A stretch of DNA of 64,000 nucleotides from Patescibacteria group bacterium (GTDB lineage: Bacteria; Patescibacteriota; Patescibacteriia; 2-12-FULL-60-25): contig JAQTXZ010000001.1 of NCBI GenBank assembly GCA_028688515.1, forward strand, positions 434,001 to 498,000, in the 5' to 3' direction. Below the pieces are notes generated by a model. That model did not search any database and had not been told where the DNA came from. It saw only the letters and a program-made list of their open reading frames with translations. This document shows, one piece after another, positions 1 to 64,000 of the stretch (position 1 is the first letter of the stretch; the number at the start of each line of letters is the position of its first letter). The translations under genes were made by a program, and so were the position numbers.

Positions 1-1
1 C

Positions 2-865
2 CAGCTTCGCGTTGCGGAGATGATGCGTCGCCTCATCGGCGATTCGAAGCGGATGACAGAGGAATCGCGCGGGGTCAGCCTGAGGAACGAGAAGCCTACA
101 TTGGATGAGAAGGGTAAAAAGGTACCGCGCGTCCAGGACGCGTACTCATTCCGTTGCGCTCCGCAAATCTTCGCTAGCGCCTTTCATGCGCTCGCACATG
201 CCGCCGAGATTCTCCAGGTGGAGATCAACTCGTCGACCGATAATCCTCTCATCTTTAGGGAGGGCGACGGTTTCAAGACCATCTCCGGAGGCAACTTCCA
301 CGGCCAGCCTTTGGCGTCGATCCTGGAGTACGTCGGCATCGGTCTGGCGCCTTTGGCAGGCTCGAGCGATCGTCGCCTCTTTGCTCTTCTTTCCTCCGGT
401 ACCAGTTTTGGTCTGCCGGACGACCTTGCCGGACCGTCGCATGGGAACACGGGTCTGATGATCCAGCAATACGCCGGTGCGGCGCTGGTCAACAAGATTG
501 GGCATCTGTCCGCACCGTCCTCCGTGCACAGCGTGCCCACCTCCGCCAACCAAGAAGATTGGGTCAGTATGGGCATGAACTCGGCGCTTAACCTGCGCGA
601 GATGTTGCCACTGATCCGCAAGGTTATAGCAACTGAGATGCTGGCGGCATGTCAGGGCATCAAGTTGACCGAAGATGAGCTGCCGTTGAGTCAGTTTCCA
701 CTCGGCTCAGGCACTTATCCGGCCTACCGGCGCATCTGTAAAGCATTCTTCGATGGTTTTGATTCGATCAAGCCCGAGGAGTGGTTCCCGGATCGCAACA
801 CCGCACTCGAGGTCGACTCGATTGTCGCAATGCTCGTCAGTGGTGAATTCGGTACCACCGCCTGA
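2..865 (+). CDS. Histidine/aromatic ammonia-lyase family, C-terminal part (cut by window start)
   Basis: The reading frame is open from base 2, so the gene begins upstream of the window; the ATG at 20 is internal. The visible ~287 residues match the C-terminal half of the HAL/PAL lyase family: VQDAYSFRCAPQ, then EINSSTDNPL, SGGNFHG and PTSANQEDWVSMG, all recognisable blocks around the shared active site. The Ala-Ser-Gly that forms the MIO cofactor lies in the missing N-terminal half. The family eliminates ammonia from histidine (or Phe/Tyr); which substrate applies cannot be told here. Codons are GC-richer than in the housekeeping neighbours, and the gene has its own terminator. No other histidine-degradation gene is nearby, so it stands alone. 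Confidence 0.85.
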   Translation, partial: QLRVAEMMRRLIGDSKRMTEESRGVSLRNEKPTLDEKGKKVPRVQDAYSFRCAPQIFASAFHALAHAAEILQVEINSSTDNPLIFREGDGFKTISGGNFHGQPLASILEYVGIGLAPLAGSSDRRLFALLSSGTSFGLPDDLAGPSHGNTGLMIQQYAGAALVNKIGHLSAPSSVHSVPTSANQEDWVSMGMNSALNLREMLPLIRKVIATEMLAACQGIKLTEDELPLSQFPLGSGTYPAYRRICKAFFDGFDSIKPEEWFPDRNTALEVDSIVAMLVSGEFGTTA

Positions 866-898
866 CCGCAACTAGCCTGGGCGAGAGCTCAGTCACTG

Positions 899-928
899 CC
901 GTGAAGCAACTACTTCACGGTTTTTTTT
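899..928 (+). terminator. Intrinsic terminator of the ammonia-lyase gene
   Basis: An 8-bp perfect stem, CCGTGAAG/CTTCACGG, with a 6-nt loop is followed by eight T. It lies 33 bp after the stop codon. Confidence 0.9.
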
Positions 929-967
929 GCCTTTTCACTGCGCTTAATGTAGCCTTTGTGTAAAATC

Positions 968-1075
968 CCAATAACCAAAAAACAATAACCAATCAGCGGA
1001 CATCGTGTCGTGCCGATTATTGGATTCTTGGTCAATTGTATTATTAATTGGTTATTGAAATCTTGGTTATTGTTT
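968..1075. repeat. Spacer made of AATAACCAA-type words
   Basis: The spacer before cysS contains several copies of CAATAACCAA and its complement TTGGTTATTG in both orientations. The same word occurs before the gene at 3740 and, in frame, inside dnaX (8950-9010). Confidence 0.7.
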
Positions 1076-1087
1076 ATTTAAGTCTTT

Positions 1088-2512
1088 ATGCTCAAACTTT
1101 GGAACTCTCTTACACGCACACGCGAAGCTTTTGGGCCGATAAACCCGGGCGAGGTGCGCATGTACTCTTGCGGGCCGACGGTTTATTCCATGCCGCACAT
1201 AGGCAACTTTCGATCTTACGTGACTTGGGATATTTTGAGACGCGTGCTCGTCGCCAACGGTTTTAAAGTCGTGCACTGCATGAATATTACGGACGTTGGT
1301 CACCTTGTTGGAGACGGTGATGAAGGTCAGGACAAGTTACAGATGTCCGCGGACAAAGAGGGGATTAGCGCGTGGGATATCGCCAAAAGGTATGAAAAGA
1401 TTTTTGTTGATTACGCGGAAGTTTTAAATATCAAGTTGCCTGACTCGCCTCTGCTTTGCCGCGCGACGGATCACATAGAAGAACAGATTAAACTCATCCA
1501 ACTTTTGGAAGAAAAAGGATTTACTTATAAGACGTCTGACGGAATTTATTTTGATACCGCAAAGTTTCCTGACTACGGTAAACTTTCCGGCCAGCCGTTG
1601 GACGAAAAGCTTGAGGGCGCAAGAGTCGATGTCAATAAAGAAAAACGCCAGGCGACTGATTTTGCATTATGGAAGTTTAGTTATCCGAACGGCAGGTCCT
1701 TCGATTCCGCTCATGACGATGCAATGCATCGAAGACACATGGAATGGGAAAGTCCGTGGGGGATTGGATTTCCGGGCTGGCACGTGGAGTGTTCAGCGAT
1801 GAGTCACAAATATCTTGGACAACCTTTTGATATTCACACGGGCGGTGTGGATCACATCCCCGTTCATCACGAAAATGAAATCGCACAAAGCGTCGCGGCA
1901 TACAATGTTCCGCTGGCAAATTTTTGGGTTCATAACGACTTCATGACCGTCGAGGGTCAAAAAATGAGCAAATCAGTGGGCAATGTTTATACTTTGGATG
2001 ACTGCAAGGCAAAAGGCATCGAACCTTTGGCTATTCGTTATTTCTTTTTAGGTGCGCATTACCGTTCCAAGCTCAACTTTACTTGGGAGGCTGCACAGGC
2101 CGCGCAAAACGCGTTAAATAATCTGCGTGAGTTTTCGCGCGAGCTTGCTATTCCCACTGATCAAAATCCGCACGAAAGTTTTAATGATGAGTTCATGTCG
2201 GAATTGAATGACGACCTTAACACGCCTGCCGCGTTGGCCGTTGTTTGGAATTTGGTTAAATCAGACGTCGAGAGTTCGGTTAAAGCCTCGACGCTGCTTG
2301 CGTGGGACAAAATTCTAGGACTTGATTTGGATAAATACATTGCAAAACCCGTAGAAATACCTGAACATGTAAAACAAATCGCCCAAAGACGATGGGAAGC
2401 GCGATCACGCCAGGATTGGCCGGCTGCAGATCAACTGCGCAACGAACTGGACAGTCTGGGATGGAATATGGAGGATGGAGCTGCTGAATTTAAGTTAAAA
2501 CCGAAGGTTTAA
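1088..2512 (+). CDS. cysS: Cysteinyl-tRNA synthetase
   Basis: Class I aminoacyl-tRNA synthetase that charges tRNA-Cys in the cytoplasm. The N-terminus has the zinc cysteine C28 in YSCGPTVY followed by the HIGH-type signature (PHIGN). Further zinc ligands lie in GWHVECSAM and HHENE, and the second signature is KMSKS. The length of 474 residues fits the family. Between ALWKFS and ESPWG, where most CysS have only a few residues, there is an insert of about 20 residues (1678-1740) containing SFDSAHDDA, which resembles repeat-derived peptides. The ATG at 1088 gives the usual N-terminus; there is no Shine-Dalgarno site. A MITE-like element lies just downstream. Confidence 0.96.
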   Translation: MLKLWNSLTRTREAFGPINPGEVRMYSCGPTVYSMPHIGNFRSYVTWDILRRVLVANGFKVVHCMNITDVGHLVGDGDEGQDKLQMSADKEGISAWDIAKRYEKIFVDYAEVLNIKLPDSPLLCRATDHIEEQIKLIQLLEEKGFTYKTSDGIYFDTAKFPDYGKLSGQPLDEKLEGARVDVNKEKRQATDFALWKFSYPNGRSFDSAHDDAMHRRHMEWESPWGIGFPGWHVECSAMSHKYLGQPFDIHTGGVDHIPVHHENEIAQSVAAYNVPLANFWVHNDFMTVEGQKMSKSVGNVYTLDDCKAKGIEPLAIRYFFLGAHYRSKLNFTWEAAQAAQNALNNLREFSRELAIPTDQNPHESFNDEFMSELNDDLNTPAALAVVWNLVKSDVESSVKASTLLAWDKILGLDLDKYIAKPVEIPEHVKQIAQRRWEARSRQDWPAADQLRNELDSLGWNMEDGAAEFKLKPKV

Positions 2513-2519
2513 GCAAAAT

Positions 2520-2672
2520 AGCCTAACTCACCCCGTAAAGGGGCGTTGCCCCACGGGGCTTTACGCCCTGCCCTCTCTTACCCAAGAGAGGGTTCTGTCA
2601 TACCGAAACTCAATACACGAGGATGATGCGGTACTCTCTCTTGGGTAAGAGAGAGTTAGAGTGAGTTAGGCT
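2520..2672. repeat. Palindromic MITE-like element, copy 1
   Basis: The element is bounded by a perfect 12-bp inverted repeat, AGCCTAACTCAC (2520-2531) and GTGAGTTAGGCT (2661-2672). Inside are the complementary blocks CTCTCTTACCCAAGAGAG and CTCTCTTGGGTAAGAGAG, so the whole can fold on itself. A second, shorter copy lies at 22530-22652. Copy 1 carries about 30 extra bases (2532-2565) with their own hairpin. It sits between the convergent genes cysS and corA and may also act as a terminator. Confidence 0.85.
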
Positions 2673-2681
2673 GTACTAGAC

Positions 2682-3608
2682 CTACAACCACCTTTTACGT
2701 TTAAAGAAAACTATCATCAGCGCGGCGATGGCGATAATTATTCCTGATAAAATCCAAAAACCGTAAGGATTATCGACAATCGGCATGCCTGCGGCGCGCG
2801 TGGCGAACAAAGTCGCGAACAGAGTCAAAGGAAAAGTAGTGACCGAAATGATGGTCAGTGTTTTCATGATGTCGTTGGTTTGATAATCCAAAAGCGAGAC
2901 ATTTGTTTCGTGCAATGCGTCGATTGTATTTTTTTGCAGATCAAGACGATCCCAAATGTCTTTTGTCTCTTCGACTAACTTGTCAAAGTATTCTTGCAAT
3001 TTATCCACGCTGACAAACCTTCCGCGCGAGGCGGCTACCAATTTGCGGATAACAGCTTTGTGTCCCTGGATTGCTTTGCGGACACTGACGATGTTCGTTT
3101 TGACGCGAAGAAGTTCCTTTATCAAACTGCGTTCAAAATTTTTGAACAATTTGCTTTCTATGTCCTCCACATCAACTGTCATGTGCCTGATCATCGGATA
3201 TATTGCTTCGATCAAAGTCTCCAAAATTACGAATAGCAGTTGCGGGACATCATGCGCATGCTGGAGTTCGCCGCCTTCAAATTTGTTGTACAAATCTTGC
3301 AACTGCGGCAGACCAAAAGGATCCACAACAACAAGACGGTTTGGTTCGATGAAAAAATCGATTTCTGCCGTAGAGATGATACGGGTCTTTCTATCAAAAA
3401 CGGGGTAAAGCAAGATCATGAACAAATAATCCTCGCGTACGGCTAGTTTTGTGGATTGCAGCGGAGGGGCAGTATCCGCCAAATCCATTTCATGATATTT
3501 AAAATCCCGCTTTAAAGCGGCCAAGGTTTTTTTGTCGTTATTATTAACCATCACCCATTCTACAAAATGGCGTCTGGTTTTTGGCAGCCTTAATGTCTTT
3601 GGCGGCAT
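2682..3608 (-). CDS. corA: CorA-family divalent cation channel
   Basis: A 308-residue protein with the CorA plan: a soluble N-terminal alpha/beta domain, a long helical stalk (about 130-240) and two C-terminal membrane helices (about 250-272 and 281-302) followed by the basic tail KRKRWL. The family normally moves Mg2+ or Co2+ through a pentameric pore. The GMN signature at the end of the first membrane helix is replaced by AGMP, so selectivity is uncertain. The ATG is 6 nt after a perfect TATAAT, suggesting a leaderless message. It is transcribed alone, divergently from the gene at 3740. Confidence 0.88.
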   Translation of the reverse strand: MPPKTLRLPKTRRHFVEWVMVNNNDKKTLAALKRDFKYHEMDLADTAPPLQSTKLAVREDYLFMILLYPVFDRKTRIISTAEIDFFIEPNRLVVVDPFGLPQLQDLYNKFEGGELQHAHDVPQLLFVILETLIEAIYPMIRHMTVDVEDIESKLFKNFERSLIKELLRVKTNIVSVRKAIQGHKAVIRKLVAASRGRFVSVDKLQEYFDKLVEETKDIWDRLDLQKNTIDALHETNVSLLDYQTNDIMKTLTIISVTTFPLTLFATLFATRAAGMPIVDNPYGFWILSGIIIAIAALMIVFFKRKRWL

Positions 3609-3614
3609 GTCGAC

Positions 3615-3620
3615 ATTATA
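3615..3620 (-). promoter_or_regulatory. -10 box of corA, leaderless spacing
   Basis: TATAAT on the minus strand ends 6 nt before the corA ATG, so transcription would start at or next to the start codon. No clear -35 box is present. Confidence 0.55.
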
Positions 3621-3638
3621 CTACACCCGGACTTCTTG

Positions 3639-3647
3639 TGCTATAAT
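3639..3647 (+). promoter_or_regulatory. Extended -10 promoter for the 3740 operon
   Basis: TGCTATAAT matches an extended -10 box. It points toward the gene at 3740 and leaves a leader of about 85 nt that contains the repeated word TTGGTTATTGG. Confidence 0.5.
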
Positions 3648-3739
3648 CTAGTAAGTGACAATAATCAAAGCACAATCTCCAAACTTCCAGAACGTTAATT
3701 GATTATTGGTACTTGGTTATTGGTTATTCAACCTTTAGT

Positions 3740-4258
3740 ATGGACGTTAACGACAAGCTGCAAGAAAAACATATTTCACAAAACGCAGAGAATGCGCAGA
3801 AATTGGAATTGACCAATGTGGAAGCGGATGAGCGAGCATTGGAAAATGTCGTGGAAAGCGAAGCTGCGATTTTGGAAACGGAATCAGAGGGCGAAATTAA
3901 AATCTCTCCGATAGCTTCCGCCGCAGTACCGACGCAGGCCCAGGTGCAGGCGCTGGAGAAAGATCCGGTCACAATCGAAGTCGAAGGCATCTTGGAAAAG
4001 GACATGAAAGATATTTTCATGAACCTGCCGGAGGATCTTAAACCGGTTTTTAAGAGTAAAGGAGAAGAGACGTCGCTTGCAATCTCCGAGATGGTAAAAA
4101 ACGCTGCAGTTAAGGCAGGGGAAGTAATGAAACTGATTTTTGCCTGGCTAAAAATCATTCCGGGAGTCAACAAGTACTTTTTGGAACAGGAAGCAAAGAT
4201 CAAAACCGATCAGATAATGGAACTCGTTGAACAGATAAAACTTGAAAACGACAAATAA
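3740..4258 (+). CDS. Hypothetical acidic protein paired with the secretion-like ATPase
   Basis: About 172 residues. The first half is acidic and low in complexity. The second half (about 85-172) is helical, with a hydrophobic stretch near LIFAWLKIIPGVNKYFLEQEAK. The frame can be extended to a TTG at 3713, but that stretch is the intergenic repeat word, so ATG 3740 is preferred. It ends 3 bp before the large ATPase gene, so the two are co-transcribed. From memory, similar proteins sit upstream of such ATPases in other CPR genomes; this was not checked. Function is unknown; a membrane-associated accessory role is an inference from the pairing. Confidence 0.75.
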   Translation: MDVNDKLQEKHISQNAENAQKLELTNVEADERALENVVESEAAILETESEGEIKISPIASAAVPTQAQVQALEKDPVTIEVEGILEKDMKDIFMNLPEDLKPVFKSKGEETSLAISEMVKNAAVKAGEVMKLIFAWLKIIPGVNKYFLEQEAKIKTDQIMELVEQIKLENDK

Positions 4259-4261
4259 CTC

Positions 4262-6832
4262 ATGTTCCCAGTACTAACAGCAGCGCTGCAAATCGACATC
4301 ACAAGCCCACAGACAGCGGGTGCGGGTTTGATGAATTTTGCGGCGGCTCAGCTTTGGCTGCAGGAGTTGCTTTTTGGATTGCTGGGACTTTTGATTATCA
4401 TTATCGTCATTGCGCTTATCAGACGGCGCTTGCATTTGAGCGTAGCAATCCGCAATGATGCAAGAAATGTAGTTTTGCGCATCAAAGTACCGAAAGAAGT
4501 TAAGCAGGAAGATGTAGAACACGCCAAAAGCTTGGAGCAAACGCAGGAGTTGATTGGTTTTACCGAGACGATTTTTCAAACCGTCGGCGGATTAAAACCG
4601 CACAAAGGTTTTTTTGCCTGGCTTGCAGGACGCAACGACAAAATCAGTTTTGAGATGGTTGCTCATAAAGGCCTAATCTCGTTCTACGTCGGATGCCCGC
4701 GCAAACAACGCGATTTTATCGAGGCGCAAATTCACGCTCAATATCCGCACGCGGAAATTTCGGAAGATGACGATTATAATTTGTTTGCACCAAACAGCGT
4801 AATTTTGGCGTCATATCTGACTTTCAAGCGGCCAAGCTATTTTCCGATTAAGACTTACAAAAAGATGGAAAGCGATCCGCTTAATACCATCACGAATTCT
4901 CTGTCTAAAATCGGGGAAAAAGACGGCGCTGCAATTCAATTCATCATCAGGCCGGGCGACAATAAGTGGCGCCGCGAAAGTTTGAGAATCGCCAGAGAGA
5001 TGCAGCAAGGCAAAAAATATACGCAAGTCAACAAAGGTTTTGCATCACAATTGGGCAAAGAGACGATGGATGTTTTGCGCGGGCCGAAAGACAAAGATAA
5101 GGATACGATAAAAGAATACAAACTTTCTCCGCTCGAAGAAGAAATGGTGAAAGGTTTGGAGGAGAAGGCTTCCAAAGCGGGACTCGAGGTCAACATCCGC
5201 GTAGTTACATCCTCTGATTCGCTCGAAGTCTCCAAAGGATACTTGGACGATTTGCTCAATGCATTTGGCCAGTATAGTATTTTTGAATACGGCAATTCTT
5301 TTAGCGTAAAATCGCCTCGCAGCCAGGGCCAGGCCATATCTTTTTTTATCCATCGCCACTTTGACCGCAGATTTAAATTGATTTTAAACAGCGAGGAACT
5401 GGCGTCTCTTTATCATTATCCGCTATCTTCGACAGAAACTCCAAAGATAGACTGGCTGCTGGCGCGCAAAACCGTTCCGCCCTCTAATTTGCCGAATCAA
5501 GGAATTTTACTCGGCGTTTCCGAGTACAGAAATCACATTTACGAAATTCGCATGAAGGATTCGGATCGGCGCAGACATTCGTACATCATCGGTAAATCAG
5601 GCGGCGGTAAATCCGTTTTGCAAAAGTCGCTGATTAAACAAGACATAGAAAACGGCAAAGGCGTTTGCGTTATAGATCCGCATGGAGATTTGGCTGAAGA
5701 ATGTTTGGAGTTTGTGCCAAAAGAACGCGCCGAGGATGTCATCTTTTTTAATCCAGCTGATTTTGAACGCCCGATCGGTTTGAACATGCTGGACTTTGAT
5801 CCGTCCCAGCCGTATCAAAAAACGTTTGCGGTCGAAGAGATGTTAAAGATCTTTGATCAACTCTATGATTTAAAATCAACCGGCGGTCCGATGTTTGAGC
5901 AGTACATGCGCAATGCATTGATGCTGATTATGGACGATCCGGAATCCGGCAGCACGCTGCTAGATGTTCCTAAGGTTTTGGCAGACGAGGATTATCGCAA
6001 ATTTAAAATCAGCAAATGCAAAACTCCGACAGTACGCGATTTTTGGACCAAAGAAGCGCAGAAAGCCGGCGGCGAAGCGTCTTTGCAAAACATGGTGCCG
6101 TATATCACATCCAAATTGACGCCGTTTGTTGCCAATGATTTTATCCGCCCGGTCATCTCGCAGCAAAAGAGCGCGTTTAATTTTAGGCAGGTGATGGACG
6201 AAGGAAAATTGCTTTTTTGCTCTCTCAACAAAGGTAAACTTGGCGATATCAGCGCATATCTGATCGGCATGATCGTGGTCGGCAAGCTCTTGATGGCCGC
6301 TTTGTCGCGAACGGATATGGACCCATCCAAACGCAAAGATTTTTATCTTTACATTGATGAGTTTCAAAACTTTTTAACTGATTCCATCACTGCGATTTTA
6401 TCCGAAGCGCGCAAATACGGTCTTAACCTTGTCATTGCTCATCAATTTATAGGACAGTTGACGCGCAAAGGCGGCGATACGCAAATCCGCGATGCAATAT
6501 TCGGCAACGTCGGCACAATGATGGCATTCAGAGTCGGCCCTGATGATGCGGAGTTTTTGGAAAAAGAATTTTCGCCAGTGCTTTCCAAATTTGATTTGAT
6601 GAATACGGAAGCTTACACGGTCAGCATCAAGATGCTTATCGACAACACCGCAACAAAAGCGTTTAACATGAAAACCATACAACCGAGCGACGGAAATAAA
6701 GAACTTGCCAACATGATAAAAGAACTTTCGCGCTACAAATACGGTCGCAAACGCGAGATTGTAGAGATGGAAATGATGGAAAGATACGCGACTTTGGAAA
6801 GAACGATGCGCGACAAGGAAGGTTCCTTGTAA
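4262..6832 (+). CDS. Type IV secretion-like P-loop ATPase (VirD4/TraG/DUF87-like)
   Basis: 856 residues. One N-terminal membrane helix (about 30-52: LLFGLLGLLIIIIVIALI) is followed by a ~380-residue domain without recognisable motifs and then a RecA-like motor. Walker A is GKSGGGKS (from residue 444), followed by VIDPHGDL, typical of TraG/VirD4/HerA-like ATPases. Walker B is FYLYIDEFQNF (about 697), followed by SEARKYGLNLVIAHQ. Such proteins pump DNA or protein across the envelope or power pilus systems. No relaxase, VirB4 or pilin gene lies nearby, so the substrate is unknown. It forms an operon with the 3740 gene. Confidence 0.85.
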   Translation: MFPVLTAALQIDITSPQTAGAGLMNFAAAQLWLQELLFGLLGLLIIIIVIALIRRRLHLSVAIRNDARNVVLRIKVPKEVKQEDVEHAKSLEQTQELIGFTETIFQTVGGLKPHKGFFAWLAGRNDKISFEMVAHKGLISFYVGCPRKQRDFIEAQIHAQYPHAEISEDDDYNLFAPNSVILASYLTFKRPSYFPIKTYKKMESDPLNTITNSLSKIGEKDGAAIQFIIRPGDNKWRRESLRIAREMQQGKKYTQVNKGFASQLGKETMDVLRGPKDKDKDTIKEYKLSPLEEEMVKGLEEKASKAGLEVNIRVVTSSDSLEVSKGYLDDLLNAFGQYSIFEYGNSFSVKSPRSQGQAISFFIHRHFDRRFKLILNSEELASLYHYPLSSTETPKIDWLLARKTVPPSNLPNQGILLGVSEYRNHIYEIRMKDSDRRRHSYIIGKSGGGKSVLQKSLIKQDIENGKGVCVIDPHGDLAEECLEFVPKERAEDVIFFNPADFERPIGLNMLDFDPSQPYQKTFAVEEMLKIFDQLYDLKSTGGPMFEQYMRNALMLIMDDPESGSTLLDVPKVLADEDYRKFKISKCKTPTVRDFWTKEAQKAGGEASLQNMVPYITSKLTPFVANDFIRPVISQQKSAFNFRQVMDEGKLLFCSLNKGKLGDISAYLIGMIVVGKLLMAALSRTDMDPSKRKDFYLYIDEFQNFLTDSITAILSEARKYGLNLVIAHQFIGQLTRKGGDTQIRDAIFGNVGTMMAFRVGPDDAEFLEKEFSPVLSKFDLMNTEAYTVSIKMLIDNTATKAFNMKTIQPSDGNKELANMIKELSRYKYGRKREIVEMEMMERYATLERTMRDKEGSL

Positions 6833-6837
6833 AGGAA

Positions 6838-6884
6838 TATATTTGACTTTTTTGAGTCATGACGTAAACTATATTTGTCAAATA
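6838..6884. repeat. Inverted repeat between the ATPase gene and the next CDS
   Basis: ATATTTGAC (6838-6846) and GTCAAATAT (6876-6884) form a 9-bp inverted repeat in the AT-rich gap after the ATPase gene. It could be a weak terminator or an operator. Confidence 0.4.
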
Positions 6885-6968
6885 TAAGTTGTGGATAAGC
6901 GTAAATAAACGAATTATCCGCTAACCATCACTCTTTCGCGCAAAGCGATTGGGGATAAAAACAAAAAT

Positions 6969-7622
6969 ATGTCAATTTTACATAGGGACGACGAAGTACA
7001 AAACGAGGAAATTACAGAGGAGACGGAGTTGCAGCAGCCCAGCGGATTTGATGACGCAGACGGCAAGGTGGTTTTGAATTCAACGGAAGCGAAATTGGCT
7101 TTGGCAAGTAAATTGATAATCAATTTAAAAAACGATTTAAGTAATTTGGAGCGCCTGCTTGCGAGCGAGGCGGAACCGGCTGATTTGGAACAGTTCATCC
7201 GCAGAGAGACGACGGAAGACGGCGATGTGATGCATCCGATTAACGAAGGCAAAATCGTCGAAGGAGTTTTTGACGGACAAAATATGATCGGCTCTGACGG
7301 CAAGCTTTATATGGTGCCGCCGAATTATGCGTCCAAATCCAAACTAGTGGAAGGCGATATCATGAAATTAACTATCCAGCCCAACGGAAGTTTCTTGTAC
7401 AAGCAAATCGGTCCGATCGAACGTCAGCGCGTCATGGGCGTACTCACTCGCGACGAAGTCACCGGTGACTGGAAGGTAATAGCCGACGGACACAAATACG
7501 GAATTTTAACCGCCTCCGTGACCTACTTTAAAGGCCAGGCAGGCGACGACATCGTTATCTTGATACCAAAAAATGCGCCCTCCAAATGGGCTGCAGTGGA
7601 GAATATAATTAAGAGAGACTAG
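6969..7622 (+). CDS. Conserved CPR protein of unknown function
   Basis: 217 residues, soluble. An acidic N-terminal tail (1-30) leads into a helical segment (about 37-70, LALASKLIINLKNDLSNLERLL). A beta-rich C-terminal region follows with EGKIVEGVFDGQNMIGSDG, YMVPPNYASKSKLVEGD and a conserved-looking end, WAAVENIIKRD. I recall similar proteins across CPR genomes but know no function for them. The alternating charged and beta-branched residues suggest a small barrel fold (inference). It stands alone between the ATPase operon and dnaX. There is no Shine-Dalgarno site. Confidence 0.75.
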   Translation: MSILHRDDEVQNEEITEETELQQPSGFDDADGKVVLNSTEAKLALASKLIINLKNDLSNLERLLASEAEPADLEQFIRRETTEDGDVMHPINEGKIVEGVFDGQNMIGSDGKLYMVPPNYASKSKLVEGDIMKLTIQPNGSFLYKQIGPIERQRVMGVLTRDEVTGDWKVIADGHKYGILTASVTYFKGQAGDDIVILIPKNAPSKWAAVENIIKRD

Positions 7623-7645
7623 GGTCTCTCTTTTGTTTCATAATT

Positions 7646-7764
7646 CCGTCATTTCGACCGAAGCGTAAAAGCGAAGTGGAGAAATCCCTTAAACCACGAA
7701 CTGTTAAACAAGGGATTCCTCGACTTCATGCCTTTAGTTTGGGCATTACGCTCGGAATGACAGC
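7646..7764. repeat. Inverted-repeat spacer of the GTCATTTCGACC type
   Basis: The left end (CCGTCATTTCGACCGAAGC) and right end (TACGCTCGGAATGACAGC) are roughly complementary, with inner halves GGAGAAATCCCTT and AAGGGATTCCTCGACTTC. It belongs with 16709-16836; half-copies or decayed forms lie at 9485-9531, 20872-20958, 39111-39150 and 62891-62951. Confidence 0.7.
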
Positions 7765-7808
7765 GGTTGATTTGTAATTCATTCTTCAGCGCGCTATCCT
7801 AGTCCGGT

Positions 7809-9446
7809 ATGCCAAATCTCAGCCGTACTTACAGACCCTCAAAGTTCTCGGAAATTTGCGGGCAGACCGGAGTGACTGAGATATTGCGCAAAGAGGTTGA
7901 GCAACAAAAACTGGGTCATGCTTATCTTTTTTCTGGTCCGCGAGGCGTGGGAAAGACAACTGCAGCGCGCATTTTTGCAAAAGCGGTCAACTGCACGGAG
8001 CAAAAGGACGGGGAGCCGTGCCAAAAATGCAAATCTTGCGAGAACGTAACAAAGGGCAGCATTGACGTGATAGAAATGGACGCCGCTTCCAACACCGGCG
8101 TGGATAATGTGCGTGAGGCGATCGTTGAACATGTCAGATTTGTGCCTTCAGAACTTAAATACAAAGTTTACATCATTGACGAAGCGCACATGCTTTCGAC
8201 CTCGGCATGGAACGCTTTACTCAAAACAATCGAAGAACCGCCGGAACATGCGATGTTCATCTTTGCCACGACAGAGAAGCACAAAGTCCCGGCAACCATT
8301 GTCTCGCGCTGCCAGCGTTTTGATTTTAGGCGCATTTCTTCCGACGACATCGTCACAAGGCTAAAAGAACTGACGGAAAAGGAAGGCTATAAAGTCGAGC
8401 ATGAAATTTACGCATCGATTGCCACGAAATCAGAAGGTTGTTTACGCGATGCGGAAAATTTGCTCGGCCAGCTTTTTAGTTTAGGCGAGAAACACATCAC
8501 AAAGGACATCGCATCACTGGTCATCCCGCAATCGCAGTTGCCTATGGCCGTTGATTTGCTAACGCTTGCCGCAAAAAGAGACAGCTCGTCTGCATTACAA
8601 AAAATTCAAGATCTGGAACAAGAAGGCGCAGCATTCCTGCCGCTCTTCGACGACCTGATTGCCGCTGTCCGGTCTCTCATGCTCGCAACGTCAGTCGCGA
8701 GAGAGGCGGAGGCTCTTAAATCCGGCGAGGAAAGTTCCAAAGCTCTCGCGACGCTGATCGGTAAGTTTGAGGAAGGTGAGCTATTAAACATCTCTCTCAC
8801 CCTCATGGAACGCCGCAAAGAGGCAAAACAAGGACTGGATCCCAGATTTGCACTGGAGATGGCGATGGTGGCGATAACGGTTGGGGCTACAAGAACGGAC
8901 CACGCGGATAAGGGCGGACCAAGCGGACAGAACGGAACGGGTGGACAGAATAACAATAACCAAGCACCAATAACCAAAGAAACATCAATAACCAATAAAC
9001 CAATAACCAAACAAGAACAAACCAACGAAGGTTCCTCCGCCTCGCCGCGCCCGCCTGCATACGAAGTTGGCGGCGGGTCTGCCGTCTCTAGTCTGTCGTC
9101 TTTTAGCATCAACGATGTCTACCTCTGGTGGCCAAAATTGCTGGCTGCGCTAGAGAACAACAAATCCCTACTTTTTATTCTCAAACTTTGCAAGCCGTGC
9201 GAAATTAAAGAATCTACGATCATTCTAAATTTTCAGTATCCTTATCATCAGCAAACGATTTTGAAGAATCAGAAAAATAAACTTTTGGTGGAAAATACGC
9301 TACGCGAAGTCTCTGGCCACAATGATTTGATGATCGACGGCCGCGTTGGAAGCGCCCAGGACGGTAGCTCACCTGCTCAGCCAATCCAAAACAAAGACAC
9401 CGTCACCCGCCTGTTGGACGCCTTTGGCGGGCAGGTGATTGCTTGA
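7809..9446 (+). CDS. dnaX: DNA polymerase III subunit gamma/tau
   Basis: Clamp-loader ATPase of the replisome. The N-terminus has Walker A GPRGVGKT (43-50), the four zinc cysteines C62, C71, C74 and C77, Walker B IIDEAHML, sensor 1 FATTEKHK and the arginine-finger region SRCQRFDF. The clamp-loader lid and collar domain follow to about 370. The linker at about 375-405 (Asn/Gln/Thr-rich) is encoded by repeats of the intergenic word AATAACCAA. The C-terminal ~120 residues resemble a tau-like domain. No A-rich slippery site for an E. coli-type frameshift was seen. The stop codon overlaps the promoter of tRNA-Gln. Confidence 0.95.
   Translation: MPNLSRTYRPSKFSEICGQTGVTEILRKEVEQQKLGHAYLFSGPRGVGKTTAARIFAKAVNCTEQKDGEPCQKCKSCENVTKGSIDVIEMDAASNTGVDNVREAIVEHVRFVPSELKYKVYIIDEAHMLSTSAWNALLKTIEEPPEHAMFIFATTEKHKVPATIVSRCQRFDFRRISSDDIVTRLKELTEKEGYKVEHEIYASIATKSEGCLRDAENLLGQLFSLGEKHITKDIASLVIPQSQLPMAVDLLTLAAKRDSSSALQKIQDLEQEGAAFLPLFDDLIAAVRSLMLATSVAREAEALKSGEESSKALATLIGKFEEGELLNISLTLMERRKEAKQGLDPRFALEMAMVAITVGATRTDHADKGGPSGQNGTGGQNNNNQAPITKETSITNKPITKQEQTNEGSSASPRPPAYEVGGGSAVSSLSSFSINDVYLWWPKLLAALENNKSLLFILKLCKPCEIKESTIILNFQYPYHQQTILKNQKNKLLVENTLREVSGHNDLMIDGRVGSAQDGSSPAQPIQNKDTVTRLLDAFGGQVIA
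8950..9030 (+). repeat. In-frame AATAACCAA repeat tract inside dnaX
   Basis: Four copies of (C)AATAACCAA(A) occur within about 60 bases and encode the linker between the ATPase part and the C-terminal domain of DnaX. The same word makes up the spacers at 968-1075 and 3690-3730. Confidence 0.75.
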
Positions 9447-9469
9447 CTTTCGGTCATTTTGGATATAAT
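9443..9469 (+). promoter_or_regulatory. Promoter of tRNA-Gln
   Basis: TTGACT (9443-9448) and TATAAT (9464-9469) are separated by 15 bp; the -35 box overlaps the dnaX stop codon. The tRNA begins about 85 bp downstream. Confidence 0.55.
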
Positions 9470-9553
9470 ATCGTTTCGCATTTATTGTCATCCTCGGGCG
9501 GAGTTATACGGAGACCCGGGGATCCAATAAGATAAATCAACGACCATTATTAT

Positions 9554-9627
9554 TCCGGGATCGTCTAATGGTAGGACAACAGACTCTGAATCTGTTTATC
9601 GGGGTTCGAATCCCTGTCCCGGAACCA
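9554..9627 (+). tRNA. tRNA-Gln (anticodon CTG)
   Basis: The acceptor arm TCCGGGA/TCCCGGA pairs perfectly. The anticodon loop CTCTGAA carries CTG, which reads CAG. The T loop is TTCGAAT, and the 3' CCA is encoded in the DNA (9625-9627). A tRNA-Gln(TTG) was not found in this window. Confidence 0.95.
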
Positions 9628-9630
9628 CGT

Positions 9631-9661
9631 AAAAGCCGTCATAAAAGCACGGCTTTTATTT
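9631..9661 (+). terminator. Terminator after tRNA-Gln
   Basis: AAAAGCCGT and ACGGCTTTT form a 9-bp stem with a 9-nt loop, followed by a T-rich run (ATTTT), directly after the tRNA. Confidence 0.75.
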
Positions 9662-9725
9662 TACGGCTCACCGCGTATAGCGCCGTGTGACGCCACGCGG
9701 CTTTTACGACGTGGCACCGCCAACT

Positions 9726-9751
9726 AAGGGCAGGGATTCGAACTTCCCACC
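9726..9751 (-). other. tRNA T-arm-like fragment in inverted orientation
   Basis: Read on the minus strand, GTTCGAATCCCTG followed by CCC is shared with the 3' end of tRNA-Gln 110 bp away. The rest of a tRNA cannot be built around it. It may be a remnant left by insertion next to the tRNA, at the left edge of the accessory cassette. Confidence 0.35.
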
Positions 9752-9808
9752 CACGCCTCATTATCTCCCGCGGGGCTGCGTTTTATATAAGTGGCTTGAC
9801 ATTTCGCG

Positions 9809-9836
9809 TTGATTTTTGGCTAAAAAAGGATATACT
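9809..9836 (+). promoter_or_regulatory. Likely promoter of the accessory cassette
   Basis: TTGATT (9809-9814) and TATACT (9831-9836) are 16 bp apart and lie 30 bp before the first cassette gene. A better -35 box (TTGACA, 9796-9801) is too far away to pair with this -10. Confidence 0.45.
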
Positions 9837-9866
9837 TACAAAGTTGCACTGGGCTAGAAGAAGCTT

Positions 9867-10637
9867 ATGGTGGATTTACTTACCAATTTATCAAAACTAG
9901 CTGTGGCGGTCCTGGCGTTTTTTGGATTTAAAGATATAGCGAGTAAAATTTATATAAATTTTTTGAACAAAAAACAAAACTTGCAAATTTCAGGTTCAAG
10001 GAATAAGGCTATCAGTGGGAACACTGTAACGATTAACAACTTTTACCGACCTTATATAAAAAAGCCTGAAGATGTATTTAGTAGCTCCACGGTTCAGGAT
10101 GATAGGCCCATAATAAGGGACTACATTAAGGAGGCACTGACTCTACTCAGCGATGTCAAACCAAGTTTTTCAGTGACAACGCCTCAAGTAATGTCTATTG
10201 TAAATTTTTTTCAGAGTGTTTTCGATGCTGATAAAAATAACGGAAGAAATAGTAGCACATTGGTGAAAGGCGCTTGCTATGCTTTATTATCAGAGGGGGA
10301 TAATCCTGAATGGATAGAGCACTGTTCCGGTTCATTGAGAGAGCTATTTCATGCTTGGGGTGCATCCAGTGGGATGATAAGTAGTGCTTTTAATAAGGTA
10401 AAAAAATCAACTAGTGCTTCCTTCCCTACCATGACTTCAAACAGAGATGAGTATATAAAAATGGAAAATTACTATCGCTACTTCTCTAGCAAGTGTCACC
10501 ACGATCAAGTTGGTACACTTAAAGCCTTAAGAACACTACATGGCAATGAGGGCTTAAAAAATGGATCACCTGAACTTTTTAAACAAACTGTAGCCATGTT
10601 TTTTGACGACATGAGCAATTTTGTGAGACTGACATAG
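9867..10637 (+). CDS. Membrane-anchored protein of unknown function, first gene of accessory cassette
   Basis: 256 residues. A hydrophobic N-terminal segment (about 7-22, LSKLAVAVLAFFGF) probably anchors it in the membrane. A short polar repeat-like stretch follows (SGSRNKAISGNTVTINNFY), then a mostly helical domain (about 65-256) with the local motif HCSGSLRELFHAW. I do not recognise the family. AT-rich codons set it apart from the flanking housekeeping genes. It is 11 bp upstream of the 974-aa gene and has its own upstream promoter, so the two are very likely one transcript. A role in defence is an inference from the DpnI-like gene in the same cassette. Confidence 0.7.
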   Translation: MVDLLTNLSKLAVAVLAFFGFKDIASKIYINFLNKKQNLQISGSRNKAISGNTVTINNFYRPYIKKPEDVFSSSTVQDDRPIIRDYIKEALTLLSDVKPSFSVTTPQVMSIVNFFQSVFDADKNNGRNSSTLVKGACYALLSEGDNPEWIEHCSGSLRELFHAWGASSGMISSAFNKVKKSTSASFPTMTSNRDEYIKMENYYRYFSSKCHHDQVGTLKALRTLHGNEGLKNGSPELFKQTVAMFFDDMSNFVRLT

Positions 10638-10648
10638 GTAGACGCTTT

Positions 10649-13573
10649 ATGACACAATTTGAATTGCATAAAAAGATCGAATTATTTATTAAAGCTGGTA
10701 TCAATTCGGCTCAAGTTAATGGTGCACGCGCATTATTATTAAATGATGACGCGAAAAGATTTTTTTTCTCATCAGCCGACAAGGAATGGGTTGGTTGGCT
10801 TTGGCAGAACAATTTTTTAGATGAGATCAAGAAACCATCAATAGAAAACAAAAAAATATTTTATCGCTTACCAGAGCTGGATTATTTGACCCGTATGGCA
10901 ACAGAAGCCCCGAGTGTAGTGACACAAATTTTACTTGATCCAGATACGGCGACGACGAAAGACCGTTTTAATCCAGAAGTAATAGATAGATTTCTTTGGA
11001 TAGCTACCACGTTGCCCGCAGAAAATATTAAACAAATAACAACAAAAATACGCGATGAAAAGTGGCTTTATACGATGAGATCCTTTGAAAAGAATGGCTA
11101 TGAATTCAAAAAAATTGTAGACAAGTTGGTAGAGGCGAATGCAAATGATGCGATTTTAGAATTAGCTCAATCTCTTTTACTGGTGAAGGATGCTAAAGGA
11201 TCACCGGAACAAATATTAATTGATAAGCCCTTCTATCTAGAAAGCATAACCGCATCCGGTATTTTTACTGCTTTAGCAAATATTGATGTCAAATATCAAG
11301 AAAGGGCGCTTAAAATAACAACCGAGACATTAAGTGCAATTGTAAAACTTACAGAACGCGACAGATCCGGAGTTTTTGAATATTCAGATATGTTCGCATT
11401 GTTTGACGTTGATTTATTTACTCTTGAAATAGAGGAAAATCCAACGCATGCCTATAAAGAGGACGTGCGAAATCTCGTTGCAGTTATTAAAGTCTTAGTT
11501 GAAAAGACTATAGCCAAAGCTTGTGATCAACCTGAACGTGAAGAAGCGAGGCAATTTTTTACATATATTAATGCCATCCCACTGTGCAGATCGACCTGGA
11601 GGCTTAAATTATTCGCAATGTCGCAATGCCCTGATGAATTCATATCAGAACTAAGATCGGCGTTTTTTAAGCTTTTTTCAGTTGAAAACTACTTTGAAAT
11701 AGAGGGTGGTACAGAGTATAAAAAAACGCTTACTATAGCCTTTCCTTATCTGCCTGAATCAGATAAGCGTTTATTTGTAAAACAATGCACTGATTTGTTT
11801 TCAAAAAAAATTAAATACAATCCTGACAAACCTTGGTTCAAGCGAGTGGGTTGGGAAATTCTGTCGTCAATTTGCAATGATTTGACCCAATCAGAAAAGA
11901 AAGCGTGTGAAAAAGTCTTTGGCTCAAAATGCGACGCGACTTACGTACCAGAGCCGGATGTAAAAAAGAGTAGATCTGGATTTGTGCAGCACAGGTCGCC
12001 AGCTGATCTTGGTGATTTTACGGTTAGCGAAATTATACAAAAACTACAAAATGAGTGGTCCGCTGAAAAAATAGAAGAACAATACAAAGACGATGACTTC
12101 TTGAATCCAAGAGGAGTGGAAGGTCTTGGAGACGCTTTAAAAGTCGATGTTAAAAAAAGGACTGAGGAGTATTTGAGTAATATTAATCATCTTATCGATG
12201 CAAAGAAAATAAATTTGCACTATTCGTACTCGATTCTGCGTGGAATTGAGGAGGTGTTAAGAGAAGAACGGATTCTTGGTGCGGAGCAATTGGACAATCT
12301 TATCATTGGTTTAAGAGCCATCACTAATACCGATAAGACTGAAGTGAAAAACCCAAAAAATACCTGGTTAGCTGATTGGATTTGGGTTTACAACGCCATG
12401 GGAGATATATTGATGGATTTATTACGAAATCGAAATAGTCGTTTAGAAATCCAATCAAAATATAGGACAGATGTTAAGAATTTGATATCTTTTCTTTTTA
12501 AAGCCAAAGAAAGCCATGCTGAACAAAAGGAAAGTCTCGATGCTTCAGACTTACATACAGCGGCAATCAATTCCGTCCGTGGGCGCGCTTTTGAGGCGTT
12601 GGTCTTATTAGTAGAGAGCGATGGCAGGTTATTAGCTGATGATGTAAAGGAAATTTATTTAAGTTTTCTTTCTGATAATTCTTTAGCAATGCGATTTATC
12701 ATTGGCAGATATTTGGCCTCTTTTTATTTTAGAGACAAGGAATTTATCACGAGTCAACTACAAAATATTTTCCCAAAAAACATTCCTGATAAAGAGCGCC
12801 TTTTTGTAGCTTCTTGGGAAGGTTATTTATCAAATGTATTGTACGATGAGTTATTTACGGCACTATACGAATATTACAGTTATGCTATCACTATTAACAC
12901 GGAAGATTACTCTCAGACTAAATCTACACAAAGTTATGATGAAGCATTAGCAGTTCATCTAGCGTTGGCGTTCATTTATCTAAAACTTGATATCGATGAT
13001 CCGTTATTCATTAAATTTTGGTCGACAAAGAATGTCGAAAGGCACAGCGAGTTTATATCGTTTATTGGACGAGAATGCTTGACACGTGATGTTGTGAATG
13101 ACGAGTGGCTAGAGAAGAATAAAATAAATAAGGAAAAACTTATTCTTTTTTGGGATTGGGCACTAGATAATGATGTTGAACAAGAAGCCCTGGCAGGATT
13201 TGGATTCTGGATCAATCCTAACAAAGAAGTACTAAATGAATTAAAAGTCATACAAAATTTAGTAAAGACACTCCAAAAATCTAATGGTAACCTCGATTGG
13301 AATTACGGTTTACTAAAAAGACTACCAACATACTCTGAGGTTGATCCAGAAGGTGCATTTGAAATTATCCATTACTACTTACTAGATTCAGAAAACAACC
13401 TTACAACGAATGGTCGTATGTCTATTACAGAAGACCATGAAATTAAAGTAGCTTTATCAAAAATTTATAAAGCAGGAGATGAAATTTTAAAGCAAAATAT
13501 TTCAGGTATGATTGATATACTTATTTTGAAAGGAAGTAGTAAATTTTGGTATTTAAAAGGCATCCTTAATTAA
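10649..13573 (+). CDS. Large helical protein of unknown function (974 aa), accessory cassette
   Basis: 974 residues, predicted soluble, rich in Leu/Ile/Lys/Glu and with helix-like periodicity throughout, as in HEAT/TPR-type scaffolds. No Walker motif, nuclease motif or zinc site was seen. The N-terminal part (about 33-85: KEWVGWLWQNNFLDEIKK, then YRLPELDYLTRMATEAP) reminds me of the helical region of some large STAND- or SIR2-linked accessory proteins; this is a weak, unchecked resemblance. It lies between the membrane-anchored gene (11 bp) and the DpnI-like gene (7 bp), so the three look like one operon. AT-rich composition suggests horizontal transfer. Confidence 0.75.
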   Translation: MTQFELHKKIELFIKAGINSAQVNGARALLLNDDAKRFFFSSADKEWVGWLWQNNFLDEIKKPSIENKKIFYRLPELDYLTRMATEAPSVVTQILLDPDTATTKDRFNPEVIDRFLWIATTLPAENIKQITTKIRDEKWLYTMRSFEKNGYEFKKIVDKLVEANANDAILELAQSLLLVKDAKGSPEQILIDKPFYLESITASGIFTALANIDVKYQERALKITTETLSAIVKLTERDRSGVFEYSDMFALFDVDLFTLEIEENPTHAYKEDVRNLVAVIKVLVEKTIAKACDQPEREEARQFFTYINAIPLCRSTWRLKLFAMSQCPDEFISELRSAFFKLFSVENYFEIEGGTEYKKTLTIAFPYLPESDKRLFVKQCTDLFSKKIKYNPDKPWFKRVGWEILSSICNDLTQSEKKACEKVFGSKCDATYVPEPDVKKSRSGFVQHRSPADLGDFTVSEIIQKLQNEWSAEKIEEQYKDDDFLNPRGVEGLGDALKVDVKKRTEEYLSNINHLIDAKKINLHYSYSILRGIEEVLREERILGAEQLDNLIIGLRAITNTDKTEVKNPKNTWLADWIWVYNAMGDILMDLLRNRNSRLEIQSKYRTDVKNLISFLFKAKESHAEQKESLDASDLHTAAINSVRGRAFEALVLLVESDGRLLADDVKEIYLSFLSDNSLAMRFIIGRYLASFYFRDKEFITSQLQNIFPKNIPDKERLFVASWEGYLSNVLYDELFTALYEYYSYAITINTEDYSQTKSTQSYDEALAVHLALAFIYLKLDIDDPLFIKFWSTKNVERHSEFISFIGRECLTRDVVNDEWLEKNKINKEKLILFWDWALDNDVEQEALAGFGFWINPNKEVLNELKVIQNLVKTLQKSNGNLDWNYGLLKRLPTYSEVDPEGAFEIIHYYLLDSENNLTTNGRMSITEDHEIKVALSKIYKAGDEILKQNISGMIDILILKGSSKFWYLKGILN

Positions 13574-13580
13574 CAAGACT

Positions 13581-14012
13581 ATGCCATCAAACAAAAATCT
13601 CGGTGATCAAGGCGAAAACGAAGTTATCGCTTTGGTTCCGTGTCCAAACTGTAAGAAAAAATTAATGGTTTTACCACCCAACTATCCCTTGTACGACGTT
13701 CAGTGCACAGGCTGTTCTTTTAGAGCCCAAATAAAAACGAATCAATGTAAACCAAAAGCCGTAATATTTGGTGCTGGATGGGAGATTATGGATAAAGTGT
13801 TAAAAAGCGGCTTCATGATCCCGCATTTAATAGCAAACTTCAGGTGGATGGAGAAAGGGAAGATGAAGCAAGAAATATTATTTTATCCTTTTATACCAAA
13901 AGAAAATCTGCAAAAAAGGCAGCTCTCTGAAAAAGCAAGACGAGCGAATTATTGGATGTTTAATTATACCGGTTTAGATAAACTTCCACATTTCGTTCTC
14001 TATAAAAAATAG
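13581..14012 (+). CDS. DpnI/Dam-replacing-family-like nuclease
   Basis: 143 residues. The pattern matches the catalytic domain of DpnI and related Dam-replacing proteins: zinc cysteines C21, C24, C42 and C45 (CPNC...CTGC), an acidic residue D39 just before the second pair, then AQIKT giving Q50 and K52. DpnI has E-x-K at that place, so this would be a QxK variant of the PD-(D/E)XK site. The C-terminal block KRQLSEKARRANYWMFN parallels DpnI RKPLAPTARRAGW. DpnI cuts methylated GATC; the C-terminal winged-helix domain of DpnI is absent here, so specificity is unknown. No methyltransferase gene is next to it. It starts 7 bp after the 974-aa gene and ends 2 bp before gmk. Confidence 0.72.
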   Translation: MPSNKNLGDQGENEVIALVPCPNCKKKLMVLPPNYPLYDVQCTGCSFRAQIKTNQCKPKAVIFGAGWEIMDKVLKSGFMIPHLIANFRWMEKGKMKQEILFYPFIPKENLQKRQLSEKARRANYWMFNYTGLDKLPHFVLYKK

Positions 14013-14014
14013 TT

Positions 14015-14563
14015 ATGCACCCCATCCTCACCCTCGTAGGCCCCTCCGGCTCGGGCAAGTCGACCTTGATTAAAGCGTTGATTGCCAAATATCCTGATCG
14101 CGTGGAAATCACGCGGTCGTTGACGACTCGGCCGAAAAGAAACGAGGAGGACGATTTGTTTTACACTTTCACGACGCCGGAAGACATTAAGCGGCGGCAA
14201 GCGGAGGGCAAGCTGACGCATTATGCGGAATATGCGGGGAATTTGTATGCCACGGACAGGGAAGAGCTGACAAAAATCTTGAATCACAAAATTGCCATCG
14301 CCGCGCTGGTGGAAGACGGCGTGCGATCTTTGCGCAAAGCGGGATTTGAGGTGGTGGTGATCAAAATTAGACCACAGACAACAGACAACAGACGACAGGA
14401 GTTGGAAGTTAGAGGTGATGAGGAGAGGCGACGAAAGGCGGACCGAGAACGCGCGCAGACAGATCTTGAGGCGGATTATGAAATTGTGAATTCGTTTGAA
14501 ACGGGAGGACTTGAAAGAGCAATCGGTGAATTGGAAGAAATAATTGAAGAACTGACGAATTAA
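14015..14563 (+). CDS. gmk: Guanylate kinase
   Basis: Phosphorylates GMP to GDP with ATP. The P-loop is GPSGSGKST (about 9-17), followed by the GMP-binding region TRSLTTRPKRNEE and a tyrosine-rich segment HYAEYAGNLYAT. The length of 182 residues is slightly short for the family. Residues about 119-133 (PQTTDNRRQELEVRG) are encoded by an ACAGACAAC-type repeat (14371-14400), like the repeat words seen in spacers. The gene begins 2 bp after the DpnI-like gene, so the accessory cassette may drive its transcription. Confidence 0.92.
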   Translation: MHPILTLVGPSGSGKSTLIKALIAKYPDRVEITRSLTTRPKRNEEDDLFYTFTTPEDIKRRQAEGKLTHYAEYAGNLYATDREELTKILNHKIAIAALVEDGVRSLRKAGFEVVVIKIRPQTTDNRRQELEVRGDEERRRKADRERAQTDLEADYEIVNSFETGGLERAIGELEEIIEELTN

Positions 14564-14620
14564 TTCAAAATTCAAAAAGCAAAATTCAAAATGGCGGTGA
14601 GAATTTTGAATTTTGAATTA

Positions 14621-14653
14621 TAAAAAAATACAGCCTAGAAGTTTTCCAGACTG
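14621..14653 (-). terminator. Terminator of the 14660 gene
   Basis: On the minus strand CAGTCTGG pairs with CTAGGCTG (two or three G-T pairs) around a 7-nt loop, followed by A then seven T, just beyond the stop codon of the secreted protein. Confidence 0.6.
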
Positions 14654-14659
14654 CTGAGA

Positions 14660-15283
14660 TCAGAGAGGGACGCCAATCAAGAAGCCGGTGCGCGCTCTCC
14701 ACTGGTCCATCTGCCGCGAGTCAGCAAAGCCGACGCCGACAAACGGGATGACGGAGACCTTGCCCTTGCCTGGGATCAGGAATGACGGGCCAAACCTGAT
14801 GTCTGCGTCGTACTGACCCGCGTTGGCATCGCTGCCGCTAAAGTTCCAGCTCGCTGGGTAGTAGTCGTGAGCTCCGAAGACTGTGATACCAACGGGATCG
14901 GGCACAGTACCGACAAGCCAGCGCATGCGGACTGAAGCTGATTTGGTTTCTGCGTTGGCTCCTGCGCCGCCGTTAAGCCTGAACCCCAGTGGGCCGGCTG
15001 TCCAGCGGAGCATAAGGTAGCCGTCGCCGTCCAAGCCGAACTTCTGCACCGGCGGCAGGGGATGGTACACGCCTCCGAATGCGCCTATACCGAATCCATC
15101 AGTGCCGCGCGAGCAGCCGACGAACGGACCGGAGACGGAGTAGAACATGCCGACCACCGAGCATCCCGTTGTCACCAACGGTGCCTCTTTGGGCTCATTT
15201 GGAGGCTCGTCCGCGCGGACGGCCGAGGCGGCAAGGACCAGAAACGACAAAACGATGAGTGTGAAAATGCTCTTGAACTTCAT
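14660..15283 (-). CDS. Secreted glycine-rich protein of unknown function
   Basis: 207 residues with a clear Sec signal peptide (basic MKFK, hydrophobic core to about 20, then AVRADE as a likely signal peptidase I site). The mature part is rich in Gly, Phe, Val and Pro with alternating patterns (FGIGAFGGVYHP, VIPFVGVGFADS), which suggests beta structure; an outer-surface or barrel-like protein is possible but unproven. The family is not recognised. GGAAGGAG precedes the ATG, unlike the housekeeping genes, and the gene has its own promoter and terminator. Confidence 0.7.
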   Translation of the reverse strand: MKFKSIFTLIVLSFLVLAASAVRADEPPNEPKEAPLVTTGCSVVGMFYSVSGPFVGCSRGTDGFGIGAFGGVYHPLPPVQKFGLDGDGYLMLRWTAGPLGFRLNGGAGANAETKSASVRMRWLVGTVPDPVGITVFGAHDYYPASWNFSGSDANAGQYDADIRFGPSFLIPGKGKVSVIPFVGVGFADSRQMDQWRARTGFLIGVPL

Positions 15284-15325
15284 GGCCAGGTCTCCTTCCG
15301 GGCGTTGATTGCCAAGTTGCGCAAA

Positions 15326-15354
15326 ACCTTAGCCGAAAAAGCTGAAAATGTCAA
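15326..15354 (-). promoter_or_regulatory. Promoter of the 14660 secreted-protein gene
   Basis: On the minus strand TTGACA and TAAGGT are 17 bp apart, about 40 bp before the start codon. It is divergent from the pgi promoter. Confidence 0.6.
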
Positions 15355-15357
15355 TTA

Positions 15358-15366
15358 TGCTATAAT
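15358..15366 (+). promoter_or_regulatory. pgi: Extended -10 promoter of pgi, leaderless spacing
   Basis: TGCTATAAT ends 6 nt before the pgi ATG, so the message would begin at or next to the start codon. Confidence 0.6.
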
Positions 15367-15372
15367 GTCTTT

Positions 15373-16671
15373 ATGCATTTAACCTATTTAGACGCCAACA
15401 TGCGCGCAGACCTTTCTGCGACTGAAAAAATCAGCCCGCAAGTTTTGCGCGAGGCGCACGAGGCCGTGGTGCAGCTGCATGAGGAAAAGGAGCAGGGTTG
15501 GCTGGATGTTTTGGATGATGCGGAGTATTTGCAATCAATAAACTCTGCGGTCAAACAATTTTCAAAATACAAAAATTGCCTGGTCATCGGCATCGGCGGC
15601 TCCGACCTCGGCACCCGCGCCTTGCTCGAGGCATTGCAACGTGCGACGTGCGACGTGCGACGTGCGACGACTCTTTGGTTCTCCGGCGACACAACCGACC
15701 CCGAGGCAATCGCGGCGGTTTTAGACGAGATACCGTGGAAGCAGACGTGCATTAACATCATCAGCAAATCAGGCGGAACGCTGGAGACGATGTCCGTATT
15801 TTTTGAAGCAAAACGCAGGCTCGAGAAGGCTGTTGGCGCAAAGCAAGCAGCAGCCAGGATCATCTGCACGACAGATTCGGAAAAGGGGACGCTTAGGGAA
15901 ATGGCGCAGGGCAAGGGGTATGCAACGCTGACCGTGCCGGAAAATATTGGCGGCAGATTTTCTGTTTTAACGGCTGTCGGACTTTTTCCGCTGGCGCTGG
16001 CGGGAGTCAACACCAAAGATTTGCTGAAAGGCGCGATAGAGATGCGCGATGATTGGCTTGAGGCGCCCGGAGCATCGCATCCGGCGGACAGATTTGCGGC
16101 ATGGCAGGCTGCGCACGAAATGCGCAAGCACAGAAACATTCACGTGCTGTTTACGTACGCATCTTATTTGCGCGGAATATCAAACTGGTGGAGACAGCTT
16201 TGGGCGGAATCTTTGGGCAAAGCGCAGCTTTTAAACGGCAGGCCGAACGTTTACGGCCCAACTCCAGTCGCATCCATCGGCCCCACGGATCAACACTCGC
16301 AGATGCAGCTTTATCACGAAGGTCCTGACAATAAAATCTTTACTTTCATCACCGTAGATAATTTGCGCGCAAAACTTAAAGTGCCGACAAGCGCAAAAAA
16401 TTATGAATTAACAGCTTACATGTCCGGTCTGTCTTTTGCGGAGCTGCTAAATGCCGAAGCGACCGGTTCCATACAAGCGCTGGCAGAGGCGGATCGCCCT
16501 GTCGGTCAAATCAAGCTAAACAAGATAGATGCGCAAGCGCTCGGATCGCTGATTTGTTTTTTTGAGATAGCAACCGCAGTGGCCGGGCAACTGTACGGCA
16601 TCAACGCGTTTGACCAGCCCGGCGTGGAAGCATCCAAGAAAAAGACCAAGGAGATCTTGGCAAAAATCTAA
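15373..16671 (+). CDS. pgi: Glucose-6-phosphate isomerase
   Basis: Interconverts glucose-6-phosphate and fructose-6-phosphate. The two SIS-type sugar phosphate sites are visible as IGIGGSDLGTRALLEAL (about 73-89) and SKSGGTLETMS, followed by the active-site block GPTDQHSQMQLYHEGP. The length of 432 residues fits the short bacterial type. A four-fold tandem repeat of GTGCGAC (15641-15668) sits inside the gene and encodes ATCDVRRAT right after the first motif. The gene stands alone with an extended -10 promoter. Confidence 0.95.
   Translation: MHLTYLDANMRADLSATEKISPQVLREAHEAVVQLHEEKEQGWLDVLDDAEYLQSINSAVKQFSKYKNCLVIGIGGSDLGTRALLEALQRATCDVRRATTLWFSGDTTDPEAIAAVLDEIPWKQTCINIISKSGGTLETMSVFFEAKRRLEKAVGAKQAAARIICTTDSEKGTLREMAQGKGYATLTVPENIGGRFSVLTAVGLFPLALAGVNTKDLLKGAIEMRDDWLEAPGASHPADRFAAWQAAHEMRKHRNIHVLFTYASYLRGISNWWRQLWAESLGKAQLLNGRPNVYGPTPVASIGPTDQHSQMQLYHEGPDNKIFTFITVDNLRAKLKVPTSAKNYELTAYMSGLSFAELLNAEATGSIQALAEADRPVGQIKLNKIDAQALGSLICFFEIATAVAGQLYGINAFDQPGVEASKKKTKEILAKI
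15641..15668 (+). repeat. Tandem 7-mer (GTGCGAC)x4 inside pgi
   Basis: Four perfect copies of a 7-bp unit lie in the coding region of pgi. Because 7 is not a multiple of 3, a gain or loss of one unit would shift the frame. Confidence 0.9.
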
Positions 16672-16708
16672 GACTTACAACCGATGCAATTTGTGATATA
16701 CTTCATTT

Positions 16709-16836
16709 TGTCATCTCGACCGTAGCTTGCGTAGTGGAGAGATCGCCTATGCCAAATTACAAAGTTGCTTTGTTGGTTTGCATCAACGATTTCTCGACTC
16801 CGTAAACTACGCTCGAAATGACAGAGGGAGGGAATG
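16709..16836. repeat. Inverted-repeat spacer of the TCATCTCGACC type
   Basis: The left end (GTCATCTCGACCGTAGC) and right end (CTACGCTCGAAATGACAG) are roughly complementary; the inner halves are GTGGAGAGATCG and CGATTTCTCGACTCCG. The right half is nearly the same as the in-frame insert of uvrB (45653-45696). TAATTCTTAATTCATAATTC words follow up to the next start codon. Confidence 0.75.
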
Positions 16837-16893
16837 GTTGAAATGACAGAAAAAATTCATAATTCTTAATTCATAATTCTTAATTGAAAACAT

Positions 16894-17229
16894 ATGCCAT
16901 CAAAAAAGACTACAGGCGGTTTAGCCGCCGCAGGATTGATAGCCGGCGCCGCCATGGGCGTTATTACGGCTTATTATTTAAACACGCCGAAAGGCAAAAA
17001 GATGCTGCACCAGGCCGAAAAGAAAGCCATGGAGCTGCAAAAGAAGCTCATGAAAGAGCTTAACAGCACCAAGAACCTCACCAAAGAACGCTACGAAGAG
17101 GTCGTAGAGAATTTGATGAAGTACTACACCAAGACAAAGGATATCAAGGCCAAGGAAGTGCCTGAGATCAAGGATTTCTTGATGAGCAAGTGGAAGGAAA
17201 TCGAAAAAGAATACAAATCAAGCAAATAA
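16894..17229 (+). CDS. YtxH-like small membrane-associated protein
   Basis: 111 residues. An N-terminal Gly/Ala-rich hydrophobic helix (about 9-28, LAAAGLIAGAAMGVITAYYL) is followed by TPKGKKM, the junction typical of YtxH-domain proteins, and then a long charged amphipathic helix. Proteins of this type are linked to envelope stress in Firmicutes; their biochemical role is not known. A repeat-word spacer (TTAATTCATAATTC) lies directly before the start. A strong palindromic terminator follows. Confidence 0.75.
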   Translation: MPSKKTTGGLAAAGLIAGAAMGVITAYYLNTPKGKKMLHQAEKKAMELQKKLMKELNSTKNLTKERYEEVVENLMKYYTKTKDIKAKEVPEIKDFLMSKWKEIEKEYKSSK

Positions 17230-17241
17230 TTGTTACATGCT

Positions 17242-17277
17242 AAAAGTAGAGACGTTGCATGCAACGTCTCTACTTTT
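17242..17277. terminator. Bidirectional terminator, 36-bp perfect palindrome
   Basis: AAAAGTAGAGACGTTGCA is followed directly by its exact complement, ending in a T run. It lies between the convergent YtxH-like and clpB genes and can serve both strands. Confidence 0.9.
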
Positions 17278-17291
17278 TTATTGCATGTATT

Positions 17292-19958
17292 TTACTCAAC
17301 AACGACCTTCTCCAATTTTTTGTAAACTATCTTGCCGGCTTTAACGCCTACTTCCACCGTATCATTTTCTTTTACCTCGCTTTCGATGATCTTTAACGAC
17401 AAGTCATCGAGCACAAGATCTTGAATGGCGCGTTTCAGCGGTCTGGCGCCGTAAGCCGGGTCGTAGCCTTTTTCTGCAAGCAGGGTTTTGGCCTCGTCGC
17501 TAAAATTGACGTTGATTTTTTTATCTTCCAAACGCTTGACGACGTCTTTGAGTTGCAAGTCGACGATCTCGCGCAGATCTTCTTTCGACAAAGCGTGGAA
17601 GACGATCGTTTCGTCTATTCTGTTCAAGAACTCGGGACGGAAAGCATCGCGCAAAAGTTCCATAATCTTATCCTTTATGCCGGTTTCGTCTTTTTCTTTG
17701 CTGCGCGACTTTGAGCCTTCGGTAAAACCGATGACATTGGATTTTGTGCCGTAATCCAAAATCATATCGGATCCGATGTTGGAAGTCATGATGATAACGG
17801 CATTCTTAAAACTGACCGTACGTCCTTTGCCATCCGTCATGCGGCCGTCGTCCAAAACCTGCAAAAGAGTATTGAAGACTTCGGGATGCGCTTTTTCCAC
17901 TTCGTCGAGCAAGACAACGGAGTAGGGTTGACGACGAATCTTATCGGTAAGCTGTCCGCCTTCTTCGTAGCCGACATAGCCCGGCGGAGAACCGATCATA
18001 CGCGAAACTGCGTGGCGCTCGCCGTATTCACTCATGTCAAGACGGATGATGGCATTTTCATCGTCAAACATTGATTCTGCCAAAGCTTTGGCCAACTCTG
18101 TTTTGCCGACTCCGGTTGGCCCGAGGAACAAGAAAGATCCGATTGGGCGCTTGGGTTCGGAAAGACCGGCCCTGGAACGTCTTATGGCGTTCGCCACGGC
18201 GTGGACCGCTTCTTTTTGACCGACTACGCGCTTGGCAAGTTCCGCCTCCAAATTGGCCAGTTTTTTGGCTTCGCTCTCCAACATGCGGGAGACCGGGATA
18301 TGCGTCCAACGGCTGACAACGCCGGCGACATCCTCTTCCGTAACGGCGTCGCGCAACAGACCGCGCTTGCCTTGCAACTGTTTGAGCTTGTGTTCCAAAC
18401 GCTTAAGCTCTTTTTCTTTTTCCGGCAATTGACCGTATCTTATTTCCGAAACCTGTTCCAAATCTCCTCGGCGTTCCGCGATTTCAGCCTGACTCTTAAG
18501 CTTCTCGACCTCTTGTTTGGCAACTCGACTGGCAGTCAAAACTTCTTTCTCGGCTTTCCATGCCAACTCCAATTCGTCAGACTTTTCGCGGATTTCAGAA
18601 AGATGCTTGTCCAAAACCTTAAGACGATCTTTGGAATCTTTATCTTCCTCTTTAACCAAAGTGCGCTTTTCGATCTCAAGTTTAATCATCTCGCGCTTTA
18701 ATTTATCCAACTCTTCGGGCATCGATCCTATTTGCATACAAAGACCAGAAGCGGCCTCGTCGATAAGATCGACGGCTTTGTCAGGCAAAAATCTGTCTGT
18801 GATGTAACGCACCGAAAGTTTGACGGACGAAATCAAAGCCGCGTCCGTGATGCGTACGCCGTGATGCAGCTCGTACTTGTCTTTTATGCCGCGTAAAATC
18901 GCGATTGCATCTTCCTCGTTTGGTTCTTCAACCATGATCGGCTGGAAGCGACGTTCGAGAGCAGCATCTTTTTCGATATAACGTCTGTACTCTTTGACTG
19001 TCGTTGCGCCGACAGCTCTTAGTTCGCCACGCGCCAAGGTCGGTTTGAGCAGATTCGACGCATCCATTGAACCGCCTTCTCCCGTTGCGCCTGCGCCGAC
19101 CAAAGTATGGAGTTCGTCGATAAACAAGATGACTTTTCCATGACTGTCTTGAACTTCTTTGAGCAAAGCTTTCAATCTTTCTTCAAATTCACCGCGAAAC
19201 TTTGTGCCCGCAACCAAGGCGCCGAGATCAAGAGAGACCACATCTTTGTCGCGTAGCGTATCAGGTACGTCGCCCGCAACGATGCGTTGAGCCAAACCTT
19301 CCACAATGGCAGTCTTTCCAACGCCCGCTTCGCCGATAAGCACGGGATTGTTTTTCGTCCTGCGTGTTAAGACTTGCATGACGCGGCGGATCTCTTCATC
19401 GCGGCCGATAACAGGATCCAATTTTTCCTGCCTGGCAAGCTCAGTTAGATTGCGCGAATACTTTGCCAAAGCTTGGTACTTTGATTCGGGTTCCGGAGAA
19501 TCAACCGTCACGTTGCCGCGAAGATCTTTAAGCGCGGCCAGCACGGCGTCAACAACAACGCCTTGTTTGTTTAAAATCGCACCGACTTCGGTTGGCGAAT
19601 CCGCAAGAGCCATAAACAAATGCTCGGTTGAAATATATTCATCTTTAAAGAATTGCGCGGCCTTTTCGGACTGCACGATAACTTTTGCCAGTTCTTGGCT
19701 AAAATAGATTTGCCCGACGTTACCGATGGACGAAGACACCTTTGGAATATGCTGCAATAAAAATTCCAAATCGGCATGCAACCGCGACGCATCAACCTGC
19801 AGTTTTTTGAGTAAAGAGGGGACGACGCTGCCTTCCTGCGCAAGCAAAGCCAACGCCAAATGCACAGGCTCCAGCGCCTGCTGTCCGTTTTCTTGAGCTA
19901 TCTGATGAGCCAGCTGAAGGGCTTCTTGGCTCTTTGTGGTAAAATTTTGTGGCATCAT
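17292..19958 (-). CDS. clpB: ATP-dependent chaperone ClpB
   Basis: Hsp100 disaggregase that works with DnaK to rescue aggregated protein. Domains in order: Clp N-domain (about 5-145), AAA1 with Walker A GEAGVGKT and Walker [12 protein letters not shown], a middle coiled coil (about 400-525), AAA2 with GPTGVGKT and [12 protein letters not shown], and the C-terminal D2-small domain. The length of 888 residues is normal. There is no ClpP-docking IGF loop, consistent with ClpB rather than ClpA/C. The start has two ATG codons in a row (19958 and 19955). A perfect CIRCE element lies between the promoter and the start, so HrcA repression with heat induction is expected. Confidence 0.97.
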
Positions 19959-19964
19959 ACTTGG

Positions 19965-19991
19965 TTAGCACTCTAAGCATGAGAGTGCTAA
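19965..19991. promoter_or_regulatory. CIRCE operator (HrcA binding site)
   Basis: TTAGCACTC, 9 bp, GAGTGCTAA is an exact match to the CIRCE consensus. It lies directly after the clpB -10 box and 6 bp before the start codon. The hrcA gene itself is not in this window. Confidence 0.95.
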
Positions 19992-19994
19992 ATA

Positions 19995-20023
19995 TTTATA
20001 TCATGAGATTATCGTTTTGGCAA
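19995..20023 (-). promoter_or_regulatory. Promoter of clpB
   Basis: On the minus strand TTGCCA and TATAAA are 17 bp apart; the CIRCE element covers the expected transcription start. Confidence 0.75.
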
Positions 20024-20085
20024 CTGCTTGACGGCTGCCTGTGGATTGCTTTCGCGGTGCTTTTTGGCTATTATTGACACAAAAT

Positions 20086-20898
20086 ATGGACTACCTAAAA
20101 ACAAATAGATTAGCCAAAATTTCGTTCATTTTACTTGTTTTATTGATCTGCTGGGGCTTTGTCGGGTCCTTTGTGGCGCCAATTGGCCTCACATCCTTTT
20201 GGGGAATTGGCCTGGGCACGATTTTGGCCGTTTTTTACATTTCCAGCCTGTACATCAAAGAGTTTGGGATTCTAAAATCAGCCATCTGTCTTGCAACTTT
20301 GCTTATTATCGTATTTGGCGCACATGTTTTGAATCAATTCAGAGGATGGCCGTTCGGATTCGTAACTTATAACGATATTTTGGGCTGGAGACTTCCTTTA
20401 AACATAGCTTGGCCCATTCCTGTTTTTTGGACAACGATCGTTGCTTCGGGTTTGCTGTTAATGCGGCCGAAAACAAATATGCATGATCCGAAAACCATTT
20501 TTGCCTGGGCGTTTGATAACGGATTGTTCGTTTTGCTGAGTGCGATTATCATCGAGCCTATCTTGAATATCACAACTTCTCAAACATGGTCTTTTATCGG
20601 TGGATTTTACGGCGTGCCTTTAACGGGAGTACTGGGTTGGTTTTTAACCGCGTTCGTTGCTTCTTATGCAACAATTTACACTGCCAAACTTATGGACTTT
20701 GAAACCGCCGGCAAGCACGTATCGCTATCAATCGCATTGCTCGCACTAAGTGCGCTGGCTTGTTTAACGGCCTACAAACTCTCGATGATTTTTATTATCG
20801 TACCGTGCGTAATCGCTATTTTATATTTTACTTTCTCGCTCTTACCGGCTAAATCGCAACGCACCGGAGGGGATGGATTCTCGCCTACGCAAGAATGA
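20086..20898 (+). CDS. CruF/DUF422-like carotenoid-biosynthesis family membrane protein
   Basis: About 270 residues with seven or so membrane helices. Two blocks resemble the PF04240 family (bacterioruberin/carotenoid hydratase CruF): GWPFGFVTYNDILGWRL with the following IPVFW, and FYGVPLTGVLGWFLTAF. Members hydrate the ends of acyclic C40/C50 carotenoids. No other carotenoid gene is in the window, so the substrate is open. The frame extends upstream to 20041, but ATG 20086 gives the natural N-terminus MDYLKTNRLAKIS. The last ~15 residues (SQRTGGDGFSPTQE) are encoded by a GGATTCTCGCCTACGC-type repeat, so the original C-terminus may have been replaced. Confidence 0.68.
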   Translation: MDYLKTNRLAKISFILLVLLICWGFVGSFVAPIGLTSFWGIGLGTILAVFYISSLYIKEFGILKSAICLATLLIIVFGAHVLNQFRGWPFGFVTYNDILGWRLPLNIAWPIPVFWTTIVASGLLLMRPKTNMHDPKTIFAWAFDNGLFVLLSAIIIEPILNITTSQTWSFIGGFYGVPLTGVLGWFLTAFVASYATIYTAKLMDFETAGKHVSLSIALLALSALACLTAYKLSMIFIIVPCVIAILYFTFSLLPAKSQRTGGDGFSPTQE

Positions 20899-20958
20899 CA
20901 AGATGACAGACGGAGGGAGATTGCCGCGCTACGTCGGACTGCGCTCGCAATGACAGAA
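20872..20958. repeat. Repeat-derived tail and spacer after the CruF-like gene
   Basis: GGATTCTCGCCTACGCAAGA and GACTGCGCTCGCAATGACAG are words of the same dispersed family as 16709-16836. The stop codon of the CruF-like gene lies inside the repeat. Confidence 0.55.
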
Positions 20959-20964
20959 GAGAAG

Positions 20965-21732
20965 TTATTGAGCTGTACTTGTTGCTGCGCCCGGTTTGTC
21001 GGGAGTGAGCAATGGCATCATCGGCCTCTCGATGGAGAACAAATCGTTGTAATCAGTATAACTGGAATCTATCTCTCCGTCCTTAACCTTCGTCGTCATG
21101 CCGGCGATTGAACCGGTGCTGTCGATACAAAAGCTCATATCCAGCATCTTGTCGTCTTGTTTGTATTGAGTTTTAAAAGCAGTACATCTTTTTTGAGTGT
21201 TTGCCTGCAAAGTTATCGGCGCGTCATCAGCAATTCCAAATGAAGAGATCGAGTCGTCCGTAATCAGCATGGAAGCAAAAAAACTGCGCCCGAAGTCTTT
21301 TGCAAAAGCATCGTTAGACATTTCCCAGGAGTTTGTCGAAGTTCTGACGTAGACCGTTTCGCCCACGATTATTAACTCAAGAGTTTTTTTATCATCGGTT
21401 TTTAATACTGCATGCAGTCTTAAAGGTTTGATATACTCGATAACCCCGGTGATTGTCCCGTTAGCGGAAGTCTGAGTTATCGAAGTGCGAAAACTTTTTG
21501 CGGCTCTGAATTTTTTGATTGCATTGGCAAGCACTTGGCGGTTTTGCATGTCTTTATCAACTTCCGCAACAGCGTCAGAAGGCAAAAAGGGCATGTCTTT
21601 GAGTTCGGCGGCTTGCGCGTCCGCCAAAGCTTTTTGCGCCAAAGCTTGTTTATGCATGTAGTTCCAGCCAAGCAAGGCTCCAAGAACTATTACCGGCCCT
21701 GCAACGAGCCATATTAAGTATTTACGCATCAT
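20965..21732 (-). CDS. Membrane-anchored LolA/LppX-like protein
   Basis: About 255 residues. A membrane anchor (YLIWLVAGPVIVLGALLGW, about 4-22) precedes a short helical linker and a beta-rich domain. The run NGTITGVIEYIKPLRLHAVLK, ELIIVGETVYVRT and NSWEM follows the pattern of LolA/LppX-type lipoprotein-carrier folds (test of lipid-binding not possible here). The longer frame to 21801 runs into the upstream gene, so the double ATG at 21732/21729 is chosen. It starts 5 bp after the lipoprotein gene stop, so both are one operon and probably act in the same envelope process. Confidence 0.65.
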   Translation of the reverse strand: MMRKYLIWLVAGPVIVLGALLGWNYMHKQALAQKALADAQAAELKDMPFLPSDAVAEVDKDMQNRQVLANAIKKFRAAKSFRTSITQTSANGTITGVIEYIKPLRLHAVLKTDDKKTLELIIVGETVYVRTSTNSWEMSNDAFAKDFGRSFFASMLITDDSISSFGIADDAPITLQANTQKRCTAFKTQYKQDDKMLDMSFCIDSTGSIAGMTTKVKDGEIDSSYTDYNDLFSIERPMMPLLTPDKPGAATSTAQ

Positions 21733-21737
21733 ATGGA

Positions 21738-22502
21738 TTATTGTTTCGTAATGTAAGCGACGTTGCCGCAAGTTACGGATTGATCTGGCTTTATCTTGCA
21801 AACACGATAATACGTTTTGCCGGATTTAAGATCTTTGTCCGTCCAAGAACGCGTATCTAAGCTGGTGATCGCTTTAAACCAAAACACTTTAGGAAAGTAA
21901 AGCGATGGATCGGTTTCTGACTTTACCAAGACGTAAGATTGAAAAGGCTCTACTGCTTTTCCCCAGCTCAATTCTGCGCCGTACTGAGATTGGGAAATCG
22001 TTAAATGCATTTCGGTGTCCGAAAAACTCACCGGTACGGAGCTGTCTGCCGCTTTTGGCGTCACTGCTAAATCGGTCGTGCCGGGTAATCGCTTGTCCGA
22101 ATTGATTTTGTTGTTCGTCTTTGATTTTTCGTCATCAGTCTTTAATCCTTGGTCTTTTGTCGTGACCTGTTCTGCGACCTTATCGACAACAATCGTCATC
22201 GTCGAAGTCACGATGCCGTTGCCGACGGAGAGAGGAAATTCGTTTTTACCTTCTTTAATGTCGAGTTCAATGTCGAACTTTCCATCTTTGACCTCGTTCT
22301 GCGTTTCGCCGAGATATACAACATTCGCATCTGTTTCGCCGATGGCATTAAGCTTTGAAGCAGTTGTCGTGGAATACAAACCCGGCGACAACAGATTTAA
22401 AGTCGGAGTTTTTGGAGTCAATCTTGTTTGCGGCGTTTGCGACGCACACCCGGCGCCCAAAAGCGCCATCAAACTCAAAGCCAAAATAAACGGTTTTTGC
22501 AT
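21738..22502 (-). CDS. Lipoprotein with a fibronectin-III-like C-terminal domain
   Basis: 254 residues. The N-terminus MQKPFILALSLMALLGAGC has a textbook lipobox with C19 as the lipidated residue. A beta-rich segment with FDIELDIKEGKNEFPL follows, then a low-complexity linker (about 135-165). The C-terminal ~90 residues look like an FnIII or similar Ig-type domain (LTISQSQYGAELSWGK to GKTYYRVCKI). The open frame continues upstream to 22709, but that extension is encoded by the MITE-like element, so the start at 22502 is right. No precise family is recognised. Confidence 0.75.
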   Translation of the reverse strand: MQKPFILALSLMALLGAGCASQTPQTRLTPKTPTLNLLSPGLYSTTTASKLNAIGETDANVVYLGETQNEVKDGKFDIELDIKEGKNEFPLSVGNGIVTSTMTIVVDKVAEQVTTKDQGLKTDDEKSKTNNKINSDKRLPGTTDLAVTPKAADSSVPVSFSDTEMHLTISQSQYGAELSWGKAVEPFQSYVLVKSETDPSLYFPKVFWFKAITSLDTRSWTDKDLKSGKTYYRVCKIKPDQSVTCGNVAYITKQ

Positions 22503-22529
22503 GAGGTTATTATAGCATAAGAGTTGATA

Positions 22530-22652
22530 AGCATAACTCACCCTGCCCTCTCTTACCCAAGAGAGGGTTCTGCCGGATACTGAATCGCTCAACAACACGA
22601 GGATGATGAGGTTCTCTCCCTTGGGTAAGGGAGAGCTAGAGTGAGTTAGGCT
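22530..22652. repeat. Palindromic MITE-like element, copy 2
   Basis: Its ends are AGCATAACTCAC (22530-22541) and GTGAGTTAGGCT (22641-22652), with one mismatch between the arms. The core blocks CCCTCTCTTACCCAAGAGAG, ACACGAGGATGATG and CTTGGGTAAGGGAGAG are shared with copy 1. It lies between the divergent lipoprotein and rsmI genes and extends the lipoprotein frame upstream by 69 spurious codons. Confidence 0.85.
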
Positions 22653-22703
22653 AAAATACCAACAGTGGCGAACATAACGAATCAGTGATAAAGTCACGTC
22701 ATT

Positions 22704-23387
22704 ATGCAAGGCAGTTTATATATTGTTGCGACGCCGATCGGCAATCTTAAGGACCTGACGATTCGCGCCAAAGAAACGCTCGAGTCGGTAGACGTTGTGG
22801 TCTGCGAAGATACTCGCGTCACCTCCAAGTTAATGGCGTCAATTGGCGCCAAGAAGACACTGCTTGCCATCAACCAACATGCTGACGATAAACGTCTGTC
22901 GTCTGTCGTCTCTCGTCTTTTAAAGGGCGAAAATATCGCCTATGTTTCGGACGCGGGAACTCCGGGTGTTAACGATCCGGGCGGCAAACTCGTAGAAGAA
23001 GCTCTAAAAGAGGGGATAACGGTCGTCCCGGTCCCTGGCGCTTCGGCTTTAACCGCCGCGATTTCGGTCTGCGCTTTTCCGATGGAACGCTTTACTTATT
23101 TGGGTTTTGCTCCTCACAAAAAAGGACGCCAAACTTTTTTTAAAGAAATTGCCGAGCGCGAAGATGCATCTATCTTTTTTGAATCAACGCATCGCTTGCT
23201 CAAAGCTCTTGAGTCGCTGACAGAGGTCTTGGGCGAAAAACGTCTCGTTTTTGTCGGACGCGAACTGACGAAGCTGCATGAAACTCTTTACCGCGGTACA
23301 GCCTCGGAAGTTTTAGACGCAATCAAGGCGACAAGCGACAAAGGAGAAGCGGTGATCGTCATCGCGCCGAAGAAATATTATGAATAA
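22704..23387 (+). CDS. rsmI: 16S rRNA 2'-O-ribose C1402 methyltransferase
   Basis: SAM-dependent methyltransferase of the tetrapyrrole-methylase fold that modifies C1402 in the 30S decoding centre. Visible motifs: LYIVATPIGNLKDLT at the N-terminus, VVCEDTRVTSKL, and the signature YVSDAGTPGVNDPG, followed by VPVPGASALTAA. The 227 residues lack the extra C-terminal domain of longer RsmI proteins. Part of the helix before the signature is encoded by a GTCTGTC-type repeat (22891-22920) without changing the length. First gene of a tight run up to 26541. Confidence 0.93.
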   Translation: MQGSLYIVATPIGNLKDLTIRAKETLESVDVVVCEDTRVTSKLMASIGAKKTLLAINQHADDKRLSSVVSRLLKGENIAYVSDAGTPGVNDPGGKLVEEALKEGITVVPVPGASALTAAISVCAFPMERFTYLGFAPHKKGRQTFFKEIAEREDASIFFESTHRLLKALESLTEVLGEKRLVFVGRELTKLHETLYRGTASEVLDAIKATSDKGEAVIVIAPKKYYE

Positions 23388-23398
23388 TTCATCATCTT

Positions 23399-23788
23399 AT
23401 GAGAACAGTCGCCATCTGCAGCTCTAAAAAATACAAAGATCAATTGCATCAATTTGCTCTTGAGTTGGAAAAACTTGGAGCGGTTGTGTTTGAGCCGAAT
23501 TTTAAAGAGCCGCTGCCAGAATACTACAAGGCCGAATCAGACCACATAACAAAAGTTATTTTTAAAGGTTTAACGCTGGAACACTTTGATTGGATAAGAA
23601 AAGCGGACGTGTGTTTTATTTTTAATCAAGATGACTACGTCGGCACCAGCGTCACAATGGAGATGGCCTATGCCAGCGCGCTTTCCAAGGCAATTTACGC
23701 TTTAAGCGAAAAGACCGGCGAACCTTGCCGCGATTCGTTGATTGACAAAGTTGCAACTACGCCCGAAGAGCTGATCAAGTTGCTCTGA
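23399..23788 (+). CDS. Nucleoside 2-deoxyribosyltransferase-like protein (1)
   Basis: 129 residues with a Rossmann-type start (RTVAICSSKKYKD) and the later block FNQDDYVGTSVTMEMAYASAL, where the glutamate and the small-residue turn match the pattern of deoxyribosyltransferase/DUF4406-like folds. Such proteins act on nucleosides or nucleotides, but the precise reaction is not known from sequence. It is 11 bp after rsmI and 4 bp before the HExxH gene. A second protein of the same fold is at 26092, two genes on. Confidence 0.65.
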   Translation: MRTVAICSSKKYKDQLHQFALELEKLGAVVFEPNFKEPLPEYYKAESDHITKVIFKGLTLEHFDWIRKADVCFIFNQDDYVGTSVTMEMAYASALSKAIYALSEKTGEPCRDSLIDKVATTPEELIKLL

Positions 23789-23792
23789 TTTT

Positions 23793-25133
23793 ATGAAAGA
23801 ATCCGTCACATTCAGCGAGTTTAAAGAAAAATTGCCCGTAAAATACGACGCACCTTCTTGGTCTGCGAAACATTTTCAAGACGAAGCAACGGAAAAAGCA
23901 ATCTCAATCACCCCTGCGGAGCAGCTTAGATACGAGCAGAACTCCAATTTGGCGGAAATAGTTGCCAAGGAACTTGATTGGCTGATAGACGTTAAAGATA
24001 TAGACCAAGCAGCGTTGGAAAAAAAGCTGAAAAGTTTTAAAGACGAACTCTCTCCGGTCCAATTTGCATTGATGGCAAAAATCAAGAACAGACTCGTGCT
24101 TGCGATCAGTGAAGCAAAAAAAATCGACCAAACGACTGCCGAACAAATGTACAAAAAATTGGTCGACGATTCACATTATCCTCCGGCCGATTCAATTCAA
24201 ATCAATCCATTCGGCATGATCATGGTCAAATCTTCCAAGTGGAATTTGATGCATCTTGATTCGCCCGGTTTTACTTACGAACCGACGGAGGCGGACAGGC
24301 AAAAATTTGATCCAAAAACTTTTGCTTTTTTGCAAAGACTGGTCGTTATAAGAGATACCCCGGAGGAAGCCGCCAAGCGTTCCCCGGAAGAAATAAAGCG
24401 CCACGAAACTTTTCATTTTCTTTATAATATTGCGATTCGCCCCGAAAGCAGTGCCAACTATAAATTCGAGCTGGAAAAGAGATATTTTCTGCAAGCTAAA
24501 AACGAGATGATTGCTTATCTTTTGATCAATCAGTGGCCATGGGACGCAAAAGCTTTGCTCGCCGAATTAAAACCCAAACAAAAACGCATAACTGATTTTG
24601 ACGACAGAACAAATGACGATGTTTTTTTGCATGTCTATCAAAAAATCTGCAGGGACATAGGGAACAGCTTGCCCGAAAAGGAATATAAAAAAGAAACAGA
24701 GGATTATCCGGATCAAATGTATTTGTGTTTAAGAGAAATGGCGCGGCTTGACTGCATCGGCAGCCAGGACTTTGAAAGCGCGATTAAGGCAGTTTTGACG
24801 GCGCAGGATTTTAAGGAGATGACTGAAAAACTTAAAAAGATTGGCGGTGAGACAAAATTATCTTGGAAAGAAAGTTTGCCGGATATCTTAAAACTTCCGC
24901 CGCAAGAATGCGTGCACCGCCTAAAAAACCTTGCAACTTTGCAACGCGATTACAGGCTTAGATTCAGCACTCACGCTCAAGATGAAAATCGTGCGGATTG
25001 GGATTATTTTTATGATCAAGTTAAGGAATATATACACGGGTTAAAGAATGATACGGAAGATAAAGATAGAGACATCGCCGCCAATGAGTTGATTGATCTG
25101 CTCAAATCTTTTGGCGTTGAAGTCGAAGACTGA
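23793..25133 (+). CDS. Putative zinc metallopeptidase-like protein (HExxH), unknown family
   Basis: 446 residues, soluble, no signal peptide. The sequence RHETFHFLYN contains HExxH (H204, E205, H208). Thirty residues later KNEMIAYLL offers E238 as a possible third zinc ligand, the arrangement of gluzincin-type peptidases. The remaining regions are helical and unrecognised. It lies in a tight run with two deoxyribosyltransferase-like proteins and an HD-domain hydrolase, ending 1 bp before the latter. Peptidase activity is an inference from the motif only; a structural role for the histidines is also possible. Confidence 0.6.
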   Translation: MKESVTFSEFKEKLPVKYDAPSWSAKHFQDEATEKAISITPAEQLRYEQNSNLAEIVAKELDWLIDVKDIDQAALEKKLKSFKDELSPVQFALMAKIKNRLVLAISEAKKIDQTTAEQMYKKLVDDSHYPPADSIQINPFGMIMVKSSKWNLMHLDSPGFTYEPTEADRQKFDPKTFAFLQRLVVIRDTPEEAAKRSPEEIKRHETFHFLYNIAIRPESSANYKFELEKRYFLQAKNEMIAYLLINQWPWDAKALLAELKPKQKRITDFDDRTNDDVFLHVYQKICRDIGNSLPEKEYKKETEDYPDQMYLCLREMARLDCIGSQDFESAIKAVLTAQDFKEMTEKLKKIGGETKLSWKESLPDILKLPPQECVHRLKNLATLQRDYRLRFSTHAQDENRADWDYFYDQVKEYIHGLKNDTEDKDRDIAANELIDLLKSFGVEVED

Positions 25134-25134
25134 T

Positions 25135-26088
25135 ATGCTCATCAGCGACCGACTTTACGGAAGTTTTAACATCGACGAGCCGGTGTTGGTCGAACTTATA
25201 AACTCGCGGGCAGTTCAGCGTTTAAAAGGCATCGCGCAACTTGGAATCCCGGACGAGTTTTACAGCGTCAAAAGTTTTTCACGTTACGAACATTCAGTCG
25301 GCGTCATGCTGCTGTTGCGACGCTTGGGTGCAAACGAGGAAGAACAAATCGCCGGATTGCTGCACGATGCGTCTCACACAGCCTTTTCGCATGTGATTGA
25401 TTGGGTGGTCAAAGAAAACGGAAGCGAGGATAATTATCAAGACAATCATCATCTCGAATATCTGCTAAAAACAGAACTGCCATCCATTTTGGAGCGTTAC
25501 GGATATGACATAAACAATATCGCAGATTATGATCGTTTCGGTTTGCTTGAAAGGGACATGCCGGATCTATGTGCAGATAGAGTGGATTATGGTTTGCGCG
25601 AGTTTGACGAGACAAGCGCAGCGATTTGTTTAAAAAGCCTGAAGACTCAAAAACGCCGCATTGTCTTCAGTGACATCAAGGCCGCAAAATTGTTTGCTGT
25701 AAATTTCTTGGATCGTACGGAAAATAATTGGGCGAGCATGGAAGCCGTAAATCGCTACCGCTACTTTAGCGAAGCTTTGCGCATAGCGGTCAAACTCGAT
25801 CAAATAAGCATGGAAGATTTTTGGCAAGATGATACTTTTGTTTTTGAAAAATTAAAAAGATGCAATGACGCGAGAATTGTCAAAATTTTAAACCAATTGC
25901 AAATTCTTTCTTGGGATAATCTACCAAAAGACGGTTTGATCCATGTCCTCAAGTTCCGTCACGTAGATCCGCTCATCATAATTGAAGGCGATTTGCATCG
26001 TTTAAGTGAAGTTGATATTGAATTTAAACGGGATTTGGAAGAGGCACGTGTAAGATGTTCGTCCGGTGTACCGAAAATAACGATTTAA
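25135..26088 (+). CDS. HD-domain phosphohydrolase (dNTPase/SAMHD1-like)
   Basis: 317 residues from ATG 25135; the longer frame from 25093 overlaps the previous gene. The HD signature is complete: RYEHSVG (H53), GLLHDASHTAFSH (H77, D78) and a later DRVDYGL for the last metal ligand. This arrangement is that of the dGTPase/SAMHD1-like branch, which removes triphosphate from dNTPs or acts on other nucleotides. It is translationally close to the HExxH gene (1 bp) and 3 bp before the second deoxyribosyltransferase-like gene, so a nucleotide-related pathway is likely. Confidence 0.8.
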   Translation: MLISDRLYGSFNIDEPVLVELINSRAVQRLKGIAQLGIPDEFYSVKSFSRYEHSVGVMLLLRRLGANEEEQIAGLLHDASHTAFSHVIDWVVKENGSEDNYQDNHHLEYLLKTELPSILERYGYDINNIADYDRFGLLERDMPDLCADRVDYGLREFDETSAAICLKSLKTQKRRIVFSDIKAAKLFAVNFLDRTENNWASMEAVNRYRYFSEALRIAVKLDQISMEDFWQDDTFVFEKLKRCNDARIVKILNQLQILSWDNLPKDGLIHVLKFRHVDPLIIIEGDLHRLSEVDIEFKRDLEEARVRCSSGVPKITI

Positions 26089-26091
26089 CAT

Positions 26092-26541
26092 ATGAAAATC
26101 ACTATTTGCGGCAGCATTGCATTTTTTGATGAAATGCAAAATATTCAAAAAGAACTCGAAGAACTCGGCCATGAAGTCAAGTTGCCGCCTTCTACAATAA
26201 TCGACGACAACGGAATAGCCATCCCGGTCAAAAAATACTACGCAATGCGCAAAACTGCAGAGTCCGACAGCGGCTGGATTTGGGACAGAAAAGAAGAGGC
26301 GATGAGAAATCATTTCGACAAAGTTGAGTGGAGTGATGCTATTTTGGTGTTGAATCACGCTAAAAACGGAATCGAGGGCTACATCGGAGCCAATACATTA
26401 TTGGAGATGGGCTTGGCTCTTCATTTGAAAAAGAAAATATTTTTAATCAATCCGATTCCGGAAATTGCATACAAAGAAGAGATTTTGGGAATGAAGCCGG
26501 AAGTTGTTGAGATTGTAAGCAAGATCCCCCGCTCGCTTTAG
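26092..26541 (+). CDS. Nucleoside 2-deoxyribosyltransferase-like protein (2)
   Basis: 149 residues. ITICGSIAFFDEM at the N-terminus and NGIEGYIGANTLLEMGLAL are the nucleotide-binding loop and the glutamate-containing helix of deoxyribosyltransferase-like proteins. KKKIFLINPIPE follows as the next strand. It is clearly of the same fold as the protein at 23399 but not a close copy. Its stop codon lies within the hairpin-rich element at 26522-26595. Confidence 0.68.
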   Translation: MKITICGSIAFFDEMQNIQKELEELGHEVKLPPSTIIDDNGIAIPVKKYYAMRKTAESDSGWIWDRKEEAMRNHFDKVEWSDAILVLNHAKNGIEGYIGANTLLEMGLALHLKKKIFLINPIPEIAYKEEILGMKPEVVEIVSKIPRSL

Positions 26542-26595
26542 GCGAGCTACCCCTTTTTAAGGGGACAGGCCGAGCCTAGCGAGGACAGGGGATCT
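26522..26595. repeat. Nested hairpin element before metG
   Basis: AGATCCCC (26522-26529) pairs with GGGGATCT (26588-26595). Inside are GCTCGC/GCGAGC (26531-26547) and CCCCTT/AAGGGG (26550-26564), giving a branched fold. It overlaps the stop codon of the preceding gene and probably ends its transcript. Confidence 0.65.
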
Positions 26596-26600
26596 GTTTA

Positions 26601-26629
26601 TGGACAAAACGACTATTTTGACTTATTCT
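26601..26629 (+). promoter_or_regulatory. Promoter of metG, leaderless spacing
   Basis: TGGACA (26601-26606), 17 bp, TATTCT (26624-26629), then 6 nt to the ATG at 26636. Confidence 0.5.
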
Positions 26630-26635
26630 TTGACC

Positions 26636-28279
26636 ATGAAAAACAAATTTTACGTAACAACTCCAATCTATTACGTCAACGACAAACCGCATATCGGTTC
26701 GACTTATACGACCGTTGTGGCGGATGCTTTGGCGCGAGCGCATCGCTTACGCGGAGTACCGACGATGTTTTTGACGGGCACGGATGAGAACAGCCAAAAA
26801 AACGTCGAGGCCGCGGAAAAAGCGGGGGAGAAAGATTTGCAAAAATATTTGGACAGCATGGCGCAAATCTGGTCGCAAACATGGAAGGAGCTTGGAATCA
26901 GCTTCGATGATTTTATACGCACGACAGAGGAGCGCCATCACAAAGCGGTTGAAAGATTTTGGAAGGCAGTAGAAAAATCCGGCGATATTTATAAAAAAGA
27001 ATACGAACGTTCTTACTGCGTCGGTTGTGAAGAGTTTAAAACTCCATTCGAGGTCAAGGACGGCCGCTGTCCGTTGCATCCAAACAAAGAATTGCAAATC
27101 GTGCAGGAAGAAAATTATTTTTTTCGCGCATCGGCTTACAAAGACGAACTGCTTAAACTCTATCATGAACATCCGGAATTCATTCAGCCTGTCAGCAGGC
27201 TGAATGAAACGCGCAATTACGTTAAAGACGCATTTGAAGATTTTTCCATTTCGCGCGAAGCCAAAAAACTTTCGTGCGGCATTCCGGTGCCCGGTGATGA
27301 TTCGCAGCGCATTTATGTTTGGTTTGACGCGCTTATCAACTACATGTCCGCGGTCGGTTACGGCACGGACGACAAAATGTTTGCCAAGTGGTGGCCCGCG
27401 ACTTTACATCTTGTGGGAAAAGACATCATCAAGTTTCACTGCGCCCTTTGGCCTGCGATGATAATGAGCGCCGCCAAGTCTGACGAGCTACTTCGCAATG
27501 AAGATGAAAGTCCAAAACTTCCGGAACATGTTTTCGCGCATGGCTTTTTCACCATCAACGGACAAAAAATCAGCAAATCGCTGGGCAATGCCATTGATCC
27601 GCTGGATTTGGTCAAAGAATATCCAATAGACGCAATTCGTTACTTTTTGTTGCGCGAAATTACTTTTGGCGAAGACGGAGACTTCTCGCTTGCTCGTCTA
27701 GCCGAACGCTATAACGCCGATCTAGGCAACACCTTCGGTAACCTCGTCAACCGCGCCATCTCGATGAGCAGAAAATACTTCGACAATAAAGTGCCATCTC
27801 TTGCTTCCGGCATTGAATCGACATTCGATATTCAGCGTAGCGGACATTCAGCGCAGCAGACATTTGATGGTCCTATTTCCTGGGGCGGCAAAGATGCAGT
27901 CGACACGCTCTGGCAATCAGTTGACCAGTACATCGAGTCAAACAGACTCGATCTTGCACTTGAGACAATCTGGGGAGGGGAAGGTTGCTCGCTCATCGTC
28001 GCCAACAGACTCGTCGAAGAGACTAAGCCATTCAAACTCATCAAAGAAAACCCCGAACAAGCCGCCATTGTCTTATACACGTTGCTGGAAGCTTGTCGTC
28101 ATTTTGCATGGATGATCGAGCCTATAATGCCAAACATCGCAGAAGAAATCATACGACAGCTTGGCCAAGACCCAATTGCCGAACGCAAACAGGGGATTAA
28201 ATACCTCCAATCCTGGGGCGGCCTCAAACCCGGTTCTGAACTGCCTGAACCTAAGATTTTGTTTCCGAGGAATGCATAA
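26636..28279 (+). CDS. metG: Methionyl-tRNA synthetase
   Basis: Class I synthetase that charges tRNA-Met. HIGH-type motif PHIGSTYT, one zinc knuckle (CVGCEEF and CPLHP), the family block IYVWFDALINY and the KMSKS-type NGQKISKS are all present. ATG 26636 gives the normal start MKNKFYVTTPIYYVN; the frame open from 26600 covers the promoter. The 547 residues lack a C-terminal tRNA-binding EMAP domain. Between SLASGIES and the following anticodon-binding helices there is an insert encoded by the spacer repeat TTCGATATTCAGCGTAGC (27819-27868). Confidence 0.96.
   Translation: MKNKFYVTTPIYYVNDKPHIGSTYTTVVADALARAHRLRGVPTMFLTGTDENSQKNVEAAEKAGEKDLQKYLDSMAQIWSQTWKELGISFDDFIRTTEERHHKAVERFWKAVEKSGDIYKKEYERSYCVGCEEFKTPFEVKDGRCPLHPNKELQIVQEENYFFRASAYKDELLKLYHEHPEFIQPVSRLNETRNYVKDAFEDFSISREAKKLSCGIPVPGDDSQRIYVWFDALINYMSAVGYGTDDKMFAKWWPATLHLVGKDIIKFHCALWPAMIMSAAKSDELLRNEDESPKLPEHVFAHGFFTINGQKISKSLGNAIDPLDLVKEYPIDAIRYFLLREITFGEDGDFSLARLAERYNADLGNTFGNLVNRAISMSRKYFDNKVPSLASGIESTFDIQRSGHSAQQTFDGPISWGGKDAVDTLWQSVDQYIESNRLDLALETIWGGEGCSLIVANRLVEETKPFKLIKENPEQAAIVLYTLLEACRHFAWMIEPIMPNIAEEIIRQLGQDPIAERKQGIKYLQSWGGLKPGSELPEPKILFPRNA
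27819..27868 (+). repeat. In-frame copy of the ATATTCAGCG spacer repeat inside metG
   Basis: At least 28 consecutive bases starting TCGATATTCAGCG are identical to the intergenic spacer before atpD (35691 onward). Here the repeat is read as [16 protein letters not shown]. Confidence 0.9.
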
Positions 28280-28320
28280 TGTGCTAAATTGTTAATTGTT
28301 CATTGTTAATGTTAATTGTT

Positions 28321-28797
28321 ATGCTCCTCTTTAACATCATTTTAATACTTGCCCTGCTGGGTTTTATCGGGTCCGGACTTAAGGATGGTTTTATTTACGC
28401 ACTTGGACGCATCGTGGGAGCGGTTGTTGGATTTTTGATAGCAAAAACTTTTTATATCGAAGCGTCGGTCATCCTCTCTCCGTTTTTGCCGAGCAACTGG
28501 GCGCGAATTTTCGCGTTTTTGATCATCTTCATACTGGCCACTCGCGTGATGGGTTGGATTTTTAAGGCTTTGGACAAAACATTTAACTTTATCGCCGTCA
28601 TTCCTTTTCTCAAATCAATCAACCACATACTCGGAGGATTTTTGGGATTTTTGGAAGGCATGATTGTCATCGGCGGCTTGATTTGGTTCTTCAAAACTTT
28701 TAACATCATCCCGTCAGCAATGACGTATATCAACGGTTCGTTCGTGGCCGGATGGATTTACGGAGCGTTTACGAAGGTGCTGGGGCTGCTACTTTAA
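28321..28797 (+). CDS. CvpA-like membrane protein
   Basis: 158 residues with four membrane helices. The N-terminal FNIILILALLGFIGSGLKDGF and the Gly-rich segment HILGGFLGFLEGMIVIGGL fit the CvpA (colicin V production) family, whose role in the cell envelope is poorly defined. The frame opens at 28303 but the first codons are the spacer word TTAATTGTT, so ATG 28321 is preferred. It stands alone, bounded by repeat-word spacers on both sides. Confidence 0.78.
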   Translation: MLLFNIILILALLGFIGSGLKDGFIYALGRIVGAVVGFLIAKTFYIEASVILSPFLPSNWARIFAFLIIFILATRVMGWIFKALDKTFNFIAVIPFLKSINHILGGFLGFLEGMIVIGGLIWFFKTFNIIPSAMTYINGSFVAGWIYGAFTKVLGLLL

Positions 28798-28863
28798 CTG
28801 ACAACTTACAACTGACAACTTACAAGAGCAACTAAGTGACTCTTGTAAGTTGTAAGTTGTCAG
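28798..28863. repeat. Palindromic ACAACTTACAAG-type spacer, likely terminator
   Basis: CTGACAACTTAC... and its inverse ...GTAAGTTGTCAG pair over about 25 bp, interrupted by a loop CAACTAAGTGA. It starts directly at the stop codon of the CvpA-like gene. A related copy follows uvrB (46494-46590). Confidence 0.75.
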
Positions 28864-28874
28864 TTTCCCGTATT

Positions 28875-29744
28875 ATGTTAATCGACACCCACTCCCATCT
28901 CCATTTCCGCAAATACGACGAAGACAGAAACGAGGTTCATGCGCGCATGGCCGAGTTTGGCGTTAAGACGATCACCATCGGAACTGCGATGAATACAAGC
29001 CGCGGCGCTGTTGAATACGCCGATAGTCATGCGGATACTTGGGCGTCTGTCGGTTATCATCCGGAGCATGTGACGAGCGATTTTGAAGACGATGATGAAA
29101 TTGGCGTGCTGGACGAACAATTTGATGCGGAAAAACTTGAACGAATCGCGGCTTCGTCGCCGCGCGTAATTGCGATCGGCGAAGTCGGGCTCGACTATCA
29201 TTATTTTAATGAATCGGGAAAGATGAAGTCCGGACTAACAATCGAGGGCGCAAAACTGAATCAAAAAAACATTTTTCTTCAACAAGTCTCCTTGGCGCGA
29301 AAACTCAACAAGACACTAATCGTCCACGTCCGCGACGCCGCCGCCGACATGCTTAGCATCCTCACCGATCACCGAAATTCGAATCCCGAAACCCGAATCG
29401 TCATCCACGGGTTTTCTGAAAAATGGGAAACAGCGCAAAAGTATTTGGATCTTGGGTGTTACATCGGCATCGGCGGGATTGTGACGTTTAAACCGCGCAA
29501 AGAGACCTTGCCCGAGGACACGTTGACGTCTATCGCGCAAAAAATGCCGCTCGATCGTCTTTTGCTTGAAACAGATGCGCCGTGGCTTGCGCCTGTTCCA
29601 GTCCGCGGAACGAGAAACGAACCGACATACGTTCGCCATGTTGCGGAATTTGTCGCGCGGGCAAGGGGAATATCGCTTCAAGAGATTTCCGATGTGACGA
29701 CGAAAAATGCGCAAAAATGTTTTAACTGCGATTTTGGTTTTTGA
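28875..29744 (+). CDS. tatD: TatD-family metal-dependent deoxyribonuclease
   Basis: 289 residues from ATG 28875 (MLIDTHSHLHF). Metal ligands of the TatD amidohydrolase fold are visible: H6 and H8, the glutamate in IGEVGLDYH, histidines in LIVHVRDA and VIHGFSEK, and the aspartate in LLLETDAPWL. Members are 3'-5' exonucleases or DNases in repair and DNA degradation. The upstream frame extension to 28836 is encoded by the palindromic spacer. The loop before IVIHGF is encoded by ACCGATCACCGAAA-type words that also occur in the spacer at 37134-37205. Confidence 0.92.
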   Translation: MLIDTHSHLHFRKYDEDRNEVHARMAEFGVKTITIGTAMNTSRGAVEYADSHADTWASVGYHPEHVTSDFEDDDEIGVLDEQFDAEKLERIAASSPRVIAIGEVGLDYHYFNESGKMKSGLTIEGAKLNQKNIFLQQVSLARKLNKTLIVHVRDAAADMLSILTDHRNSNPETRIVIHGFSEKWETAQKYLDLGCYIGIGGIVTFKPRKETLPEDTLTSIAQKMPLDRLLLETDAPWLAPVPVRGTRNEPTYVRHVAEFVARARGISLQEISDVTTKNAQKCFNCDFGF

Positions 29745-29848
29745 CGCGCCGGCGGTTTTGTTGTAAATAAAATCTAAGGAAACGGAGGTCTTGATGAATC
29801 CGACATACATGTTTGCGGCACTGTATTTTATACTGAAGGGAGGACGTG

Positions 29849-30268
29849 ATGAGTCGTATTTGGCAGTTTCTATCTGTGCTCTTTCTGCTCGTCGGTTGTA
29901 CCGGCGAAAGACCGCCGCCGCAAACAGCATCATGCCCTTTGCGGCCTACAACAGAAGCGAAATCGTACGAGCTTATCGGAGAAAGCTGGACCGTTATCTC
30001 CGTAATCTATCCGTTGGACGCACGCATTGAGTGCGTCGGCGACAACGGCGAAGATTTTAGGCGCGTTGTTTCGAAGATGACGCAGATTCTCAAGAATCGC
30101 GAACTGGAGCCGGATGAGTTTTACGGCGTCGGACCGCGGGATTGCGTATGCGAAGGCAAACACGGCTACTCTGCCGTAATGATGCGCAACATCGCAGTGG
30201 TCACCTGCCTCACTCCCGAAGAAGCGCTAGCCGTCAAAGAACGGCACGTCTTGCTTACAAACCGCTGA
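29849..30268 (+). CDS. Small lipoprotein of unknown function
   Basis: 139 residues. The N-terminus MSRIWQFLSVLFLLVGC is a lipoprotein signal with C17. The mature part holds further cysteines (TASCPLR, RIECVGD, DCVCEG, VTCLT) that may form disulphides. GGGAGG 5 nt upstream decides for ATG 29849 (GTG 29846 is also possible). No family is recognised. It has GC-rich codons and its own terminator, like the other standalone genes. Another frame with a good ribosome site (ATG 29794) overlaps it but encodes no recognisable protein. Confidence 0.65.
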   Translation: MSRIWQFLSVLFLLVGCTGERPPPQTASCPLRPTTEAKSYELIGESWTVISVIYPLDARIECVGDNGEDFRRVVSKMTQILKNRELEPDEFYGVGPRDCVCEGKHGYSAVMMRNIAVVTCLTPEEALAVKERHVLLTNR

Positions 30269-30287
30269 AACCTTCAGTGGTCTTTTC
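30261..30287 (+). terminator. Terminator of the small lipoprotein gene
   Basis: ACCGCTGAA and TTCAGTGGT pair (one G-T) around a 3-nt loop, followed by CTTTTCTT; the stop codon is part of the stem. Confidence 0.75.
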
Positions 30288-30304
30288 TTAAAAATTTTGC
30301 ACCA

Positions 30305-30333
30305 TTGACTTATATAAATATCATGCCTATAAT
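30305..30333 (+). promoter_or_regulatory. Promoter of the ATP synthase operon
   Basis: TTGACT (30305-30310), 17 bp, TATAAT (30328-30333). The first gene starts 18 nt after the -10 box, which leaves a very short leader. Confidence 0.8.
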
Positions 30334-30351
30334 CTTGGCGTCTTTAAAAAC

Positions 30352-30681
30352 ATGCAAATCGAGACAAACCAGCCAAAAAAAGACACACCAAAGGCTGTGG
30401 ATAAAAACAGCATGTCTTTAGGACAAGCATTTAGTCTAGCTTGGGAATTGGGCTATCTTATGGCAATTCCGCTGATCCTTTTTGCACTTGGCGGCCGTCT
30501 GCTCGATAAATATCTGAATACTTCACCGGCTTTCCTGATGCTCGGCATAGTCAGCTCCATCATCGTGTCATCGATCTTGGTCGCCCTAAAAGCAACAAAG
30601 ATCATCAGCGGCATTACAAAAGGGGTGGATAATCGCGTAAGCAAGGATAACAAAACGGATCATGAAAACGACATCAAATAA
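30352..30681 (+). CDS. ATP synthase accessory subunit I (AtpI/AtpZ-like)
   Basis: 109 residues with two membrane helices (about 33-50 and 63-82) and charged tails. The pattern LGYLMAIPLILFALGGRLLDKYLNTSP matches the F0F1 subunit I/AtpZ family that precedes atpB in many operons and is thought to help assemble the c-ring or handle Mg2+. The position as first gene after the operon promoter supports this. Confidence 0.8.
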   Translation: MQIETNQPKKDTPKAVDKNSMSLGQAFSLAWELGYLMAIPLILFALGGRLLDKYLNTSPAFLMLGIVSSIIVSSILVALKATKIISGITKGVDNRVSKDNKTDHENDIK

Positions 30682-30720
30682 TTTGGCATTTGAGATTTGG
30701 GATTTGTAATTAATAAAACT

Positions 30721-31578
30721 ATGTTGGAAATTTCGATTGCACCAGAAGTTGTAACAACCATTGCGGGTTTTCCGGTTACAAATACCATACTCGTAATGGG
30801 AGTTATTTTTTTGATCACAATCGTAATTGCGATTATCGTAAAACGCAGAATTTCTGTACACAAACCAGCGACGGGCGTTGCGGGGATAATGGAATTTTTC
30901 GTTGAAGTATTTTTGGATTTTATCGATTCGATAACAAGCGATCATCGCAAATCAATCCGTATTTTTCCAATTGTTGCAACAATCTTTTTAATAGTGTTGC
31001 TTTCGAACTTAGTTGAGCTCGTTCCCGGCTTAGGCTCTATCGGCATCTGGGAGTTTCATGGCGGAGAGACAATCCTGGTGCCTTTCATAAGGTCAATGTC
31101 TGCAGACCTGAATTTTACTTTGGTTGTTGCCGTTTTTGCCATGGCATCCGTTCAAGTGATGGGAATGAGGTTCTTAAAAGTTGGACCCTACCTTGGCAAA
31201 TTTTTTGTGGCGCCTTGGAAAAAACCGTTTTTAATCGGTACGTTCGTCGGTTTGCTGGAGTTCATGTCTGAATTTTCAAAAATACTTTCATTTACTTTTC
31301 GTTTGTTCGGCAACATTTTTGCGGGCGAAGTCTTACTGGCAGTTATGGGCTTTCTATCTCCGTTCCTCGCGCCTTTGCCGTTTTTATTTTTGGAACTTTT
31401 CGTCGGCTTTGTGCAAGCACTGGTCTTTGCAACTTTAACCATCGTATTTTTAAGCATGGCCACAACAGCGCATGATCACGAAGAGGAACATGCGCCGCGA
31501 GCGGACTACTCGCATGCTACTTTCGGAGGCAAACCGGGAGGAGTAGCTGCAATGAACGGACAAGCGCCGCAATCGTAG
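30721..31578 (+). CDS. atpB: ATP synthase F0 subunit a
   Basis: Proton-channel subunit. 285 residues from ATG 30721 (MLEISIAPEVV). Membrane helices are clear, and helix 4/5 carries the essential arginine in FRLFGNIFAGEVLL; ELFVGFVQALVFATLT is the conserved last helix. The frame opens at 30697 within a repeat word (AGATTTGGGATTTG), so the later ATG is preferred. The C-terminal tail has a His/Asp/Glu-rich stretch (TAHDHEEEHAPR) beyond the usual end. Confidence 0.94.
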   Translation: MLEISIAPEVVTTIAGFPVTNTILVMGVIFLITIVIAIIVKRRISVHKPATGVAGIMEFFVEVFLDFIDSITSDHRKSIRIFPIVATIFLIVLLSNLVELVPGLGSIGIWEFHGGETILVPFIRSMSADLNFTLVVAVFAMASVQVMGMRFLKVGPYLGKFFVAPWKKPFLIGTFVGLLEFMSEFSKILSFTFRLFGNIFAGEVLLAVMGFLSPFLAPLPFLFLELFVGFVQALVFATLTIVFLSMATTAHDHEEEHAPRADYSHATFGGKPGGVAAMNGQAPQS

Positions 31579-31590
31579 GGGACGCCGACC

Positions 31591-31613
31591 GTCGCATGAA
31601 TTTATCGTGCGAC
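31591..31613 (+). other. Hairpin between atpB and atpE
   Basis: GTCGCA and TGCGAC pair around an 11-nt loop in the 132-bp gap inside the operon. It could adjust mRNA stability so that more subunit c is made; this is inference. Nothing else is visible in the gap. Confidence 0.4.
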
Positions 31614-31710
31614 GATTTACTCTCTTACGCCATACAGCGACTTTAAACAAATAAAGCGATTTGCGAATCGCAATAACAGTCGACTGGAAAGCGTTAATTC
31701 ATTCATTGTT

Positions 31711-31968
31711 ATGGAAAACGAAGCAGCCAATCTGGTGGCCTCCAATCTGGATTCCATCAAACTCATCGCCATGGCAGCCACAATCGCCATCGGCGGCATG
31801 TTGCCGGCATTCAGCATCGGCAAAGTCGGTGCAAAAGCCATGGAATCAATCGGGCGCAATCCCGAAGCGGCCTCCAAGGTTATGACCGCAATGCTTATCG
31901 CAGCGGCCTTTATCGAAGCCATCGCCATTTACGCGCTGGTTGTCGCACTCATCATCAAATTCGTCTAA
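31711..31968 (+). CDS. atpE: ATP synthase F0 subunit c
   Basis: 85 residues, two membrane helices and the polar loop [11 protein letters not shown]. The ion-binding carboxylate is the glutamate in [13 protein letters not shown]. The Gln in helix 1 and the Ser/Thr next to the Glu that mark Na+-binding rings are absent, so proton coupling is more likely (inference). An unusual proline occurs in helix 1 ([13 protein letters not shown]). Confidence 0.95.
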
Positions 31969-32069
31969 TCGTTTCGACGTCAGTCACCGGTCGTCATCGA
32001 AAGATACGATCGGACTCGGGTGCCGAACCCTTTGTTACATGTTATATGTTATGTGTTACGTGAAATTAT

Positions 32070-32570
32070 ATGTCTGAAATGCTCACAAAATTGGGAATCG
32101 ATTGGAGACTGTTTATCGCACAGCTCGTCAATTTTTTGATTCTCTTTGGAATATTACGCGCCTTTGCCTGGAAGCCGATAATAATGGCGCTGGAGGATAG
32201 ACGCGCGAAAATCAAAAAGGGATTGCATGACGCGGAAAAAGCTAAACAGCAGGTCAAGGATCTTGAAAAAGAACGCGAGGCTGTTTTGTCAGAGGCGCGC
32301 GCTGAAGCGATGGCGATTATTGAAAAAGCCGATCAAAAAGCGTCCGCTTTAAGCCAGGAAAAAATTCAAACAACGCAAAACGAAATAGAAAAACGAATGG
32401 AAGAAGCGAAAGAACAAATTAAAGGCGAACGTACGGCATCTTATAATGCACTAAAACAAGATTTGGCAAAACTTATCTCTTCCGCCACCGGCAAGATTGT
32501 TGAAAGCATGGACAGTAAATCTCACGATGCCTTGATCGAGTCGGCCATCAAGGATTTAAGCGCCGAGTAA
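32070..32570 (+). CDS. atpF: ATP synthase F0 subunit b
   Basis: 166 residues: one N-terminal membrane helix (about 12-30, LFIAQLVNFLILFGILRAF) and a long charged coiled coil that forms the peripheral stalk. Its stop codon is 3 bp before atpH. The spacer upstream is made of ATGTTA-type words (32036-32066). Confidence 0.93.
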   Translation: MSEMLTKLGIDWRLFIAQLVNFLILFGILRAFAWKPIIMALEDRRAKIKKGLHDAEKAKQQVKDLEKEREAVLSEARAEAMAIIEKADQKASALSQEKIQTTQNEIEKRMEEAKEQIKGERTASYNALKQDLAKLISSATGKIVESMDSKSHDALIESAIKDLSAE

Positions 32571-32573
32571 ACT

Positions 32574-33116
32574 ATGTCCAAACAACAAAATCAATTTTTA
32601 GACGATTTGGCCAAAGGCGCGATAATGGCCGCAAAAAAAGAAAACTGCGTTTCTGCCTTGATGAACGATCTGGTTTTGATTGCAAAAATATTTGAGGAAA
32701 GTTCCGAAGTGAAACAATCGTTGCAAAATGCGTCAGTTTCTTTGGAACACAGGATTGATTCTCTCAAAAAAGTTTTGGAAGGAAAAATGGAACCGCTTGC
32801 CATTAACGTGATGATCGTGCTGATGGAAAAAGATGCTTTAAACAGATTGGAAAACTTTTTGCAAAGCGTGGAAAAACAAGCACAGGAGTTGGCTGACTAT
32901 CATGCATGCAAAGTAGCAACCGCGGTAGAGATTCCGGAAAAATCCAAACAACATTTGGTAAAGGCTCTGGAAAAAAGACTTGGCGGGGAAGTAAGCGTGA
33001 CTTACGAGATCAACCCGGCGGTCATCGGCGGCCTTTCGGTAACTTGCGGAGACTGGCGTTATCTGGGAACAGTGCAGAATAAACTTCAACAATTATCACG
33101 TCACTTAGCAAACTGA
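32574..33116 (+). CDS. atpH: ATP synthase F1 subunit delta
   Basis: 180 residues. Helical N-terminal domain ([14 protein letters not shown]...), and the C-terminal block [20 protein letters not shown], equivalent to the conserved IGG region of delta/OSCP. It joins the F1 head to the b stalk. Gene order and spacing (3 bp after atpF, 2 bp before atpA) agree. Confidence 0.92.
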
Positions 33117-33118
33117 AA

Positions 33119-34657
33119 ATGAAATATATGGCAAACACCACAAATGCAACCGCAGCGGCAAAGATCGCCGAACAATTGACGGCCAAAATACAATCCTTCA
33201 AACCGGAGAACTCTACGGAAGAAATCGGTTTGGTGCGCGAGGTAGGCGATGGCATCGCATCCATCACGGGCTTGAAACACGCCAAGTCGATGGAAATGTT
33301 GACTTTTGAGGACGGCTCAATGGGAGTCGCTCTTAACTTGGAAGCTGATCGCGTCGGCGCAATGGTGCTGGGCGACGTTACAGGTATCAAAACAGGACAG
33401 ACCGTACACGGCACCGGAAAAGTTTTGTCTTTGCCGGTTGGAGACGGAGTTTTGGGTCGCGTGCTCGATCCGCTCGGCAAACCGCTCGACGGAAAAGAAA
33501 AATACGCAGCCAAAAAAGAATACCCGATAGAAAAAATCGCGCCCGGCGTTATGACCAGACACGCAGTTGACACTCCGCTCATGACCGGCATCAAAGCCAT
33601 CGACGCCCTGATCCCGATTGGACGCGGACAACGCGAGCTCATCATCGGCGATCGTCAGGTTGGTAAAACGGCAATTGCGGTCGACACGATTATCAATCAA
33701 AAAGGCAAGGGCGTTATCTGCATCTATGTTGCCATCGGGCAGAAAGAATCTAAAGTTGCAAAAATCGTTGCCAAACTAAAAGAAGCGGGAGCAATGGAAT
33801 ACACCGTCGTAGTTTCCGCCGGTGCGTCCAAACCCGCAGCTTTGCAATATATTGCGCCTTACGCAGGATGTTCCATCGGCGAGTATTTTATGGATCAAGG
33901 CAAAGACGCTTTGGTTGTTTATGACGATCTATCCAAACACGCTTGGGCTTATCGTGAAGTTTCTTTGCTCTTGCGCCGCCCGCCGGGACGCGAGGCTTAT
34001 CCCGGCGATGTGTTTTATCTCCACTCCCGTTTGCTCGAACGAGCCGTGCGTCTTTCTGATGAAAACGGCGGCGGTTCTTTAACGGCCTTGCCCATCATCG
34101 AGACACAAGCAGGCGACGTGTCCGCTTACATTCCAACCAACGTCATCTCGATTACCGACGGTCAAATTTTTTTGGAAGGCGATTTGTTTTATCGCGGCGT
34201 TCGCCCGGCTTTAAACGCAGGACTTTCCGTGTCTCGCGTCGGCGGCGATGCACAGTTCAAAATCATGAAAAAAATTGCCGGTCCGGTGCGCTTGGATTTG
34301 GCGCAATTCCGCGAACTCGAAGCTTTTTCGCAATTCGCAACTGATTTGGATGAAGCCACTCGCAAGCAAATTGAACGCGGACGCAGAACCGTCGAAGTCT
34401 TAAAACAAGGACAATACCAGCCGATGTCGCTTGGTCATCAAATAGTCGTCTTGTTTGCAGTCACAAAAGGCTTGTGCGACGAGGTGCCCGTAGACAAAGT
34501 GACTGATTGGGAATCCGGTCTGCACGAGTATTTGAATTCAGAGGCGGAAGACGTCGTCGCTGCGATCGAAGATCAAAAAGCAATGTCTCCCGAACTGGAA
34601 AAACTCATCACCAAAACAGTCGAGGACTGGAATAAAACATTTTTAACCGCAAAATAA
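33119..34657 (+). CDS. atpA: ATP synthase F1 subunit alpha
   Basis: 512 residues. Non-catalytic nucleotide-binding subunit with the P-loop GDRQVGKTA, the block [31 protein letters not shown] and the Arg-finger region [12 protein letters not shown] 33128 ([10 protein letters not shown]) is an alternative start three codons in; neither has a Shine-Dalgarno site. Confidence 0.97.
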
Positions 34658-34694
34658 TTGTTAATTGTGCATTGTTAATTGTTAATTATTCGTT

Positions 34695-35657
34695 ATGGCC
34701 GTATCAACCCGCCTCATCAAAGCGCGCATAAAATCGATAGGCAACACGCGCAAAATCACCAAAGCCATGGAACTCGTGGCTGGCGCCAAGATGCGTAAAG
34801 CCGTGCAAATGACGGTTGACAGCAGGCATTACAGCAATAACGTCAAACAAATCGTGGACGAAATCAGACAGGTCATCGATCAGCAATCTCATCCGCTTTT
34901 GTTTGGACGTAAAGTATCTGCAAAAACCGTTTTGATCATCGGCGCTTCGGACAGGGGCATGTGCGGAGGATTTAATTCGCAGCTTGTCAGAAAAAGCGTT
35001 GAGTTTATCAAAAGCAGAACGGAACCGGTTCAAGTGATAATCGTGGGTAAAAAAATTGAAAGCTCGATGCGCAGGGCGAGCGCGGAAATAATGGCGTCAT
35101 TTCCATCCATTTCAAACTCTCCATCTTTTGAACGCAGTAAGAGCATCGGCCAATTGGCTTATGACGAATTTTTGCATCACCGCGCGGATCGCGTTTTTGT
35201 CTGCTACTCGGATTTTAAAAGTGCAATTTCTCAAGTACCGACAGTCGTCCAACTGCTGCCCATTGTTCCCGAAGAAGAATTGATGGCAGCATCCGAAGAA
35301 AATTTTCAAACTGACGAAGAGGATACTAAGCCGCCTATAAACGAATACAAGCGCTTAGCCCAAGACAGAACACTGATCGCAAAAAACCCGCCCGATTACA
35401 ACATCAAATTTGAACCGACGCCGCGCTATGTACTGGATCACTTGCTTCCGCGACTGATAGACACGCGGCTTTACCAGGCGATGCTCGAATCAACGGCATC
35501 CGAACAATCCGCACGAATGATGGCCATGAGAAGCGCTACGGATTCTGCAACGGAAATGCTCGATAACCTCACCTTTACCTTTAACCAAGCAAGACAAGCC
35601 AGCATCACACGAGAGATTTCGGAAATCTCCGCCGGCAAAGCAGCACTTGAGAATTAA
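34695..35657 (+). CDS. atpG: ATP synthase F1 subunit gamma
   Basis: 320 residues. The rotor shaft is recognised by the N-terminal RLIKARIKSIGNTRKITKAMELVAGAKM pattern, the central SDRGMCGGFNS and the C-terminal ATDSATEMLDNLTFTFNQARQASITREISEI helix. It is a little longer than average because of an acidic insert near 205-225 (EEDTKPPINEYKRL). A TTAATTG-word spacer precedes it. Confidence 0.94.
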   Translation: MAVSTRLIKARIKSIGNTRKITKAMELVAGAKMRKAVQMTVDSRHYSNNVKQIVDEIRQVIDQQSHPLLFGRKVSAKTVLIIGASDRGMCGGFNSQLVRKSVEFIKSRTEPVQVIIVGKKIESSMRRASAEIMASFPSISNSPSFERSKSIGQLAYDEFLHHRADRVFVCYSDFKSAISQVPTVVQLLPIVPEEELMAASEENFQTDEEDTKPPINEYKRLAQDRTLIAKNPPDYNIKFEPTPRYVLDHLLPRLIDTRLYQAMLESTASEQSARMMAMRSATDSATEMLDNLTFTFNQARQASITREISEISAGKAALEN

Positions 35658-35678
35658 CAATTAACAAATTACAATTAA

Positions 35679-37109
<1,431 letters not shown>

Positions 37110-37110
37110 T

Positions 37111-37221
37111 TCAAAAAGAAAAAAATGGGAATCGGTGCTCGGAACTCGGTGATCGGTATTCGGCTGCCGAACCCCGAAAACCGATCACCGAAAACCGAAA
37201 CACGTAATCATTTTGAATTAT
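37111..37221. repeat. Palindromic GATCGG/CCGATC spacer before atpC
   Basis: GGTGATCGGTATTCGG and CCGAAAACCGATCACC pair as a long hairpin, and the region is flanked by the inverted words AATTCAAAA and TTTTGAATT. Related words are found at 31985-32025 and inside tatD. Confidence 0.7.
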
Positions 37222-37225
37222 CGTT

Positions 37226-37705
37226 ATGAGCAAACTCATGTTCGAACTTACAACTCCGGAAAAAGTGGTCTTTAGCCAAGCTGTAGACCAGGTAACTTTG
37301 CCAACCATGGATGGCGAAATTACGATTTTGCCAAGCCACATTCCGCTTGTGGCGCAATTGGTCCCGGGCGTAGCCATCTTAAAGTTGGATGGGGCAAGCG
37401 AGGATGTGGCTGTTTCCGGAGGTTTTATCCAAGTGGATGGCAGAGGCAAAATAACGGTCTTGGCTGACACGGCGGAACGCGGCATGAATCTGAATTTAGA
37501 AGATATTGAAAAGGCGAAACAGCGCGCCGAAGAGGTTATGCATAGTACCGTCAGGGGAGACGACGAAACATTTGCACGCGCCGCCGCAGAACTTGAAAGG
37601 GAGCTGGCACGCTACAAAGTTGCCTTAAAATACAAGAAGGACGGCTCTGCAATCAAGCCTCCTTTACAAAACGCTGAATTGACGGACGATAGCGGACCTG
37701 TCTAA
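37226..37705 (+). CDS. atpC: ATP synthase F1 subunit epsilon
   Basis: 159 residues. Beta-barrel N-terminal domain (LMFELTTPEKVVFSQAVDQVTLPTMDGEITILPSHIPLVAQL), then the helical hairpin (about 85-125) that can inhibit ATP hydrolysis. About 25 extra C-terminal residues (YKKDGSAIKPPLQNAEL) go beyond the usual length. Last gene of the ATP synthase operon. Confidence 0.92.
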   Translation: MSKLMFELTTPEKVVFSQAVDQVTLPTMDGEITILPSHIPLVAQLVPGVAILKLDGASEDVAVSGGFIQVDGRGKITVLADTAERGMNLNLEDIEKAKQRAEEVMHSTVRGDDETFARAAAELERELARYKVALKYKKDGSAIKPPLQNAELTDDSGPV

Positions 37706-37769
37706 ATATCTTCATGGGCCGAAAAAACGAATTCAAATTTAATTCGTTAAAAACCGGCTCGTGTTGGAT

Positions 37770-38312
37770 ATGCGCTGTTTTTTGGGCATTCAATTGCCAG
37801 CAGATTGTAGGAATGCGATCAGAAACAGTTGGGCGATTTCTGATTTGGAACGCCCGAGTTTAAAATTATCCGATCCGGGCCAATGGCACATGACATTGGC
37901 TTTTTTTGGAGAAGTCGCTTACGACCAATTGCTGCGCTTGGTGCAATTAAGCGGTCAAGCTTTGGAGACCCCGCCCCAAGGCGCGATACACATTCCTTCG
38001 ATTCAAACTTTTCCTCCTAAAAAACCAACCATGTATGCAGCGATGTGCATGCCTGAACAAGAGGCGATGTGGCGGCAATGCATTACAAATTTGGTAGACA
38101 TGGCATCAATTTGCGCGCCGCAAATAGATCGCAAGCCTTGGATCCCTCACATCACGCTTGCAAGAACCCGTGGATCACGTATTTTGGACCCGCTCGAAAT
38201 TCCGCTCGATAACATCGGCTGGGTGCCGGAATTCGCGACGCTGTATCGCAGCGAACCAACCGCCACCGGACATAAATTCATACCTTTGCATGAATACCGC
38301 CTCAACTTTTAG
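37770..38312 (+). CDS. thpR: RNA 2',3'-cyclic phosphodiesterase (2H family)
   Basis: 180 residues with both catalytic H-x-T-L motifs of the 2H superfamily: WHMTLAFFGE (H40) and PHITLARTRG (about 126). The enzyme opens 2',3'-cyclic phosphates on RNA ends. GTG 37761 would add MLD; ATG 37770 gives the typical start MRCFLGIQLP. It ends 3 bp before the glycosyltransferase gene. Confidence 0.9.
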   Translation: MRCFLGIQLPADCRNAIRNSWAISDLERPSLKLSDPGQWHMTLAFFGEVAYDQLLRLVQLSGQALETPPQGAIHIPSIQTFPPKKPTMYAAMCMPEQEAMWRQCITNLVDMASICAPQIDRKPWIPHITLARTRGSRILDPLEIPLDNIGWVPEFATLYRSEPTATGHKFIPLHEYRLNF

Positions 38313-38315
38313 ATA

Positions 38316-39101
38316 ATGCCAAATGACGAATGCCAAATGCCAAATCAAGAACTTGAAAATAAAACTTTCAACTGTTTTGGGTTGGTCATACATGGATATG
38401 ACCTTAATTATATTTTGACTGAAATCGCGACGCGAAGTTCGCAAGGCCTTTCCACTTGGATTGTAACCGCTAACCCGGAAATACTTTTAAAAGCAAAAAA
38501 AGATCCGGCTTATTGGGAGGTTTTGCGTCAAGCCGACTTGAGAATTGTCGACGGCCAAGGCCTGCAATTTGTAGGTATGTACAAAGGCGCGAAGCCAAAA
38601 AGAGTCGCCGGAGTCGATCTCGCAGAGGCTTTAGCAAAACTAAGCCTTGAAAAACATTGGACAGTAGCTTTACTTGGAGGTTTGAGCAACGAATCAACCG
38701 ACAAAGCCGCTTGGTATTTGCGGCGCAAATATTCTAACTTAAGCGTCTTTGCAGAAAATGGCGGCAGAGTCAGCGATGATGGCACGTTGGACGAAAAAGC
38801 CGAAGCGTCGCTCACACATCTGGTAGAGATAGAACCGGACGTCCTGCTGGTTTCTTTGGGATTCCCGAAGCAAGATCATTGGATTACACGATGCAGAAAT
38901 AGACTTCCAAAAACAAAAGTATTTATCGGCGTTGGCGGAACAGTCGACTTTTGGGCGGGAGATGCCAAACGCGCGCCAAAATGGATTCAATCAATCGGTT
39001 TTGAATGGTTTTGGCGCCTTTTGACGCAACCTTGGAGATGGAAGAGAATTTGGAATGCGTTAGTAATGTTTCCATGGCAAGTCTTGCTCGACCGAGGCTA
39101 G
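38316..39101 (+). CDS. WecG/TagA/CpsF-family glycosyltransferase
   Basis: 261 residues. Family blocks: TANPEILLKAKKDP, RIVDGQGLQFVGM with the catalytic aspartate, LLGG, LLVSLGFPKQDHWI, IGVGGTVDFWAGDAKRAPKW and a C-terminal WFWRLLTQPWRW. Members add N-acetylmannosamine(uronate) or similar sugars to polyprenyl-linked glycans at the membrane; the donor here is not known. The first ten residues (MPNDECQMPN) are encoded by the spacer word ATGCCAAATG, also seen before atpB, so the original start may lie at or after the codons for ELENKTFN. Confidence 0.9.
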   Translation: MPNDECQMPNQELENKTFNCFGLVIHGYDLNYILTEIATRSSQGLSTWIVTANPEILLKAKKDPAYWEVLRQADLRIVDGQGLQFVGMYKGAKPKRVAGVDLAEALAKLSLEKHWTVALLGGLSNESTDKAAWYLRRKYSNLSVFAENGGRVSDDGTLDEKAEASLTHLVEIEPDVLLVSLGFPKQDHWITRCRNRLPKTKVFIGVGGTVDFWAGDAKRAPKWIQSIGFEWFWRLLTQPWRWKRIWNALVMFPWQVLLDRG

Positions 39102-39110
39102 AAACTTTTC

Positions 39111-39150
39111 TGTCATCTTGAGCGGAGTCCTACGAAGTCGAAAGATCCGG
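39111..39150. repeat. Half copy of the TCATCTTGAGCGGAG repeat
   Basis: TGTCATCTTGAGCGGAGTCC and GAAGTCGAAAGATCCGG are related to the left half of the 16709-16836 family. Confidence 0.5.
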
Positions 39151-39163
39151 TTCGTGCCTTCAA

Positions 39164-39197
39164 TAAAAAAACCGCCTTCGAAAGCTTCGATGACGGC
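39164..39197 (-). terminator. Terminator of the 39204 gene
   Basis: On the minus strand CCGTCATCGAA pairs with TTCGAAGGCGG (one mismatch, one G-T), followed by seven T. Confidence 0.75.
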
Positions 39198-39203
39198 GAG
39201 AGG

Positions 39204-39671
39204 TCAACGTCTACAGAGAGATCGACGGCGCATACCAGTTACTAGAACGCTGAGGTATAAGTATTTATCACTTTCCGGGTCATACGTCGCCAACAACCTA
39301 AGAGCCCTGTAGTAGCTCTTGTCTGCCGCGAATATTTCACGTAGCTCTTCCACGATTTTGTCAACACGAGGCTTGGCATAGAACTGCGTGAACAGAAGGA
39401 ACGCCGCTGCAATAGCGCACGGTGTGCCGATGAGGCAGAAAAACCAAGCCGAGTTGACTCCGAGTAGGCCCGCATGAGCCATTACCCATATCACCAGGGC
39501 AAAGATCCCGGCAAACGTGATTGAGCAAATGAACGTACGAGATTCCAAGTCATCTATCATACTCGCCGAGGAGTAAAGCCGTCGTATCCGCTGTCGCATC
39601 TCCGGATCTGCGGCCAAGGCTGGGGTATTCAAGAGCCGACTGACCATATAATCTGACAAGCTGCGCGTCAT
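39204..39671 (-). CDS. Small membrane protein of unknown function
   Basis: 155 residues from ATG 39671, chosen because AAGGAGG lies 6 nt upstream; the longer frame to 39731 lacks such a site. Two membrane helices (about 48-68 and 75-95) sit between a helical N-terminal part and an Arg/Lys-rich C-terminal part. The family is not recognised. It is probably co-transcribed with the 70-aa gene 56 bp upstream and has its own terminator. Confidence 0.65.
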   Translation of the reverse strand: MTRSLSDYMVSRLLNTPALAADPEMRQRIRRLYSSASMIDDLESRTFICSITFAGIFALVIWVMAHAGLLGVNSAWFFCLIGTPCAIAAAFLLFTQFYAKPRVDKIVEELREIFAADKSYYRALRLLATYDPESDKYLYLSVLVTGMRRRSLCRR

Positions 39672-39727
39672 GAGAGACCTCCTTGTAACGAATTGGCGTA
39701 ATATGGAATTCTGCCTGTTCAAAAGTC

Positions 39728-39940
39728 TCACTCCGAACTCATGTACAAAAGAATCCCATATCCAGCTCCATCACACCAGGACGGAGTATCACGGCCCTCG
39801 TAGCTTGCAAGAAATGAGCGAACAGTTTGAGTCATACGAAGCCCTGCCGCTCTTTCCAACTTCTCCTCCTCGATCAAATGAAAAATGCCTTCGCCGACAT
39901 TCCCCGTTTCCTTCGTTCCACGAGCATTTCGACTTTCCAT
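39728..39940 (-). CDS. Small hypothetical protein (70 aa)
   Basis: 70 residues, soluble, charged N-terminal half (HLIEEEKLERAAGL). ATG 39940 is preferred over ATG 39946 because GGAG lies 8 nt upstream of the former. A promoter matches on the same strand (TGTAAA/AGTATT as read on plus). No family is recognised. First gene of a two-gene minus-strand unit. Confidence 0.55.
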   Translation of the reverse strand: MESRNARGTKETGNVGEGIFHLIEEEKLERAAGLRMTQTVRSFLASYEGRDTPSWCDGAGYGILLYMSSE

Positions 39941-39976
39941 CGTCATATCTCCTTCAGTCCACTTGAACTCGCCGAC

Positions 39977-40005
39977 AGTATTTCACCGAAATGCTGTTTT
40001 GTAAA
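39977..40005 (-). promoter_or_regulatory. Promoter of the 39940/39671 unit
   Basis: On the minus strand TTTACA and AATACT are 17 bp apart, about 40 bp before the small gene. Confidence 0.5.
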
Positions 40006-40015
40006 TAGATAGATT

Positions 40016-40024
40016 TGCTATACT
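40016..40024 (+). promoter_or_regulatory. Extended -10 promoter of gltX
   Basis: TGCTATACT lies 29 nt before the gltX ATG, divergent from the small minus-strand genes. Confidence 0.55.
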
Positions 40025-40053
40025 AAGCCAAATAGCGTAACATATTCATTATT

Positions 40054-41538
40054 ATGGCTCAAAAACGCATTCGATTACGCGCCGCACCAAGCCCGACGGG
40101 CTACATGCATATCGGCAATTTAAGGACGTATATTTACGATTTATTGCTCGCGAAACAAACCGGCGGGGATTTTATACTGCGTATTGAAGACACTGACCAG
40201 TCGCGCTTTGTGGAAGGTGCGACAGTCAATTTGTGCAAAACACTTAAACGGCTTGGGATTGTTCCAAACGAAGGCGTTTGGTTGGCAGAGGACGGCGAGA
40301 CGCTGATGCAACGAGGCGAGTTCGGTCCGTATATTCAATCCGAACGAAAAGCCAAGCATCAAAAATACGCACAAAAGCTTTTGGACATGGACAAAGCTTA
40401 TTATTGTTTTTGCACGGAAGACAGATTGGCCGAAATGCGCAAACTCCAGGAGGCGACGCATCAGCCGACGGGTTATGACGGGCATTGCCGCAAGTTAGAT
40501 ATCGGTGAAGCAAAGAAGAGAGTCGAAGCCGGCGAATCTCATGTGGTCCGACTTAAGTTGCCAAAAGAGGGGAGCGTTGTTATTGATGACGCCATACGCG
40601 GAAAAGTAAATTTTGATTGGAAGTTGATTGACGATCAAGTCATCGTTAAACAAGACGGGATGGCTACTTACCATCTTGCCTCGATGGTCGACGATCATGA
40701 CATGGAAATAACTCACGTGCTGCGAGGCGAGGAGTGGCTTTCGTCGGCACCAAAGCACATCTTTATTTACCAAGCCTTTGGCTGGGAGGTCCCGATTTTT
40801 GCGCACTTGCCTCTTTTGTTGAATCCCGATAGAACGAAATTATCCAAACGACAAGGCGATGTTTCAGTTGAGTCTTACCTCGATAAAGGTTACTTGCCGC
40901 AAACATTGATCAACTTTTTGGCTCTTTGCGGTTGGAACCCTTCTGACAAACAGGAGATCTATTCCATCGAAGAACTGACCCGGCTGTTCAATCTTTCAAA
41001 GGTTAACAAAAGCGGCGCGATATTTAATTTGGAAAAATTAAACTGGCTCAATAATCATTATTTACGCGAAATGGACGTCAACGACTACTTAAAACTTGTT
41101 GACATGCACTTGCCGCGAGACGAGAAAGACGTTGATTTTAAAGGACGAATCGCACTCATGTTCAGAGATAGATTAAATGTGCCTTCGGATATCACGGAAC
41201 TTTCATCATTTATGTTCAAATCGACGTTAGATTACGCGGCAACTACACTCACTTGGAAAGATCACTCCGTAGAAGAAGCTGTCGAGAGAATGGAAACCGT
41301 TCGACAGTGGATTGAACAAATTGATGATTCAAAGCTCAAAGAAGTCAAATCTGTAGAAGAAGATATAAAGTCTAAGATTGTAGACAAAGGATGGGGAAAC
41401 GGCGATACACTTTGGCCGCTAAGAGTAGCGCTCTCCGGCCAGGACAAATCTCCCAGCCCATTCGAGCTGATTGTTGCTTATGGCAAAGAAAGGACTTTGG
41501 CCAGAATCGACGAAGCGGTTGCATATCTGCTAAAATAA
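40054..41538 (+). CDS. gltX: Glutamyl-tRNA synthetase
   Basis: 494 residues. HIGH-type motif MHIGNLRTY (H19), the block RIEDTDQSRF, zinc-like CFCTE and the second signature KLSKRQGD (about 262). C-terminal helical anticodon-binding domain. In organisms without GlnRS the enzyme also charges tRNA-Gln with Glu for later amidation; whether that holds here cannot be told from the window. There is no Shine-Dalgarno site. Confidence 0.96.
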   Translation: MAQKRIRLRAAPSPTGYMHIGNLRTYIYDLLLAKQTGGDFILRIEDTDQSRFVEGATVNLCKTLKRLGIVPNEGVWLAEDGETLMQRGEFGPYIQSERKAKHQKYAQKLLDMDKAYYCFCTEDRLAEMRKLQEATHQPTGYDGHCRKLDIGEAKKRVEAGESHVVRLKLPKEGSVVIDDAIRGKVNFDWKLIDDQVIVKQDGMATYHLASMVDDHDMEITHVLRGEEWLSSAPKHIFIYQAFGWEVPIFAHLPLLLNPDRTKLSKRQGDVSVESYLDKGYLPQTLINFLALCGWNPSDKQEIYSIEELTRLFNLSKVNKSGAIFNLEKLNWLNNHYLREMDVNDYLKLVDMHLPRDEKDVDFKGRIALMFRDRLNVPSDITELSSFMFKSTLDYAATTLTWKDHSVEEAVERMETVRQWIEQIDDSKLKEVKSVEEDIKSKIVDKGWGNGDTLWPLRVALSGQDKSPSPFELIVAYGKERTLARIDEAVAYLLK

Positions 41539-41542
41539 AAGA

Positions 41543-42799
41543 ATGCACAGGAGGAACAAAATAATGACGGTATTTGCCTGCATTGGACTGATTGCCGGTC
41601 AATTTTATTATGCGCCTAAAGCCAAAGCGGCAAGCGAAGCAAAAAATTTAGCCGACCAAACACAAGAGCTCAATCAAGATCTGAGCAACAAACGTTCGAG
41701 AGTCCAGGAGCTGGAAGGTCTGATCAATTCTTACAAAGACAAAATAAAAGCCCAGGCGTCACAGGAGGTTACGCTTAGCAATCAAATTCTATTATTGGAT
41801 AATCAAGTACGCGAGAAAGAACTTACCCTTGAGTCAACCAAAGCTCAGATCGATGTTCTGGATGCAGAGATAGATCTTTTGGACACTAACATCAAAGGGC
41901 GCGAAACAAAGATCGATCTGCAAAAGAGCATGATAGCGGACTTGGTTAATAAAATAAGGCAGGCCGATGATATTGATACGTTGCAAGTTTTTTTAAGCAA
42001 ACCTTCGCTTTCTTCGTATTTTGATAGAATTGAAGAGCTGAAAAGCCTGCAAGGCGATTTGGGTCAAACATTGGAAGGAGTAAAAAACGATAAAGTCGTA
42101 TTGGAAGCAGATAAAACAAGCCGTCAAGACAAACTGGAGCAATTGGAAGAACGTAAAAATCGAATTAAAGAAGAAGCTCTGCGAGTAGAGATGGAAAAAA
42201 ATTCTAAAATCTCGCTGCTCGCGGAAACGCAGAACAAGCAGGCGGAGTTTGATCGCGTTGTCAACGAATTGCGCCAGCAAAACGAGGCCACGACTGATGA
42301 AATCGCAGACATTGAAAAATCCTTAAAAGATAAGCTGGATGCAATAGACAGAGCCCTGGCCAGCGGACAAACGCTTTTGCTTTGGCCGGTGCCGGTACGC
42401 AAAATAACCGTTTATTTTCACGACCCGACATATCCTTTCAAATACCTATTTCAGCATCCGGGCATAGATTTGAGGGCGGACGTGGGCACTCCGATCAAAG
42501 CGGCCGCCGGAGGATACGTAGCCTGGACAAAAACCGGTCAATCATACGGTAACTACATCATGATCGTGCATCCGGGTAACCTGGCTACGGTTTATGCGCA
42601 TCTCACAAGATTTAAAGTTAAAGCCGGCACCTATGTCGAAAGAGGGGACGTGATAGGATTTACGGGCGGAATGCCCGGTATGCAGGGAGCCGGTCTTTCT
42701 ACCGGTCCGCATCTTCACTTTGAAGTTCGCCAAGACGGCATACCGGTAGACCCGATGGGATTTTTGCCAGAGGCGATACAAACAGATAATTTGAAGTAG
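41543..42799 (+). CDS. Coiled-coil M23 peptidase (EnvC/NlpD-like murein hydrolase or activator)
   Basis: 418 residues. An N-terminal hydrophobic segment with the processing-like site KAKAAS suggests export. Residues about 35-265 form a long coiled coil. The C-terminal M23 domain has the zinc ligands in HPGIDLRAD, VYAHLTRF and HLHFEV, so it may be an active endopeptidase rather than a degenerate activator. Two starts compete: ATG 41543 and ATG 41564, the latter 9 nt after AGGAGG; the former keeps the basic residues before the hydrophobic segment. It starts 4 bp after gltX. Confidence 0.87.
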   Translation: MHRRNKIMTVFACIGLIAGQFYYAPKAKAASEAKNLADQTQELNQDLSNKRSRVQELEGLINSYKDKIKAQASQEVTLSNQILLLDNQVREKELTLESTKAQIDVLDAEIDLLDTNIKGRETKIDLQKSMIADLVNKIRQADDIDTLQVFLSKPSLSSYFDRIEELKSLQGDLGQTLEGVKNDKVVLEADKTSRQDKLEQLEERKNRIKEEALRVEMEKNSKISLLAETQNKQAEFDRVVNELRQQNEATTDEIADIEKSLKDKLDAIDRALASGQTLLLWPVPVRKITVYFHDPTYPFKYLFQHPGIDLRADVGTPIKAAAGGYVAWTKTGQSYGNYIMIVHPGNLATVYAHLTRFKVKAGTYVERGDVIGFTGGMPGMQGAGLSTGPHLHFEVRQDGIPVDPMGFLPEAIQTDNLK

Positions 42800-42813
42800 C
42801 TTTCGTCTTGATT

Positions 42814-43770
42814 TCACCGCCCGAGGATGACGAAAATAAGCGCATCCAGCTCTTTCAGTGTAGAAACTCTAACCGCTTGAGCGCGGTATTTGCGAAAATT
42901 TGGAATATTTTTAAAATACCAAGGAAAATGTTTTCTGAGTTTTATCAATCCATTTTCACCGTAATGTTCAATCTGCAGTTCCGCGTGCATCCTCAATCCG
43001 GACATGCGATCTTCTAAACTCGGCTCTCCGGGATCCTTCTCGCCGCGCAACACGGTTTGCACGCGTTTAAATATCCAAGGATTGCCCAAAGCGCCACGTC
43101 CTATCAATAAACCCTGGGCACCGGATGCACTCAAAGCCGTCTTAGCTGTCTCCGGGTCGATTATGTCGCCATTGACCAAGACCGGAATTTTTATCGCATC
43201 AACAACCATGGCGACAGCTTCCCAATCTGCCCTGCCCGAATATCCTTGCTCTTTTGTTCTGGCATGTATTTCGATCGCGTCCGCACCGGCAGCTTCCAGC
43301 ACTTTAGAGAATTCAACAACCTCCTGCGGACTACTCCAGCCTAGACGCGTTTTAACGCTAAGTGGTATTCTAATAGCACCTTTTACCGCACGGACAATCT
43401 CCGCAGCTTTATCAGGTTCGCGCATCAGCGAAGCTCCATTAAAATTGGAAACTGCTTTGTATACCGGACAGCCCATATTGACGTCTATACCGTCCGGCTT
43501 GACGGTTTCTTCCACAAGGCCGGCTGCGCGCGCCATGGATCCGGGGTCCGAACCGAAAAGTTGCTGCACCAAAGGGCGTTCAATTTGCTCAAAATCCAAG
43601 GCTTTAAGAGTCTTCTTATTACCTCTGACCAACGCTTCTGCGGCGAGCATTTCACGAAAAATAACCGCATCTCCGCCGCATTCGCGCACCAAACGACAAA
43701 AAGGCGAATCAATAAAATCCGCCATGGGAGAAAGGCCAATCAATGGCCGGTCGGCATCAATCCAGCTCAC
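42814..43770 (-). CDS. dus: tRNA-dihydrouridine synthase
   Basis: FMN enzyme that reduces uridines in the tRNA D-loop. Blocks: LIGLSPMADFIDSPFCRL, the catalytic cysteine in VNMGCPVYKAVSNFNGASLM, IPLSVKTRLGW, IEIHARTKEQGYSGRADW and LIGRGALGNPWIF. The frame is open to an ATG at 43830, which overlaps the divergent gene at 43813; the GTG at 43770 (or TTG 43788) gives the normal 11-17 residues before the first block and is preferred. The catalytic residues are intact. Confidence 0.9.
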   Translation of the reverse strand: MSWIDADRPLIGLSPMADFIDSPFCRLVRECGGDAVIFREMLAAEALVRGNKKTLKALDFEQIERPLVQQLFGSDPGSMARAAGLVEETVKPDGIDVNMGCPVYKAVSNFNGASLMREPDKAAEIVRAVKGAIRIPLSVKTRLGWSSPQEVVEFSKVLEAAGADAIEIHARTKEQGYSGRADWEAVAMVVDAIKIPVLVNGDIIDPETAKTALSASGAQGLLIGRGALGNPWIFKRVQTVLRGEKDPGEPSLEDRMSGLRMHAELQIEHYGENGLIKLRKHFPWYFKNIPNFRKYRAQAVRVSTLKELDALIFVILGR

Positions 43771-43812
43771 AAGAACCGAGTCTAACAAAAAATACAAAAA
43801 TAGTCGATATAT

Positions 43813-44331
43813 ATGCCCCTTTCCAAACAACCCACAACTCCAGCGCCTAAGTCGAGACGTACGGCGCCGGACGGACGTTTAATCGCACTTCTTAAAATAA
43901 TTCGTTGGCAAGGTACGGCCATAGTACTGCTTTTTGTTGCAGTTGTACTGGTGATTGTGGTAAAAAAAACGGACATTAAACTACCTTCTCAAGAACCGCT
44001 GCAAACACCGCCGCCGTTAACGGAAAAGGGGATGCAATACAATGTCTTTGCATATCATGGCACGCAACTGATTAAACATGGCGGCACGGTTACAAGCACT
44101 GATTTGACGTTGATGGGACAAGTCTACGATTATAAAGAAGCAATAAAAAAATGGCCCGAGCTTTCTTTCAAGCTAAACGGCGCTGCAATGCAGTTGTCCG
44201 AATCCGGAAACTATTTGATACAGTTAACGCTTAAACCTGGACCGAATATTATAGAAACCGAAGTTGTCGTAAACGGACAGGAGTATTCAAGGCGGCAGAT
44301 GGTCGTAACTTACGAACCGAAGAGTCCTTAA
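43813..44331 (+). CDS. Single-pass membrane protein with an Ig-like extracellular domain
   Basis: 172 residues. A Pro/Lys/Arg-rich N-terminal tail, one membrane helix (about 35-52, TAIVLLFVAVVLVIVV), then a beta-rich outside domain (about 75-170) with STDLTLMGQVYD and NIIETEVVVNGQEYSRR, as in Ig-like or glucodextranase-type folds. No named family. It ends 10 bp before uvrB and may share its transcript. Confidence 0.65.
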   Translation: MPLSKQPTTPAPKSRRTAPDGRLIALLKIIRWQGTAIVLLFVAVVLVIVVKKTDIKLPSQEPLQTPPPLTEKGMQYNVFAYHGTQLIKHGGTVTSTDLTLMGQVYDYKEAIKKWPELSFKLNGAAMQLSESGNYLIQLTLKPGPNIIETEVVVNGQEYSRRQMVVTYEPKSP

Positions 44332-44341
44332 AGTCCTAATA

Positions 44342-46495
44342 ATGAGTGAATTCGAATTAAAACAGCCATATAGACCGGCTGGAGATCAGCCGGAGGCGAT
44401 AAAGCAACTTACCGAACACCTTGCAAAAGGCGATAAGTTTTTGACTTTGCTCGGGGCGACCGGAACCGGCAAAACCTACACAATGGCGCATGTCATTCAA
44501 AATGTTAAGAAACCGACTCTGGTCATTGCGCATAACAAAACTCTGGCTGCGCAGCTTTGCAATGAATTTCGAGAATTTTTTCCAGATAACGCCGTAGAAT
44601 ATTTTGTTTCTTATTACGATTATTATCAGCCGGAAGCTTACATCGCAAAAAGTGACACCTACATCGAAAAAGAGGCTCAAATAAATGAAGAGATAGACCG
44701 TTTGCGCCACAGCGCTACGCAAGCTCTGCTGACCAGAAAAGACGTAATCATTTGCGCATCCGTTTCGTGTATTTACGGTTTGGGCGCGCCCGAGGCTTAC
44801 GCACTGACGACACTGCACATCGAGACGGGGAACGACATTAAACGCGAAGAGATCGTGTCGCGCTTGGTCGATATGCAATTTACCCGCACCAACGCGGATT
44901 TGGAACGCGGATCTTTTAGACTCACGGGCCAAGTTTTGGAAATCATGCCGGCTAATGAGGAAAAAATATTTCGCATTGAAACTGCCGGCGGGCACGTCGA
45001 AAGAATTTTACGGATCGATCCGGTTACTCGAAAAACTCTTTCGGAACCGCAAGAATTGTGGGTTTTTCCGGCCAAACATTTTATTACGCCAGGCCCGGAA
45101 CGCGAAAAAGCAATTAAGACGATTCGCACGGAACTAAAAGAAAGACTTGAACTATTTGAAAAGAACGGAAAGTTGTTGGAGGCCGAACGTTTGGAGAGAC
45201 GAACTAATTTTGATTTGGAGATGATCGAAAACTTGGGTTATTGCAATGGAATAGAAAATTACTCTCGCCATTTGTCAGGCCGCGCGCCGGGCGATCCGCC
45301 GGACACTCTATTTTCTTATTTTCCAAAAGACTTTTTGCTGATGATCGATGAATCGCATGTCACAATCCCGCAAATAGGCGGTATGTATGAAGGCGACAAA
45401 TCTCGCAAAGACACTTTGGTTGAACATGGATTTAGACTTCCTTCCGCCAAAGATAATCGACCTCTGACTTTCAAAGAATTTGAAGATAAAGTCAAACAAG
45501 CGGTTTTTGTTTCCGCAACGCCCGGTCCTTTTGAGTTTAAGCACTCGGCAAGCGTCGTTGAGCAGATAATCCGTCCCACTGGCTTGATAGACCCTGAAGT
45601 TATTATTCGACCCATAACGCAATCCAAACAAGAAAGTTCTAAGCACGAGCCAGATCTCTCGACTCCGTCAAACTTCGCTCGAGATGACGGAGGGGGGATG
45701 AATCAAATCGATGACTGTATTGCAAGTATCATCAAGGCAACGGCGGACGGTAATCGAACTCTTGTCACAACGCTGACAAAAAAAATGGCGGAAGATCTTA
45801 CGGAGTACTTGAAAGAAAAGAAAATCAAAGCCTGCTACTTGCATTCAGATATAAAAACAGTCGAAAGACTCGAAATTCTGTCAGACTTTAGACGCGGCAA
45901 ATATGACGCGTTGGTTGGCGTCAACTTATTGCGCGAGGGACTTGATCTTCCGGAAGTCTCACTTGTCTGTATTTTAGACGCCGACAAAGAAGGGTTTTTG
46001 CGCTCCGACACTTCGCTCATACAAACAATCGGACGTGCCGCTCGCAACGTTCAAGGTCAAGTCATTCTTTACGCCGACCATGTTACAGGCAGCATGAAGC
46101 GCGCTATCGCAGAAACCGACAGGCGTCGTAAAAAACAAGTCGCTTATAACCAAGAACATGGCATCACTCCCAAAACAATTCGTAAAGCAATCGTAGATTT
46201 ACGCGGATCGCTGGGTTTTGCTCAGGATAAAGATATTAAAGAAATTTTAAAGCTCGAACTTTCCGCCGAAACTCGTAAGCTGGAAGAAGTAATAAAGCAA
46301 AAAGAAGCGGAAATGAAGTCTGCGGCATTGGAGTTGGATTTTGAACTTGCTACAATTCTTCGCGATGAGATTGTTGTCATTAAACAAGAACTCGGAAAAA
46401 GGCAAAAGAAATCACCGTTAAAAACCATGGACGACGGGGGTAAGGCTAGCCCAAGTATCAAACGTCCGCCAAGACATGGAAGGACTCGGAACTGA
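44342..46495 (+). CDS. uvrB: Excinuclease ABC subunit B
   Basis: 717 residues. Damage-verification helicase of nucleotide excision repair. Walker A GATGTGKT (38-45), the beta-hairpin region YYDYYQPEAYIAKSDTYIEK, Walker B MIDESH, motif SDIKTVERLEIL, VGVNLLREGLDLPEVSLVCILDADKEGFLRS and QTIGRAARN, and a C-terminal UVR motif (EAEMKSAALELDFELATILRDEI). Between DPEVIIRPI and QIDDCIASI there is an insert of about 27 residues encoded by a dispersed repeat. A second repeat-like insert (GSLGFAQDK) lies before the UVR motif. Confidence 0.97.
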   Translation: MSEFELKQPYRPAGDQPEAIKQLTEHLAKGDKFLTLLGATGTGKTYTMAHVIQNVKKPTLVIAHNKTLAAQLCNEFREFFPDNAVEYFVSYYDYYQPEAYIAKSDTYIEKEAQINEEIDRLRHSATQALLTRKDVIICASVSCIYGLGAPEAYALTTLHIETGNDIKREEIVSRLVDMQFTRTNADLERGSFRLTGQVLEIMPANEEKIFRIETAGGHVERILRIDPVTRKTLSEPQELWVFPAKHFITPGPEREKAIKTIRTELKERLELFEKNGKLLEAERLERRTNFDLEMIENLGYCNGIENYSRHLSGRAPGDPPDTLFSYFPKDFLLMIDESHVTIPQIGGMYEGDKSRKDTLVEHGFRLPSAKDNRPLTFKEFEDKVKQAVFVSATPGPFEFKHSASVVEQIIRPTGLIDPEVIIRPITQSKQESSKHEPDLSTPSNFARDDGGGMNQIDDCIASIIKATADGNRTLVTTLTKKMAEDLTEYLKEKKIKACYLHSDIKTVERLEILSDFRRGKYDALVGVNLLREGLDLPEVSLVCILDADKEGFLRSDTSLIQTIGRAARNVQGQVILYADHVTGSMKRAIAETDRRRKKQVAYNQEHGITPKTIRKAIVDLRGSLGFAQDKDIKEILKLELSAETRKLEEVIKQKEAEMKSAALELDFELATILRDEIVVIKQELGKRQKKSPLKTMDDGGKASPSIKRPPRHGRTRN
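45613..45702 (+). repeat. In-frame dispersed-repeat insert inside uvrB
   Basis: The core GATCTCTCGACTCCGTCAAA and the following CGCTCGAGATGACGG closely match the right half of the spacer element at 16788-16832. Other UvrB proteins have no residues here. Confidence 0.85.
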
Positions 46496-46600
46496 CAACT
46501 TACAACTTACAAGAGTTGCTTAGTTTCTTAGTTGCTCTTGTTAGTTGTTAGTTGTCAGTTGCAAGTTATAAGTTGTAAGTTGTCAGCTACCGCTGTAACG
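46494..46600. repeat. ACAACTTACAAG-type palindromic spacer before dnaG
   Basis: CTGACAACTTACAACTTAC and several inverse copies (TTGTTAGTTGTTAGTTGTCAG, TAAGTTGTAAGTTGTCAG) fold into hairpins. Same family as 28798-28863. It may end the uvrB transcript. Confidence 0.75.
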
Positions 46601-46619
46601 TAGTGAGCGAAGTCGAACT

Positions 46620-48440
46620 ATGGAAGCTGCCGATGAGATAAAATCGCGCCTGGACATAGCAGATGTTGTAGGCGAATACTTGCAGCTCAAGCCCGCGGGC
46701 AGCGGCAGTTTTAAGGCTAACTGCCCGTTTCACCAGGAAAAAACTCCAAGTTTTTACGTTAACCGACCACGGCAATCCTGGCATTGTTTTGGCTGCAACA
46801 TTGGAGGTGACATGATTTCTTTCGTTCAACAGATAGAAGGCATGGAGTTTATGGAAGCGCTGGAGCACTTGGCGCAAAAAGCCGGCGTACAACTGCCGAG
46901 CTACAATCCGGAAACGCAGGGACTGAAAAAATGCCTGCAAGAAGTGAATGACGTTGTCGCGAAACTTATGCAACAGTACTTGATTAACGATCCGGAGGCT
47001 GCATCGGCGCGCGAATATGTTAAAAAACGCGGCATAGACGATTTAACGGCAGACCTTTGGAGGTTGGGATATGCACCGAAAGACTGGTCAAAATTTGAAA
47101 AAAAACTTTACGAAAAAGGTTTCACCGCGCAGGAACTGATACAGGCCGGGGTTGCATCTCCAAGCGAAAGAGGTCAAGGAATTTATTTTCGTTTTCGCGA
47201 GAGGCTGATGTTCCCGATCTGCGAAGCAATGGGACATATAGTCGGTTTTACAGGACGAATTTTATCGGCGGAAAAAGTAGCCAAATACGTAAACACGCCG
47301 GAAACAACACTGTATAAAAAAAGCGCCGTGCTTTACGGACTCGACAAAGCAAAAGGGGACATTAAACGCGATGATCTCGCAATCATAGTTGAAGGCAACA
47401 TGGACGCGCTTACATCGCATCAATTCGGCGTCACCAACGTCGTCGCTTCTTCCGGCACCGCATTGACTCAAGAGCAACTGACGTTGATTAAACGATATTC
47501 CAACAACATCGCAATCGCTTTTGACATGGATCCTGCGGGATTAAACGCAACTTTGCGCGGTTTGGATCTTGCAAGACAAATGGATTTTTCCATTCACGTC
47601 ATCCGTTTCGACCAAAGCCTTGCCAAAGATCCGGATGAATTGATCAGAAAAGACGTCCAACTTTGGAAGGAAGCTGTGCGCACCGCCAAACCGATCATGG
47701 ATTGGGTCTATCAGCAGGCTTTTATGCAATTTCCATCGTCTACTCCGGAAGGAAAAAAACAAATCGCACAATTCGTATTAAATGAATGTAAGCACATTTC
47801 CCATCCTGTAGAACGCGATGCGTGGGTTTCCAAACTGGCAAAAGATCTGGACGTCTCTCCGGAAGCGTTGCGGCAGACACTTTCTCAAAACGCGCAACGC
47901 GAAACCCGAAACGCAAATTTCGAAACCAAGTTCAACATTCAGCGAAGCGGACAAACAGCGAAGCGGACAAACAGCGAAGCGGACATTCGAGATTCGCGCC
48001 CCAGCACAGTAAACGAGCTAGAGGCCCGATGGCTGTCCATCGTCTTGAAAGATCCAAGCCTGTTTCATGAGATTGACATTGACTGGTCGCAAACCCCGCA
48101 TGCGGAACTTTACAAATCTTTGGTTCAAAGCTATAATTCGCGCCATCAAAACCAAACGGCGGAAGAAAATAATCCGCCCGATTTCAAAGCTCTATATTCC
48201 TTAGATAACGAGGAAACTAAACGATTGGTGGATTATTTGGTCATCTTTGCCGATCGTGAATTTACAGACCAAACAGCTGATGCCTTAAAAAGTGAGCTGA
48301 CGGCCACGGAGATTCGCCTCCACGAGCTATCGCTTAACGGACGAAGACAGCAGTTGGAACAAGAGATGCGTACAGCGGAGCGGCTCGGCGACACCGAGCG
48401 AATCAACGCCCTGCTCGAGCAATTCAAGCAACTTAAATAA
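46620..48440 (+). CDS. dnaG: DNA primase
   Basis: 606 residues. The CHC2 zinc domain (C35, H38, C56, C59), the TOPRIM core with IIVEGNMDAL and IAFDMDPAG, and a C-terminal helicase-binding-like domain are in order. A Gln/Arg/Thr-rich linker (about 425-460) is encoded by repeats of GCGAAGCGGACAAACA, the spacer family also found before atpD. The ATG at 46620 gives the normal N-terminus MEAADEIKSRLDIADVVGEY. It is followed by rpoD, the classic macromolecular-synthesis pairing. Confidence 0.96.
   Translation: MEAADEIKSRLDIADVVGEYLQLKPAGSGSFKANCPFHQEKTPSFYVNRPRQSWHCFGCNIGGDMISFVQQIEGMEFMEALEHLAQKAGVQLPSYNPETQGLKKCLQEVNDVVAKLMQQYLINDPEAASAREYVKKRGIDDLTADLWRLGYAPKDWSKFEKKLYEKGFTAQELIQAGVASPSERGQGIYFRFRERLMFPICEAMGHIVGFTGRILSAEKVAKYVNTPETTLYKKSAVLYGLDKAKGDIKRDDLAIIVEGNMDALTSHQFGVTNVVASSGTALTQEQLTLIKRYSNNIAIAFDMDPAGLNATLRGLDLARQMDFSIHVIRFDQSLAKDPDELIRKDVQLWKEAVRTAKPIMDWVYQQAFMQFPSSTPEGKKQIAQFVLNECKHISHPVERDAWVSKLAKDLDVSPEALRQTLSQNAQRETRNANFETKFNIQRSGQTAKRTNSEADIRDSRPSTVNELEARWLSIVLKDPSLFHEIDIDWSQTPHAELYKSLVQSYNSRHQNQTAEENNPPDFKALYSLDNEETKRLVDYLVIFADREFTDQTADALKSELTATEIRLHELSLNGRRQQLEQEMRTAERLGDTERINALLEQFKQLK
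47900..47998 (+). repeat. In-frame spacer repeat inside dnaG
   Basis: GAAACCCGAAACGC words are followed by CATTCAGCGAAGCGGACA and two further GCGAAGCGGACA copies. They encode the linker between the TOPRIM core and the C-terminal domain. Confidence 0.85.
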
Positions 48441-48545
48441 AAATCCTCATCCATATATAAGACTTTAAGGACTTTATGGACTTGAGGTAAGCCTCCGTTT
48501 CCGTTGGTCGAAAGACTCACGATCCCGGAGTCGCCATAAGTTTTT

Positions 48546-49856
48546 ATGCCACATACATCTCGCAAAAAAAGATCTTCCAACACGGCGTACCATAAAACTC
48601 ACGCAAAGCCGGTTTCCAAGGCAAAGAAAGTTGCGCCTAAAAAGCATGCTGTTGCAAAAAAAGCCAAGCCCGTCTCTTCTCATAAACCGACAAAGACAAC
48701 AAAGTCTGCAAAGCCGGTAATAAAAGCTCAGGCGCAGCCAAAAGTACCTTACATAAAAGTCCAGCCGCCTTCTACGGAGGATTTGGATAAATTGTTTGAT
48801 AAAGCCCGCACCAGAAGTTTTATGACCGAGACGGAAATTCTTTATGCTTTTCCGGATATCGAAGATTATATTCCAACATACGAGGCCTTCATCGACAGGC
48901 TTGATGCAGCCGGAATATCCGTCGTGGAAATGAAAGAGGGGATTTTGGGACGCAAATCAGAACGTCAAACGATTATGACGTCGATGAACAGCGCCATACC
49001 CGAGCTCGGCGTTAAAGTCGACCCGTTTGATTTGACTGCAGATCACATCCAAATCTACTTGCGTGAAATCGGCAAAATCCCGCTGCTTAAAGCTGAAGAA
49101 GAAATTTCGCTCGCCAAGCGCAAAGAAAAAGGAGATAAAGAAGCCGAGAAAAAATTAATCGAGGCGAACCTGCGCCTTGTTGTTTCAATTGCCAAAAAAT
49201 TCATGGGCAAGTCTTTAGCGTTGCTGGATTTAATTCAGGAAGGCAACATCGGTTTGTTTCGCGCGGTTAAAAAGTTTGAATATCGCAAAGGTTATAAATT
49301 TTCGACTTATGCAACATGGTGGATCAGACAAGCCATCACTCGCGCCTTGGCCGACCAAAGCAGAACCATTCGTATTCCGGTTCACATGGTCGAGACGATC
49401 AACAAATTCCAGCAGATCGAACGCCAATTGATTCAAGATCTTGGACGCGAACCGCTGCCGGAAGAAATTGCCGCAGAAATGGGCGAGGAAGTCGACAAAG
49501 TCCGCCACATCATCAAGATTTCTCAAGACACTGTTTCGCTCGAAACATCTGTCGGCGAAGATGATGAAGATTCGACGCTCGAAGATTTTATCGAAGACAT
49601 CAAAAACGTCACACCCGACAGAGCTGCCGGACTTCAGTTGCTTAAAGATTACGTCAAAGAAATCATCAAAGATCTTTCACCGCGCGAACAAAAAATTCTC
49701 GAAATGCGTTTTGGCCTCGTAGACGGCGTAAGCCACACGCTCGAAGAAGTCGGCAAAGAATTTGACGTCACGCGCGAGCGCATCCGCCAGATTGAATCAA
49801 AAGCGCTCGAAAAGATACAGCAGCACCCGCTGATAAAGAGGTTGGCGGATTACTAA
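48546..49856 (+). CDS. rpoD: Primary sigma factor (sigma-70 family)
   Basis: 436 residues. A Lys/Ala-rich N-terminal extension (1-70) is followed by a short region 1.1-like segment, region 1.2 ([23 protein letters not shown]), region 2 with the -10 recognition helix [18 protein letters not shown], region 3 and region 4 with [17 protein letters not shown]. It recognises the TTGACA/TATAAT promoters listed here. The 105-bp gap to dnaG can fold so that CTTTATGG pairs with CCATAAG next to the start codon. Confidence 0.97.
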
Positions 49857-49863
49857 GAAAACG

Positions 49864-49966
49864 GCGTCCTCAGAGCGTCCTTGGAACTTCCTGCAAGCGT
49901 CCTTAAACGTCTAGAGCAACTGCGCTTCGGGACGCATTAGGATGTTTCAGTACGCTCTGAGGACGC
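49864..49966 (+). other. Structured element with a 15-bp terminal stem after rpoD
   Basis: GCGTCCTCAGAGCGT (49864-49878) is the exact complement of ACGCTCTGAGGACGC (49952-49966). The 73 bases between contain further GCGTCC and GGACGC words that can pair. It lies 7 bp after the rpoD stop codon and before the terminator; it may be a processed RNA, an mRNA-stability element or a repeat. Confidence 0.6.
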
Positions 49967-49970
49967 TAAA

Positions 49971-49992
49971 ATCCGGCTTGACCGGGTTTTTT
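49971..49992 (+). terminator. Terminator after rpoD
   Basis: ATCCGG and CCGGGT pair around the loop CTTGA, followed by six T. The loop and stem also hold the -35 box of the next transcription unit. Confidence 0.8.
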
Positions 49993-50005
49993 GGTGTGCT
50001 ATCAT
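49978..50005 (+). promoter_or_regulatory. Promoter of candidate RNA unit 1
   Basis: TTGACC, 16 bp, TATCAT, with an extended TGC before the -10 box. The same layout recurs at 50524-50551. Confidence 0.65.
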
Positions 50006-50011
50006 ATATCG

Positions 50012-50515
50012 GCACCTTGTAAAAGTCCGGCGTCAGCAAAAGGGCTAAGCGCGCCAAGAGTCCCAACAGACGGAGTGCGCGCCGAATCACCTGATGCGTA
50101 TGGAGCAAAAACTCTATGCCGAGACTAAGACGCTTTGATGCGCTGCTACGGCAGAAATCCACCACCACATACGGAGTTCGTAAATAAGGTACCCTTGCGG
50201 GAAACCAAAAAAAGCGAGCTCATGCAAAAGGAAGGACGCGCGTCCAACAGGTGGTTTGCATCAACGGTACGGTAAGAACCGAATGGTCTGGGGAGCGTGG
50301 TAGTGGCTATCGGCATAGCGTCCTAGCTGCAAGCGAAACATTTCGCGTCGCGTATCCTGATGGGTAGGTGTTATCCGTGGAACGTAGCGGATAATGTAAA
50401 AAGCCGGCAGGGAACTTTCCTCTGCGAGCCGAGTAACTGGAATCATCCATCCCACCCAATACCATGTCTGCAAGGTGCACTACTCCGCGACGTTACTCAA
50501 ACGTCGCTTTTTCTT
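50012..50515 (+). ncRNA. Candidate non-coding RNA, unit 1
   Basis: About 500 nt between a good promoter and an intrinsic terminator with no convincing protein frame on either strand and no Shine-Dalgarno site. Several hairpins are visible: ATGCAAA/TTTGCAT enclosing GGACGCGCGTCC (50224-50272), TTATCCG/CGGATAA (50371-50395), and a GCGCGC pair (50055-50090). The promoter, first bases (GCACCTT) and terminator match those of unit 2. It does not match RNase P RNA, tmRNA, 6S or SRP RNA by eye. Confidence 0.5.
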
Positions 50516-50517
50516 TT
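50487..50517 (+). terminator. Terminator of candidate RNA unit 1
   Basis: GCGACGTT and AACGTCGC pair around a 5-nt loop, followed by TTTTTCTTTT. Confidence 0.88.
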
Positions 50518-50523
50518 GTAATC

Positions 50524-50551
50524 TTGACAGGCAATTTAAGAGTGCTATCAT
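50524..50551 (+). promoter_or_regulatory. Promoter of candidate RNA unit 2
   Basis: TTGACA, 16 bp, TATCAT, with an extended TGC before the -10 box. It begins only a few bases after the unit 1 terminator. Confidence 0.75.
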
Positions 50552-50557
50552 ATAGGC

Positions 50558-50840
50558 GCACCTTTAAGCAACGTCGATCGAACTACCTCGGACGGGTGAG
50601 CGTCTTGCACAACCTTAACACGGTAACCTGACGCAATTAGCTCATCCCAGACAGTGGGCTCTTGCCCCAGATCGATTACGCGATGTACCATCATCGCAAG
50701 GACAGTGGCGGCTATCGTCGTTCATGCAGCCTGCATCTCGATGCCCCTCCAAACGCTCGAAAGAGCAAACCTGCCACATCCGTCCATTCCTGCTTACTGG
50801 TGCCAATCTGCTGCGACGTAACTAAAACGTCGCTTTTTCT
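50558..50840 (+). ncRNA. Candidate non-coding RNA, unit 2
   Basis: About 280 nt with the same promoter type, start (GCACCTT) and terminator as unit 1 but a mostly different interior. The open frames are short, without ribosome sites or recognisable proteins. It lies directly before the tRNA-Asn promoter. Confidence 0.5.
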
Positions 50841-50843
50841 TTT
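50813..50843 (+). terminator. Terminator of candidate RNA unit 2
   Basis: GCGACGT and ACGTCGC pair around a 7-nt loop, followed by TTTTTCTTTT, almost identical to the unit 1 terminator. Confidence 0.88.
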
Positions 50844-50867
50844 GTAAAAACAGCTACTTGCGGCCTC

Positions 50868-50896
50868 TTGCCAAACAAACGAATTTTGGTTATATT
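50868..50896 (+). promoter_or_regulatory. Promoter of tRNA-Asn
   Basis: TTGCCA, 17 bp, TATATT, about 75 bp before the tRNA. Confidence 0.65.
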
Positions 50897-50912
50897 ATCC
50901 ACGCTCTGACGA

Positions 50913-50960
50913 TCGGTATTCGATATCCAGCGTAGCGGATATTCGACATTCGATATTCGT
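50913..50960. repeat. ATATCCAGCG spacer repeat before tRNA-Asn
   Basis: GGTATTCGATATCCAGCG and TAGCGGATATTCGACATTCG belong to the family at 35683-35735. Here it lies in the 5' leader of a tRNA precursor. Confidence 0.8.
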
Positions 50961-50970
50961 TTCATAGTAT

Positions 50971-51045
50971 TCCGGGGTAGCTCAGCGGTAGAGCAGTTGA
51001 CTGTTAATCAATTGGTCGTGGGTTCGAACCCCACCCCCGGAGCCA
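50971..51045 (+). tRNA. tRNA-Asn (anticodon GTT)
   Basis: Acceptor TCCGGGG/CCCCGGA pairs perfectly. The anticodon loop CTGTTAA carries GTT. T loop TTCGAAC, discriminator G and encoded CCA (51043-51045). Confidence 0.96.
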
Positions 51046-51056
51046 GACAAAAAGAT

Positions 51057-51079
51057 CACCATAAACATGGTGGTTTTTT
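51057..51079 (+). terminator. Terminator after tRNA-Asn
   Basis: CACCAT and ATGGTG pair around a 4-nt loop, followed by six T. Confidence 0.8.
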
Positions 51080-51081
51080 GA

Positions 51082-51090
51082 TGCTATAAT
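51082..51090 (+). promoter_or_regulatory. Extended -10 promoter of tspO, leaderless spacing
   Basis: TGCTATAAT ends 6 nt before the tspO ATG. Confidence 0.6.
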
Positions 51091-51096
51091 ACATGC

Positions 51097-51573
51097 ATGA
51101 AGTTCTCTAATCTCGCCAAGCTGATTTCCACGATTCTTATCTGCGAACTAGCAGGTGTGATTGGAGCAGTATTTACAACGTCATCCATAGGTGGTTGGTA
51201 TTCCGGTCTAATCAAGCCTGACTTTTCTCCACCAAACTGGATATTCGGTCCAGTCTGGACAACATTGTACTTCCTCATGGGCGTTGCTGCGTACCTAATC
51301 TGGAACAAGGGCTTGAATCGCAAGAGCGTAAAAATCGCACTCAGCTTCTTCATCGCCCAACTTATTTTGAATATTTTTTGGTCAATCATATTCTTTGGCC
51401 TGCATTCACCTGGCGGAGCCATGATTGAAATCGTCTTTCTTTGGCTAACCATTCTCGCCACGATCATTACCTTTTATAAAATCTTTCGTCCGGCCGCCTG
51501 GCTCTTGGTGCCATATATTCTTTGGGTAAGCTTTGCCGGGTACCTTAATTATTCAATTTGGATTTTGAATTAA
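51097..51573 (+). CDS. tspO: TspO/MBR family tryptophan-rich sensory protein
   Basis: 158 residues with five membrane helices. Family blocks: WYSGLIKPDFSPPNWIFGPVW near the N-terminus, the NIFWSIIFFGLH segment, and the C-terminal PYILWVSFAGYLNYSIWILN. TspO proteins bind porphyrins and cholesterol-like ligands and affect stress responses; the ligand here is unknown. Monocistronic with a leaderless-type promoter. Confidence 0.92.
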   Translation: MKFSNLAKLISTILICELAGVIGAVFTTSSIGGWYSGLIKPDFSPPNWIFGPVWTTLYFLMGVAAYLIWNKGLNRKSVKIALSFFIAQLILNIFWSIIFFGLHSPGGAMIEIVFLWLTILATIITFYKIFRPAAWLLVPYILWVSFAGYLNYSIWILN

Positions 51574-51696
51574 ATCTTATAGATCATAACTTCAAAAACT
51601 AAATTACAAAATAAATTTGGCATGACAGCGCTACGGATTGATTCAATCGGACTGCTCCTCTTGGTCGTGTATCCTGTAAGCCGATAACAAATATTT

Positions 51697-52209
51697 ATGA
51701 GAAAAAAGACGGTCAAAGTTAATGATAAATTCCAAAAAGGTTACAAATACCAACTTACCGAACCGGTGGGACGGAATTTTCATCCTGACTTTAAGCCGGA
51801 GCTTACACCAAAGCAAATGCTCGCGCTCGGTGTTTTTGGCGGCAAGTACATGACCGACTGCAAAAAGGAATTTCCAAAAGATTGGTTTACGCGTGCCAAG
51901 CTTGCGCCCGAACATCACGACGACACGCTCAATTTTTTCCATAAGCATGCCAGCCAGCCGCTCAAAGTTTGGCTGGAAAAAGGCTGGATCAACGAAGAGC
52001 ACGATCCGCGCGGCTGGTTCCAGTGGTATTGCCGCTACTACATGGGCAGGCGGCTTCAAGGCGAAGACGAGAGGCAGATCAAACGCTGGAAAGCCATTCG
52101 TCGGCACATATCGCAAATCAAAAAGAATTGCCGGCCGAAAGATTTAACCTGCCGGCCGACGCAAAGGCAAGCCGTACTACACTGGGCATACGACAGCCGG
52201 AAGATATAA
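51697..52209 (+). CDS. Conserved hypothetical protein rich in aromatic and basic residues
   Basis: 170 residues, soluble, very basic. Striking blocks: LALGVFGGKYMTDC, HDPRGWFQWYCRYYMGRR, RQIKRWKAIRRHISQIKKNC and a C-terminal CRPTQRQAVLHWAYDSRKI. I recall that this pattern is conserved in other bacteria and in some eukaryotes, without a known function; unchecked. The Trp/Tyr/Arg-rich core suggests nucleic-acid contact (inference). Monocistronic; a strong terminator follows after ~100 bp. Confidence 0.75.
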   Translation: MRKKTVKVNDKFQKGYKYQLTEPVGRNFHPDFKPELTPKQMLALGVFGGKYMTDCKKEFPKDWFTRAKLAPEHHDDTLNFFHKHASQPLKVWLEKGWINEEHDPRGWFQWYCRYYMGRRLQGEDERQIKRWKAIRRHISQIKKNCRPKDLTCRPTQRQAVLHWAYDSRKI

Positions 52210-52310
52210 TGAGCTCGCTTAACATTTGCTTAACTTTTCAAAAATTAAGCAAATCGTCCCAAGCTCTTAAAATTTTGCATTACGGCTCGGCCGATTTGCA
52301 ATCAGTGTCC

Positions 52311-52347
52311 AAAAAATCACGTCACCATTTGGTGACGTGATTTTTTT
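52311..52347. terminator. Bidirectional terminator
   Basis: AAAAAATCACGTCACC and GGTGACGTGATTTTTT pair perfectly around ATTT. Other than this and a short AT-rich stretch, the gap 52210-52433 holds only the promoter of the next gene. Confidence 0.9.
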
Positions 52348-52376
52348 GTCATCAAAATAAAAAGACTCTGGGGTTA

Positions 52377-52406
52377 TTGACGCGACCGTCAAATCATGAT
52401 TAATAT
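52377..52406 (+). promoter_or_regulatory. Promoter of the 52434 gene
   Basis: TTGACG, 18 bp, TAATAT, about 28 bp before the start codon. Confidence 0.5.
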
Positions 52407-52433
52407 AACGCACTCTTTCCCCGGAGGGATCCA

Positions 52434-52925
52434 ATGTCAGGACAACCGAAATTCACCATCAAAGTACGCGGCGATTCTGAGATCATCGAGCTCGTGCTCA
52501 AGGACCAACATGGTGTGCGCGCATGCAGGCAATGCAGTGATTCAGAAAAGTTGATCCAGCTCTTGTGGGGATGGGAATGTCACTACGGGTGCCTTACCAT
52601 TCGTCTCTTCGCCTTTGGACTGTTGAATGCTCCGCCGCAGCTCTCGCGGACGTTTGAGCAGATCACGGCGGGCTGCCCGCATACGCGCGGCATCAAGATC
52701 TTGACGGACGAACTTGTCGAGCGGGCCTGCCGGCTTGCAGCCGGTCAGCATCGTCCACATGAGATACGCGGCATCACACGTCGCATAAATTCCGAAATCC
52801 GCGATGCCGGACACGCGGCGTCCGGGTCGGGGTATTTCAACCCCGAACAGGTCAGTTACATCGTAGGATTGATGTTTGAGCGCGATAGGCTCTACGCGGA
52901 CTGGCTGGATGGTCGAATCTCCTGA
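52434..52925 (+). CDS. Standalone hypothetical protein (163 aa)
   Basis: 163 residues, soluble, with paired cysteines early (RACRQCSD, WECHYGC) and a helical C-terminal half. GGAGGG lies 5 nt before the ATG. No family recognised. GC-rich codons, its own promoter and its own terminator place it with the second gene style of this window. Confidence 0.65.
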   Translation: MSGQPKFTIKVRGDSEIIELVLKDQHGVRACRQCSDSEKLIQLLWGWECHYGCLTIRLFAFGLLNAPPQLSRTFEQITAGCPHTRGIKILTDELVERACRLAAGQHRPHEIRGITRRINSEIRDAGHAASGSGYFNPEQVSYIVGLMFERDRLYADWLDGRIS

Positions 52926-52962
52926 AGGCTCCTGACACGCCGAAAAAAACAGCCGCTCTTGG

Positions 52963-52992
52963 CCTCGCATTGATTGCTCGCGAGGTTTTTTT
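52963..52992 (+). terminator. Terminator of the 52434 gene
   Basis: CCTCGC and GCGAGG pair around an 11-nt loop, followed by seven T. Confidence 0.8.
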
Positions 52993-53182
52993 ATTTTTAC
53001 TTTTCAGATGGTTGATTTTTATTTATCATCCTACTTTCGAAAGGTCTTGGTTTTTAACCGCTAAGATGTTATAAGTAAAACATAATTGGAATCATCTCTT
53101 TGCTCTGCCCTTGGGATGCATCATAAAGAGTCCGATTTCTTAAAAAATCAAGGGCCCCAGTCATCCAAAACATAAAGGTCGA

Positions 53183-53410
53183 ATGGATGGCATAATTCAA
53201 TATTTAAATTCTACTCGTATGGATCAAAAAGAAGATCGCGACAAGCTTTCTCTTACTGCGGATGAGAGATATTGGCTGGAGCGAAAATATCCAAGACGGA
53301 AATGGGATGAGTGGGGCTCTCCTGTCGGATTAAGCCTTGGCTGGGCAATATTTATTGTCTCAACCGGTTTCTTCCTGTATCTCTTGCACATGACAGGACT
53401 ACTGCAATAA
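53183..53410 (+). CDS. Small single-pass membrane protein
   Basis: 75 residues (63 if ATG 53219 is used). The N-terminal half is charged (TADERYWLERKYPRRKWDEWG); one membrane helix (about 49-70, LGWAIFIVSTGFFLYLLHMTG) ends the protein. No family recognised. The gap before it (52993-53182) holds nothing clear. Confidence 0.5.
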   Translation: MDGIIQYLNSTRMDQKEDRDKLSLTADERYWLERKYPRRKWDEWGSPVGLSLGWAIFIVSTGFFLYLLHMTGLLQ

Positions 53411-53426
53411 CCCAGTCCGGGTTAAA

Positions 53427-53460
53427 AACAGCCCCTCTATTTCGGGGGACTGTTTTTTTT
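53427..53460 (+). terminator. Terminator of the small membrane protein gene
   Basis: AACAGCCCC and GGGGGACTGTT pair with a small internal mismatch, followed by eight T. Confidence 0.8.
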
Positions 53461-53486
53461 ATTTTGATCGGCAACATCTCAACCCC

Positions 53487-53515
53487 TTGCTTTATTTCGT
53501 AAAACAGGCTATGAT
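53487..53515 (+). promoter_or_regulatory. Promoter of the zinc-protein gene at 53584
   Basis: TTGCTT, 17 bp, TATGAT, about 70 bp before the start codon. Confidence 0.6.
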
Positions 53516-53583
53516 TCGTCAACTCTAAAGAGCTTTAACCTTTAACTTGAGTTCTTACTAATAACGAGTCAACACAGCGAAAT

Positions 53584-54114
53584 ATGTTCAATTCTAATCG
53601 TGGGGGAGGTTTTGGCGGCAGACAAGGCGGCGGTGGAGGCAGCAGAGGTCCTTGGGACCGCGGCTCAGGCGGCCGAGACGGTGGCAGACCTGCAATGTTC
53701 CGTGCAACATGCAGCGAATGCGGTAATTCGTGCGAAGTGCCTTTCAAACCGAACGGCAGCAAACCGGTTTTTTGTAACGACTGTTTCCGCAGGGATGAGA
53801 ATCCTAGCCCGCGTCGTTTTGAAGGAGCCGGCGAACGCAGACCGTCATTTAACAGCGACGCTCCGAAACAATCTTACGGCGGAGGCAGCAACTCTCAAGA
53901 CAGCAAGGAAATCCTGTATCTCAAAGAGCAGATCAAAGTTGCAAACACAAAGCTCGACAATATCTTAAAAGCCCTCTCAGCCGTCCTTCCGACAGACGTC
54001 TCCAAAGACGAAAAGGAAATAGATGGCATGGAAATCATTGAGGAAATCGTCGAAAAGAAATCGATTGACAAAAAGAAGAAAGCCGCTAAAAAAGTTAAGG
54101 CAGCCAAAGCCTAA
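53584..54114 (+). CDS. RGG-rich CxxC-x17-CxxC zinc-binding protein (CPR type)
   Basis: 176 residues. A Gly/Arg-rich N-terminus (1-36) resembles RGG-box RNA-binding tails. The zinc ribbon is C43, C46, C64 and C67 (RATCSECGNSCEVPF to FCNDCFRR), spaced exactly CxxC-x17-CxxC. A predicted coiled coil (about 105-140) and a Lys/Ala-rich tail follow. Proteins with this ribbon are very common in CPR genomes; their role is not established, but RNA binding fits the composition. The next gene is cspA. Confidence 0.85.
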   Translation: MFNSNRGGGFGGRQGGGGGSRGPWDRGSGGRDGGRPAMFRATCSECGNSCEVPFKPNGSKPVFCNDCFRRDENPSPRRFEGAGERRPSFNSDAPKQSYGGGSNSQDSKEILYLKEQIKVANTKLDNILKALSAVLPTDVSKDEKEIDGMEIIEEIVEKKSIDKKKKAAKKVKAAKA

Positions 54115-54126
54115 TTTGGCTCCCTA

Positions 54127-54155
54127 TTGGCATATTTCCGGATACAGTGTAACCT
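54127..54155 (+). promoter_or_regulatory. Promoter of cspA
   Basis: TTGGCA, 17 bp, TAACCT. It leaves a leader of about 84 nt with a GCGTAA/TTACGC hairpin, long as in cold-shock mRNAs. Confidence 0.65.
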
Positions 54156-54245
54156 ATTGAAAGCAAAAAGAGCCTTGGCGTAAGAAGTAGTCGAATTTAC
54201 GCAAATAGCCGTTATTTGCCGTTAATTCATCATAAGCACAAAATT

Positions 54246-54443
54246 ATGCAGGGAACAATCAAAACCTTGACTGACAAGAACTTCGGTTTCATTTCCGAGG
54301 AAGGTCAAGACAAAGACTTGTTTTTCCACAGCACATCGCTCGTCGGAGTTAGCTTCCAAGAACTCCAACCCGGAGATGCCGTGACCTTTGAGAAGGAGCA
54401 ATCCGACAAAGGTCCTCGCGCCATCAACGTACAGCGCGCCTAA
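54246..54443 (+). CDS. cspA: Cold-shock protein
   Basis: 65 residues from ATG 54246; the open frame extends to 54216. RNP1-like KNFGFISEE and RNP2-like DLFFHSTS define the cold-shock OB fold that binds single-stranded RNA and DNA. The long structured leader may sense temperature, as in other cspA genes. Confidence 0.93.
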   Translation: MQGTIKTLTDKNFGFISEEGQDKDLFFHSTSLVGVSFQELQPGDAVTFEKEQSDKGPRAINVQRA

Positions 54444-54461
54444 GTGAAAACAATCGACAAG

Positions 54462-54491
54462 TCCTCGTCGCAAGACGGGGATTTTGTTTTT
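54462..54491 (+). terminator. Terminator of cspA
   Basis: TCCTCGTC and GACGGGGA pair around a GCAA tetraloop, followed by a T-rich run. Confidence 0.85.
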
Positions 54492-54524
54492 TCTTTATTC
54501 CAATTTTCATGGTAACCTGCAAGT

Positions 54525-55010
54525 ATGTCCGACAAGCTTACTGCAAACAAAAAAGACTCCGGCAAGCATTATTTTGATCGCCCATTGGGTTTGGTTTTGA
54601 TCGTCTTCTATAAAGCCATCTGGGGATTTTTGGAAACACTTTTAGGTATTTTTATTTTTTATTCCTACAGATTGGTTACCAATGAGTTGATGGAAGATCC
54701 GCAAGATCTATTGGCGAATTGGATAATCTCGCATTTTCATGTAACACAATCAACCGCAGCGGCAGGGTCAATTGTATTCGCGCTGGGACTGGTTAAAATG
54801 ATTTTGGCTGCAGCAATCTGGCTGCGATATAAGTTCGTCAGAGAGCTGGGAATCATCTTTTTTTCATTAATCGCGCTGTACGGCGCGTACCACAGCATGC
54901 TGAGTTTTTCGTGGTTTACTTACTTCGCCCTGGTCATCGACCTTGTTGCGCTGGCCTATTTTATCTTTGAGCTCCCAAAGCATCTCAAGAAGAGCGGGAT
55001 ATTTGAATAA
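54525..55010 (+). CDS. DUF2127-like membrane protein
   Basis: 161 residues with four membrane helices. DRPLGLVLIVFYKAIWGFLE and EDPQDLLANWIISHF are typical of the DUF2127 family, whose function is unknown. A TGGTAACCT extended -10 (54510-54518) ends 6 nt before the ATG, again the leaderless spacing. Confidence 0.75.
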   Translation: MSDKLTANKKDSGKHYFDRPLGLVLIVFYKAIWGFLETLLGIFIFYSYRLVTNELMEDPQDLLANWIISHFHVTQSTAAAGSIVFALGLVKMILAAAIWLRYKFVRELGIIFFSLIALYGAYHSMLSFSWFTYFALVIDLVALAYFIFELPKHLKKSGIFE

Positions 55011-55020
55011 TTTTTGACCC

Positions 55021-55074
55021 TTGACAACCGTGTTAGAAATAGTTAACATAGGAATATAGTTAATTATTTCTAAC
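55021..55074 (+). promoter_or_regulatory. Promoter with 15-bp inverted-repeat operator
   Basis: TTGACA (55021-55026), 17 bp, TAACAT (55044-55049). GTTAGAAATAGTTAA (55032-55046) and TTAATTATTTCTAAC (55060-55074) form an inverted repeat with one mismatch over the promoter. The second gene of the operon encodes an Xre-type repressor, so autoregulation is likely. Confidence 0.8.
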
Positions 55075-55084
55075 TTTTTGAAAT

Positions 55085-55471
55085 ATGCTGTTAAAACAAT
55101 TCCAAATCTTTAAAAGCGTAAGCGTTTTTGTACTCGCAATGATTGTCGGCGCATCCATCACGCTTGATAACTATCTGGTTCCGATTATTGCAGTTGCTCT
55201 AGATGCGCTTTTGATCCTTTATATGCGCGGGAAAGTCAAAGAAATAATTGCTGACGAGCGCGACTACGCAATCGGCGGCAAGGCTGCCAGATGGACCATG
55301 TACATCTATTGTTGGGCCGCGCTCGTGGTAATATTTACGCTTTACGCCATAAAACAGTACAACCCGGCCTACATCATCATTGCAAACGTATTGGCCTATT
55401 CCGCCTGCACTGTTTTGATCATCTATGCCGTGACGTTCAAATATATTGAACGCAAGCAGGATGCTGTTTGA
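55085..55471 (+). CDS. DUF2178-like four-helix membrane protein
   Basis: 128 residues with four membrane helices and the cytoplasmic loop [21 protein letters not shown], matching the DER...KA pattern of DUF2178-type proteins. These are often paired with a small Xre regulator, as here (1 bp to the next gene). The function of the membrane protein is unknown. Confidence 0.75.
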
Positions 55472-55472
55472 T

Positions 55473-55664
55473 ATGAAAAATAAGATTAAAGCACAGCGGC
55501 TTAAACTCGGCATCACGCAGGACGAATTGGCACAAAAAGCCGGCGTGCGCCGCGAAACAATCGTCTTTTTGGAACAGGGAAAATATAATCCTTCTCTGGT
55601 TTTGGCGCACAGCGTCGCAAGAGCGCTTAAAACCGAAATCAAAGATTTGTTTGATTTGAAGTAA
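55473..55664 (+). CDS. Xre-family HTH transcriptional regulator
   Basis: 63 residues, a bare helix-turn-helix: [40 protein letters not shown] 55473 follows the upstream stop codon by 1 bp; the frame is open from 55446. It probably binds the inverted repeat over the operon promoter. Confidence 0.9.
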
Positions 55665-55741
55665 CCATTAAAGTTTGACTTTTACTGTTTAAAAACATAC
55701 TCTTTTGCCGTGATGCGGCTATTTTTAGACGTGTCGACACT

Positions 55742-55771
55742 TTGACATTTTGAGACACTGCGCGGTAACAG
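55742..55771 (+). promoter_or_regulatory. Promoter of purL
   Basis: TTGACA, 18 bp, TAACAG, then the ribosome site GGGAGG 6 nt before the ATG at 55795. Confidence 0.55.
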
Positions 55772-55794
55772 CCGCGTAATCAGGGAGGTTTGTC

Positions 55795-56838
55795 ATGAAA
55801 GACAACGTGCTGTACCGCCTGTATCGGAAGACGAGTGAGACGACCGAAACCTGTTTCTACGTTGAATGCAACAAGCCAATGAGCGACGCGGAGTATGCAA
55901 CTCTGCGTTGGCTACTAGCCGAGACGTACGAGCAGGACAGACTGCGGGCTGACAGCTGGCTCGCGAACAAGGGAAGAGTACGCGAAGTCGGCCCCAGGCT
56001 GAACTTCGCCACGCCCTTCTCGACCAACGCCACCTCCATCTGCCACGCAATCGGTCTGCATTCCGTGACTCGTCTTGAGCGATCGCGGGTAATGGTCAGC
56101 AACGACGTTCCGGCTCACGACCGCATGACAGAGATGGTCTATCCGGTTACTCTCAAGAGTTTTGACGAGGACAAGGAACCGGCCAAGGTCTTCACAATCC
56201 CATTGCTCGAAAGGGGACCGGACGCGCTGCGCGAGTTCAACCGCGAGATGGGTCTGGCCATGGACGCGACTGACATCGACTACTGCTACAACCTGTTCGT
56301 AAACGGCATGGGCAGAAACCCGACCAACGTCGAGGTGATGCAGGCTGGAGTTGCAAACTCCGAGCACTGCAGACACTGGGTCTTTAACGCCAAAATCAGG
56401 AATCGATGGCGAAGAGATGCCGCACACTCTGTTCCAGTTGGTCAAGGCTCCACTCAAGGAGCATTCCGACGGATCCATGATTGCCTTCTCCGACAACTCC
56501 AGTGCCATCGAAGGCTGGGAGCAGACGGTTCTGATACCGAGCAAGCCGGGCACGATGTGCGCATTCACTGCGTACGAGGGGAATTACTGCATCCTATTCA
56601 CTGCGGAGACACACAACTTCCCAACCGGCATTGCACCCTTCCCGGGTGCAGAGACAGGAACAGGAGGCCGCATTCGCGACGTACAAGCAACAGGCCGCGG
56701 AGGGCTGGTTGTTGCCGCGACGACAGGGTATTGCGTGGCAGGCCTGAACTTCGGCGACTACACAATCCCGGGCACCGACGACTCGTTCGTCTATCCCGTG
56801 ACACTGGCCTCACCGCTCGACATTCTGATCCAGGGTAG
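55795..56838 (+). CDS. purL: purL, 5' part before the frameshift (FGAM synthase N-terminus)
   Basis: Residues 1 to about 200 are the N-terminal PurS-like and linker part of the long-form phosphoribosylformylglycinamidine synthase, up to NSEHCRHWVFNAKI. From about 56396 the frame no longer resembles PurL and runs on to 56838 without meaning. The family then continues in the +1 frame (GIDGEEMPHTLFQLVK). Removing one A from AAAA (56392-56395) gives FNAKSGIDGEE, the same length as E. coli FNADWIIDGE. GGGAGG precedes the start. Confidence 0.8.
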   Translation: MKDNVLYRLYRKTSETTETCFYVECNKPMSDAEYATLRWLLAETYEQDRLRADSWLANKGRVREVGPRLNFATPFSTNATSICHAIGLHSVTRLERSRVMVSNDVPAHDRMTEMVYPVTLKSFDEDKEPAKVFTIPLLERGPDALREFNREMGLAMDATDIDYCYNLFVNGMGRNPTNVEVMQAGVANSEHCRHWVFNAKIRNRWRRDAAHSVPVGQGSTQGAFRRIHDCLLRQLQCHRRLGADGSDTEQAGHDVRIHCVRGELLHPIHCGDTQLPNRHCTLPGCRDRNRRPHSRRTSNRPRRAGCCRDDRVLRGRPELRRLHNPGHRRLVRLSRDTGLTARHSDPG

Positions 56839-59665
56839 CAACGGCGCCTCGGACTATGGTAACAAATTCGGCGAACCTGTGATCACGGGCTTTTGCCGTA
56901 ACTTTGACCTTCGCGTTTATGACAGAAAGGAACGACGCGCCTGGCTTAAGCCCATCCTCTTTACCGGAGGCATCGGCTTGATCCTGCAGATGCATTGCTC
57001 CAAACACGGAGCGGACGTAGGCATGCTGATCGTTCAGATCGGCGGGCCGGCCTACAGAATCGGCATGGGCGGAGGTTCTGCCTCGTCCATGATTCAGGGT
57101 GCGAACAATGTCGAATTAGACTTTAACGCGGTGCAACGCGGTGATGCCGAGATGGGACGAAAAGGAGATCGCGTCATTCGCGCTTGCATCGAGATGGGAG
57201 TAAGCAATCCCATCGAGAGCATCCACGATCAAGGCGCTGGCGGGCCGTGCAACGTGTTGACCGAGTTGGTCAATCCTGCAGGCGGAAGAATCGAGATCCG
57301 CAACATCGTCAGCGGAGACAAAACACTTTCCGTGGCAGAACTTTGGCTGGCCGAGTACCAGGAACGCAACGGTCTGCTCATCCGCCCGGAGAATCTTGAG
57401 CTGTTCCAGGCGATCTGCCGCAGAGAGCGAGTCAACTGCGAAGTGCTGGGCACGATCACCGATGACGGCAAAATCGTTCTTCATGACGCTCAGGATGACA
57501 GCGATCCGGTCAATCTGGAGCTGGCCAAGATCCTGGGCAGGCTTCCGCAGAAGACGTTTGAGTCAGCGCGGTTTGACTACAAACTCGAACCGTTGCGCAT
57601 TCCAGAAATGACCCTGCTGGAGCTTACGGAGCTGACTTTCAGTCAACTATCCGTCGGTTCCAAAGGCTTCTTGGTCCACAAGGTCGACAGAAGTGTGACA
57701 GGACTGGTGGCACAACAGCAATGTTGCGGACCGTTCCAGTTGCCGGTTTGCGACGTGGCGGTCATTGCAGGCAACACGCTTTCTCCCAGGCCACCCGGCG
57801 CGGCGACTGCGATTGGCGAGCAACCAATCAAGATGCTAATCAACAGAGCGGCCGGCGCACGTATGGCTGTCGCCGAAGCCGTCACCAACATCGCTGCGGC
57901 ATACATTGACGGGGGACTTTGGAAGATTAAGTGCTCGGCCAACGAGATGTGGGCGGCCAAGCAGCCCTGCGAGTTCGCTGGTTTGTACGACGCGGTCAAG
58001 ACAATGTCTGACTTCATGTGCGAGATTGGAATCGCTATCGACGGCGGCAAAGACAGCCTTTCCATGGCTGCCAAAGTCGACGACGAGACGGTTAAGGCAC
58101 CCGGGCAAATCGTCGTCTCGCTTTACGCAACGATGACGGATGCGACACTCGTTGCAACTCCGGATATCAAGTACCCGGGGAACAGTGCACTGGTACTCAT
58201 CCAGCTGAATGAGAAGATGCGCCTCGGCGGATCAGCTCTGGCACAGGCTCTTGGACAGCTTGGCGATGAATCACCTGACGTGGAAAGTTCCAGGCTATTG
58301 ATCAGAGCCTTCCAAAGCGTACAGACGCTCATCAAAAACGGCGTGGTCAAGGCCTGCCACGACCGCAGCGACGGAGGGTTGGTGGCAACAGTCGCCGAGA
58401 TGATCATGTCCGCCGGATGTGGGTGCGAACTCAGGGCTTGGGCCAACGGCAACGACCCGGTAGCCTGGCTCTTCAACGAAGAAATCGGAATCGTAATTGA
58501 GTGCTTTGAGCGAGATTTGGAGAGCAAGAACTTTTTGTCCACCATCACAAGTTATGGTTTGCATTGCACTGTCATCGGCAGAACGACGTACGAGCGCAAA
58601 ATGGTCGTCAAGGACGCTTCCGGTGAGGTACTGCTCGACATTCCCACTTCGCGACTGCGTGACATGTGGGAAAGGACGAGCGACGAGATCGAGAAGCGGC
58701 AGATGAACCCCGAATGTGCCCAGGCACAGATCGAAACGCGCCGAACACACCTGCAGGTTCCGGCGTATCGCCTGACTTACAATCCGATTCAGTCGCTGCC
58801 GTATGAGTACTTGGACTACCATCCGAAAGTCGCGATTGTTCGCGAGGAGGGGAGCAACGGCGATCGCGAGATGGCCGCGGCTTTCCATCTTGCGGGATTC
58901 GAAGTCTGGGACATGACGATGACCGATTTACTTGAAGGCGACCCGGACATGCTCGACGATTTCCGCGGCATCGCCTTTGTCGGCGGATTCTCGTACGCCG
59001 ATGCACTCGACAGCGCCAAAGGTTGGGCCAGCGTCATCCGTTTCAATCCCAAACTGCGCGACATGTTCGCTCGATTCTTTGCCCGCGAAGACACCTTCTC
59101 GCTCGGCGTGTGCAACGGTTGTCAGCTAATGACGCTTCTCGGCATCGTGCCTTGGCGTGATATCGGCGACAGACTGCAGCCGCGTTTCGTGCACAACGCC
59201 TCCGGCCGATTCGAGTCGCGCTGGGTGATGGTGCGCATCGTAAACAGTCGGGCGATGATGCTTAAAGGCATGGAGGGTTCCATCCTTGGCATTCCCGTCG
59301 CACACGGCGAAGGCAGACTCTTTTGCCCGGACCCGCAGATTCTGAAAGAAGCTCGCAAGCAATCGCTTACGCCGATCGTCTACGTCGACGATATCGGCGA
59401 TTCGACCGAGCTCTATCCGTTCAACCCGAACGGCTCACCGGGCGGAATCACTGCCCTATGCGACCCGTCGGGCAGGCACCTCGCCATGATGCCTCACCCA
59501 GAACGCGCTTTCTGGATGTGGCAATGGCACTACGTGCCGGAGTTCATGAAGGTGCTGCAAGCATCTCCATGGATGCGCATGTTCCAGAACGCGTACGAGT
59601 GGTGCAGGACAACCAGACAACTCGTTGAAGTCGTAGCCGACGACAACTACGATGACATCGACTAA
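56351..59665 (+). CDS. purL: purL, main part after the frameshift (FGAM synthase)
   Basis: Fourth step of purine synthesis: FGAR + Gln + ATP to FGAM. After the shift the sequence carries IAFSDNSSAIEG, TAETHNFPTGIAPFPGAETGTGGRIRD, a second ATP-grasp-like half with DGGKDSLSMAAK, and the C-terminal glutaminase with nucleophile GVCNGCQLMTLLG and the HPER triad part. The full fused length would be about 1289 residues, normal for long-form PurL. All catalytic parts look intact, so the break is either recent, an assembly error, or suppressed. No other purine gene is in the window. Translation restarting at the nominal ATG 56351 is unlikely. Confidence 0.9.
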   Translation: MQTPSTADTGSLTPKSGIDGEEMPHTLFQLVKAPLKEHSDGSMIAFSDNSSAIEGWEQTVLIPSKPGTMCAFTAYEGNYCILFTAETHNFPTGIAPFPGAETGTGGRIRDVQATGRGGLVVAATTGYCVAGLNFGDYTIPGTDDSFVYPVTLASPLDILIQGSNGASDYGNKFGEPVITGFCRNFDLRVYDRKERRAWLKPILFTGGIGLILQMHCSKHGADVGMLIVQIGGPAYRIGMGGGSASSMIQGANNVELDFNAVQRGDAEMGRKGDRVIRACIEMGVSNPIESIHDQGAGGPCNVLTELVNPAGGRIEIRNIVSGDKTLSVAELWLAEYQERNGLLIRPENLELFQAICRRERVNCEVLGTITDDGKIVLHDAQDDSDPVNLELAKILGRLPQKTFESARFDYKLEPLRIPEMTLLELTELTFSQLSVGSKGFLVHKVDRSVTGLVAQQQCCGPFQLPVCDVAVIAGNTLSPRPPGAATAIGEQPIKMLINRAAGARMAVAEAVTNIAAAYIDGGLWKIKCSANEMWAAKQPCEFAGLYDAVKTMSDFMCEIGIAIDGGKDSLSMAAKVDDETVKAPGQIVVSLYATMTDATLVATPDIKYPGNSALVLIQLNEKMRLGGSALAQALGQLGDESPDVESSRLLIRAFQSVQTLIKNGVVKACHDRSDGGLVATVAEMIMSAGCGCELRAWANGNDPVAWLFNEEIGIVIECFERDLESKNFLSTITSYGLHCTVIGRTTYERKMVVKDASGEVLLDIPTSRLRDMWERTSDEIEKRQMNPECAQAQIETRRTHLQVPAYRLTYNPIQSLPYEYLDYHPKVAIVREEGSNGDREMAAAFHLAGFEVWDMTMTDLLEGDPDMLDDFRGIAFVGGFSYADALDSAKGWASVIRFNPKLRDMFARFFAREDTFSLGVCNGCQLMTLLGIVPWRDIGDRLQPRFVHNASGRFESRWVMVRIVNSRAMMLKGMEGSILGIPVAHGEGRLFCPDPQILKEARKQSLTPIVYVDDIGDSTELYPFNPNGSPGGITALCDPSGRHLAMMPHPERAFWMWQWHYVPEFMKVLQASPWMRMFQNAYEWCRTTRQLVEVVADDNYDDID

Positions 59666-59691
59666 CACTGGACAGGCTCACTGTCCACCCC

Positions 59692-59719
59692 GCGGCACTC
59701 ACTCGAGTGCCGCTTTTTT
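59692..59719 (+). terminator. Terminator of purL
   Basis: GCGGCACTC and GAGTGCCGC pair perfectly around ACTC, followed by six T. Confidence 0.92.
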
Positions 59720-59813
59720 GTTACCTCCCCCGAGGGAGAGACGAGGAGAGGGGAGTTGACCAATCAAGTGCGGTATGCAAAAATTTTTCCGACACTCAAC
59801 CACGGAGGATCAC

Positions 59814-60569
59814 ATGAGCCACCCGCACCTTAGCAAAGAACTCAATCAGCTCATTGAGTACTCGATGAAATACGACGACATGCAGCTCGGCGAGATTCTA
59901 GAAATTACTGCCACCGATGTCGTGTGGGGCGAACCCAAGACGCTTCGCGTGCAGATCGTCGGATTTCAGAAACTGAAGGAAAAACATACTCCTGTCTTCC
60001 GTTTCCTGAACTGCGACGTCAACTTGGCCGGCAACGACAAAAGTACGCCTGTGCGTCCGCAGAAAGGAACTCTCGCGGGAGCCGGCGTTGCCTGCACGCA
60101 CCTGCCGCAAATGGTCTGGAATATGGTGGGACTCGGAGGTATCGACATAGGACGAGATTACTCCTTCGAGTATCTCGACGGAAGAGAAGAGTTTGTTTAC
60201 GTCCACCATATCATTCGCGTCGAACGCCTGCCGCGGCCCGAGAAATGGCGAGAGGCAAAGACCGTGGCGCAGAGGTATATACGGAAGGTAGCTCATATAC
60301 GAGCTACCCTTGAGAAGAAACGCAAGGCTTTCGACAAGAGGCTTCTGCAAGCGGTTGAAATCAAGACCGCAAATTCCATCTACCGATTCGAATCTGCGGG
60401 TCAGGATGGGTTGCGCAAGATGGCCAAGGTTGGTACTGGCGTGCTGTACACGGATGTTCGCATCATCTCAGCCCACGTAGGCGGGTCGTTGGTAGCCGAT
60501 GTACAGATTAACGGCAGACGACAGACGATGGAGTCCAGTAAAATCGTCGCCATTGAATTCGCTTCCTAG
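59814..60569 (+). CDS. Standalone hypothetical protein (251 aa)
   Basis: 251 residues, soluble, no signal. A beta-rich N-terminal part (LGEILEITATDVVWGEPKTLRVQIVGFQKL) is followed by FEYLDGREEFVYVHHIIRVERLP and a basic helix (about 145-180). GGAGG lies 6 nt before ATG 59814; the frame also opens at 59775 but without a ribosome site. No family recognised. It follows purL as a separate unit with a look-alike terminator. Confidence 0.65.
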   Translation: MSHPHLSKELNQLIEYSMKYDDMQLGEILEITATDVVWGEPKTLRVQIVGFQKLKEKHTPVFRFLNCDVNLAGNDKSTPVRPQKGTLAGAGVACTHLPQMVWNMVGLGGIDIGRDYSFEYLDGREEFVYVHHIIRVERLPRPEKWREAKTVAQRYIRKVAHIRATLEKKRKAFDKRLLQAVEIKTANSIYRFESAGQDGLRKMAKVGTGVLYTDVRIISAHVGGSLVADVQINGRRQTMESSKIVAIEFAS

Positions 60570-60570
60570 T

Positions 60571-60597
60571 CGGCACCCACTCAAGTGCCGCTTTTTT
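60571..60597 (+). terminator. Terminator of the 59814 gene
   Basis: CGGCAC and GTGCCG pair around CCACTCAA, followed by C and six T. The sequence is close to the purL terminator. Confidence 0.85.
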
Positions 60598-60598
60598 A

Positions 60599-60627
60599 TT
60601 GGCAAAATTTCATCAATCAAGTAAAAT
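60599..60627 (+). promoter_or_regulatory. Promoter of the 60634 lipoprotein, leaderless spacing
   Basis: TTGGCA, 17 bp, TAAAAT, then 6 nt to the ATG. Confidence 0.6.
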
Positions 60628-60633
60628 ATATTT

Positions 60634-61206
60634 ATGCAAAAACAATTTTCAAAAACTTTGATGCTCATGCTTATCCTGGCATCTTTGGGCGCAGGATGCA
60701 GTAGCCAAAATATTTCAAAAAATTCTTCCGTAGACGTATCAAGATCCGGAAAGTCTTACGATCCTTGCGAATTGATTACTTTGGCTGACTTTTCTGCGGA
60801 TTTTCCAAATCAGACTTTGACTCAAGACAAACATGATACGACTGCAAATGCAGTTGGGCAGAAAATCTGTTTTTACGGTTCAAAAGACGACATGTATTTT
60901 GTTCAGCTTTCGATCATCAGCAACGACGATATACCCGCATCAAAACAAGCGAATGGTTTAACGGCACAAAGCCAATATGAACAAATCCTGTCCATGATCG
61001 CCGGGGCGAATTCTGTCGATGGGATAGGGGATGGCGCATATTACGCCGGCAGCGGCTTGCGGATAGGACGCGGTTTAAGCGTTTTGGACAACGCTCACGG
61101 AGTCTACTTTACAATCGACATCGGACTTGGAGTCGGTAATGACGATCAGGCCAAACATTTGACCATGGAAAAAAATCTGGCGCAGAAAGTACTTGAGCGG
61201 CTGTAA
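60634..61206 (+). CDS. Lipoprotein (DUF3558-like)
   Basis: 190 residues. Lipobox in MLILASLGAGC with C22. The mature part begins with a Ser/Asn linker and has DPCELITLADFSADF and ICFYG, the two-cysteine pattern of DUF3558-type lipoproteins. Function unknown. It ends 3 bp before the MazF-like gene. Confidence 0.72.
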   Translation: MQKQFSKTLMLMLILASLGAGCSSQNISKNSSVDVSRSGKSYDPCELITLADFSADFPNQTLTQDKHDTTANAVGQKICFYGSKDDMYFVQLSIISNDDIPASKQANGLTAQSQYEQILSMIAGANSVDGIGDGAYYAGSGLRIGRGLSVLDNAHGVYFTIDIGLGVGNDDQAKHLTMEKNLAQKVLERL

Positions 61207-61209
61207 ATT

Positions 61210-61617
61210 ATGGACATCGCTGAATCTCTCAATAAATTCATAGCCTGGACTAAAATAAAAATCCGTTTACACATAAAAGAACCTCCAACAAAACTCTACT
61301 TCTACGAGAGAGAAATATGGTGGGCCAGTCTTGGCGCAAACATCGGATACGAACAAGATGGTAAAAATGAAGTATTTGAACGCCCTGTTTTGGTCATAAA
61401 AAAATTCAATAAGGATCTTTTTTGGATGGTTCCGCTTACAAGACAGGGCAAGGAAAACAGATACTATTTTAAGTTGCGACAAGATAATGAAAATTCTTTC
61501 ATAATTTTGTCGCAGATAAGGACGATCAGTTCCAAAAGATTAATACGTAAGATCAGAATGGTTGATGAAAAAGAATATCTCGATATCAAAAAAAGAATTG
61601 CTGAGTTTCTCATATAA
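61210..61617 (+). CDS. MazF/PemK-like protein without antitoxin
   Basis: 135 residues. After a helical N-terminal extension (1-30) the MazF/PemK fold is visible: REIWWASLGANIGYEQDG, RPVLVIKKFN, FWMVPLTRQGK and ILSQIRTISSKRLIRKI. MazF toxins cut mRNA at short sites. The preceding gene is a lipoprotein and the following one is on the other strand, so no antitoxin is evident. Similar orphan copies are common in CPR genomes (from memory), which argues for a housekeeping role. Confidence 0.8.
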   Translation: MDIAESLNKFIAWTKIKIRLHIKEPPTKLYFYEREIWWASLGANIGYEQDGKNEVFERPVLVIKKFNKDLFWMVPLTRQGKENRYYFKLRQDNENSFIILSQIRTISSKRLIRKIRMVDEKEYLDIKKRIAEFLI

Positions 61618-61756
61618 AAATCGACCTCCAACTTTCGTCGGAGGTCTCGGAGGCCTAAGCCCATTTGTAAATAAAATATAGCAGTATTGAACAGTCACGT
61701 CAACAAGTAGGAGAATAGTTTGTCAAGTAGAAATAGCTATTCTAATCTTTGATATA

Positions 61757-61787
61757 AAACGCCTCCGTCTACTTAGCAGACGGAGGC
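61757..61787 (-). terminator. Terminator of the 61769 gene
   Basis: On the minus strand GCCTCCGTCT and AGACGGAGGC pair around TGCTAAGT-type loop bases, followed by GTTTTAT. The stop codon of the gene lies inside the hairpin. A second hairpin (GACCTCC/GGAGGTC, 61623-61646) with minus-strand T bases lies further on. Confidence 0.75.
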
Positions 61788-62305
61788 AAAGCGAGATAGG
61801 CATGGAAGACGCTGAGCGGTTTGAATTCAACGACATCCGCCAAAATTACGCGCGACATGGCCTGGCGCCAAAGTTCGCCGGCGACGTAGTCCGCATCTTT
61901 AAAGCTGCTAAAGACGCGCAGTCCGTTATCCAAAACATAAGCCGCAGGTATTGGCAGAGCCTTGGAACGTCCGTCTACAATCGGTCCGTAAAACTCGTGG
62001 GACCGTTCATCGATCCACCTGCTTTCGCTAATGACGATCAGCGAACCGGAGTTCTGCAGAGTTTTGACGTCTCCCATGTTTTCTGACAGCTGCATAGAGA
62101 GACGGCAAACCGTGATTCTCTTGAAACGATCATAACTCAGCATGTAACGCGCGCCTTGTTCAGCATCCCTTTTTTCCTGCCACAGGAGCAGGCCGTTACT
62201 GCGCAGATTCGCGCATGTGTGCGGTACAGCACCGGGACCGAACGCAACAAGCGCTCCATCATGCGAAGTCCTGCACAAACATAGGTAGCCTTGCCGATTC
62301 AACAT
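61769..62305 (-). CDS. Hypothetical protein (178 aa), second gene of a minus-strand pair
   Basis: 178 residues, soluble. N-terminal CLCRTSHDGA and later HTCANLRSNG give several cysteines; the C-terminal part has the regular pattern DNGLRVFSSFKDADYVAGELW. No family recognised. The ribosome site AGAGGTG is 4 nt before the ATG. It begins 9 bp after the zinc-finger gene and ends inside its own terminator. Confidence 0.6.
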   Translation of the reverse strand: MLNRQGYLCLCRTSHDGALVAFGPGAVPHTCANLRSNGLLLWQEKRDAEQGARYMLSYDRFKRITVCRLSMQLSENMGDVKTLQNSGSLIVISESRWIDERSHEFYGPIVDGRSKALPIPAAYVLDNGLRVFSSFKDADYVAGELWRQAMSRVILADVVEFKPLSVFHAYLALPPSAK

Positions 62306-62314
62306 CTTGCACCT

Positions 62315-62707
62315 CTAACGCAGACTATGTCCGTTGCAGCACTTCCAGACAGTGCCGTTTCGATTTTCGTACTTCCGCATCCGTTCTCCGCAACTGATGC
62401 AAAAGCGAGTGGCTTTCGAGTCGAACGGCTTGGGCGATTCCATCGTACCGCGCTCCGCGACCAGGCGAGCATGTTCCTCATTGGAAATCACCTCGCTCAC
62501 GCCGCCGGAAAGCTCTTCTTTGCCGCCTACCCAGTATTTGTAGACGTAGTTTCCGCGAAACGCCTTGCCATTCTCACCCAATGCGGCAATCTTAAAGAAG
62601 ACAGTATCGTGAGAGTGCGACTGGCCGCGACTGCGAAGCGCGCTCTGTTGAATAAGCACCACGATCTGCGTGATGCCGTTGCTGTGGAATAGATCGACCT
62701 GCGACAT
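62315..62707 (-). CDS. Hypothetical protein with a C-terminal zinc ribbon
   Basis: 130 residues from ATG 62707, chosen because AAGAGGTG lies just upstream; the frame opens at 62779. The C-terminus has RFCISCGERM and KCCNGH, a short zinc-ribbon-like pattern. The central part (FFKIAALGENGKAFRGNYVYKYWVGG) is beta-rich. No family recognised. Operon with the 61769 gene. Confidence 0.6.
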   Translation of the reverse strand: MSQVDLFHSNGITQIVVLIQQSALRSRGQSHSHDTVFFKIAALGENGKAFRGNYVYKYWVGGKEELSGGVSEVISNEEHARLVAERGTMESPKPFDSKATRFCISCGERMRKYENRNGTVWKCCNGHSLR

Positions 62708-62795
62708 TTGACACCTCTTGGCTTGAGTGGAAGCTGTGAACCGTCCTGATAGTAAGTCGTATTTTCCGTTAAATGTCAAGATTGACGAGCTGTAG

Positions 62796-62918
62796 GCTGA
62801 TTTAAAAAATCATACAGAAAAATACGCGCAACACAGCAGTTATTGGGATGAGGTGATTGAGGAAGTGAAATTGAAGTTTAAAGAAGGAGATGGATCCTCG
62901 CATGCCCCTCGGCCATGA
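62796..62918 (+). pseudogene. Possible gene remnant
   Basis: An open stretch without a start codon encodes KYAQHSSYWDEVIEEVKLKF, which reads like the end of a real protein. It is cut off downstream by a GGATCCTCGCATGCC-type repeat. The parent gene is not identified. Confidence 0.3.
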
Positions 62919-62951
62919 GCTCGGGGCCGGATGGCGCAAGGATGACAAAAG
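62891..62951. repeat. Repeat of the GTCATCCT/GGATCC family
   Basis: GGATCCTCGCATGCCCC and GGCGCAAGGATGAC are related in design to GTCATCCTCGGGCGG and CCCGGGGATCC at 9485-9531. Confidence 0.45.
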
Positions 62952-62967
62952 AGGACTAGATTGACGA

Positions 62968-64000
62968 TCAACTCGCCTCCGCGGTCTTCATCTCTTTCTT
63001 GAGAGTTTCCAAACTTTCTTGAGATTTTATCCAATCCGATTCGCGAGCGAGAATTTGTTCGTCCAGTTCTTTAAGACGCTTGGCTTTTTGGACATTGGGC
63101 GGAGTCGGATGTTCAACAAAATATTGAAGGATGGAATTTTTTTCTTTGGTCAACGCCTCCATGTCATGCTCAAGACGTTTTAGACCGTTTTTCGTTTGTT
63201 GAATGTCGCCAAAAATATCGACTTTGGTTCGCATGTAGGGGATCGTGCCTTCCACGATTGGTTTTTCATCTTCCTCCAAAGTAAACTTTTCGTGCGTTTT
63301 TAATTCGTAAACGTAAATCTCGTACGGATAAGGATAGCGTTTTGCGCGTCCGTCTTTGATTTCCAAAATGGAAGTTGCAATCTGCGAAACAAAAGTTCGG
63401 CTGTGGCTGACAAAAATAATCGTACCTTCGAATTCTGACAGAGCTTCTCCCAACGCTTCCACCGTATCAAAATCAAGATGATTGGTCGGTTCGTCAAAAA
63501 CTAAAACGTCGTATCTGCCGAGACAGATGCCGGCAAGACAAAGACGCGCTCGCTCGCCGCCCGAAAGAACGGAGATTGGTTTTTCCAAATCATTTTTGGT
63601 GAACAAAAAATTACTCGCCATGCGCAAAAGGTCTTCCGGCAAAGCGCGTCCAGATGCGGAAACCAAGTAATCGCCGGCAGATCCGATGGTCGGCAGCATC
63701 AGCGGAACATGCTGAGCATAATAAGCCACGCGAAGGTTGTAGCCCCACTTGAAAGAACCGGAGAGCAGTGGCAATTGCTCGGCGATGGTTTTTAAGAAAG
63801 TTGACTTGCCTTGTCCGTTTTCACCCAACACCGCCAAATGCTCGCCGCGATTTATCTCAAAATCTATGTGCTCCAACACAGGTTTGTCCGCTGAATATCC
63901 GACAGACAAATCCTTGCACTCAAGCGCCACAGCTTTTTTCTGCGGCGGCGCGGTTATCTTTATGCGCACGGTACGCATCGAATGCGCAATCTCAATCGTC
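62968..64000 (-). CDS. ABC-F family ATPase, C-terminal part (cut by window end)
   Basis: The frame stays open to the window edge, so the N-terminal ABC domain lies outside; the ATG at 63978 is internal. The visible second ABC domain has Walker A GENGQGKST, signature VLSGGERARL, Walker B VLVFDEPTNHLD and the His switch VSHSRTF, followed by a C-terminal coiled coil (about 255-335). ABC-F proteins act on ribosomes (translation factors or antibiotic protection) and have no membrane part. The subfamily cannot be told from this half. Confidence 0.9.
   Translation of the reverse strand, partial: TIEIAHSMRTVRIKITAPPQKKAVALECKDLSVGYSADKPVLEHIDFEINRGEHLAVLGENGQGKSTFLKTIAEQLPLLSGSFKWGYNLRVAYYAQHVPLMLPTIGSAGDYLVSASGRALPEDLLRMASNFLFTKNDLEKPISVLSGGERARLCLAGICLGRYDVLVFDEPTNHLDFDTVEALGEALSEFEGTIIFVSHSRTFVSQIATSILEIKDGRAKRYPYPYEIYVYELKTHEKFTLEEDEKPIVEGTIPYMRTKVDIFGDIQQTKNGLKRLEHDMEALTKEKNSILQYFVEHPTPPNVQKAKRLKELDEQILARESDWIKSQESLETLKKEMKTAEAS

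Follow-up and report, generated by a model that had tools for sequence, protein, structure and literature searches.

Promoter-like boxes next to start codons and sparse Shine-Dalgarno sites in a Patescibacteria genome

Boxed genes and contrasting starts in the window

The window, i.e. the whole stretch of 64,000 nucleotides analysed here (G000:C4:434001-498000), belongs to the genome of an uncultured dwarf bacterium of the Patescibacteria (1,286,638 bases, 99% complete, GC ~48%). Directly ahead of pgi it carries an extended -10 box that ends 6 nt before the ATG. The first-pass annotation of this DNA had quoted a box at the same distance for six genes (pgi, tspO, corA, metG, a lipoprotein gene at 60634 and a DUF2127 gene), and all six were found to be correct to the letter, each 6 nt from its ATG, the weakest being the TAACCT of the DUF2127 gene. 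A seventh case, absent from that annotation, precedes the minus-strand lipoprotein-like gene 21738-22502 (hexamer 22509-22514). The boxed genes and, for contrast, three genes led by a Shine-Dalgarno (SD) sequence are the following:

15358..15375, plus strand: pgi promoter-start; extended -10 TGC-TATAAT 15358-15366, 6-nt spacer, ATG 15373-15375 as predicted transcription start
15373..16671, plus strand: pgi coding sequence; Pfam PGI
3606..3620, minus strand: corA; TATAAT 3615-3620, 6-nt spacer, ATG 3608-3606; Pfam CorA
22500..22517, minus strand: box region of the lipoprotein-like gene 21738-22502; TGC-TATAAT 22517-22509, 6-nt spacer, ATG
26601..26638, plus strand: metG; TGGACA 26601-26606, 17 nt, TATTCT 26624-26629, 6-nt spacer, ATG 26636; Pfam methionyl-tRNA synthetase
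51082..51099, plus strand: tspO; TGC-TATAAT 51082-51090, 6-nt spacer, ATG 51097; Pfam TspO
54510..54527, plus strand: DUF2127 gene; TGG-TAACCT 54510-54518, 6-nt spacer, ATG 54525; Pfam DUF2127
60599..60636, plus strand: lipoprotein-like gene; TTGGCA 60599-60604, 17 nt, TAAAAT 60622-60627, 6-nt spacer, ATG 60634; no match in a Pfam search
14660..15283, minus strand: accessory gene, divergent from pgi; SD ggaaggagacctggcc before the ATG
41564..42799, plus strand: M23 peptidase gene; strong SD (aggagg)
59814..60569, plus strand: accessory gene; SD (ggagg)

Since the SD-led gene at 14660..15283 is divergent from the boxed pgi, one intergenic region holds both start types. In the case of metG the coding-potential caller picked a longer frame starting at 26600. 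As metG was searched for and not found in the sampled loci of relatives, solved MetRS structures were used for comparison. In 16 of 18 matches their chains align from residues 11-16 of the 26600 frame onwards, in favour of the start at 26636 given in the first-pass annotation.

The window furthermore contains a GC-rich island (56000-60000; GC 0.567 vs ~0.46) with a 1,104-aa open frame beside an SD-led gene. An inverted repeat, TTAGCACTC-N9-GAGTGCTAA (19965-19991), stops 6 nt short of the ClpB start codon (clpB 17292-19958, minus strand) and is presumably CIRCE-like.

Position and composition of the boxes across the genome

Gene calling relied solely on coding potential and covered 777,036 of the 1,286,638 bases (~60% of the genome), so that upstream motifs were unable to steer the called starts of the resulting 603 genes. 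A gene was regarded as unit-leading if it was divergent or followed the preceding gene on the same strand at a distance of 30 nt or more (n=441). A strict box was defined as a TA...T hexamer that differs from TATAAT by no more than one base, and the gap as the number of nucleotides between hexamer and start codon. Strict boxes were detected at 59 of the 441 leading genes, namely 28 at gap 6, 5 at gap 7, 20 at gap 8 and 6 at gap 9, on a background of 1.9 per position on average (gaps 13-39; p ~3e-23 for gap 6). All 59 genes start with ATG, compared with 412 of the 441 leading genes overall. In the whole genome the exact TATAAT-N6-ATG occurs 38 times, the reversed pattern 7 times and the N12 form 10 times. 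These counts bear out the genome-wide enrichment of the 6-nt spacing predicted by the first-pass annotation. Gap 6 puts the first T of the box at -12, as in the leaderless (TA-led) class of genes.

Given that a GC content of ~48% makes TANNNT common, chance or base composition might be held responsible for the boxes. However, no such peak was found with scrambled hexamers, reversed patterns, other gaps, on the opposite strand or at in-frame internal Met codons (n=3,876), where a strict box occurs 5 times at gap 6 and 3 times at gap 8. In addition, the leading genes were divided into a discovery half (220 genes) and a held-out half (221 genes), and boxes with any one mismatch were counted separately in each. 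The counts at gap 6 were 12 in the discovery half and 18 in the held-out half, those at gap 8 17 and 9, respectively. The repeated gap-6 excess refutes chance, the probability of which we consider practically nil. The same script applied to 200 kb of E. coli (109 leading and 46 internal genes) revealed a strict box at 0/109 starts at each of gaps 6-9 and detected the four-base SD core in 54/109 leading and 33/46 internal genes. The subset of genes with a single possible start, with a gap-6 box in 1 of 37, is too small to help.

Start calling is imperfect, as seen at metG, and the boxes might therefore be ordinary -10 elements of genes whose true start codons lie downstream, which would result in normal leaders. 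Against this, the peaks are tied to the called ATG and absent at internal ATGs, several ortholog pairs begin together at residue 1, and N-terminal homology backs the boxed metG start. Downstream starts thus appear to be a very improbable explanation.

The sequence context of the boxes is summarised as follows. At gap 6 a pyrimidine directly precedes the ATG in 27 of 28 genes, and at gap 8 16 of 20 genes have a purine as the seventh base behind the box and 18 of 20 a T at -1. The extension TGN was found ahead of 17 of the 28 gap-6 boxes vs 24 of 192 boxes located farther upstream. Counted in 10-nt bins from the start codon, extended boxes number 33, 6, 3, 5, 2, 1, 3, 2 and so forth, compared with 2, 2, 1, 0, 1 and so forth on the opposite strand. 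Hence, of the extended -10 boxes that can be recognised within 150 nt, the majority sit at the start codon. The mean -35 match is barely higher than in control boxes (2.97/6 vs 2.66/6).

The promoters are presumably of the sigma-70 type, mostly with an extended -10 element (TGN-TATAAT), and RNA polymerase would start on the seventh nucleotide downstream of the box. With a gap of 6 nt this position coincides with the A of the ATG, which would yield a leaderless mRNA, and with a gap of 8 nt it holds a purine that directly precedes a U, which would leave a 2-nt leader (R-U-AUG). One rule, a start on the purine seventh after the box, would therefore cover both gap 6 and gap 8. The scarcity of gap 7 may be explained by the fact that the starting purine would fall on -1, against the strong habit of this genome to place a pyrimidine there. 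Messages of this kind would have no room for an SD, and box and SD were never detected in the same gene (59 box genes and 35 SD genes among the 441). Their AUG would be recognised at the 5' end, probably by 70S ribosomes, which are known to read other leaderless mRNAs.

Alternatively, the AT-rich hexamer could act in translation as an AU-rich contact site of the ribosome or of bS1 without any promoter function. SD sequences are rare in the genome, a bS1-like protein with four S1 domains is encoded (L147, G000:C4 near 868.4-869.4 kb), and an AU-rich upstream bias has been discussed as Pribnow box or S1 site (PMC5397173). However, the boxes show a promoter register, the TGN extension and the purine rules of a start site, and they are weak at operon-internal starts (strict box at gap 6 4/121, at gap 8 1/121), where the need for a translation element would be greatest. 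It seems very improbable that such an element accounts for the boxes. Taking spacer bases, extended -10 elements and orthologs (see below) together, the data fit a transcription start on the AUG or 2 nt before it. Leaderless or near-leaderless mRNA from promoters set by the start codon is very probably the best explanation, with the promoter layout established by sequence statistics and the transcription starts predicted from the spacer signature.

The looser box TANNNT was counted at gaps 6-9 as an estimate of the share of such genes. It was present in 114 of the 441 leading genes, compared with 35 on average in the control windows, and in 45 of the 122 divergent genes vs ~10. By these excess counts leaderless starts make up roughly 18-29%, or between about one fifth and one third, of the unit-leading genes. 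The true share is probably underestimated in this way, as weak boxes and wrongly placed starts escape detection. The proposal that leaderless initiation is a main route in this organism thus holds in so far as it is a prominent route, but it does not extend to most genes.

Shine-Dalgarno use and the case of rpsU

The 3' tail of the 16S rRNA (GGATCACCTCCTTTCT), the inspection of which had been suggested together with the leaderless proposal, contains an intact anti-SD. Nevertheless, an SD core (GGAGG or AGGAG) was detected in only 35/441 leading and 1/121 operon-internal genes. The separately counted four-base core shows a less than 2-fold excess in leading genes (58/441 vs 31/441 in the control) and remains below the control in operon-internal genes (7/121 vs 16/121). 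Among translation-related genes an SD of -9 kcal/mol or stronger was found in 3 of 33 (rpsU, rpsJ, rplB), the starts of rpoA, rpsK and rpsE being uncertain. Operon-internal starts are often located 1-5 nt past the upstream stop codon or overlap it as ATGA (e.g. window positions 25135, 26092, 32574 and 61210), and 74% of them have a U at -1 vs 13% in E. coli. The lack of SD sites in housekeeping genes, formerly taken as support for leaderless initiation, was thus confirmed. It is no sign of a leaderless start by itself, however, because operon-internal genes, which are unable to be leaderless on a polycistronic mRNA, are SD-less as well. At least three start types may coexist: leaderless starts of unit-leading genes, SD-less U-AUG starts including the operon-internal ones, and a small SD-led set consisting of accessory genes and rpsU.

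The SD-led genes differ from the box genes in their median GC3 (0.664 vs 0.506), and 26 of the 35 have a C at -1. Outside the window, the leading genes with 100 codons or more comprise 29 that are SD-led, 53 with a box and 294 others. From each group 20 genes were sampled for Pfam searches, which gave matches for 6, 12 and 15 of the 20, respectively. A match in the same-genus sample was obtained for 4 of 39 SD-led genes vs 217 of the 603 genes overall. The SD is found mainly on GC3-rich accessory genes with few known domains, plus rpsU, and these accessory genes look like acquired or fast-evolving ones. One of them (L041:12401-13423) contains sigma-70 regions 2 and 4 and may encode an extra sigma factor. 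Two others (L013:7859 and L013:9867) share a near-identical upstream stretch of 45 nt including the SD, which may indicate a recent duplication or a mobile unit.

The rpsU gene encoding bS21 (G000:C4:87712-87951; L023:7712-7951; L146) is preceded by the extended SD AGAAAGGAG, 9 bases of which are complementary to the genome's own 16S end. With -13.6 kcal/mol it ranks fifth among 582 starts, and no other housekeeping gene was recognised among the ten strongest SDs, part of which belong to genes without annotation. The gene was found in 27 of 30 loci (missing in G022, G023 and G027), and its SD reaches -12.5 kcal/mol or stronger in 23 of the 27 genomes parsed, own included, the four without a strong SD at the chosen start being G037, G024, G036 and G010. 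For rpsR a strong SD was detected in none of the 12 loci parsed out of 19. In a wider draw from the phylum (28 of 29 further loci located; loci from 30 of 50 matching genomes, own included) the rpsU SD reached -12 kcal/mol or stronger in 16 of 28, taken at the ATG (else the first) start, although many of these genomes may use SD sequences generally.

It is conceivable, if rather unlikely, that this lineage keeps its anti-SD from general initiation and reserves it for few messages. Chief among these would be rpsU, whose extended SD would let bS21-free ribosomes make more bS21, and other housekeeping starts would be leaderless or of the U(-1)-AUG type. Pairing of the U(-1) with position A37 of the initiator tRNA would then be possible, as would reinitiation a few nucleotides past the upstream stop codon. 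If true, the SD-led accessory genes would form a separate bS21-sensitive set, and SD avoidance with rpsU autoregulation would have had a second origin outside the Bacteroidota. The conserved extended SD of rpsU provides a specific and testable claim of convergent bS21 control. Position 54 of bS21 is presumably not a tyrosine here.

Conservation in the phylum and comparison with known systems

The orthologs were compared in 177 best-hit pairs with one same-genus genome. In six pairs the gaps were 8/8, 8/8, 9/9, 6/6, 9/8 and 6/8, and the genes with a kept or nearly kept spacing are located at L040:7034, L028:5549, L007:12131, L038:4487, L030:14476 and L014:16775. Several other pairs share no box, mostly where gene order or called start differs. 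Conservation of the pgi promoter itself was mostly not borne out: the start of pgi could be read in 7 same-genus relatives, none of which has such a box and in which pgi often lies close behind another stop codon, and in a more distant relative (L052) TATACT was found 6 nt before the start.

In 145 genomes of the phylum TATAAT-N6-ATG occurs 3,395 times. The N12 form, counted in the same genomes because the reversed pattern makes an imperfect control, occurs 1,388 times. Of the two counts, that for gap 6 is the higher in 129 of the 145 genomes and the lower in 11. Some relatives show little or no signal (e.g. no exact TATAAT-N6-ATG hit in G010). The R-U-AUG form was counted 461 times vs 162 times reversed in 115 genomes of the class. 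The highest number in the 145-genome draw, 124 exact gap-6 hits with 10 reversed ones in ~0.7 Mb, comes from a member of the Patescibacteria outside the class (G235; L192-L207), in which an SD was found in 20 of 61 operon-internal genes. The pattern is real and common in the phylum.

Patescibacteria account for a very large share of bacterial diversity, most of it uncultured, and the choice of start codons by their ribosomes has been little studied. If most of their housekeeping genes start without an SD, gene callers that rely on it will misplace starts, and expression tools must rest on the spacing between -10 box and AUG. The interest lies in the combination of leaderless promoters, SD-free operons and the extended SD of rpsU.

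No paper on leaderless or SD initiation in Patescibacteria/CPR was found in the open-access literature searched by titles and abstract starts. PMC6851277 matched this topic through its reference list only, and the term 'Patescibacteria' is absent from the main text of PMC12340547. The leaderless promoters described here are ordinary in kind and, as far as searched, newly documented for the phylum. Leaderless genes with a -10 box adjacent to the ORF are known from Actinobacteria, Deinococcus-Thermus and others (PMC3160421, PMC12340547).

In the RefSeq genomes of 2010, Zheng et al. 2011 described TA-led bacterial genes, in which a Pribnow-like TANNNT signal ~12 bp before the start stands for a missing or very short leader (PMC3160421). 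The Patescibacteria boxes resemble these in the type of signal and its distance and differ in having two sharply defined registers, at 6 nt and at 8 nt, as well as in the SD-less operon-internal genes. In Deinococcus-Thermus a -10 motif few bp before the ORF, found at ~30% of the ORFs, has been shown to drive leaderless transcription (PMC12340547). It likewise adjoins the ORF, whereas the boxes described here are TATAAT-like and extended, and the SD of housekeeping genes is nearly gone. In Mycobacterium leaderless mRNAs make up a large fraction and occur side by side with SD-led ones (PMC3898074). In contrast, the operon-internal genes of the genome studied here lack the SD, and it is G235 that shows a Mycobacterium-like mix.

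With regard to rpsU, the closest parallel is found in the Bacteroidia, where bS21 helps to hide the anti-SD and therefore autoregulates its synthesis through an extended SD on rpsU (PMC9976891). In this system the anti-SD is held in a pocket of the 30S platform and residue Tyr54 of bS21 acts on it, a residue that the Chlorobia lack (PMC9976891). The genome studied here shares with the Bacteroidia the intact anti-SD, the absence of SD sequences from most genes and the extended SD before rpsU (below about -13 kcal/mol in the Bacteroidia). Unlike in the Bacteroidia, some accessory genes as well as rpsJ and rplB are also SD-led. As far as searched there is no earlier report of this parallel, which is a resemblance known from sequence alone and may point to a similar role of the rpsU extended SD in both groups.

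Follow-up and report, generated by a model that had tools for sequence, protein, structure and literature searches.

Dispersed heptamer arrays in the spacers and genes of a patescibacterial genome

Introduction

How does the same short stretch of DNA come to lie both in a non-coding spacer and, in frame, inside an essential gene? The question is raised by metG, which carries at 27818..27868 an in-frame insert (TTCGACATTCGATATTCAGCGTAGCGG...) encoding a 17-residue peptide in the linker ahead of the anticodon-binding domain. A first-pass annotation of this DNA had proposed that at least 28 bp of the insert recur in the spacer before atpD, and the two are indeed 88% identical over 51 nt (27818–27868 and 35684–35734), with an exact run of 30 nt. 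The related copies that it placed in dnaG (47925–47991) and in the tRNA-Asn leader (50913–50963) were also found. The locus lies in a 64-kb window (the whole stretch of DNA analyzed, part of contig 4) of a genome of 1.287 Mb that is 99% complete. The nearest relatives of its MetG belong to genomes of Patescibacteria, Parcubacteria and Candidatus Uhrbacteria, and the organism is here named Uhrbacteria.

The sample comprised the window and 20 further stretches, 459 kb in total or ~36% of the genome, and arrays were placed relative to gene models from our own ORF caller. A metagenome assembly might misplace repeats, although arrays this short are well inside read length. Arrays in the window are given on the plus strand; the hairpins and inverted pairs at 14557..14619, 28796..28865, 37127..37207 and 46484..46602 are given without strand. 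The best explanation of the whole set, to which we assign a probability of about 0.7, is that the arrays are dispersed non-coding heptamer mini-elements that recently multiplied by copying and were sorted by purifying selection.

A tandem unit of seven nucleotides

The annotation had described several families of repeated words without stating what unites them. The repeats are real, and a 7-nt tandem unit underlies nearly all of these families: most of the 53 rows returned by Tandem Repeats Finder have period 7, with unit words that include CCAATAA, AATTGTT, AACTTAC/AACTGAC, AGACAAC, TGCGACG, CGTCTGT, AATGCCA and TTCGATA. With a strict score, a word-independent scan of the 459 kb yielded 72 arrays of period 7, compared with 0, 1 and 0 at periods 5, 6 and 8; relaxing the score brought these numbers to 107 and to 0, 3 and 0, respectively. 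A second-order Markov resample, used as the control for the strict scan, contained zero period-7 arrays. The words are also far more frequent than chance, the alternative that the annotation had named against itself: with at most one mismatch, TTCGATATTCAGCG occurs 32 times genome-wide, its reversed control once.

Array length is bimodal (24–27 and 30–33 nt, mostly 3.5 or 4.5 units) with no long tail. One family adds a 16-nt unit, and its periods of 16 and 23 arise from ATTCGAC units with AGCGNAGCG inside; the copy 5′ of tRNA-Asn (50913..50963) belongs to this TTCGATA/16-mer family. By placement, 57 of the 107 arrays are intergenic, 16 lie over a gene edge and 34 (32%) are within genes. Since coding sequence makes up 84% of the sample, the density of arrays per kb is ~10 times lower in genes. 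A tandem 7-nt unit far above the neighboring periods and a dispersed, mainly intergenic placement characterize the bacterial heptanucleotide arrays of the LSSR/STRR kind, and both are found here. One or a few words per genome, which is the habit of published cases and not strictly defining, is not: 43 distinct words, some related to each other, were counted among 104 arrays.

The window illustrates this variety. Intergenic arrays are built of CCAATAA (968..993), its inverse ATTGGTT (3698..3728), AATTCAT/AATTCTT (16854..16885) and TGTTATA/TGTTACA (32033..32058). AATTGTT occupies the spacer between metG and a CvpA-like gene (28287..28321), and AATTCAA arrays form an inverted pair behind gmk (14557..14619). 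An ATTTGGG array sits directly 3′ of an AtpZ/ATPase_gene1-like gene (30681..30706), where relatives are shorter or empty.

Copies inside genes

The words that had been reported in frame within dnaX and gmk proved to be heptamer arrays. In dnaX, a CCAATAA insert (8949..9030, the array itself at 8949–9011) occupies a variable linker that is shorter in the congener G002, and in gmk a CAGACRA insert (14369..14398) encodes RPQTTDNRRQ, with 8 residues fewer in G002. Arrays beyond those reported were found in pgi (15635..15669; TGCGACG, in frame, encoding LQRATCDVRRAT, with 4–6 residues fewer in two orthologues), in an rsmI-like methylase gene (22893..22918; CGTCTGT, ungapped against the congener G004 and 3 residues longer than in G002) and in dnaG (47889–47912). 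The last forms part of a longer in-frame insert past the TOPRIM region (47889..47998), in which AACGCGA heptamers are joined to three 16-nt CAGCGAAGCGGACAAA units; the dnaG family model ends at residue 345. In the whole sample, the host genes recognized with Pfam/NCBIfam include gmk, pgi, an RsmI-type methylase, dnaG, metG, dnaX, tmk, prmC and pcrA/uvrD, and further a ClpB-like ATPase, a Mur ligase, tgt, tsaD, tsaE and several glycosyltransferases.

Alignment with orthologues, which the annotation had proposed as a check, showed that most comparable in-gene copies are absent or shorter in relatives. MetG exceeds its two nearest orthologues (G004 and G002) by ~13 residues, and the excess is 8 residues in Gmk, 4–6 in Pgi, 15 in DnaG (against G002), 5 in Tmk, 8–10 at two sites in PcrA and 8–9 in two glycosyltransferases. 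RsmI and one methyltransferase (L012) are equal or nearly equal in length to their orthologues. The annotation had further held that the inserts sit in linkers or loops and keep the frame. The reading frame is indeed preserved, and in metG the copy does fall in a linker: when MetG was modeled with AlphaFold (alignment of 17 sequences, mean pLDDT 88.7), the insert came out with low confidence (block means of 51, 58 and 68) between well-predicted helices. Two of the cited cases are otherwise. The tatD words (29362–29399) fall below the array threshold and are not an insertion, because the orthologues have an equal number of residues there. At the WecG-like gene, an AATGCCA array does cover the annotated start (38315..38345), although comparison of the spacers suggests that the true start is downstream, so that the array probably lies in the spacer and its in-frame status is doubtful. 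The copy cited at the end of a CruF-like gene was not identified.

In-gene copies differ from spacer copies in what they encode. Among in-gene heptamer units, 29 of 32 are free of stop codons on the coding strand, and where the other 3 occur the gene stays open, with a substituted unit copy within the array; 44 of the 76 intergenic arrays contain a plus-strand stop. Within genes the 16-nt unit reads sense in 25 cases and antisense in 1; between genes the ratio is 8:7. Stop-free units and sense bias match the prediction of indiscriminate insertion followed by purifying selection, and the in-gene copies behave as tolerated insertions. It is unnecessary to invoke a positive function in the proteins, and we infer that the copies are nearly neutral. 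The opposite reading, in which in-gene copies are adaptive protein segments, such as disordered linkers under positive selection, is extremely unlikely. In its favor, tandem repeats are described as creating disordered protein regions in Borg elements (PMC9879509). Against it stand the identical elements in spacers, the different vocabularies of congeners, and an in-gene share that is large only in this genome (34/107, compared with 2/14 and 2/46 in congeners).

Several in-gene sites show further detail. The prmC gene (L011, 7976–9025) encodes a protein of 349 aa, where the family model has about 253, and carries four heptamer or 16/23-mer stretches, one pair of which is separated by a 100-nt element common to a glycosyltransferase gene in L018. 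In L025 (15673–17470), the adjacent tsaE and tsaD both have ACGTACN-type heptamer inserts, and in tsaD there are also an inverted pair and, close to the start of the gene, an additional AATTAAC array. One glycosyltransferase has, in G002, a different and longer insert at the site of the heptamers. A G002 glycosyltransferase carries in frame, at a place occupied by heptamers in our genome, what looks from its peptide (TPSPSPIELSSTGEGS) like a CTCTCC/GGAGAG-type hairpin related to the ACACGAGGATGATGCGGTACTCTCTCTTGGGTAAGAGAGAGTTAGAGTGAGTTAGGCT family. In an unrelated lineage (Wildermuthbacteria, L048), the MetG linker reads FEARNPKQIQNKKLQ, which looks like a translated array of a different heptamer.

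Dispersal and local growth

Arrays share their words far more often than simulations of local origin allow: 234 word-sharing pairs were counted among 104 arrays, against a mean of 6.1 and a maximum of 19 in 500 simulations. Matches between elements extend over 40–149 nt with the cores included (182 between intergenic copies, 106 between a coding and an intergenic copy, and 54 between coding copies). The 100-nt element of prmC (L011) is in frame there and also in the glycosyltransferase gene of L018, and a clean insertion is seen in L010 at 9364. Heptanucleotide repeats have also been discussed in terms of contact with the polymerase, an idea said to come from Mrazek in 2007. Slippage alone, with each array an independent, microsatellite-like growth of a heptamer already on site, is nevertheless strongly disfavored by the word sharing and the whole-element copies, and was rejected in its pure form; the common cores and a copy number near 3.5–4.5 with no long tail argue in the same direction. 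We consider it very unlikely, even though the unit recurs in the 60-nt flanks of 40 of 107 arrays (11.6 expected; inverted partners account for part of these) and in several bacteria no other long unit is as common as the heptamer, according to two reports (PMC4679880, PMC4692102). The data support arrays that were copied into new sites and then exposed to selection.

The steps of the preferred reading can be put as follows. The elements consist of tandem heptamers, mostly of 3.5 or 4.5 units, and often form an inverted pair round a short core, which would allow a single strand to fold back as a hairpin. They appear to have multiplied recently in their own lineage through copying into new sites, as the whole-element matches suggest. 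Copies would have landed everywhere, and purifying selection would have cleared most of them from genes, so that the survivors would be spacer copies together with linker or loop copies that are in frame and carry no coding-strand stop. The birth of arrays and the matching of their arms may go back to replication errors, namely heptamer slippage and template switching between arms, a view based on the anatomy of the elements and on general knowledge of quasipalindrome correction. Such errors would let words drift while the tandem period and the pairing of the arms are kept.

Hairpins and the spacers that hold them

A reverse-complement partner within 120 nt (score at least 12) accompanies 41 of 107 arrays (~40%), compared with 11 in a control with reversed flanks; the remaining 66 arrays lack such a partner, so the hairpin is not universal. 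One hairpin class has the core AAGAG-(loop, often CTTAG)-CTCTT flanked by heptamer arms. It is represented 12 times in our sample, 8 times in the congener G008 and once in G002; a search of G004 and of 704 kb from other Patescibacteria found none. With at most 3 mismatches, the exact core occurs 15 times in this genome and in 0 of 56 relatives. In 21 core hairpins the arms are written in several heptamer words, each arm pairs far better with its own partner than when arms are mixed between hairpins, and mismatches gather at positions 7, 14 and 21; these hairpins had been chosen for complementarity, so their pairing illustrates covariation and is no proof of it.

Spacer elements tend to adjoin the upstream stop codon and to end 6–10 nt ahead of the next start. 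Arrays overlap the stop codons of atpA, atpG, cvpA and uvrB. For instance, an AATTGTT array covers the atpA stop (34655..34693) where G002 and the relative G006 are empty and G004 has CTCGTTA/CTAGTTA units. The atpG–atpD spacer (35652..35734) has an AATTAAC array over the atpG stop, fused to a TTCGATA/ATTCAGCGTAGCGGAC unit, and is empty in G002. Between atpD and atpC lies an inverted pair of TCGGTGA and CCGAAAA (37127..37207); G002 has no array there and G008 has another inverted heptamer pair. The hairpin between the CvpA-like gene and tatD (28796..28865) has AACTGAC/AACTTAC arms and the core AAGAGCAACTAAGTGACTCTT, and a hairpin of its family lies over the uvrB stop between uvrB and dnaG (46484..46602), a site at which G002 and G004 have none.

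This placement raises the question of whether spacer copies are selected as RNA hairpins, acting as bidirectional terminators or mRNA 3′ ends, with the gene copies as by-products. As a full account this is doubtful, while a terminator or mRNA-end role for spacer copies is possible. The adjacency to upstream stop codons agrees with it, as do the scarcity of arrays between divergent genes (5 of 43 spacers of at least 60 nt, against 69 of 239 others, in our own tally), the arm pairing retained across different words in the 21 hairpins, and the similar hairpins of three species in the cvpA–tatD spacer. Conversely, the hairpins that were read lack a U-tract, G004 and G006 have no array in that spacer, compact spacers offer few alternative landing sites, Rfam matches in the window are limited to 2 tRNAs, and the 21 hairpins had been picked for pairing.

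Hairpins are also the type of substrate on which Y1 (HUH) transposases act, and such an enzyme might move the elements as single strands in the manner of a REP/RAYT family. This is quite unlikely. Among genomes that have 15 or more AATT arrays, 14 of 18 show a PF01797 match, compared with 11 of 39 among those with fewer, a tally of our own that is not a clean test because the genomes are related and differ in their load of mobile elements. REP hairpins are tied to a RAYT gene; here the only match is a fragment of an IS200-like TnpA, and the 8-kb stretch round it holds no arrays. In other genomes, arrays lie 0.5–3.4 kb from Y1 genes, no nearer than background, and the array-bearing G004 and G008 have no PF01797 match. 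The fragment (L187, 3860–4240; G000:C4:29860–30240) lacks the first 36 Pfam positions, while its HUH motif and tyrosine region are readable. No mobilizing enzyme was identified from the sole Y1 match in the genome. Matches to reverse transcriptase (PF00078) showed no pattern visible by eye, the genome’s own match being a fragment with one stop. A target-site duplication of the kind used as a criterion for MITEs was not seen in comparisons with relatives too divergent for certainty, and inverted arms occur in part of the elements.

Distribution among relatives

Array density is patchy among four congeners, with 233 arrays per Mb in this genome, 6 in G002, 64 in G004 and 220 in G008, and their vocabularies are nearly disjoint (overlap 0.00–0.06). 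A single conserved repeat family across the genus was rejected on the grounds of these vocabularies and of an exact core present in 1 of 57 genomes. All 14 of the array-bearing spacers that can be compared with G002 score as array-free there, a score that overlooked one G002 hairpin, in the cvpA–tatD spacer, with a similar structure and diverged words. At this spacer, our genome, G002 and G008 share the position of the hairpin and differ in the words of both arms, a further heptamer pair is found in the relative G005, and G004 and G006 are without such an array. The atpG–atpD spacer holds a different heptamer element in each of our genome, G006 and G008, and none in G002. At both gaps, an inherited hairpin may have been rewritten, or elements may have landed repeatedly at one gap. 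Each species is represented by one genome, which hides variation within species. In the wider phylum, a perfect array of four AATTNNN units occurs at least once in 157 of 381 sampled Patescibacteria genomes (~40%), and the highest count, 111, is that of our genome.

A more radical reading is that what spreads is the architecture and not the sequence, that is, tandem 7-nt hairpins in which both arms change their words together. We hold this to be unlikely. If true, the hairpins of congeners at a given gene border would be alike in form and written in different words, and a process of arm-to-arm copying or correction in 7-nt steps would be required, possibly with a dedicated enzyme. Such a process would be active across Patescibacteria and able to put inserts into essential genes.

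Comparison with known repeats

Rickettsia palindromic elements (RPE) are palindromic, occur as one family in spacers and in frame in genes, and are tolerated in essential proteins; their families keep a sequence of about 100–150 nt. The annotation had likened the present words to them. As a functional analogy the comparison is fair, and no membership is claimed: one family is found both in spacers and in frame in genes, an inverted partner accompanies about 40% of arrays (41/107, control 11) and not the others, and one 100-nt element is shared in frame by prmC and the glycosyltransferase gene. The elements here comprise many words and not one conserved family; they share a tandem unit and an arm architecture, whereas RPE keep their sequence. 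No RPE model appeared among the NCBIfam matches listed, from a library that may not include one. Cyanobacterial STRR heptamers are degenerate tandem heptamers, mostly intergenic, which resemble our arrays by description. Proteins bearing RPE have been confirmed (PMC2635572), and the cyanobacterial STRR are mentioned beside the Xanthomonas repeats (PMC4692102).

Other phyla are already known to have heptamer arrays, in spacers as well as within genes (PMC4692102, PMC2700814, PMC4679880). In Xanthomonas, GGGAATC repeats mostly have four units, form inverted pairs and include some intragenic copies (PMC4692102); there, one G-rich word characterizes each organism, whereas our genome uses many words with 32% of arrays in genes, and here the vocabularies of congeners are nearly disjoint. 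The Geobacter metallireducens elements consist of four GGACCGG or five MTYCTGA units, and 49 copies of the four-unit family are known, some in genes and some in spacers (PMC2700814). Tandem arrays of four or five heptamers are common to both genomes, yet the passages on Geobacter give a fixed consensus, present the elements as putatively regulatory and contain no analysis of in-frame insertion (PMC2700814). In Beggiatoaceae, TAACTGA direct repeats lie in spacers, often just ahead of start codons, with few in ORFs and those mostly at protein ends (PMC4679880); this is a single word, and its in-gene cases are mostly peripheral or hypothetical proteins.

The annotation knew of no such description for the Candidate Phyla Radiation. 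In the open-access literature, no report of heptamer repeats was found for the Candidate Phyla Radiation, Patescibacteria or Uhrbacteria. Novel features here are the phylum, the number of words per genome, the share in essential genes and the shift of vocabulary from one congener to another. A small, reduced genome carries arrays in genes for replication, translation and tRNA modification, and the set can serve as a record, made by nature, of how selection has sorted insertions. Near-total change of words with the architecture kept makes the origin of bacterial heptamer repeats testable in close strains. For annotation, peptides of the QTTDDRRQTTD or IQRSGYSAKRTFD type in such proteins should be recognized as repeat-derived.

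Other dispersed elements accompany the arrays. A hairpin family with ACACGAGGATGATGCGGTACTCTCTCTTGGGTAAGAGAGAGTTAGAGTGAGTTAGGCT has copies at 2615–2672 and 22595–22652 of the window that are 91% identical, and an inverse copy near 22548–22573. A GAGACGTTGCATGCAACGTCTC hairpin lies at 17229–17292, and another species (G005) has a copy elsewhere, in its atpA–atpG spacer. The element GTCATTTCGACCGAAGCG...GTGGAGAAATC...GGAATGACA occurs in the spacers at 7623–7883 and 16672–16893 and also in G004 and L017; unlike the heptamer arrays, it looks conserved in sequence across species.

Follow-up and report, generated by a model that had tools for sequence, protein, structure and literature searches.

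What lies between rpoD (48546–49856, + strand, identified from its open reading frame and from relatives) and tRNA-Asn(GTT) (50971–51045, + strand) in the genome of this tiny, uncultured member of the Patescibacteria? The 64,000-nt stretch analyzed here (the window) had been predicted from its letters to hold at this site two tandem look-alike units, each with a promoter, a GCACCTT start and a terminator, and each of these elements was located. We consider it almost certain that the two units, named W1 and W2, are real non-coding RNA genes. What kind of RNA they specify is less clear, and is approached below through the design of the locus, its relatives, its predicted folds and a comparison with known large RNAs.

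Design of the locus

W1 (50012–50517, + strand; 506 nt including the terminator) is annotated from folding and synteny as a large structured ncRNA gene, and W2 (50558–50843, + strand; 286 nt including the terminator) from folding as a second one. Up to the terminator, the interiors measure about 475 nt and 255 nt, respectively, compared to about 500 and 280 nt as first given. As read from the sequence, the W1 promoter (49978–50005, + strand) is TTGACC-16-TATCAT, with 10/12 matches, and that of W2 (50524–50551, + strand) is TTGACA-16-TATCAT, with 11/12 matches; both carry TGC before the -10 box. The predicted starts, GCACCTT at 50012 and 50558, each lie 7 nt past the -10 box. Intrinsic terminators, likewise read from the sequence, end the units at 50487–50517 (hairpin 50487–50507) and 50813–50843 (hairpin 50813–50833), both on the + strand, and TTTTTCTTTT follows directly 3' of both hairpins. 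The promoter/start segments of the two units are 76% identical over 42 nt (blastn E about 4e-4) and the terminators 94% identical over 35 nt (E about 5e-8), while the interiors show no alignable similarity. One short motif, GTRGYGGCTATCG, is common to the interiors of W1 (50300–50312) and W2 (50705–50717) at 11/13 positions, perhaps by chance.

The rpoD terminator hairpin (49972–49992, + strand; CCGG-cttga-CCGG followed by a T run, from the sequence) overlaps the -35 box of W1, which is located within the loop and the 3' arm of this hairpin, and the same overlap can be read in the other carrier genomes. At the other end, a promoter-like site for tRNA-Asn (50868–50896, + strand, from the sequence) is separate from the units, so that tRNA-Asn need not depend on W1 or W2. 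An inverted repeat with 18-nt arms of 94% complementarity is located between rpoD and the W1 promoter (49864–49966). A hit to the MIR949 model at 49863–49967 falls on this repeat, outside the units, and scores 26.6 bits against a cut-off of 100; it was taken as chance. A TspO/MBR family membrane protein (51097–51573, Pfam PF03073) is encoded 3' of tRNA-Asn.

The original prediction did not include a further feature of both units: the 5' end of the RNA, GCACCUU, is predicted to pair with a stretch just 5' of the terminator, forming a helix that we call P1. In W1, P1 has 9 bp, between 50012–50020 and 50470–50478 (3' arm GCAAGGTGC). In W2, the 5' arm (50558–50568) consists of GCACC and an inner extension and the 3' arm (50793–50803) of the inner extension and GGTGC, with 50558–50562 pairing with 50799–50803. 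All four arms are on the + strand and come from folding prediction.

Relatives in the genus and turnover of the interior

To find relatives, we searched 30 genomes of the genus and family for rpoD and read the DNA that follows the gene. Five more units, of 331–785 nt, were found at the same site in four other species of the genus: A1 (genome G001, 702 nt), D1 (G004, 711 nt), F1 (G006, 785 nt), and B1 and B2 (G002, 593 and 331 nt), which are again in tandem. A promoter-like sequence, P1 and a terminator are present in all five, and the P1 variants of B2 (GCACUUG/CAAGUGC) and F1 are compensated. The predicted pairing probability of P1 is 0.98–1.0 in W1 and W2, and 0.88–1.0 across all seven units. 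In G003 and G008 no unit is present and tRNA-Asn directly follows rpoD; in G005 the site likewise holds no unit and another gene follows rpoD. G007, with no rpoD match, was left out of the presence/absence call. A scan of a genome collection with dnaG yielded 80 loci, of which the four closest carry the unit (apparently the same four species); none was seen in the remaining loci, where recognition relied on tRNA distance and GCACCTT. Noncoding gaps after rpoD also occur in other lineages, and their relation to the units is not established. In a tree of dnaG and rpoD with 16 rows, the five carriers form one clade (support 95/95), so that the units may have a single origin in this clade.

Some neighboring tRNA genes are themselves interrupted. 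In G001, tRNA-Asn behind rpoD (L006 42–310, − strand) contains a group I intron (Rfam RF00028, 72 bits) accompanied by an HNH-like ORF (Pfam PF01844, E 1e-4). Just after rpoD in another genome of the family (L019), tRNA-Asn is interrupted by about 250 nt after GACTGT; this insert appears intron-like by eye and has no Rfam call.

Copies outside the site were not detected: blastn searches of the genus and family genomes with W1, W2, D1, F1 and B2 gave short matches at chance level only. A W1 match in G006 (E 3.8e-4, 27 nt) was rejected as a copy, being at an unrelated locus (rsmH/mraZ by eye). Among phages, plasmids and viral contigs the units had no match. No relative that aligns with W1 or W2 was present in the genomes searched, and for this reason the reading of these two units rests on the promoter/terminator design, P1, folding and synteny.

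Rfam, at gathering as well as permissive thresholds (E up to 10), returned no match within W1 or W2, in agreement with the earlier by-eye impression that they resemble none of RNase P RNA, tmRNA, 6S RNA and SRP RNA. In four relatives the units were also unmatched; the only hits there were to tRNAs, to the group I intron of tRNA-Asn and, upstream and below threshold, to a snoRNA model. This genome encodes RNase P RNA and tmRNA elsewhere (G000:C4:848402-848903 and G000:C4:616189-616582, respectively), and both lie outside the units in 8/8 genomes tested; no separate SRP RNA was located. Nor do the units code for protein, as had been proposed from the lack of a convincing frame: 13 of the 14 indels between A1 and D1 are not multiples of three, no reading frame is conserved, and substitutions are spread over the codon positions as 28/27/34. 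W1 does fall within the size range of known RNAs. However, given the silence of Rfam at E up to 10, the separate loci of RNase P RNA and tmRNA in the eight genomes and the frame-breaking indels, it is scarcely conceivable that the units represent an already described RNA (such as RNase P, tmRNA or SRP) diverged past recognition or a short protein gene.

The rate of change of the units differs between their parts. A1 and D1 are 87% identical, compared to 68–70% at 4-fold sites of rpoD and dnaG between the same genomes, which indicates short-term constraint on the RNA. Between G002 and G004, identity falls to 50% overall and about 72% in the 3' domain (blastn), compared to 80% for RNase P RNA and 89% for tmRNA, and the alignment of D1 and B1 is mainly limited to the 3' 240 nt. 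When this genome (G000) is compared with any other species, the identity of W1 equals or barely exceeds that of shuffled sequences, while RNase P RNA retains 67–75% and tmRNA 77–80%. The shuffle-level identity of the interiors beyond the closest pair could reflect weak constraint. A covariance model could be built from relatives, as had been suggested (R1, for the 3' domain of A1, D1 and B1), but it misses W1 and F1, even without filters. Across 41 genomes of the order, R1 matches only the three genomes used to build it; its silence across 144 genomes of the class is weak evidence, the three source genomes being absent from that sample. The units thus keep a frame of site, promoter, P1 and terminator around an interior that turns over.

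Such a pattern invites the idea of a hypervariable or modular RNA locus, in which the frame of promoter, P1 and terminator stays in place around interiors that are exchanged or diversify, one conceivable setting being an arms race with phages or the host cell. Site and ends are common to five species, W1 and W2 share their ends (76% and 94%) around unalignable interiors, and the model of the A1/D1/B1 3' domain matches neither F1 nor W1. However, the change from A1 to D1 is gradual (87%) and B1 keeps the 3' domain of D1 at about 72%, as plain fast divergence would also produce, and no donor sequence for the interiors was found in the searched genomes, phages and plasmids. We consider this explanation quite unlikely. 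In its one-site version, the frame would be fixed and include the overlap of the rpoD terminator with the promoter, the interior would be swapped or diversified from one species and one tandem copy to the next, and the ends would be kept alike within a genome. This version is unlikely; a possible driver would be conflict with phages or, these bacteria being presumably epibiotic, with their host cell. If true, it would make the locus an RNA counterpart of a variable cassette. The original prediction had offered duplicated sRNA genes or a modular locus; the common frame, now extended by P1, is upheld, and with unalignable interiors duplication followed by extreme divergence is indistinguishable from interior replacement. 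Similarly, the term "sRNA" holds as far as non-coding RNA is concerned, but at 286–785 nt these are large ncRNAs rather than typical sRNAs.

Predicted folds and compensatory changes

The units fold more stably than expected from shuffled sequence. For the whole units, folding z-scores are -3.7 (W1) and -4.9 (W2). For the cores, sense-strand values are -4.3 (W1), -3.8 (W2), -6.8 (A1), -5.3 (D1), -5.5 (B1), -2.0 (B2) and -7.0 (F1), compared to antisense values of -2.0, -1.3, -4.2, -2.5, -0.8, -1.9 and -2.4, respectively. The sense strand has the lower value in 7/7 units, clearly in six and marginally in B2, whose folding signal is weak. RNase P RNA and tmRNA of the same genome as W1 score -5.6 and -6.0; 20 control windows average -0.7, including one that covers W2 and another that covers an intergenic inverted repeat. 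Elsewhere in the window, an intergenic inverted-repeat stretch at 16707–16830 also folds strongly (z about -5.9 for a 500-nt window) and is possibly a small repeat element.

Comparison between species adds to this signal. The RNAalifold energy is 5.9 SD lower than that of column-shuffled alignments for A1/D1, and 8.1 SD lower for the 3' 240 nt of D1/A1/B1. RNAalifold places 47 pairs in the 3' 180 nt of D1/A1/B1, with 92% of cells paired; slid versions of the structure are only 30–42% paired, a lenient control since the structure was derived from the tested sequences. Two-sided compensatory changes occur in 13 of these 47 pairs (3' ~180 nt), a count reached in 0/500 shuffles, with the set comprising three sequences, the structure derived from the same three, and the shuffles ignoring relatedness. 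Thirteen two-sided changes are hard to reach without a conserved fold in this domain. Covariation in hairpins, proposed at the outset as a check, is found here for D1/A1/B1, as is characteristic of a structured ncRNA gene. The two findings named beforehand as refuting the proposal, a known RNA in Rfam and protein-coding codon variation among homologues, did not turn up. With Rfam silent, no coding signal, syntenic units, covariation in the relatives' 3' domain and folding on the sense strand, the reading of W1 and W2 as new non-coding RNAs is well supported.

These results also bear on whether the units are decaying, weakly functional transcription units of which the promoter and terminator alone are kept. 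Interior similarity is lost between species and other members of the genus lack the units, as decay would predict. However, the compensatory changes among D1, A1 and B1, the constraint on A1/D1 relative to 4-fold sites and folding comparable to that of RNase P RNA all speak against decay, which we regard as very unlikely.

The predicted folds are multi-branched and contain many A-rich hairpin loops. Four arms appear in the predicted folds of A1, B1 and F1 and in the centroid of W1; since D1 and W1 differ in their minimum-energy folds, a common four-arm architecture can be put forward as a hypothesis only. CTAAAC is kept in an 11-nt hairpin loop of D1, A1 and B1 (A3 columns 112–122; L007, L006 and L008) whose stem varies, and could be a tertiary contact or a binding site.

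The position beside rpoD raises the question of a 6S-like RNA that binds RNA polymerase. Like 6S RNA, the units are stand-alone ncRNAs with paired ends, and they adjoin rpoD; no 6S RNA was matched across eight genomes of the genus, an absence that says little because the model matches just 5/14 control genomes. The units themselves also lack a 6S match. Their predicted folds have several branches, in contrast to the single rod with a central bubble of 6S RNA, and they measure 286–785 nt compared to the 187 positions of the model. We find this role highly improbable.

Candidate modes of action

The units could instead regulate in trans, as long sRNAs with loops that pair to mRNAs or other RNAs; the interior would track changing targets while P1 and the terminator stabilize the molecule. 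Their own promoter and terminator, the fast turnover of the interior and the many A-rich hairpin loops are compatible with such a role. However, the conserved part of A1, D1 and B1 is a multi-branch fold with compensatory changes, not a conserved single-stranded seed, and 500–785 nt is large for an antisense RNA. This is a possibility, though a rather unlikely one. Action through the fold is favored over antisense pairing by the large size of the RNAs, their closed ends and a fold that is kept as the sequence turns over.

The explanation that we prefer, to which we give about an even chance as a whole, is that W1 and W2 are clade-specific genes for large structural ncRNAs that act through their fold. 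They would be stand-alone members of a family limited to one clade of a genus of Uhrbacteria-related Patescibacteria and fixed between rpoD and tRNA-Asn. Each unit would have its own extended -10 sigma-70 promoter, with transcription beginning at GCACC; the RNA's 5' end would pair with the 3' end in P1, closing a multi-branched fold, with the intrinsic terminator directly after it. The RNA would be stable and fairly abundant. It would encode no peptide and present no single fixed antisense sequence, and selection would retain the frame and the fold but little of the sequence. For the mode of action itself, slightly short of an even chance, we propose a structural scaffold, either the core of an RNP or an RNA-only assembly, in the manner of GOLLD, ROOL or OLE.

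These three RNAs are the nearest analogy that we infer for the function of the units. GOLLD is a large multi-branched bacterial ncRNA found near tRNAs, its 3' part conserved and its 5' part variable (PMC12286853). The units are similarly large, multi-branched by prediction and near a tRNA, and D1 and B1 align mainly in the 3' 240 nt; they differ in being clade-restricted and in lying next to rpoD on the chromosome, not in a phage or prophage. ROOL, of similar size, is a protein-free intergenic gene near tRNA whose function is unknown (PMC12286853); the units differ in their lack of an Rfam match and of a phage context, and in their sizes of 286–785 nt. OLE, also large and ornately structured, assembles into an RNA-only dimer (PMC12286853). 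The units may be likened to it as large RNAs with predicted structure, and differ in having no Rfam match. By prediction and comparison, the units are large, multi-branched, stand-alone structured ncRNAs, as in this group. However, the Rfam covariance models of GOLLD, ROOL and OLE match neither the units (E up to 10) nor the four relatives, and the setting is a chromosomal rpoD/tRNA-Asn locus in five species rather than a phage or prophage; membership in these families is therefore not claimed.

What is odd about the locus is that its frame is conserved although, within a single genus, the interiors diverge until they no longer align. Large structured RNAs are scarce in bacteria, and our searches of the open-access literature found none described in Patescibacteria. 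An RNA family that keeps its site, ends and fold amid sequence turnover would escape sequence-based surveys, which suggests that more such RNAs are present in small, tightly packed genomes. The units are also a compact system in which to ask which features of a large RNA selection maintains.
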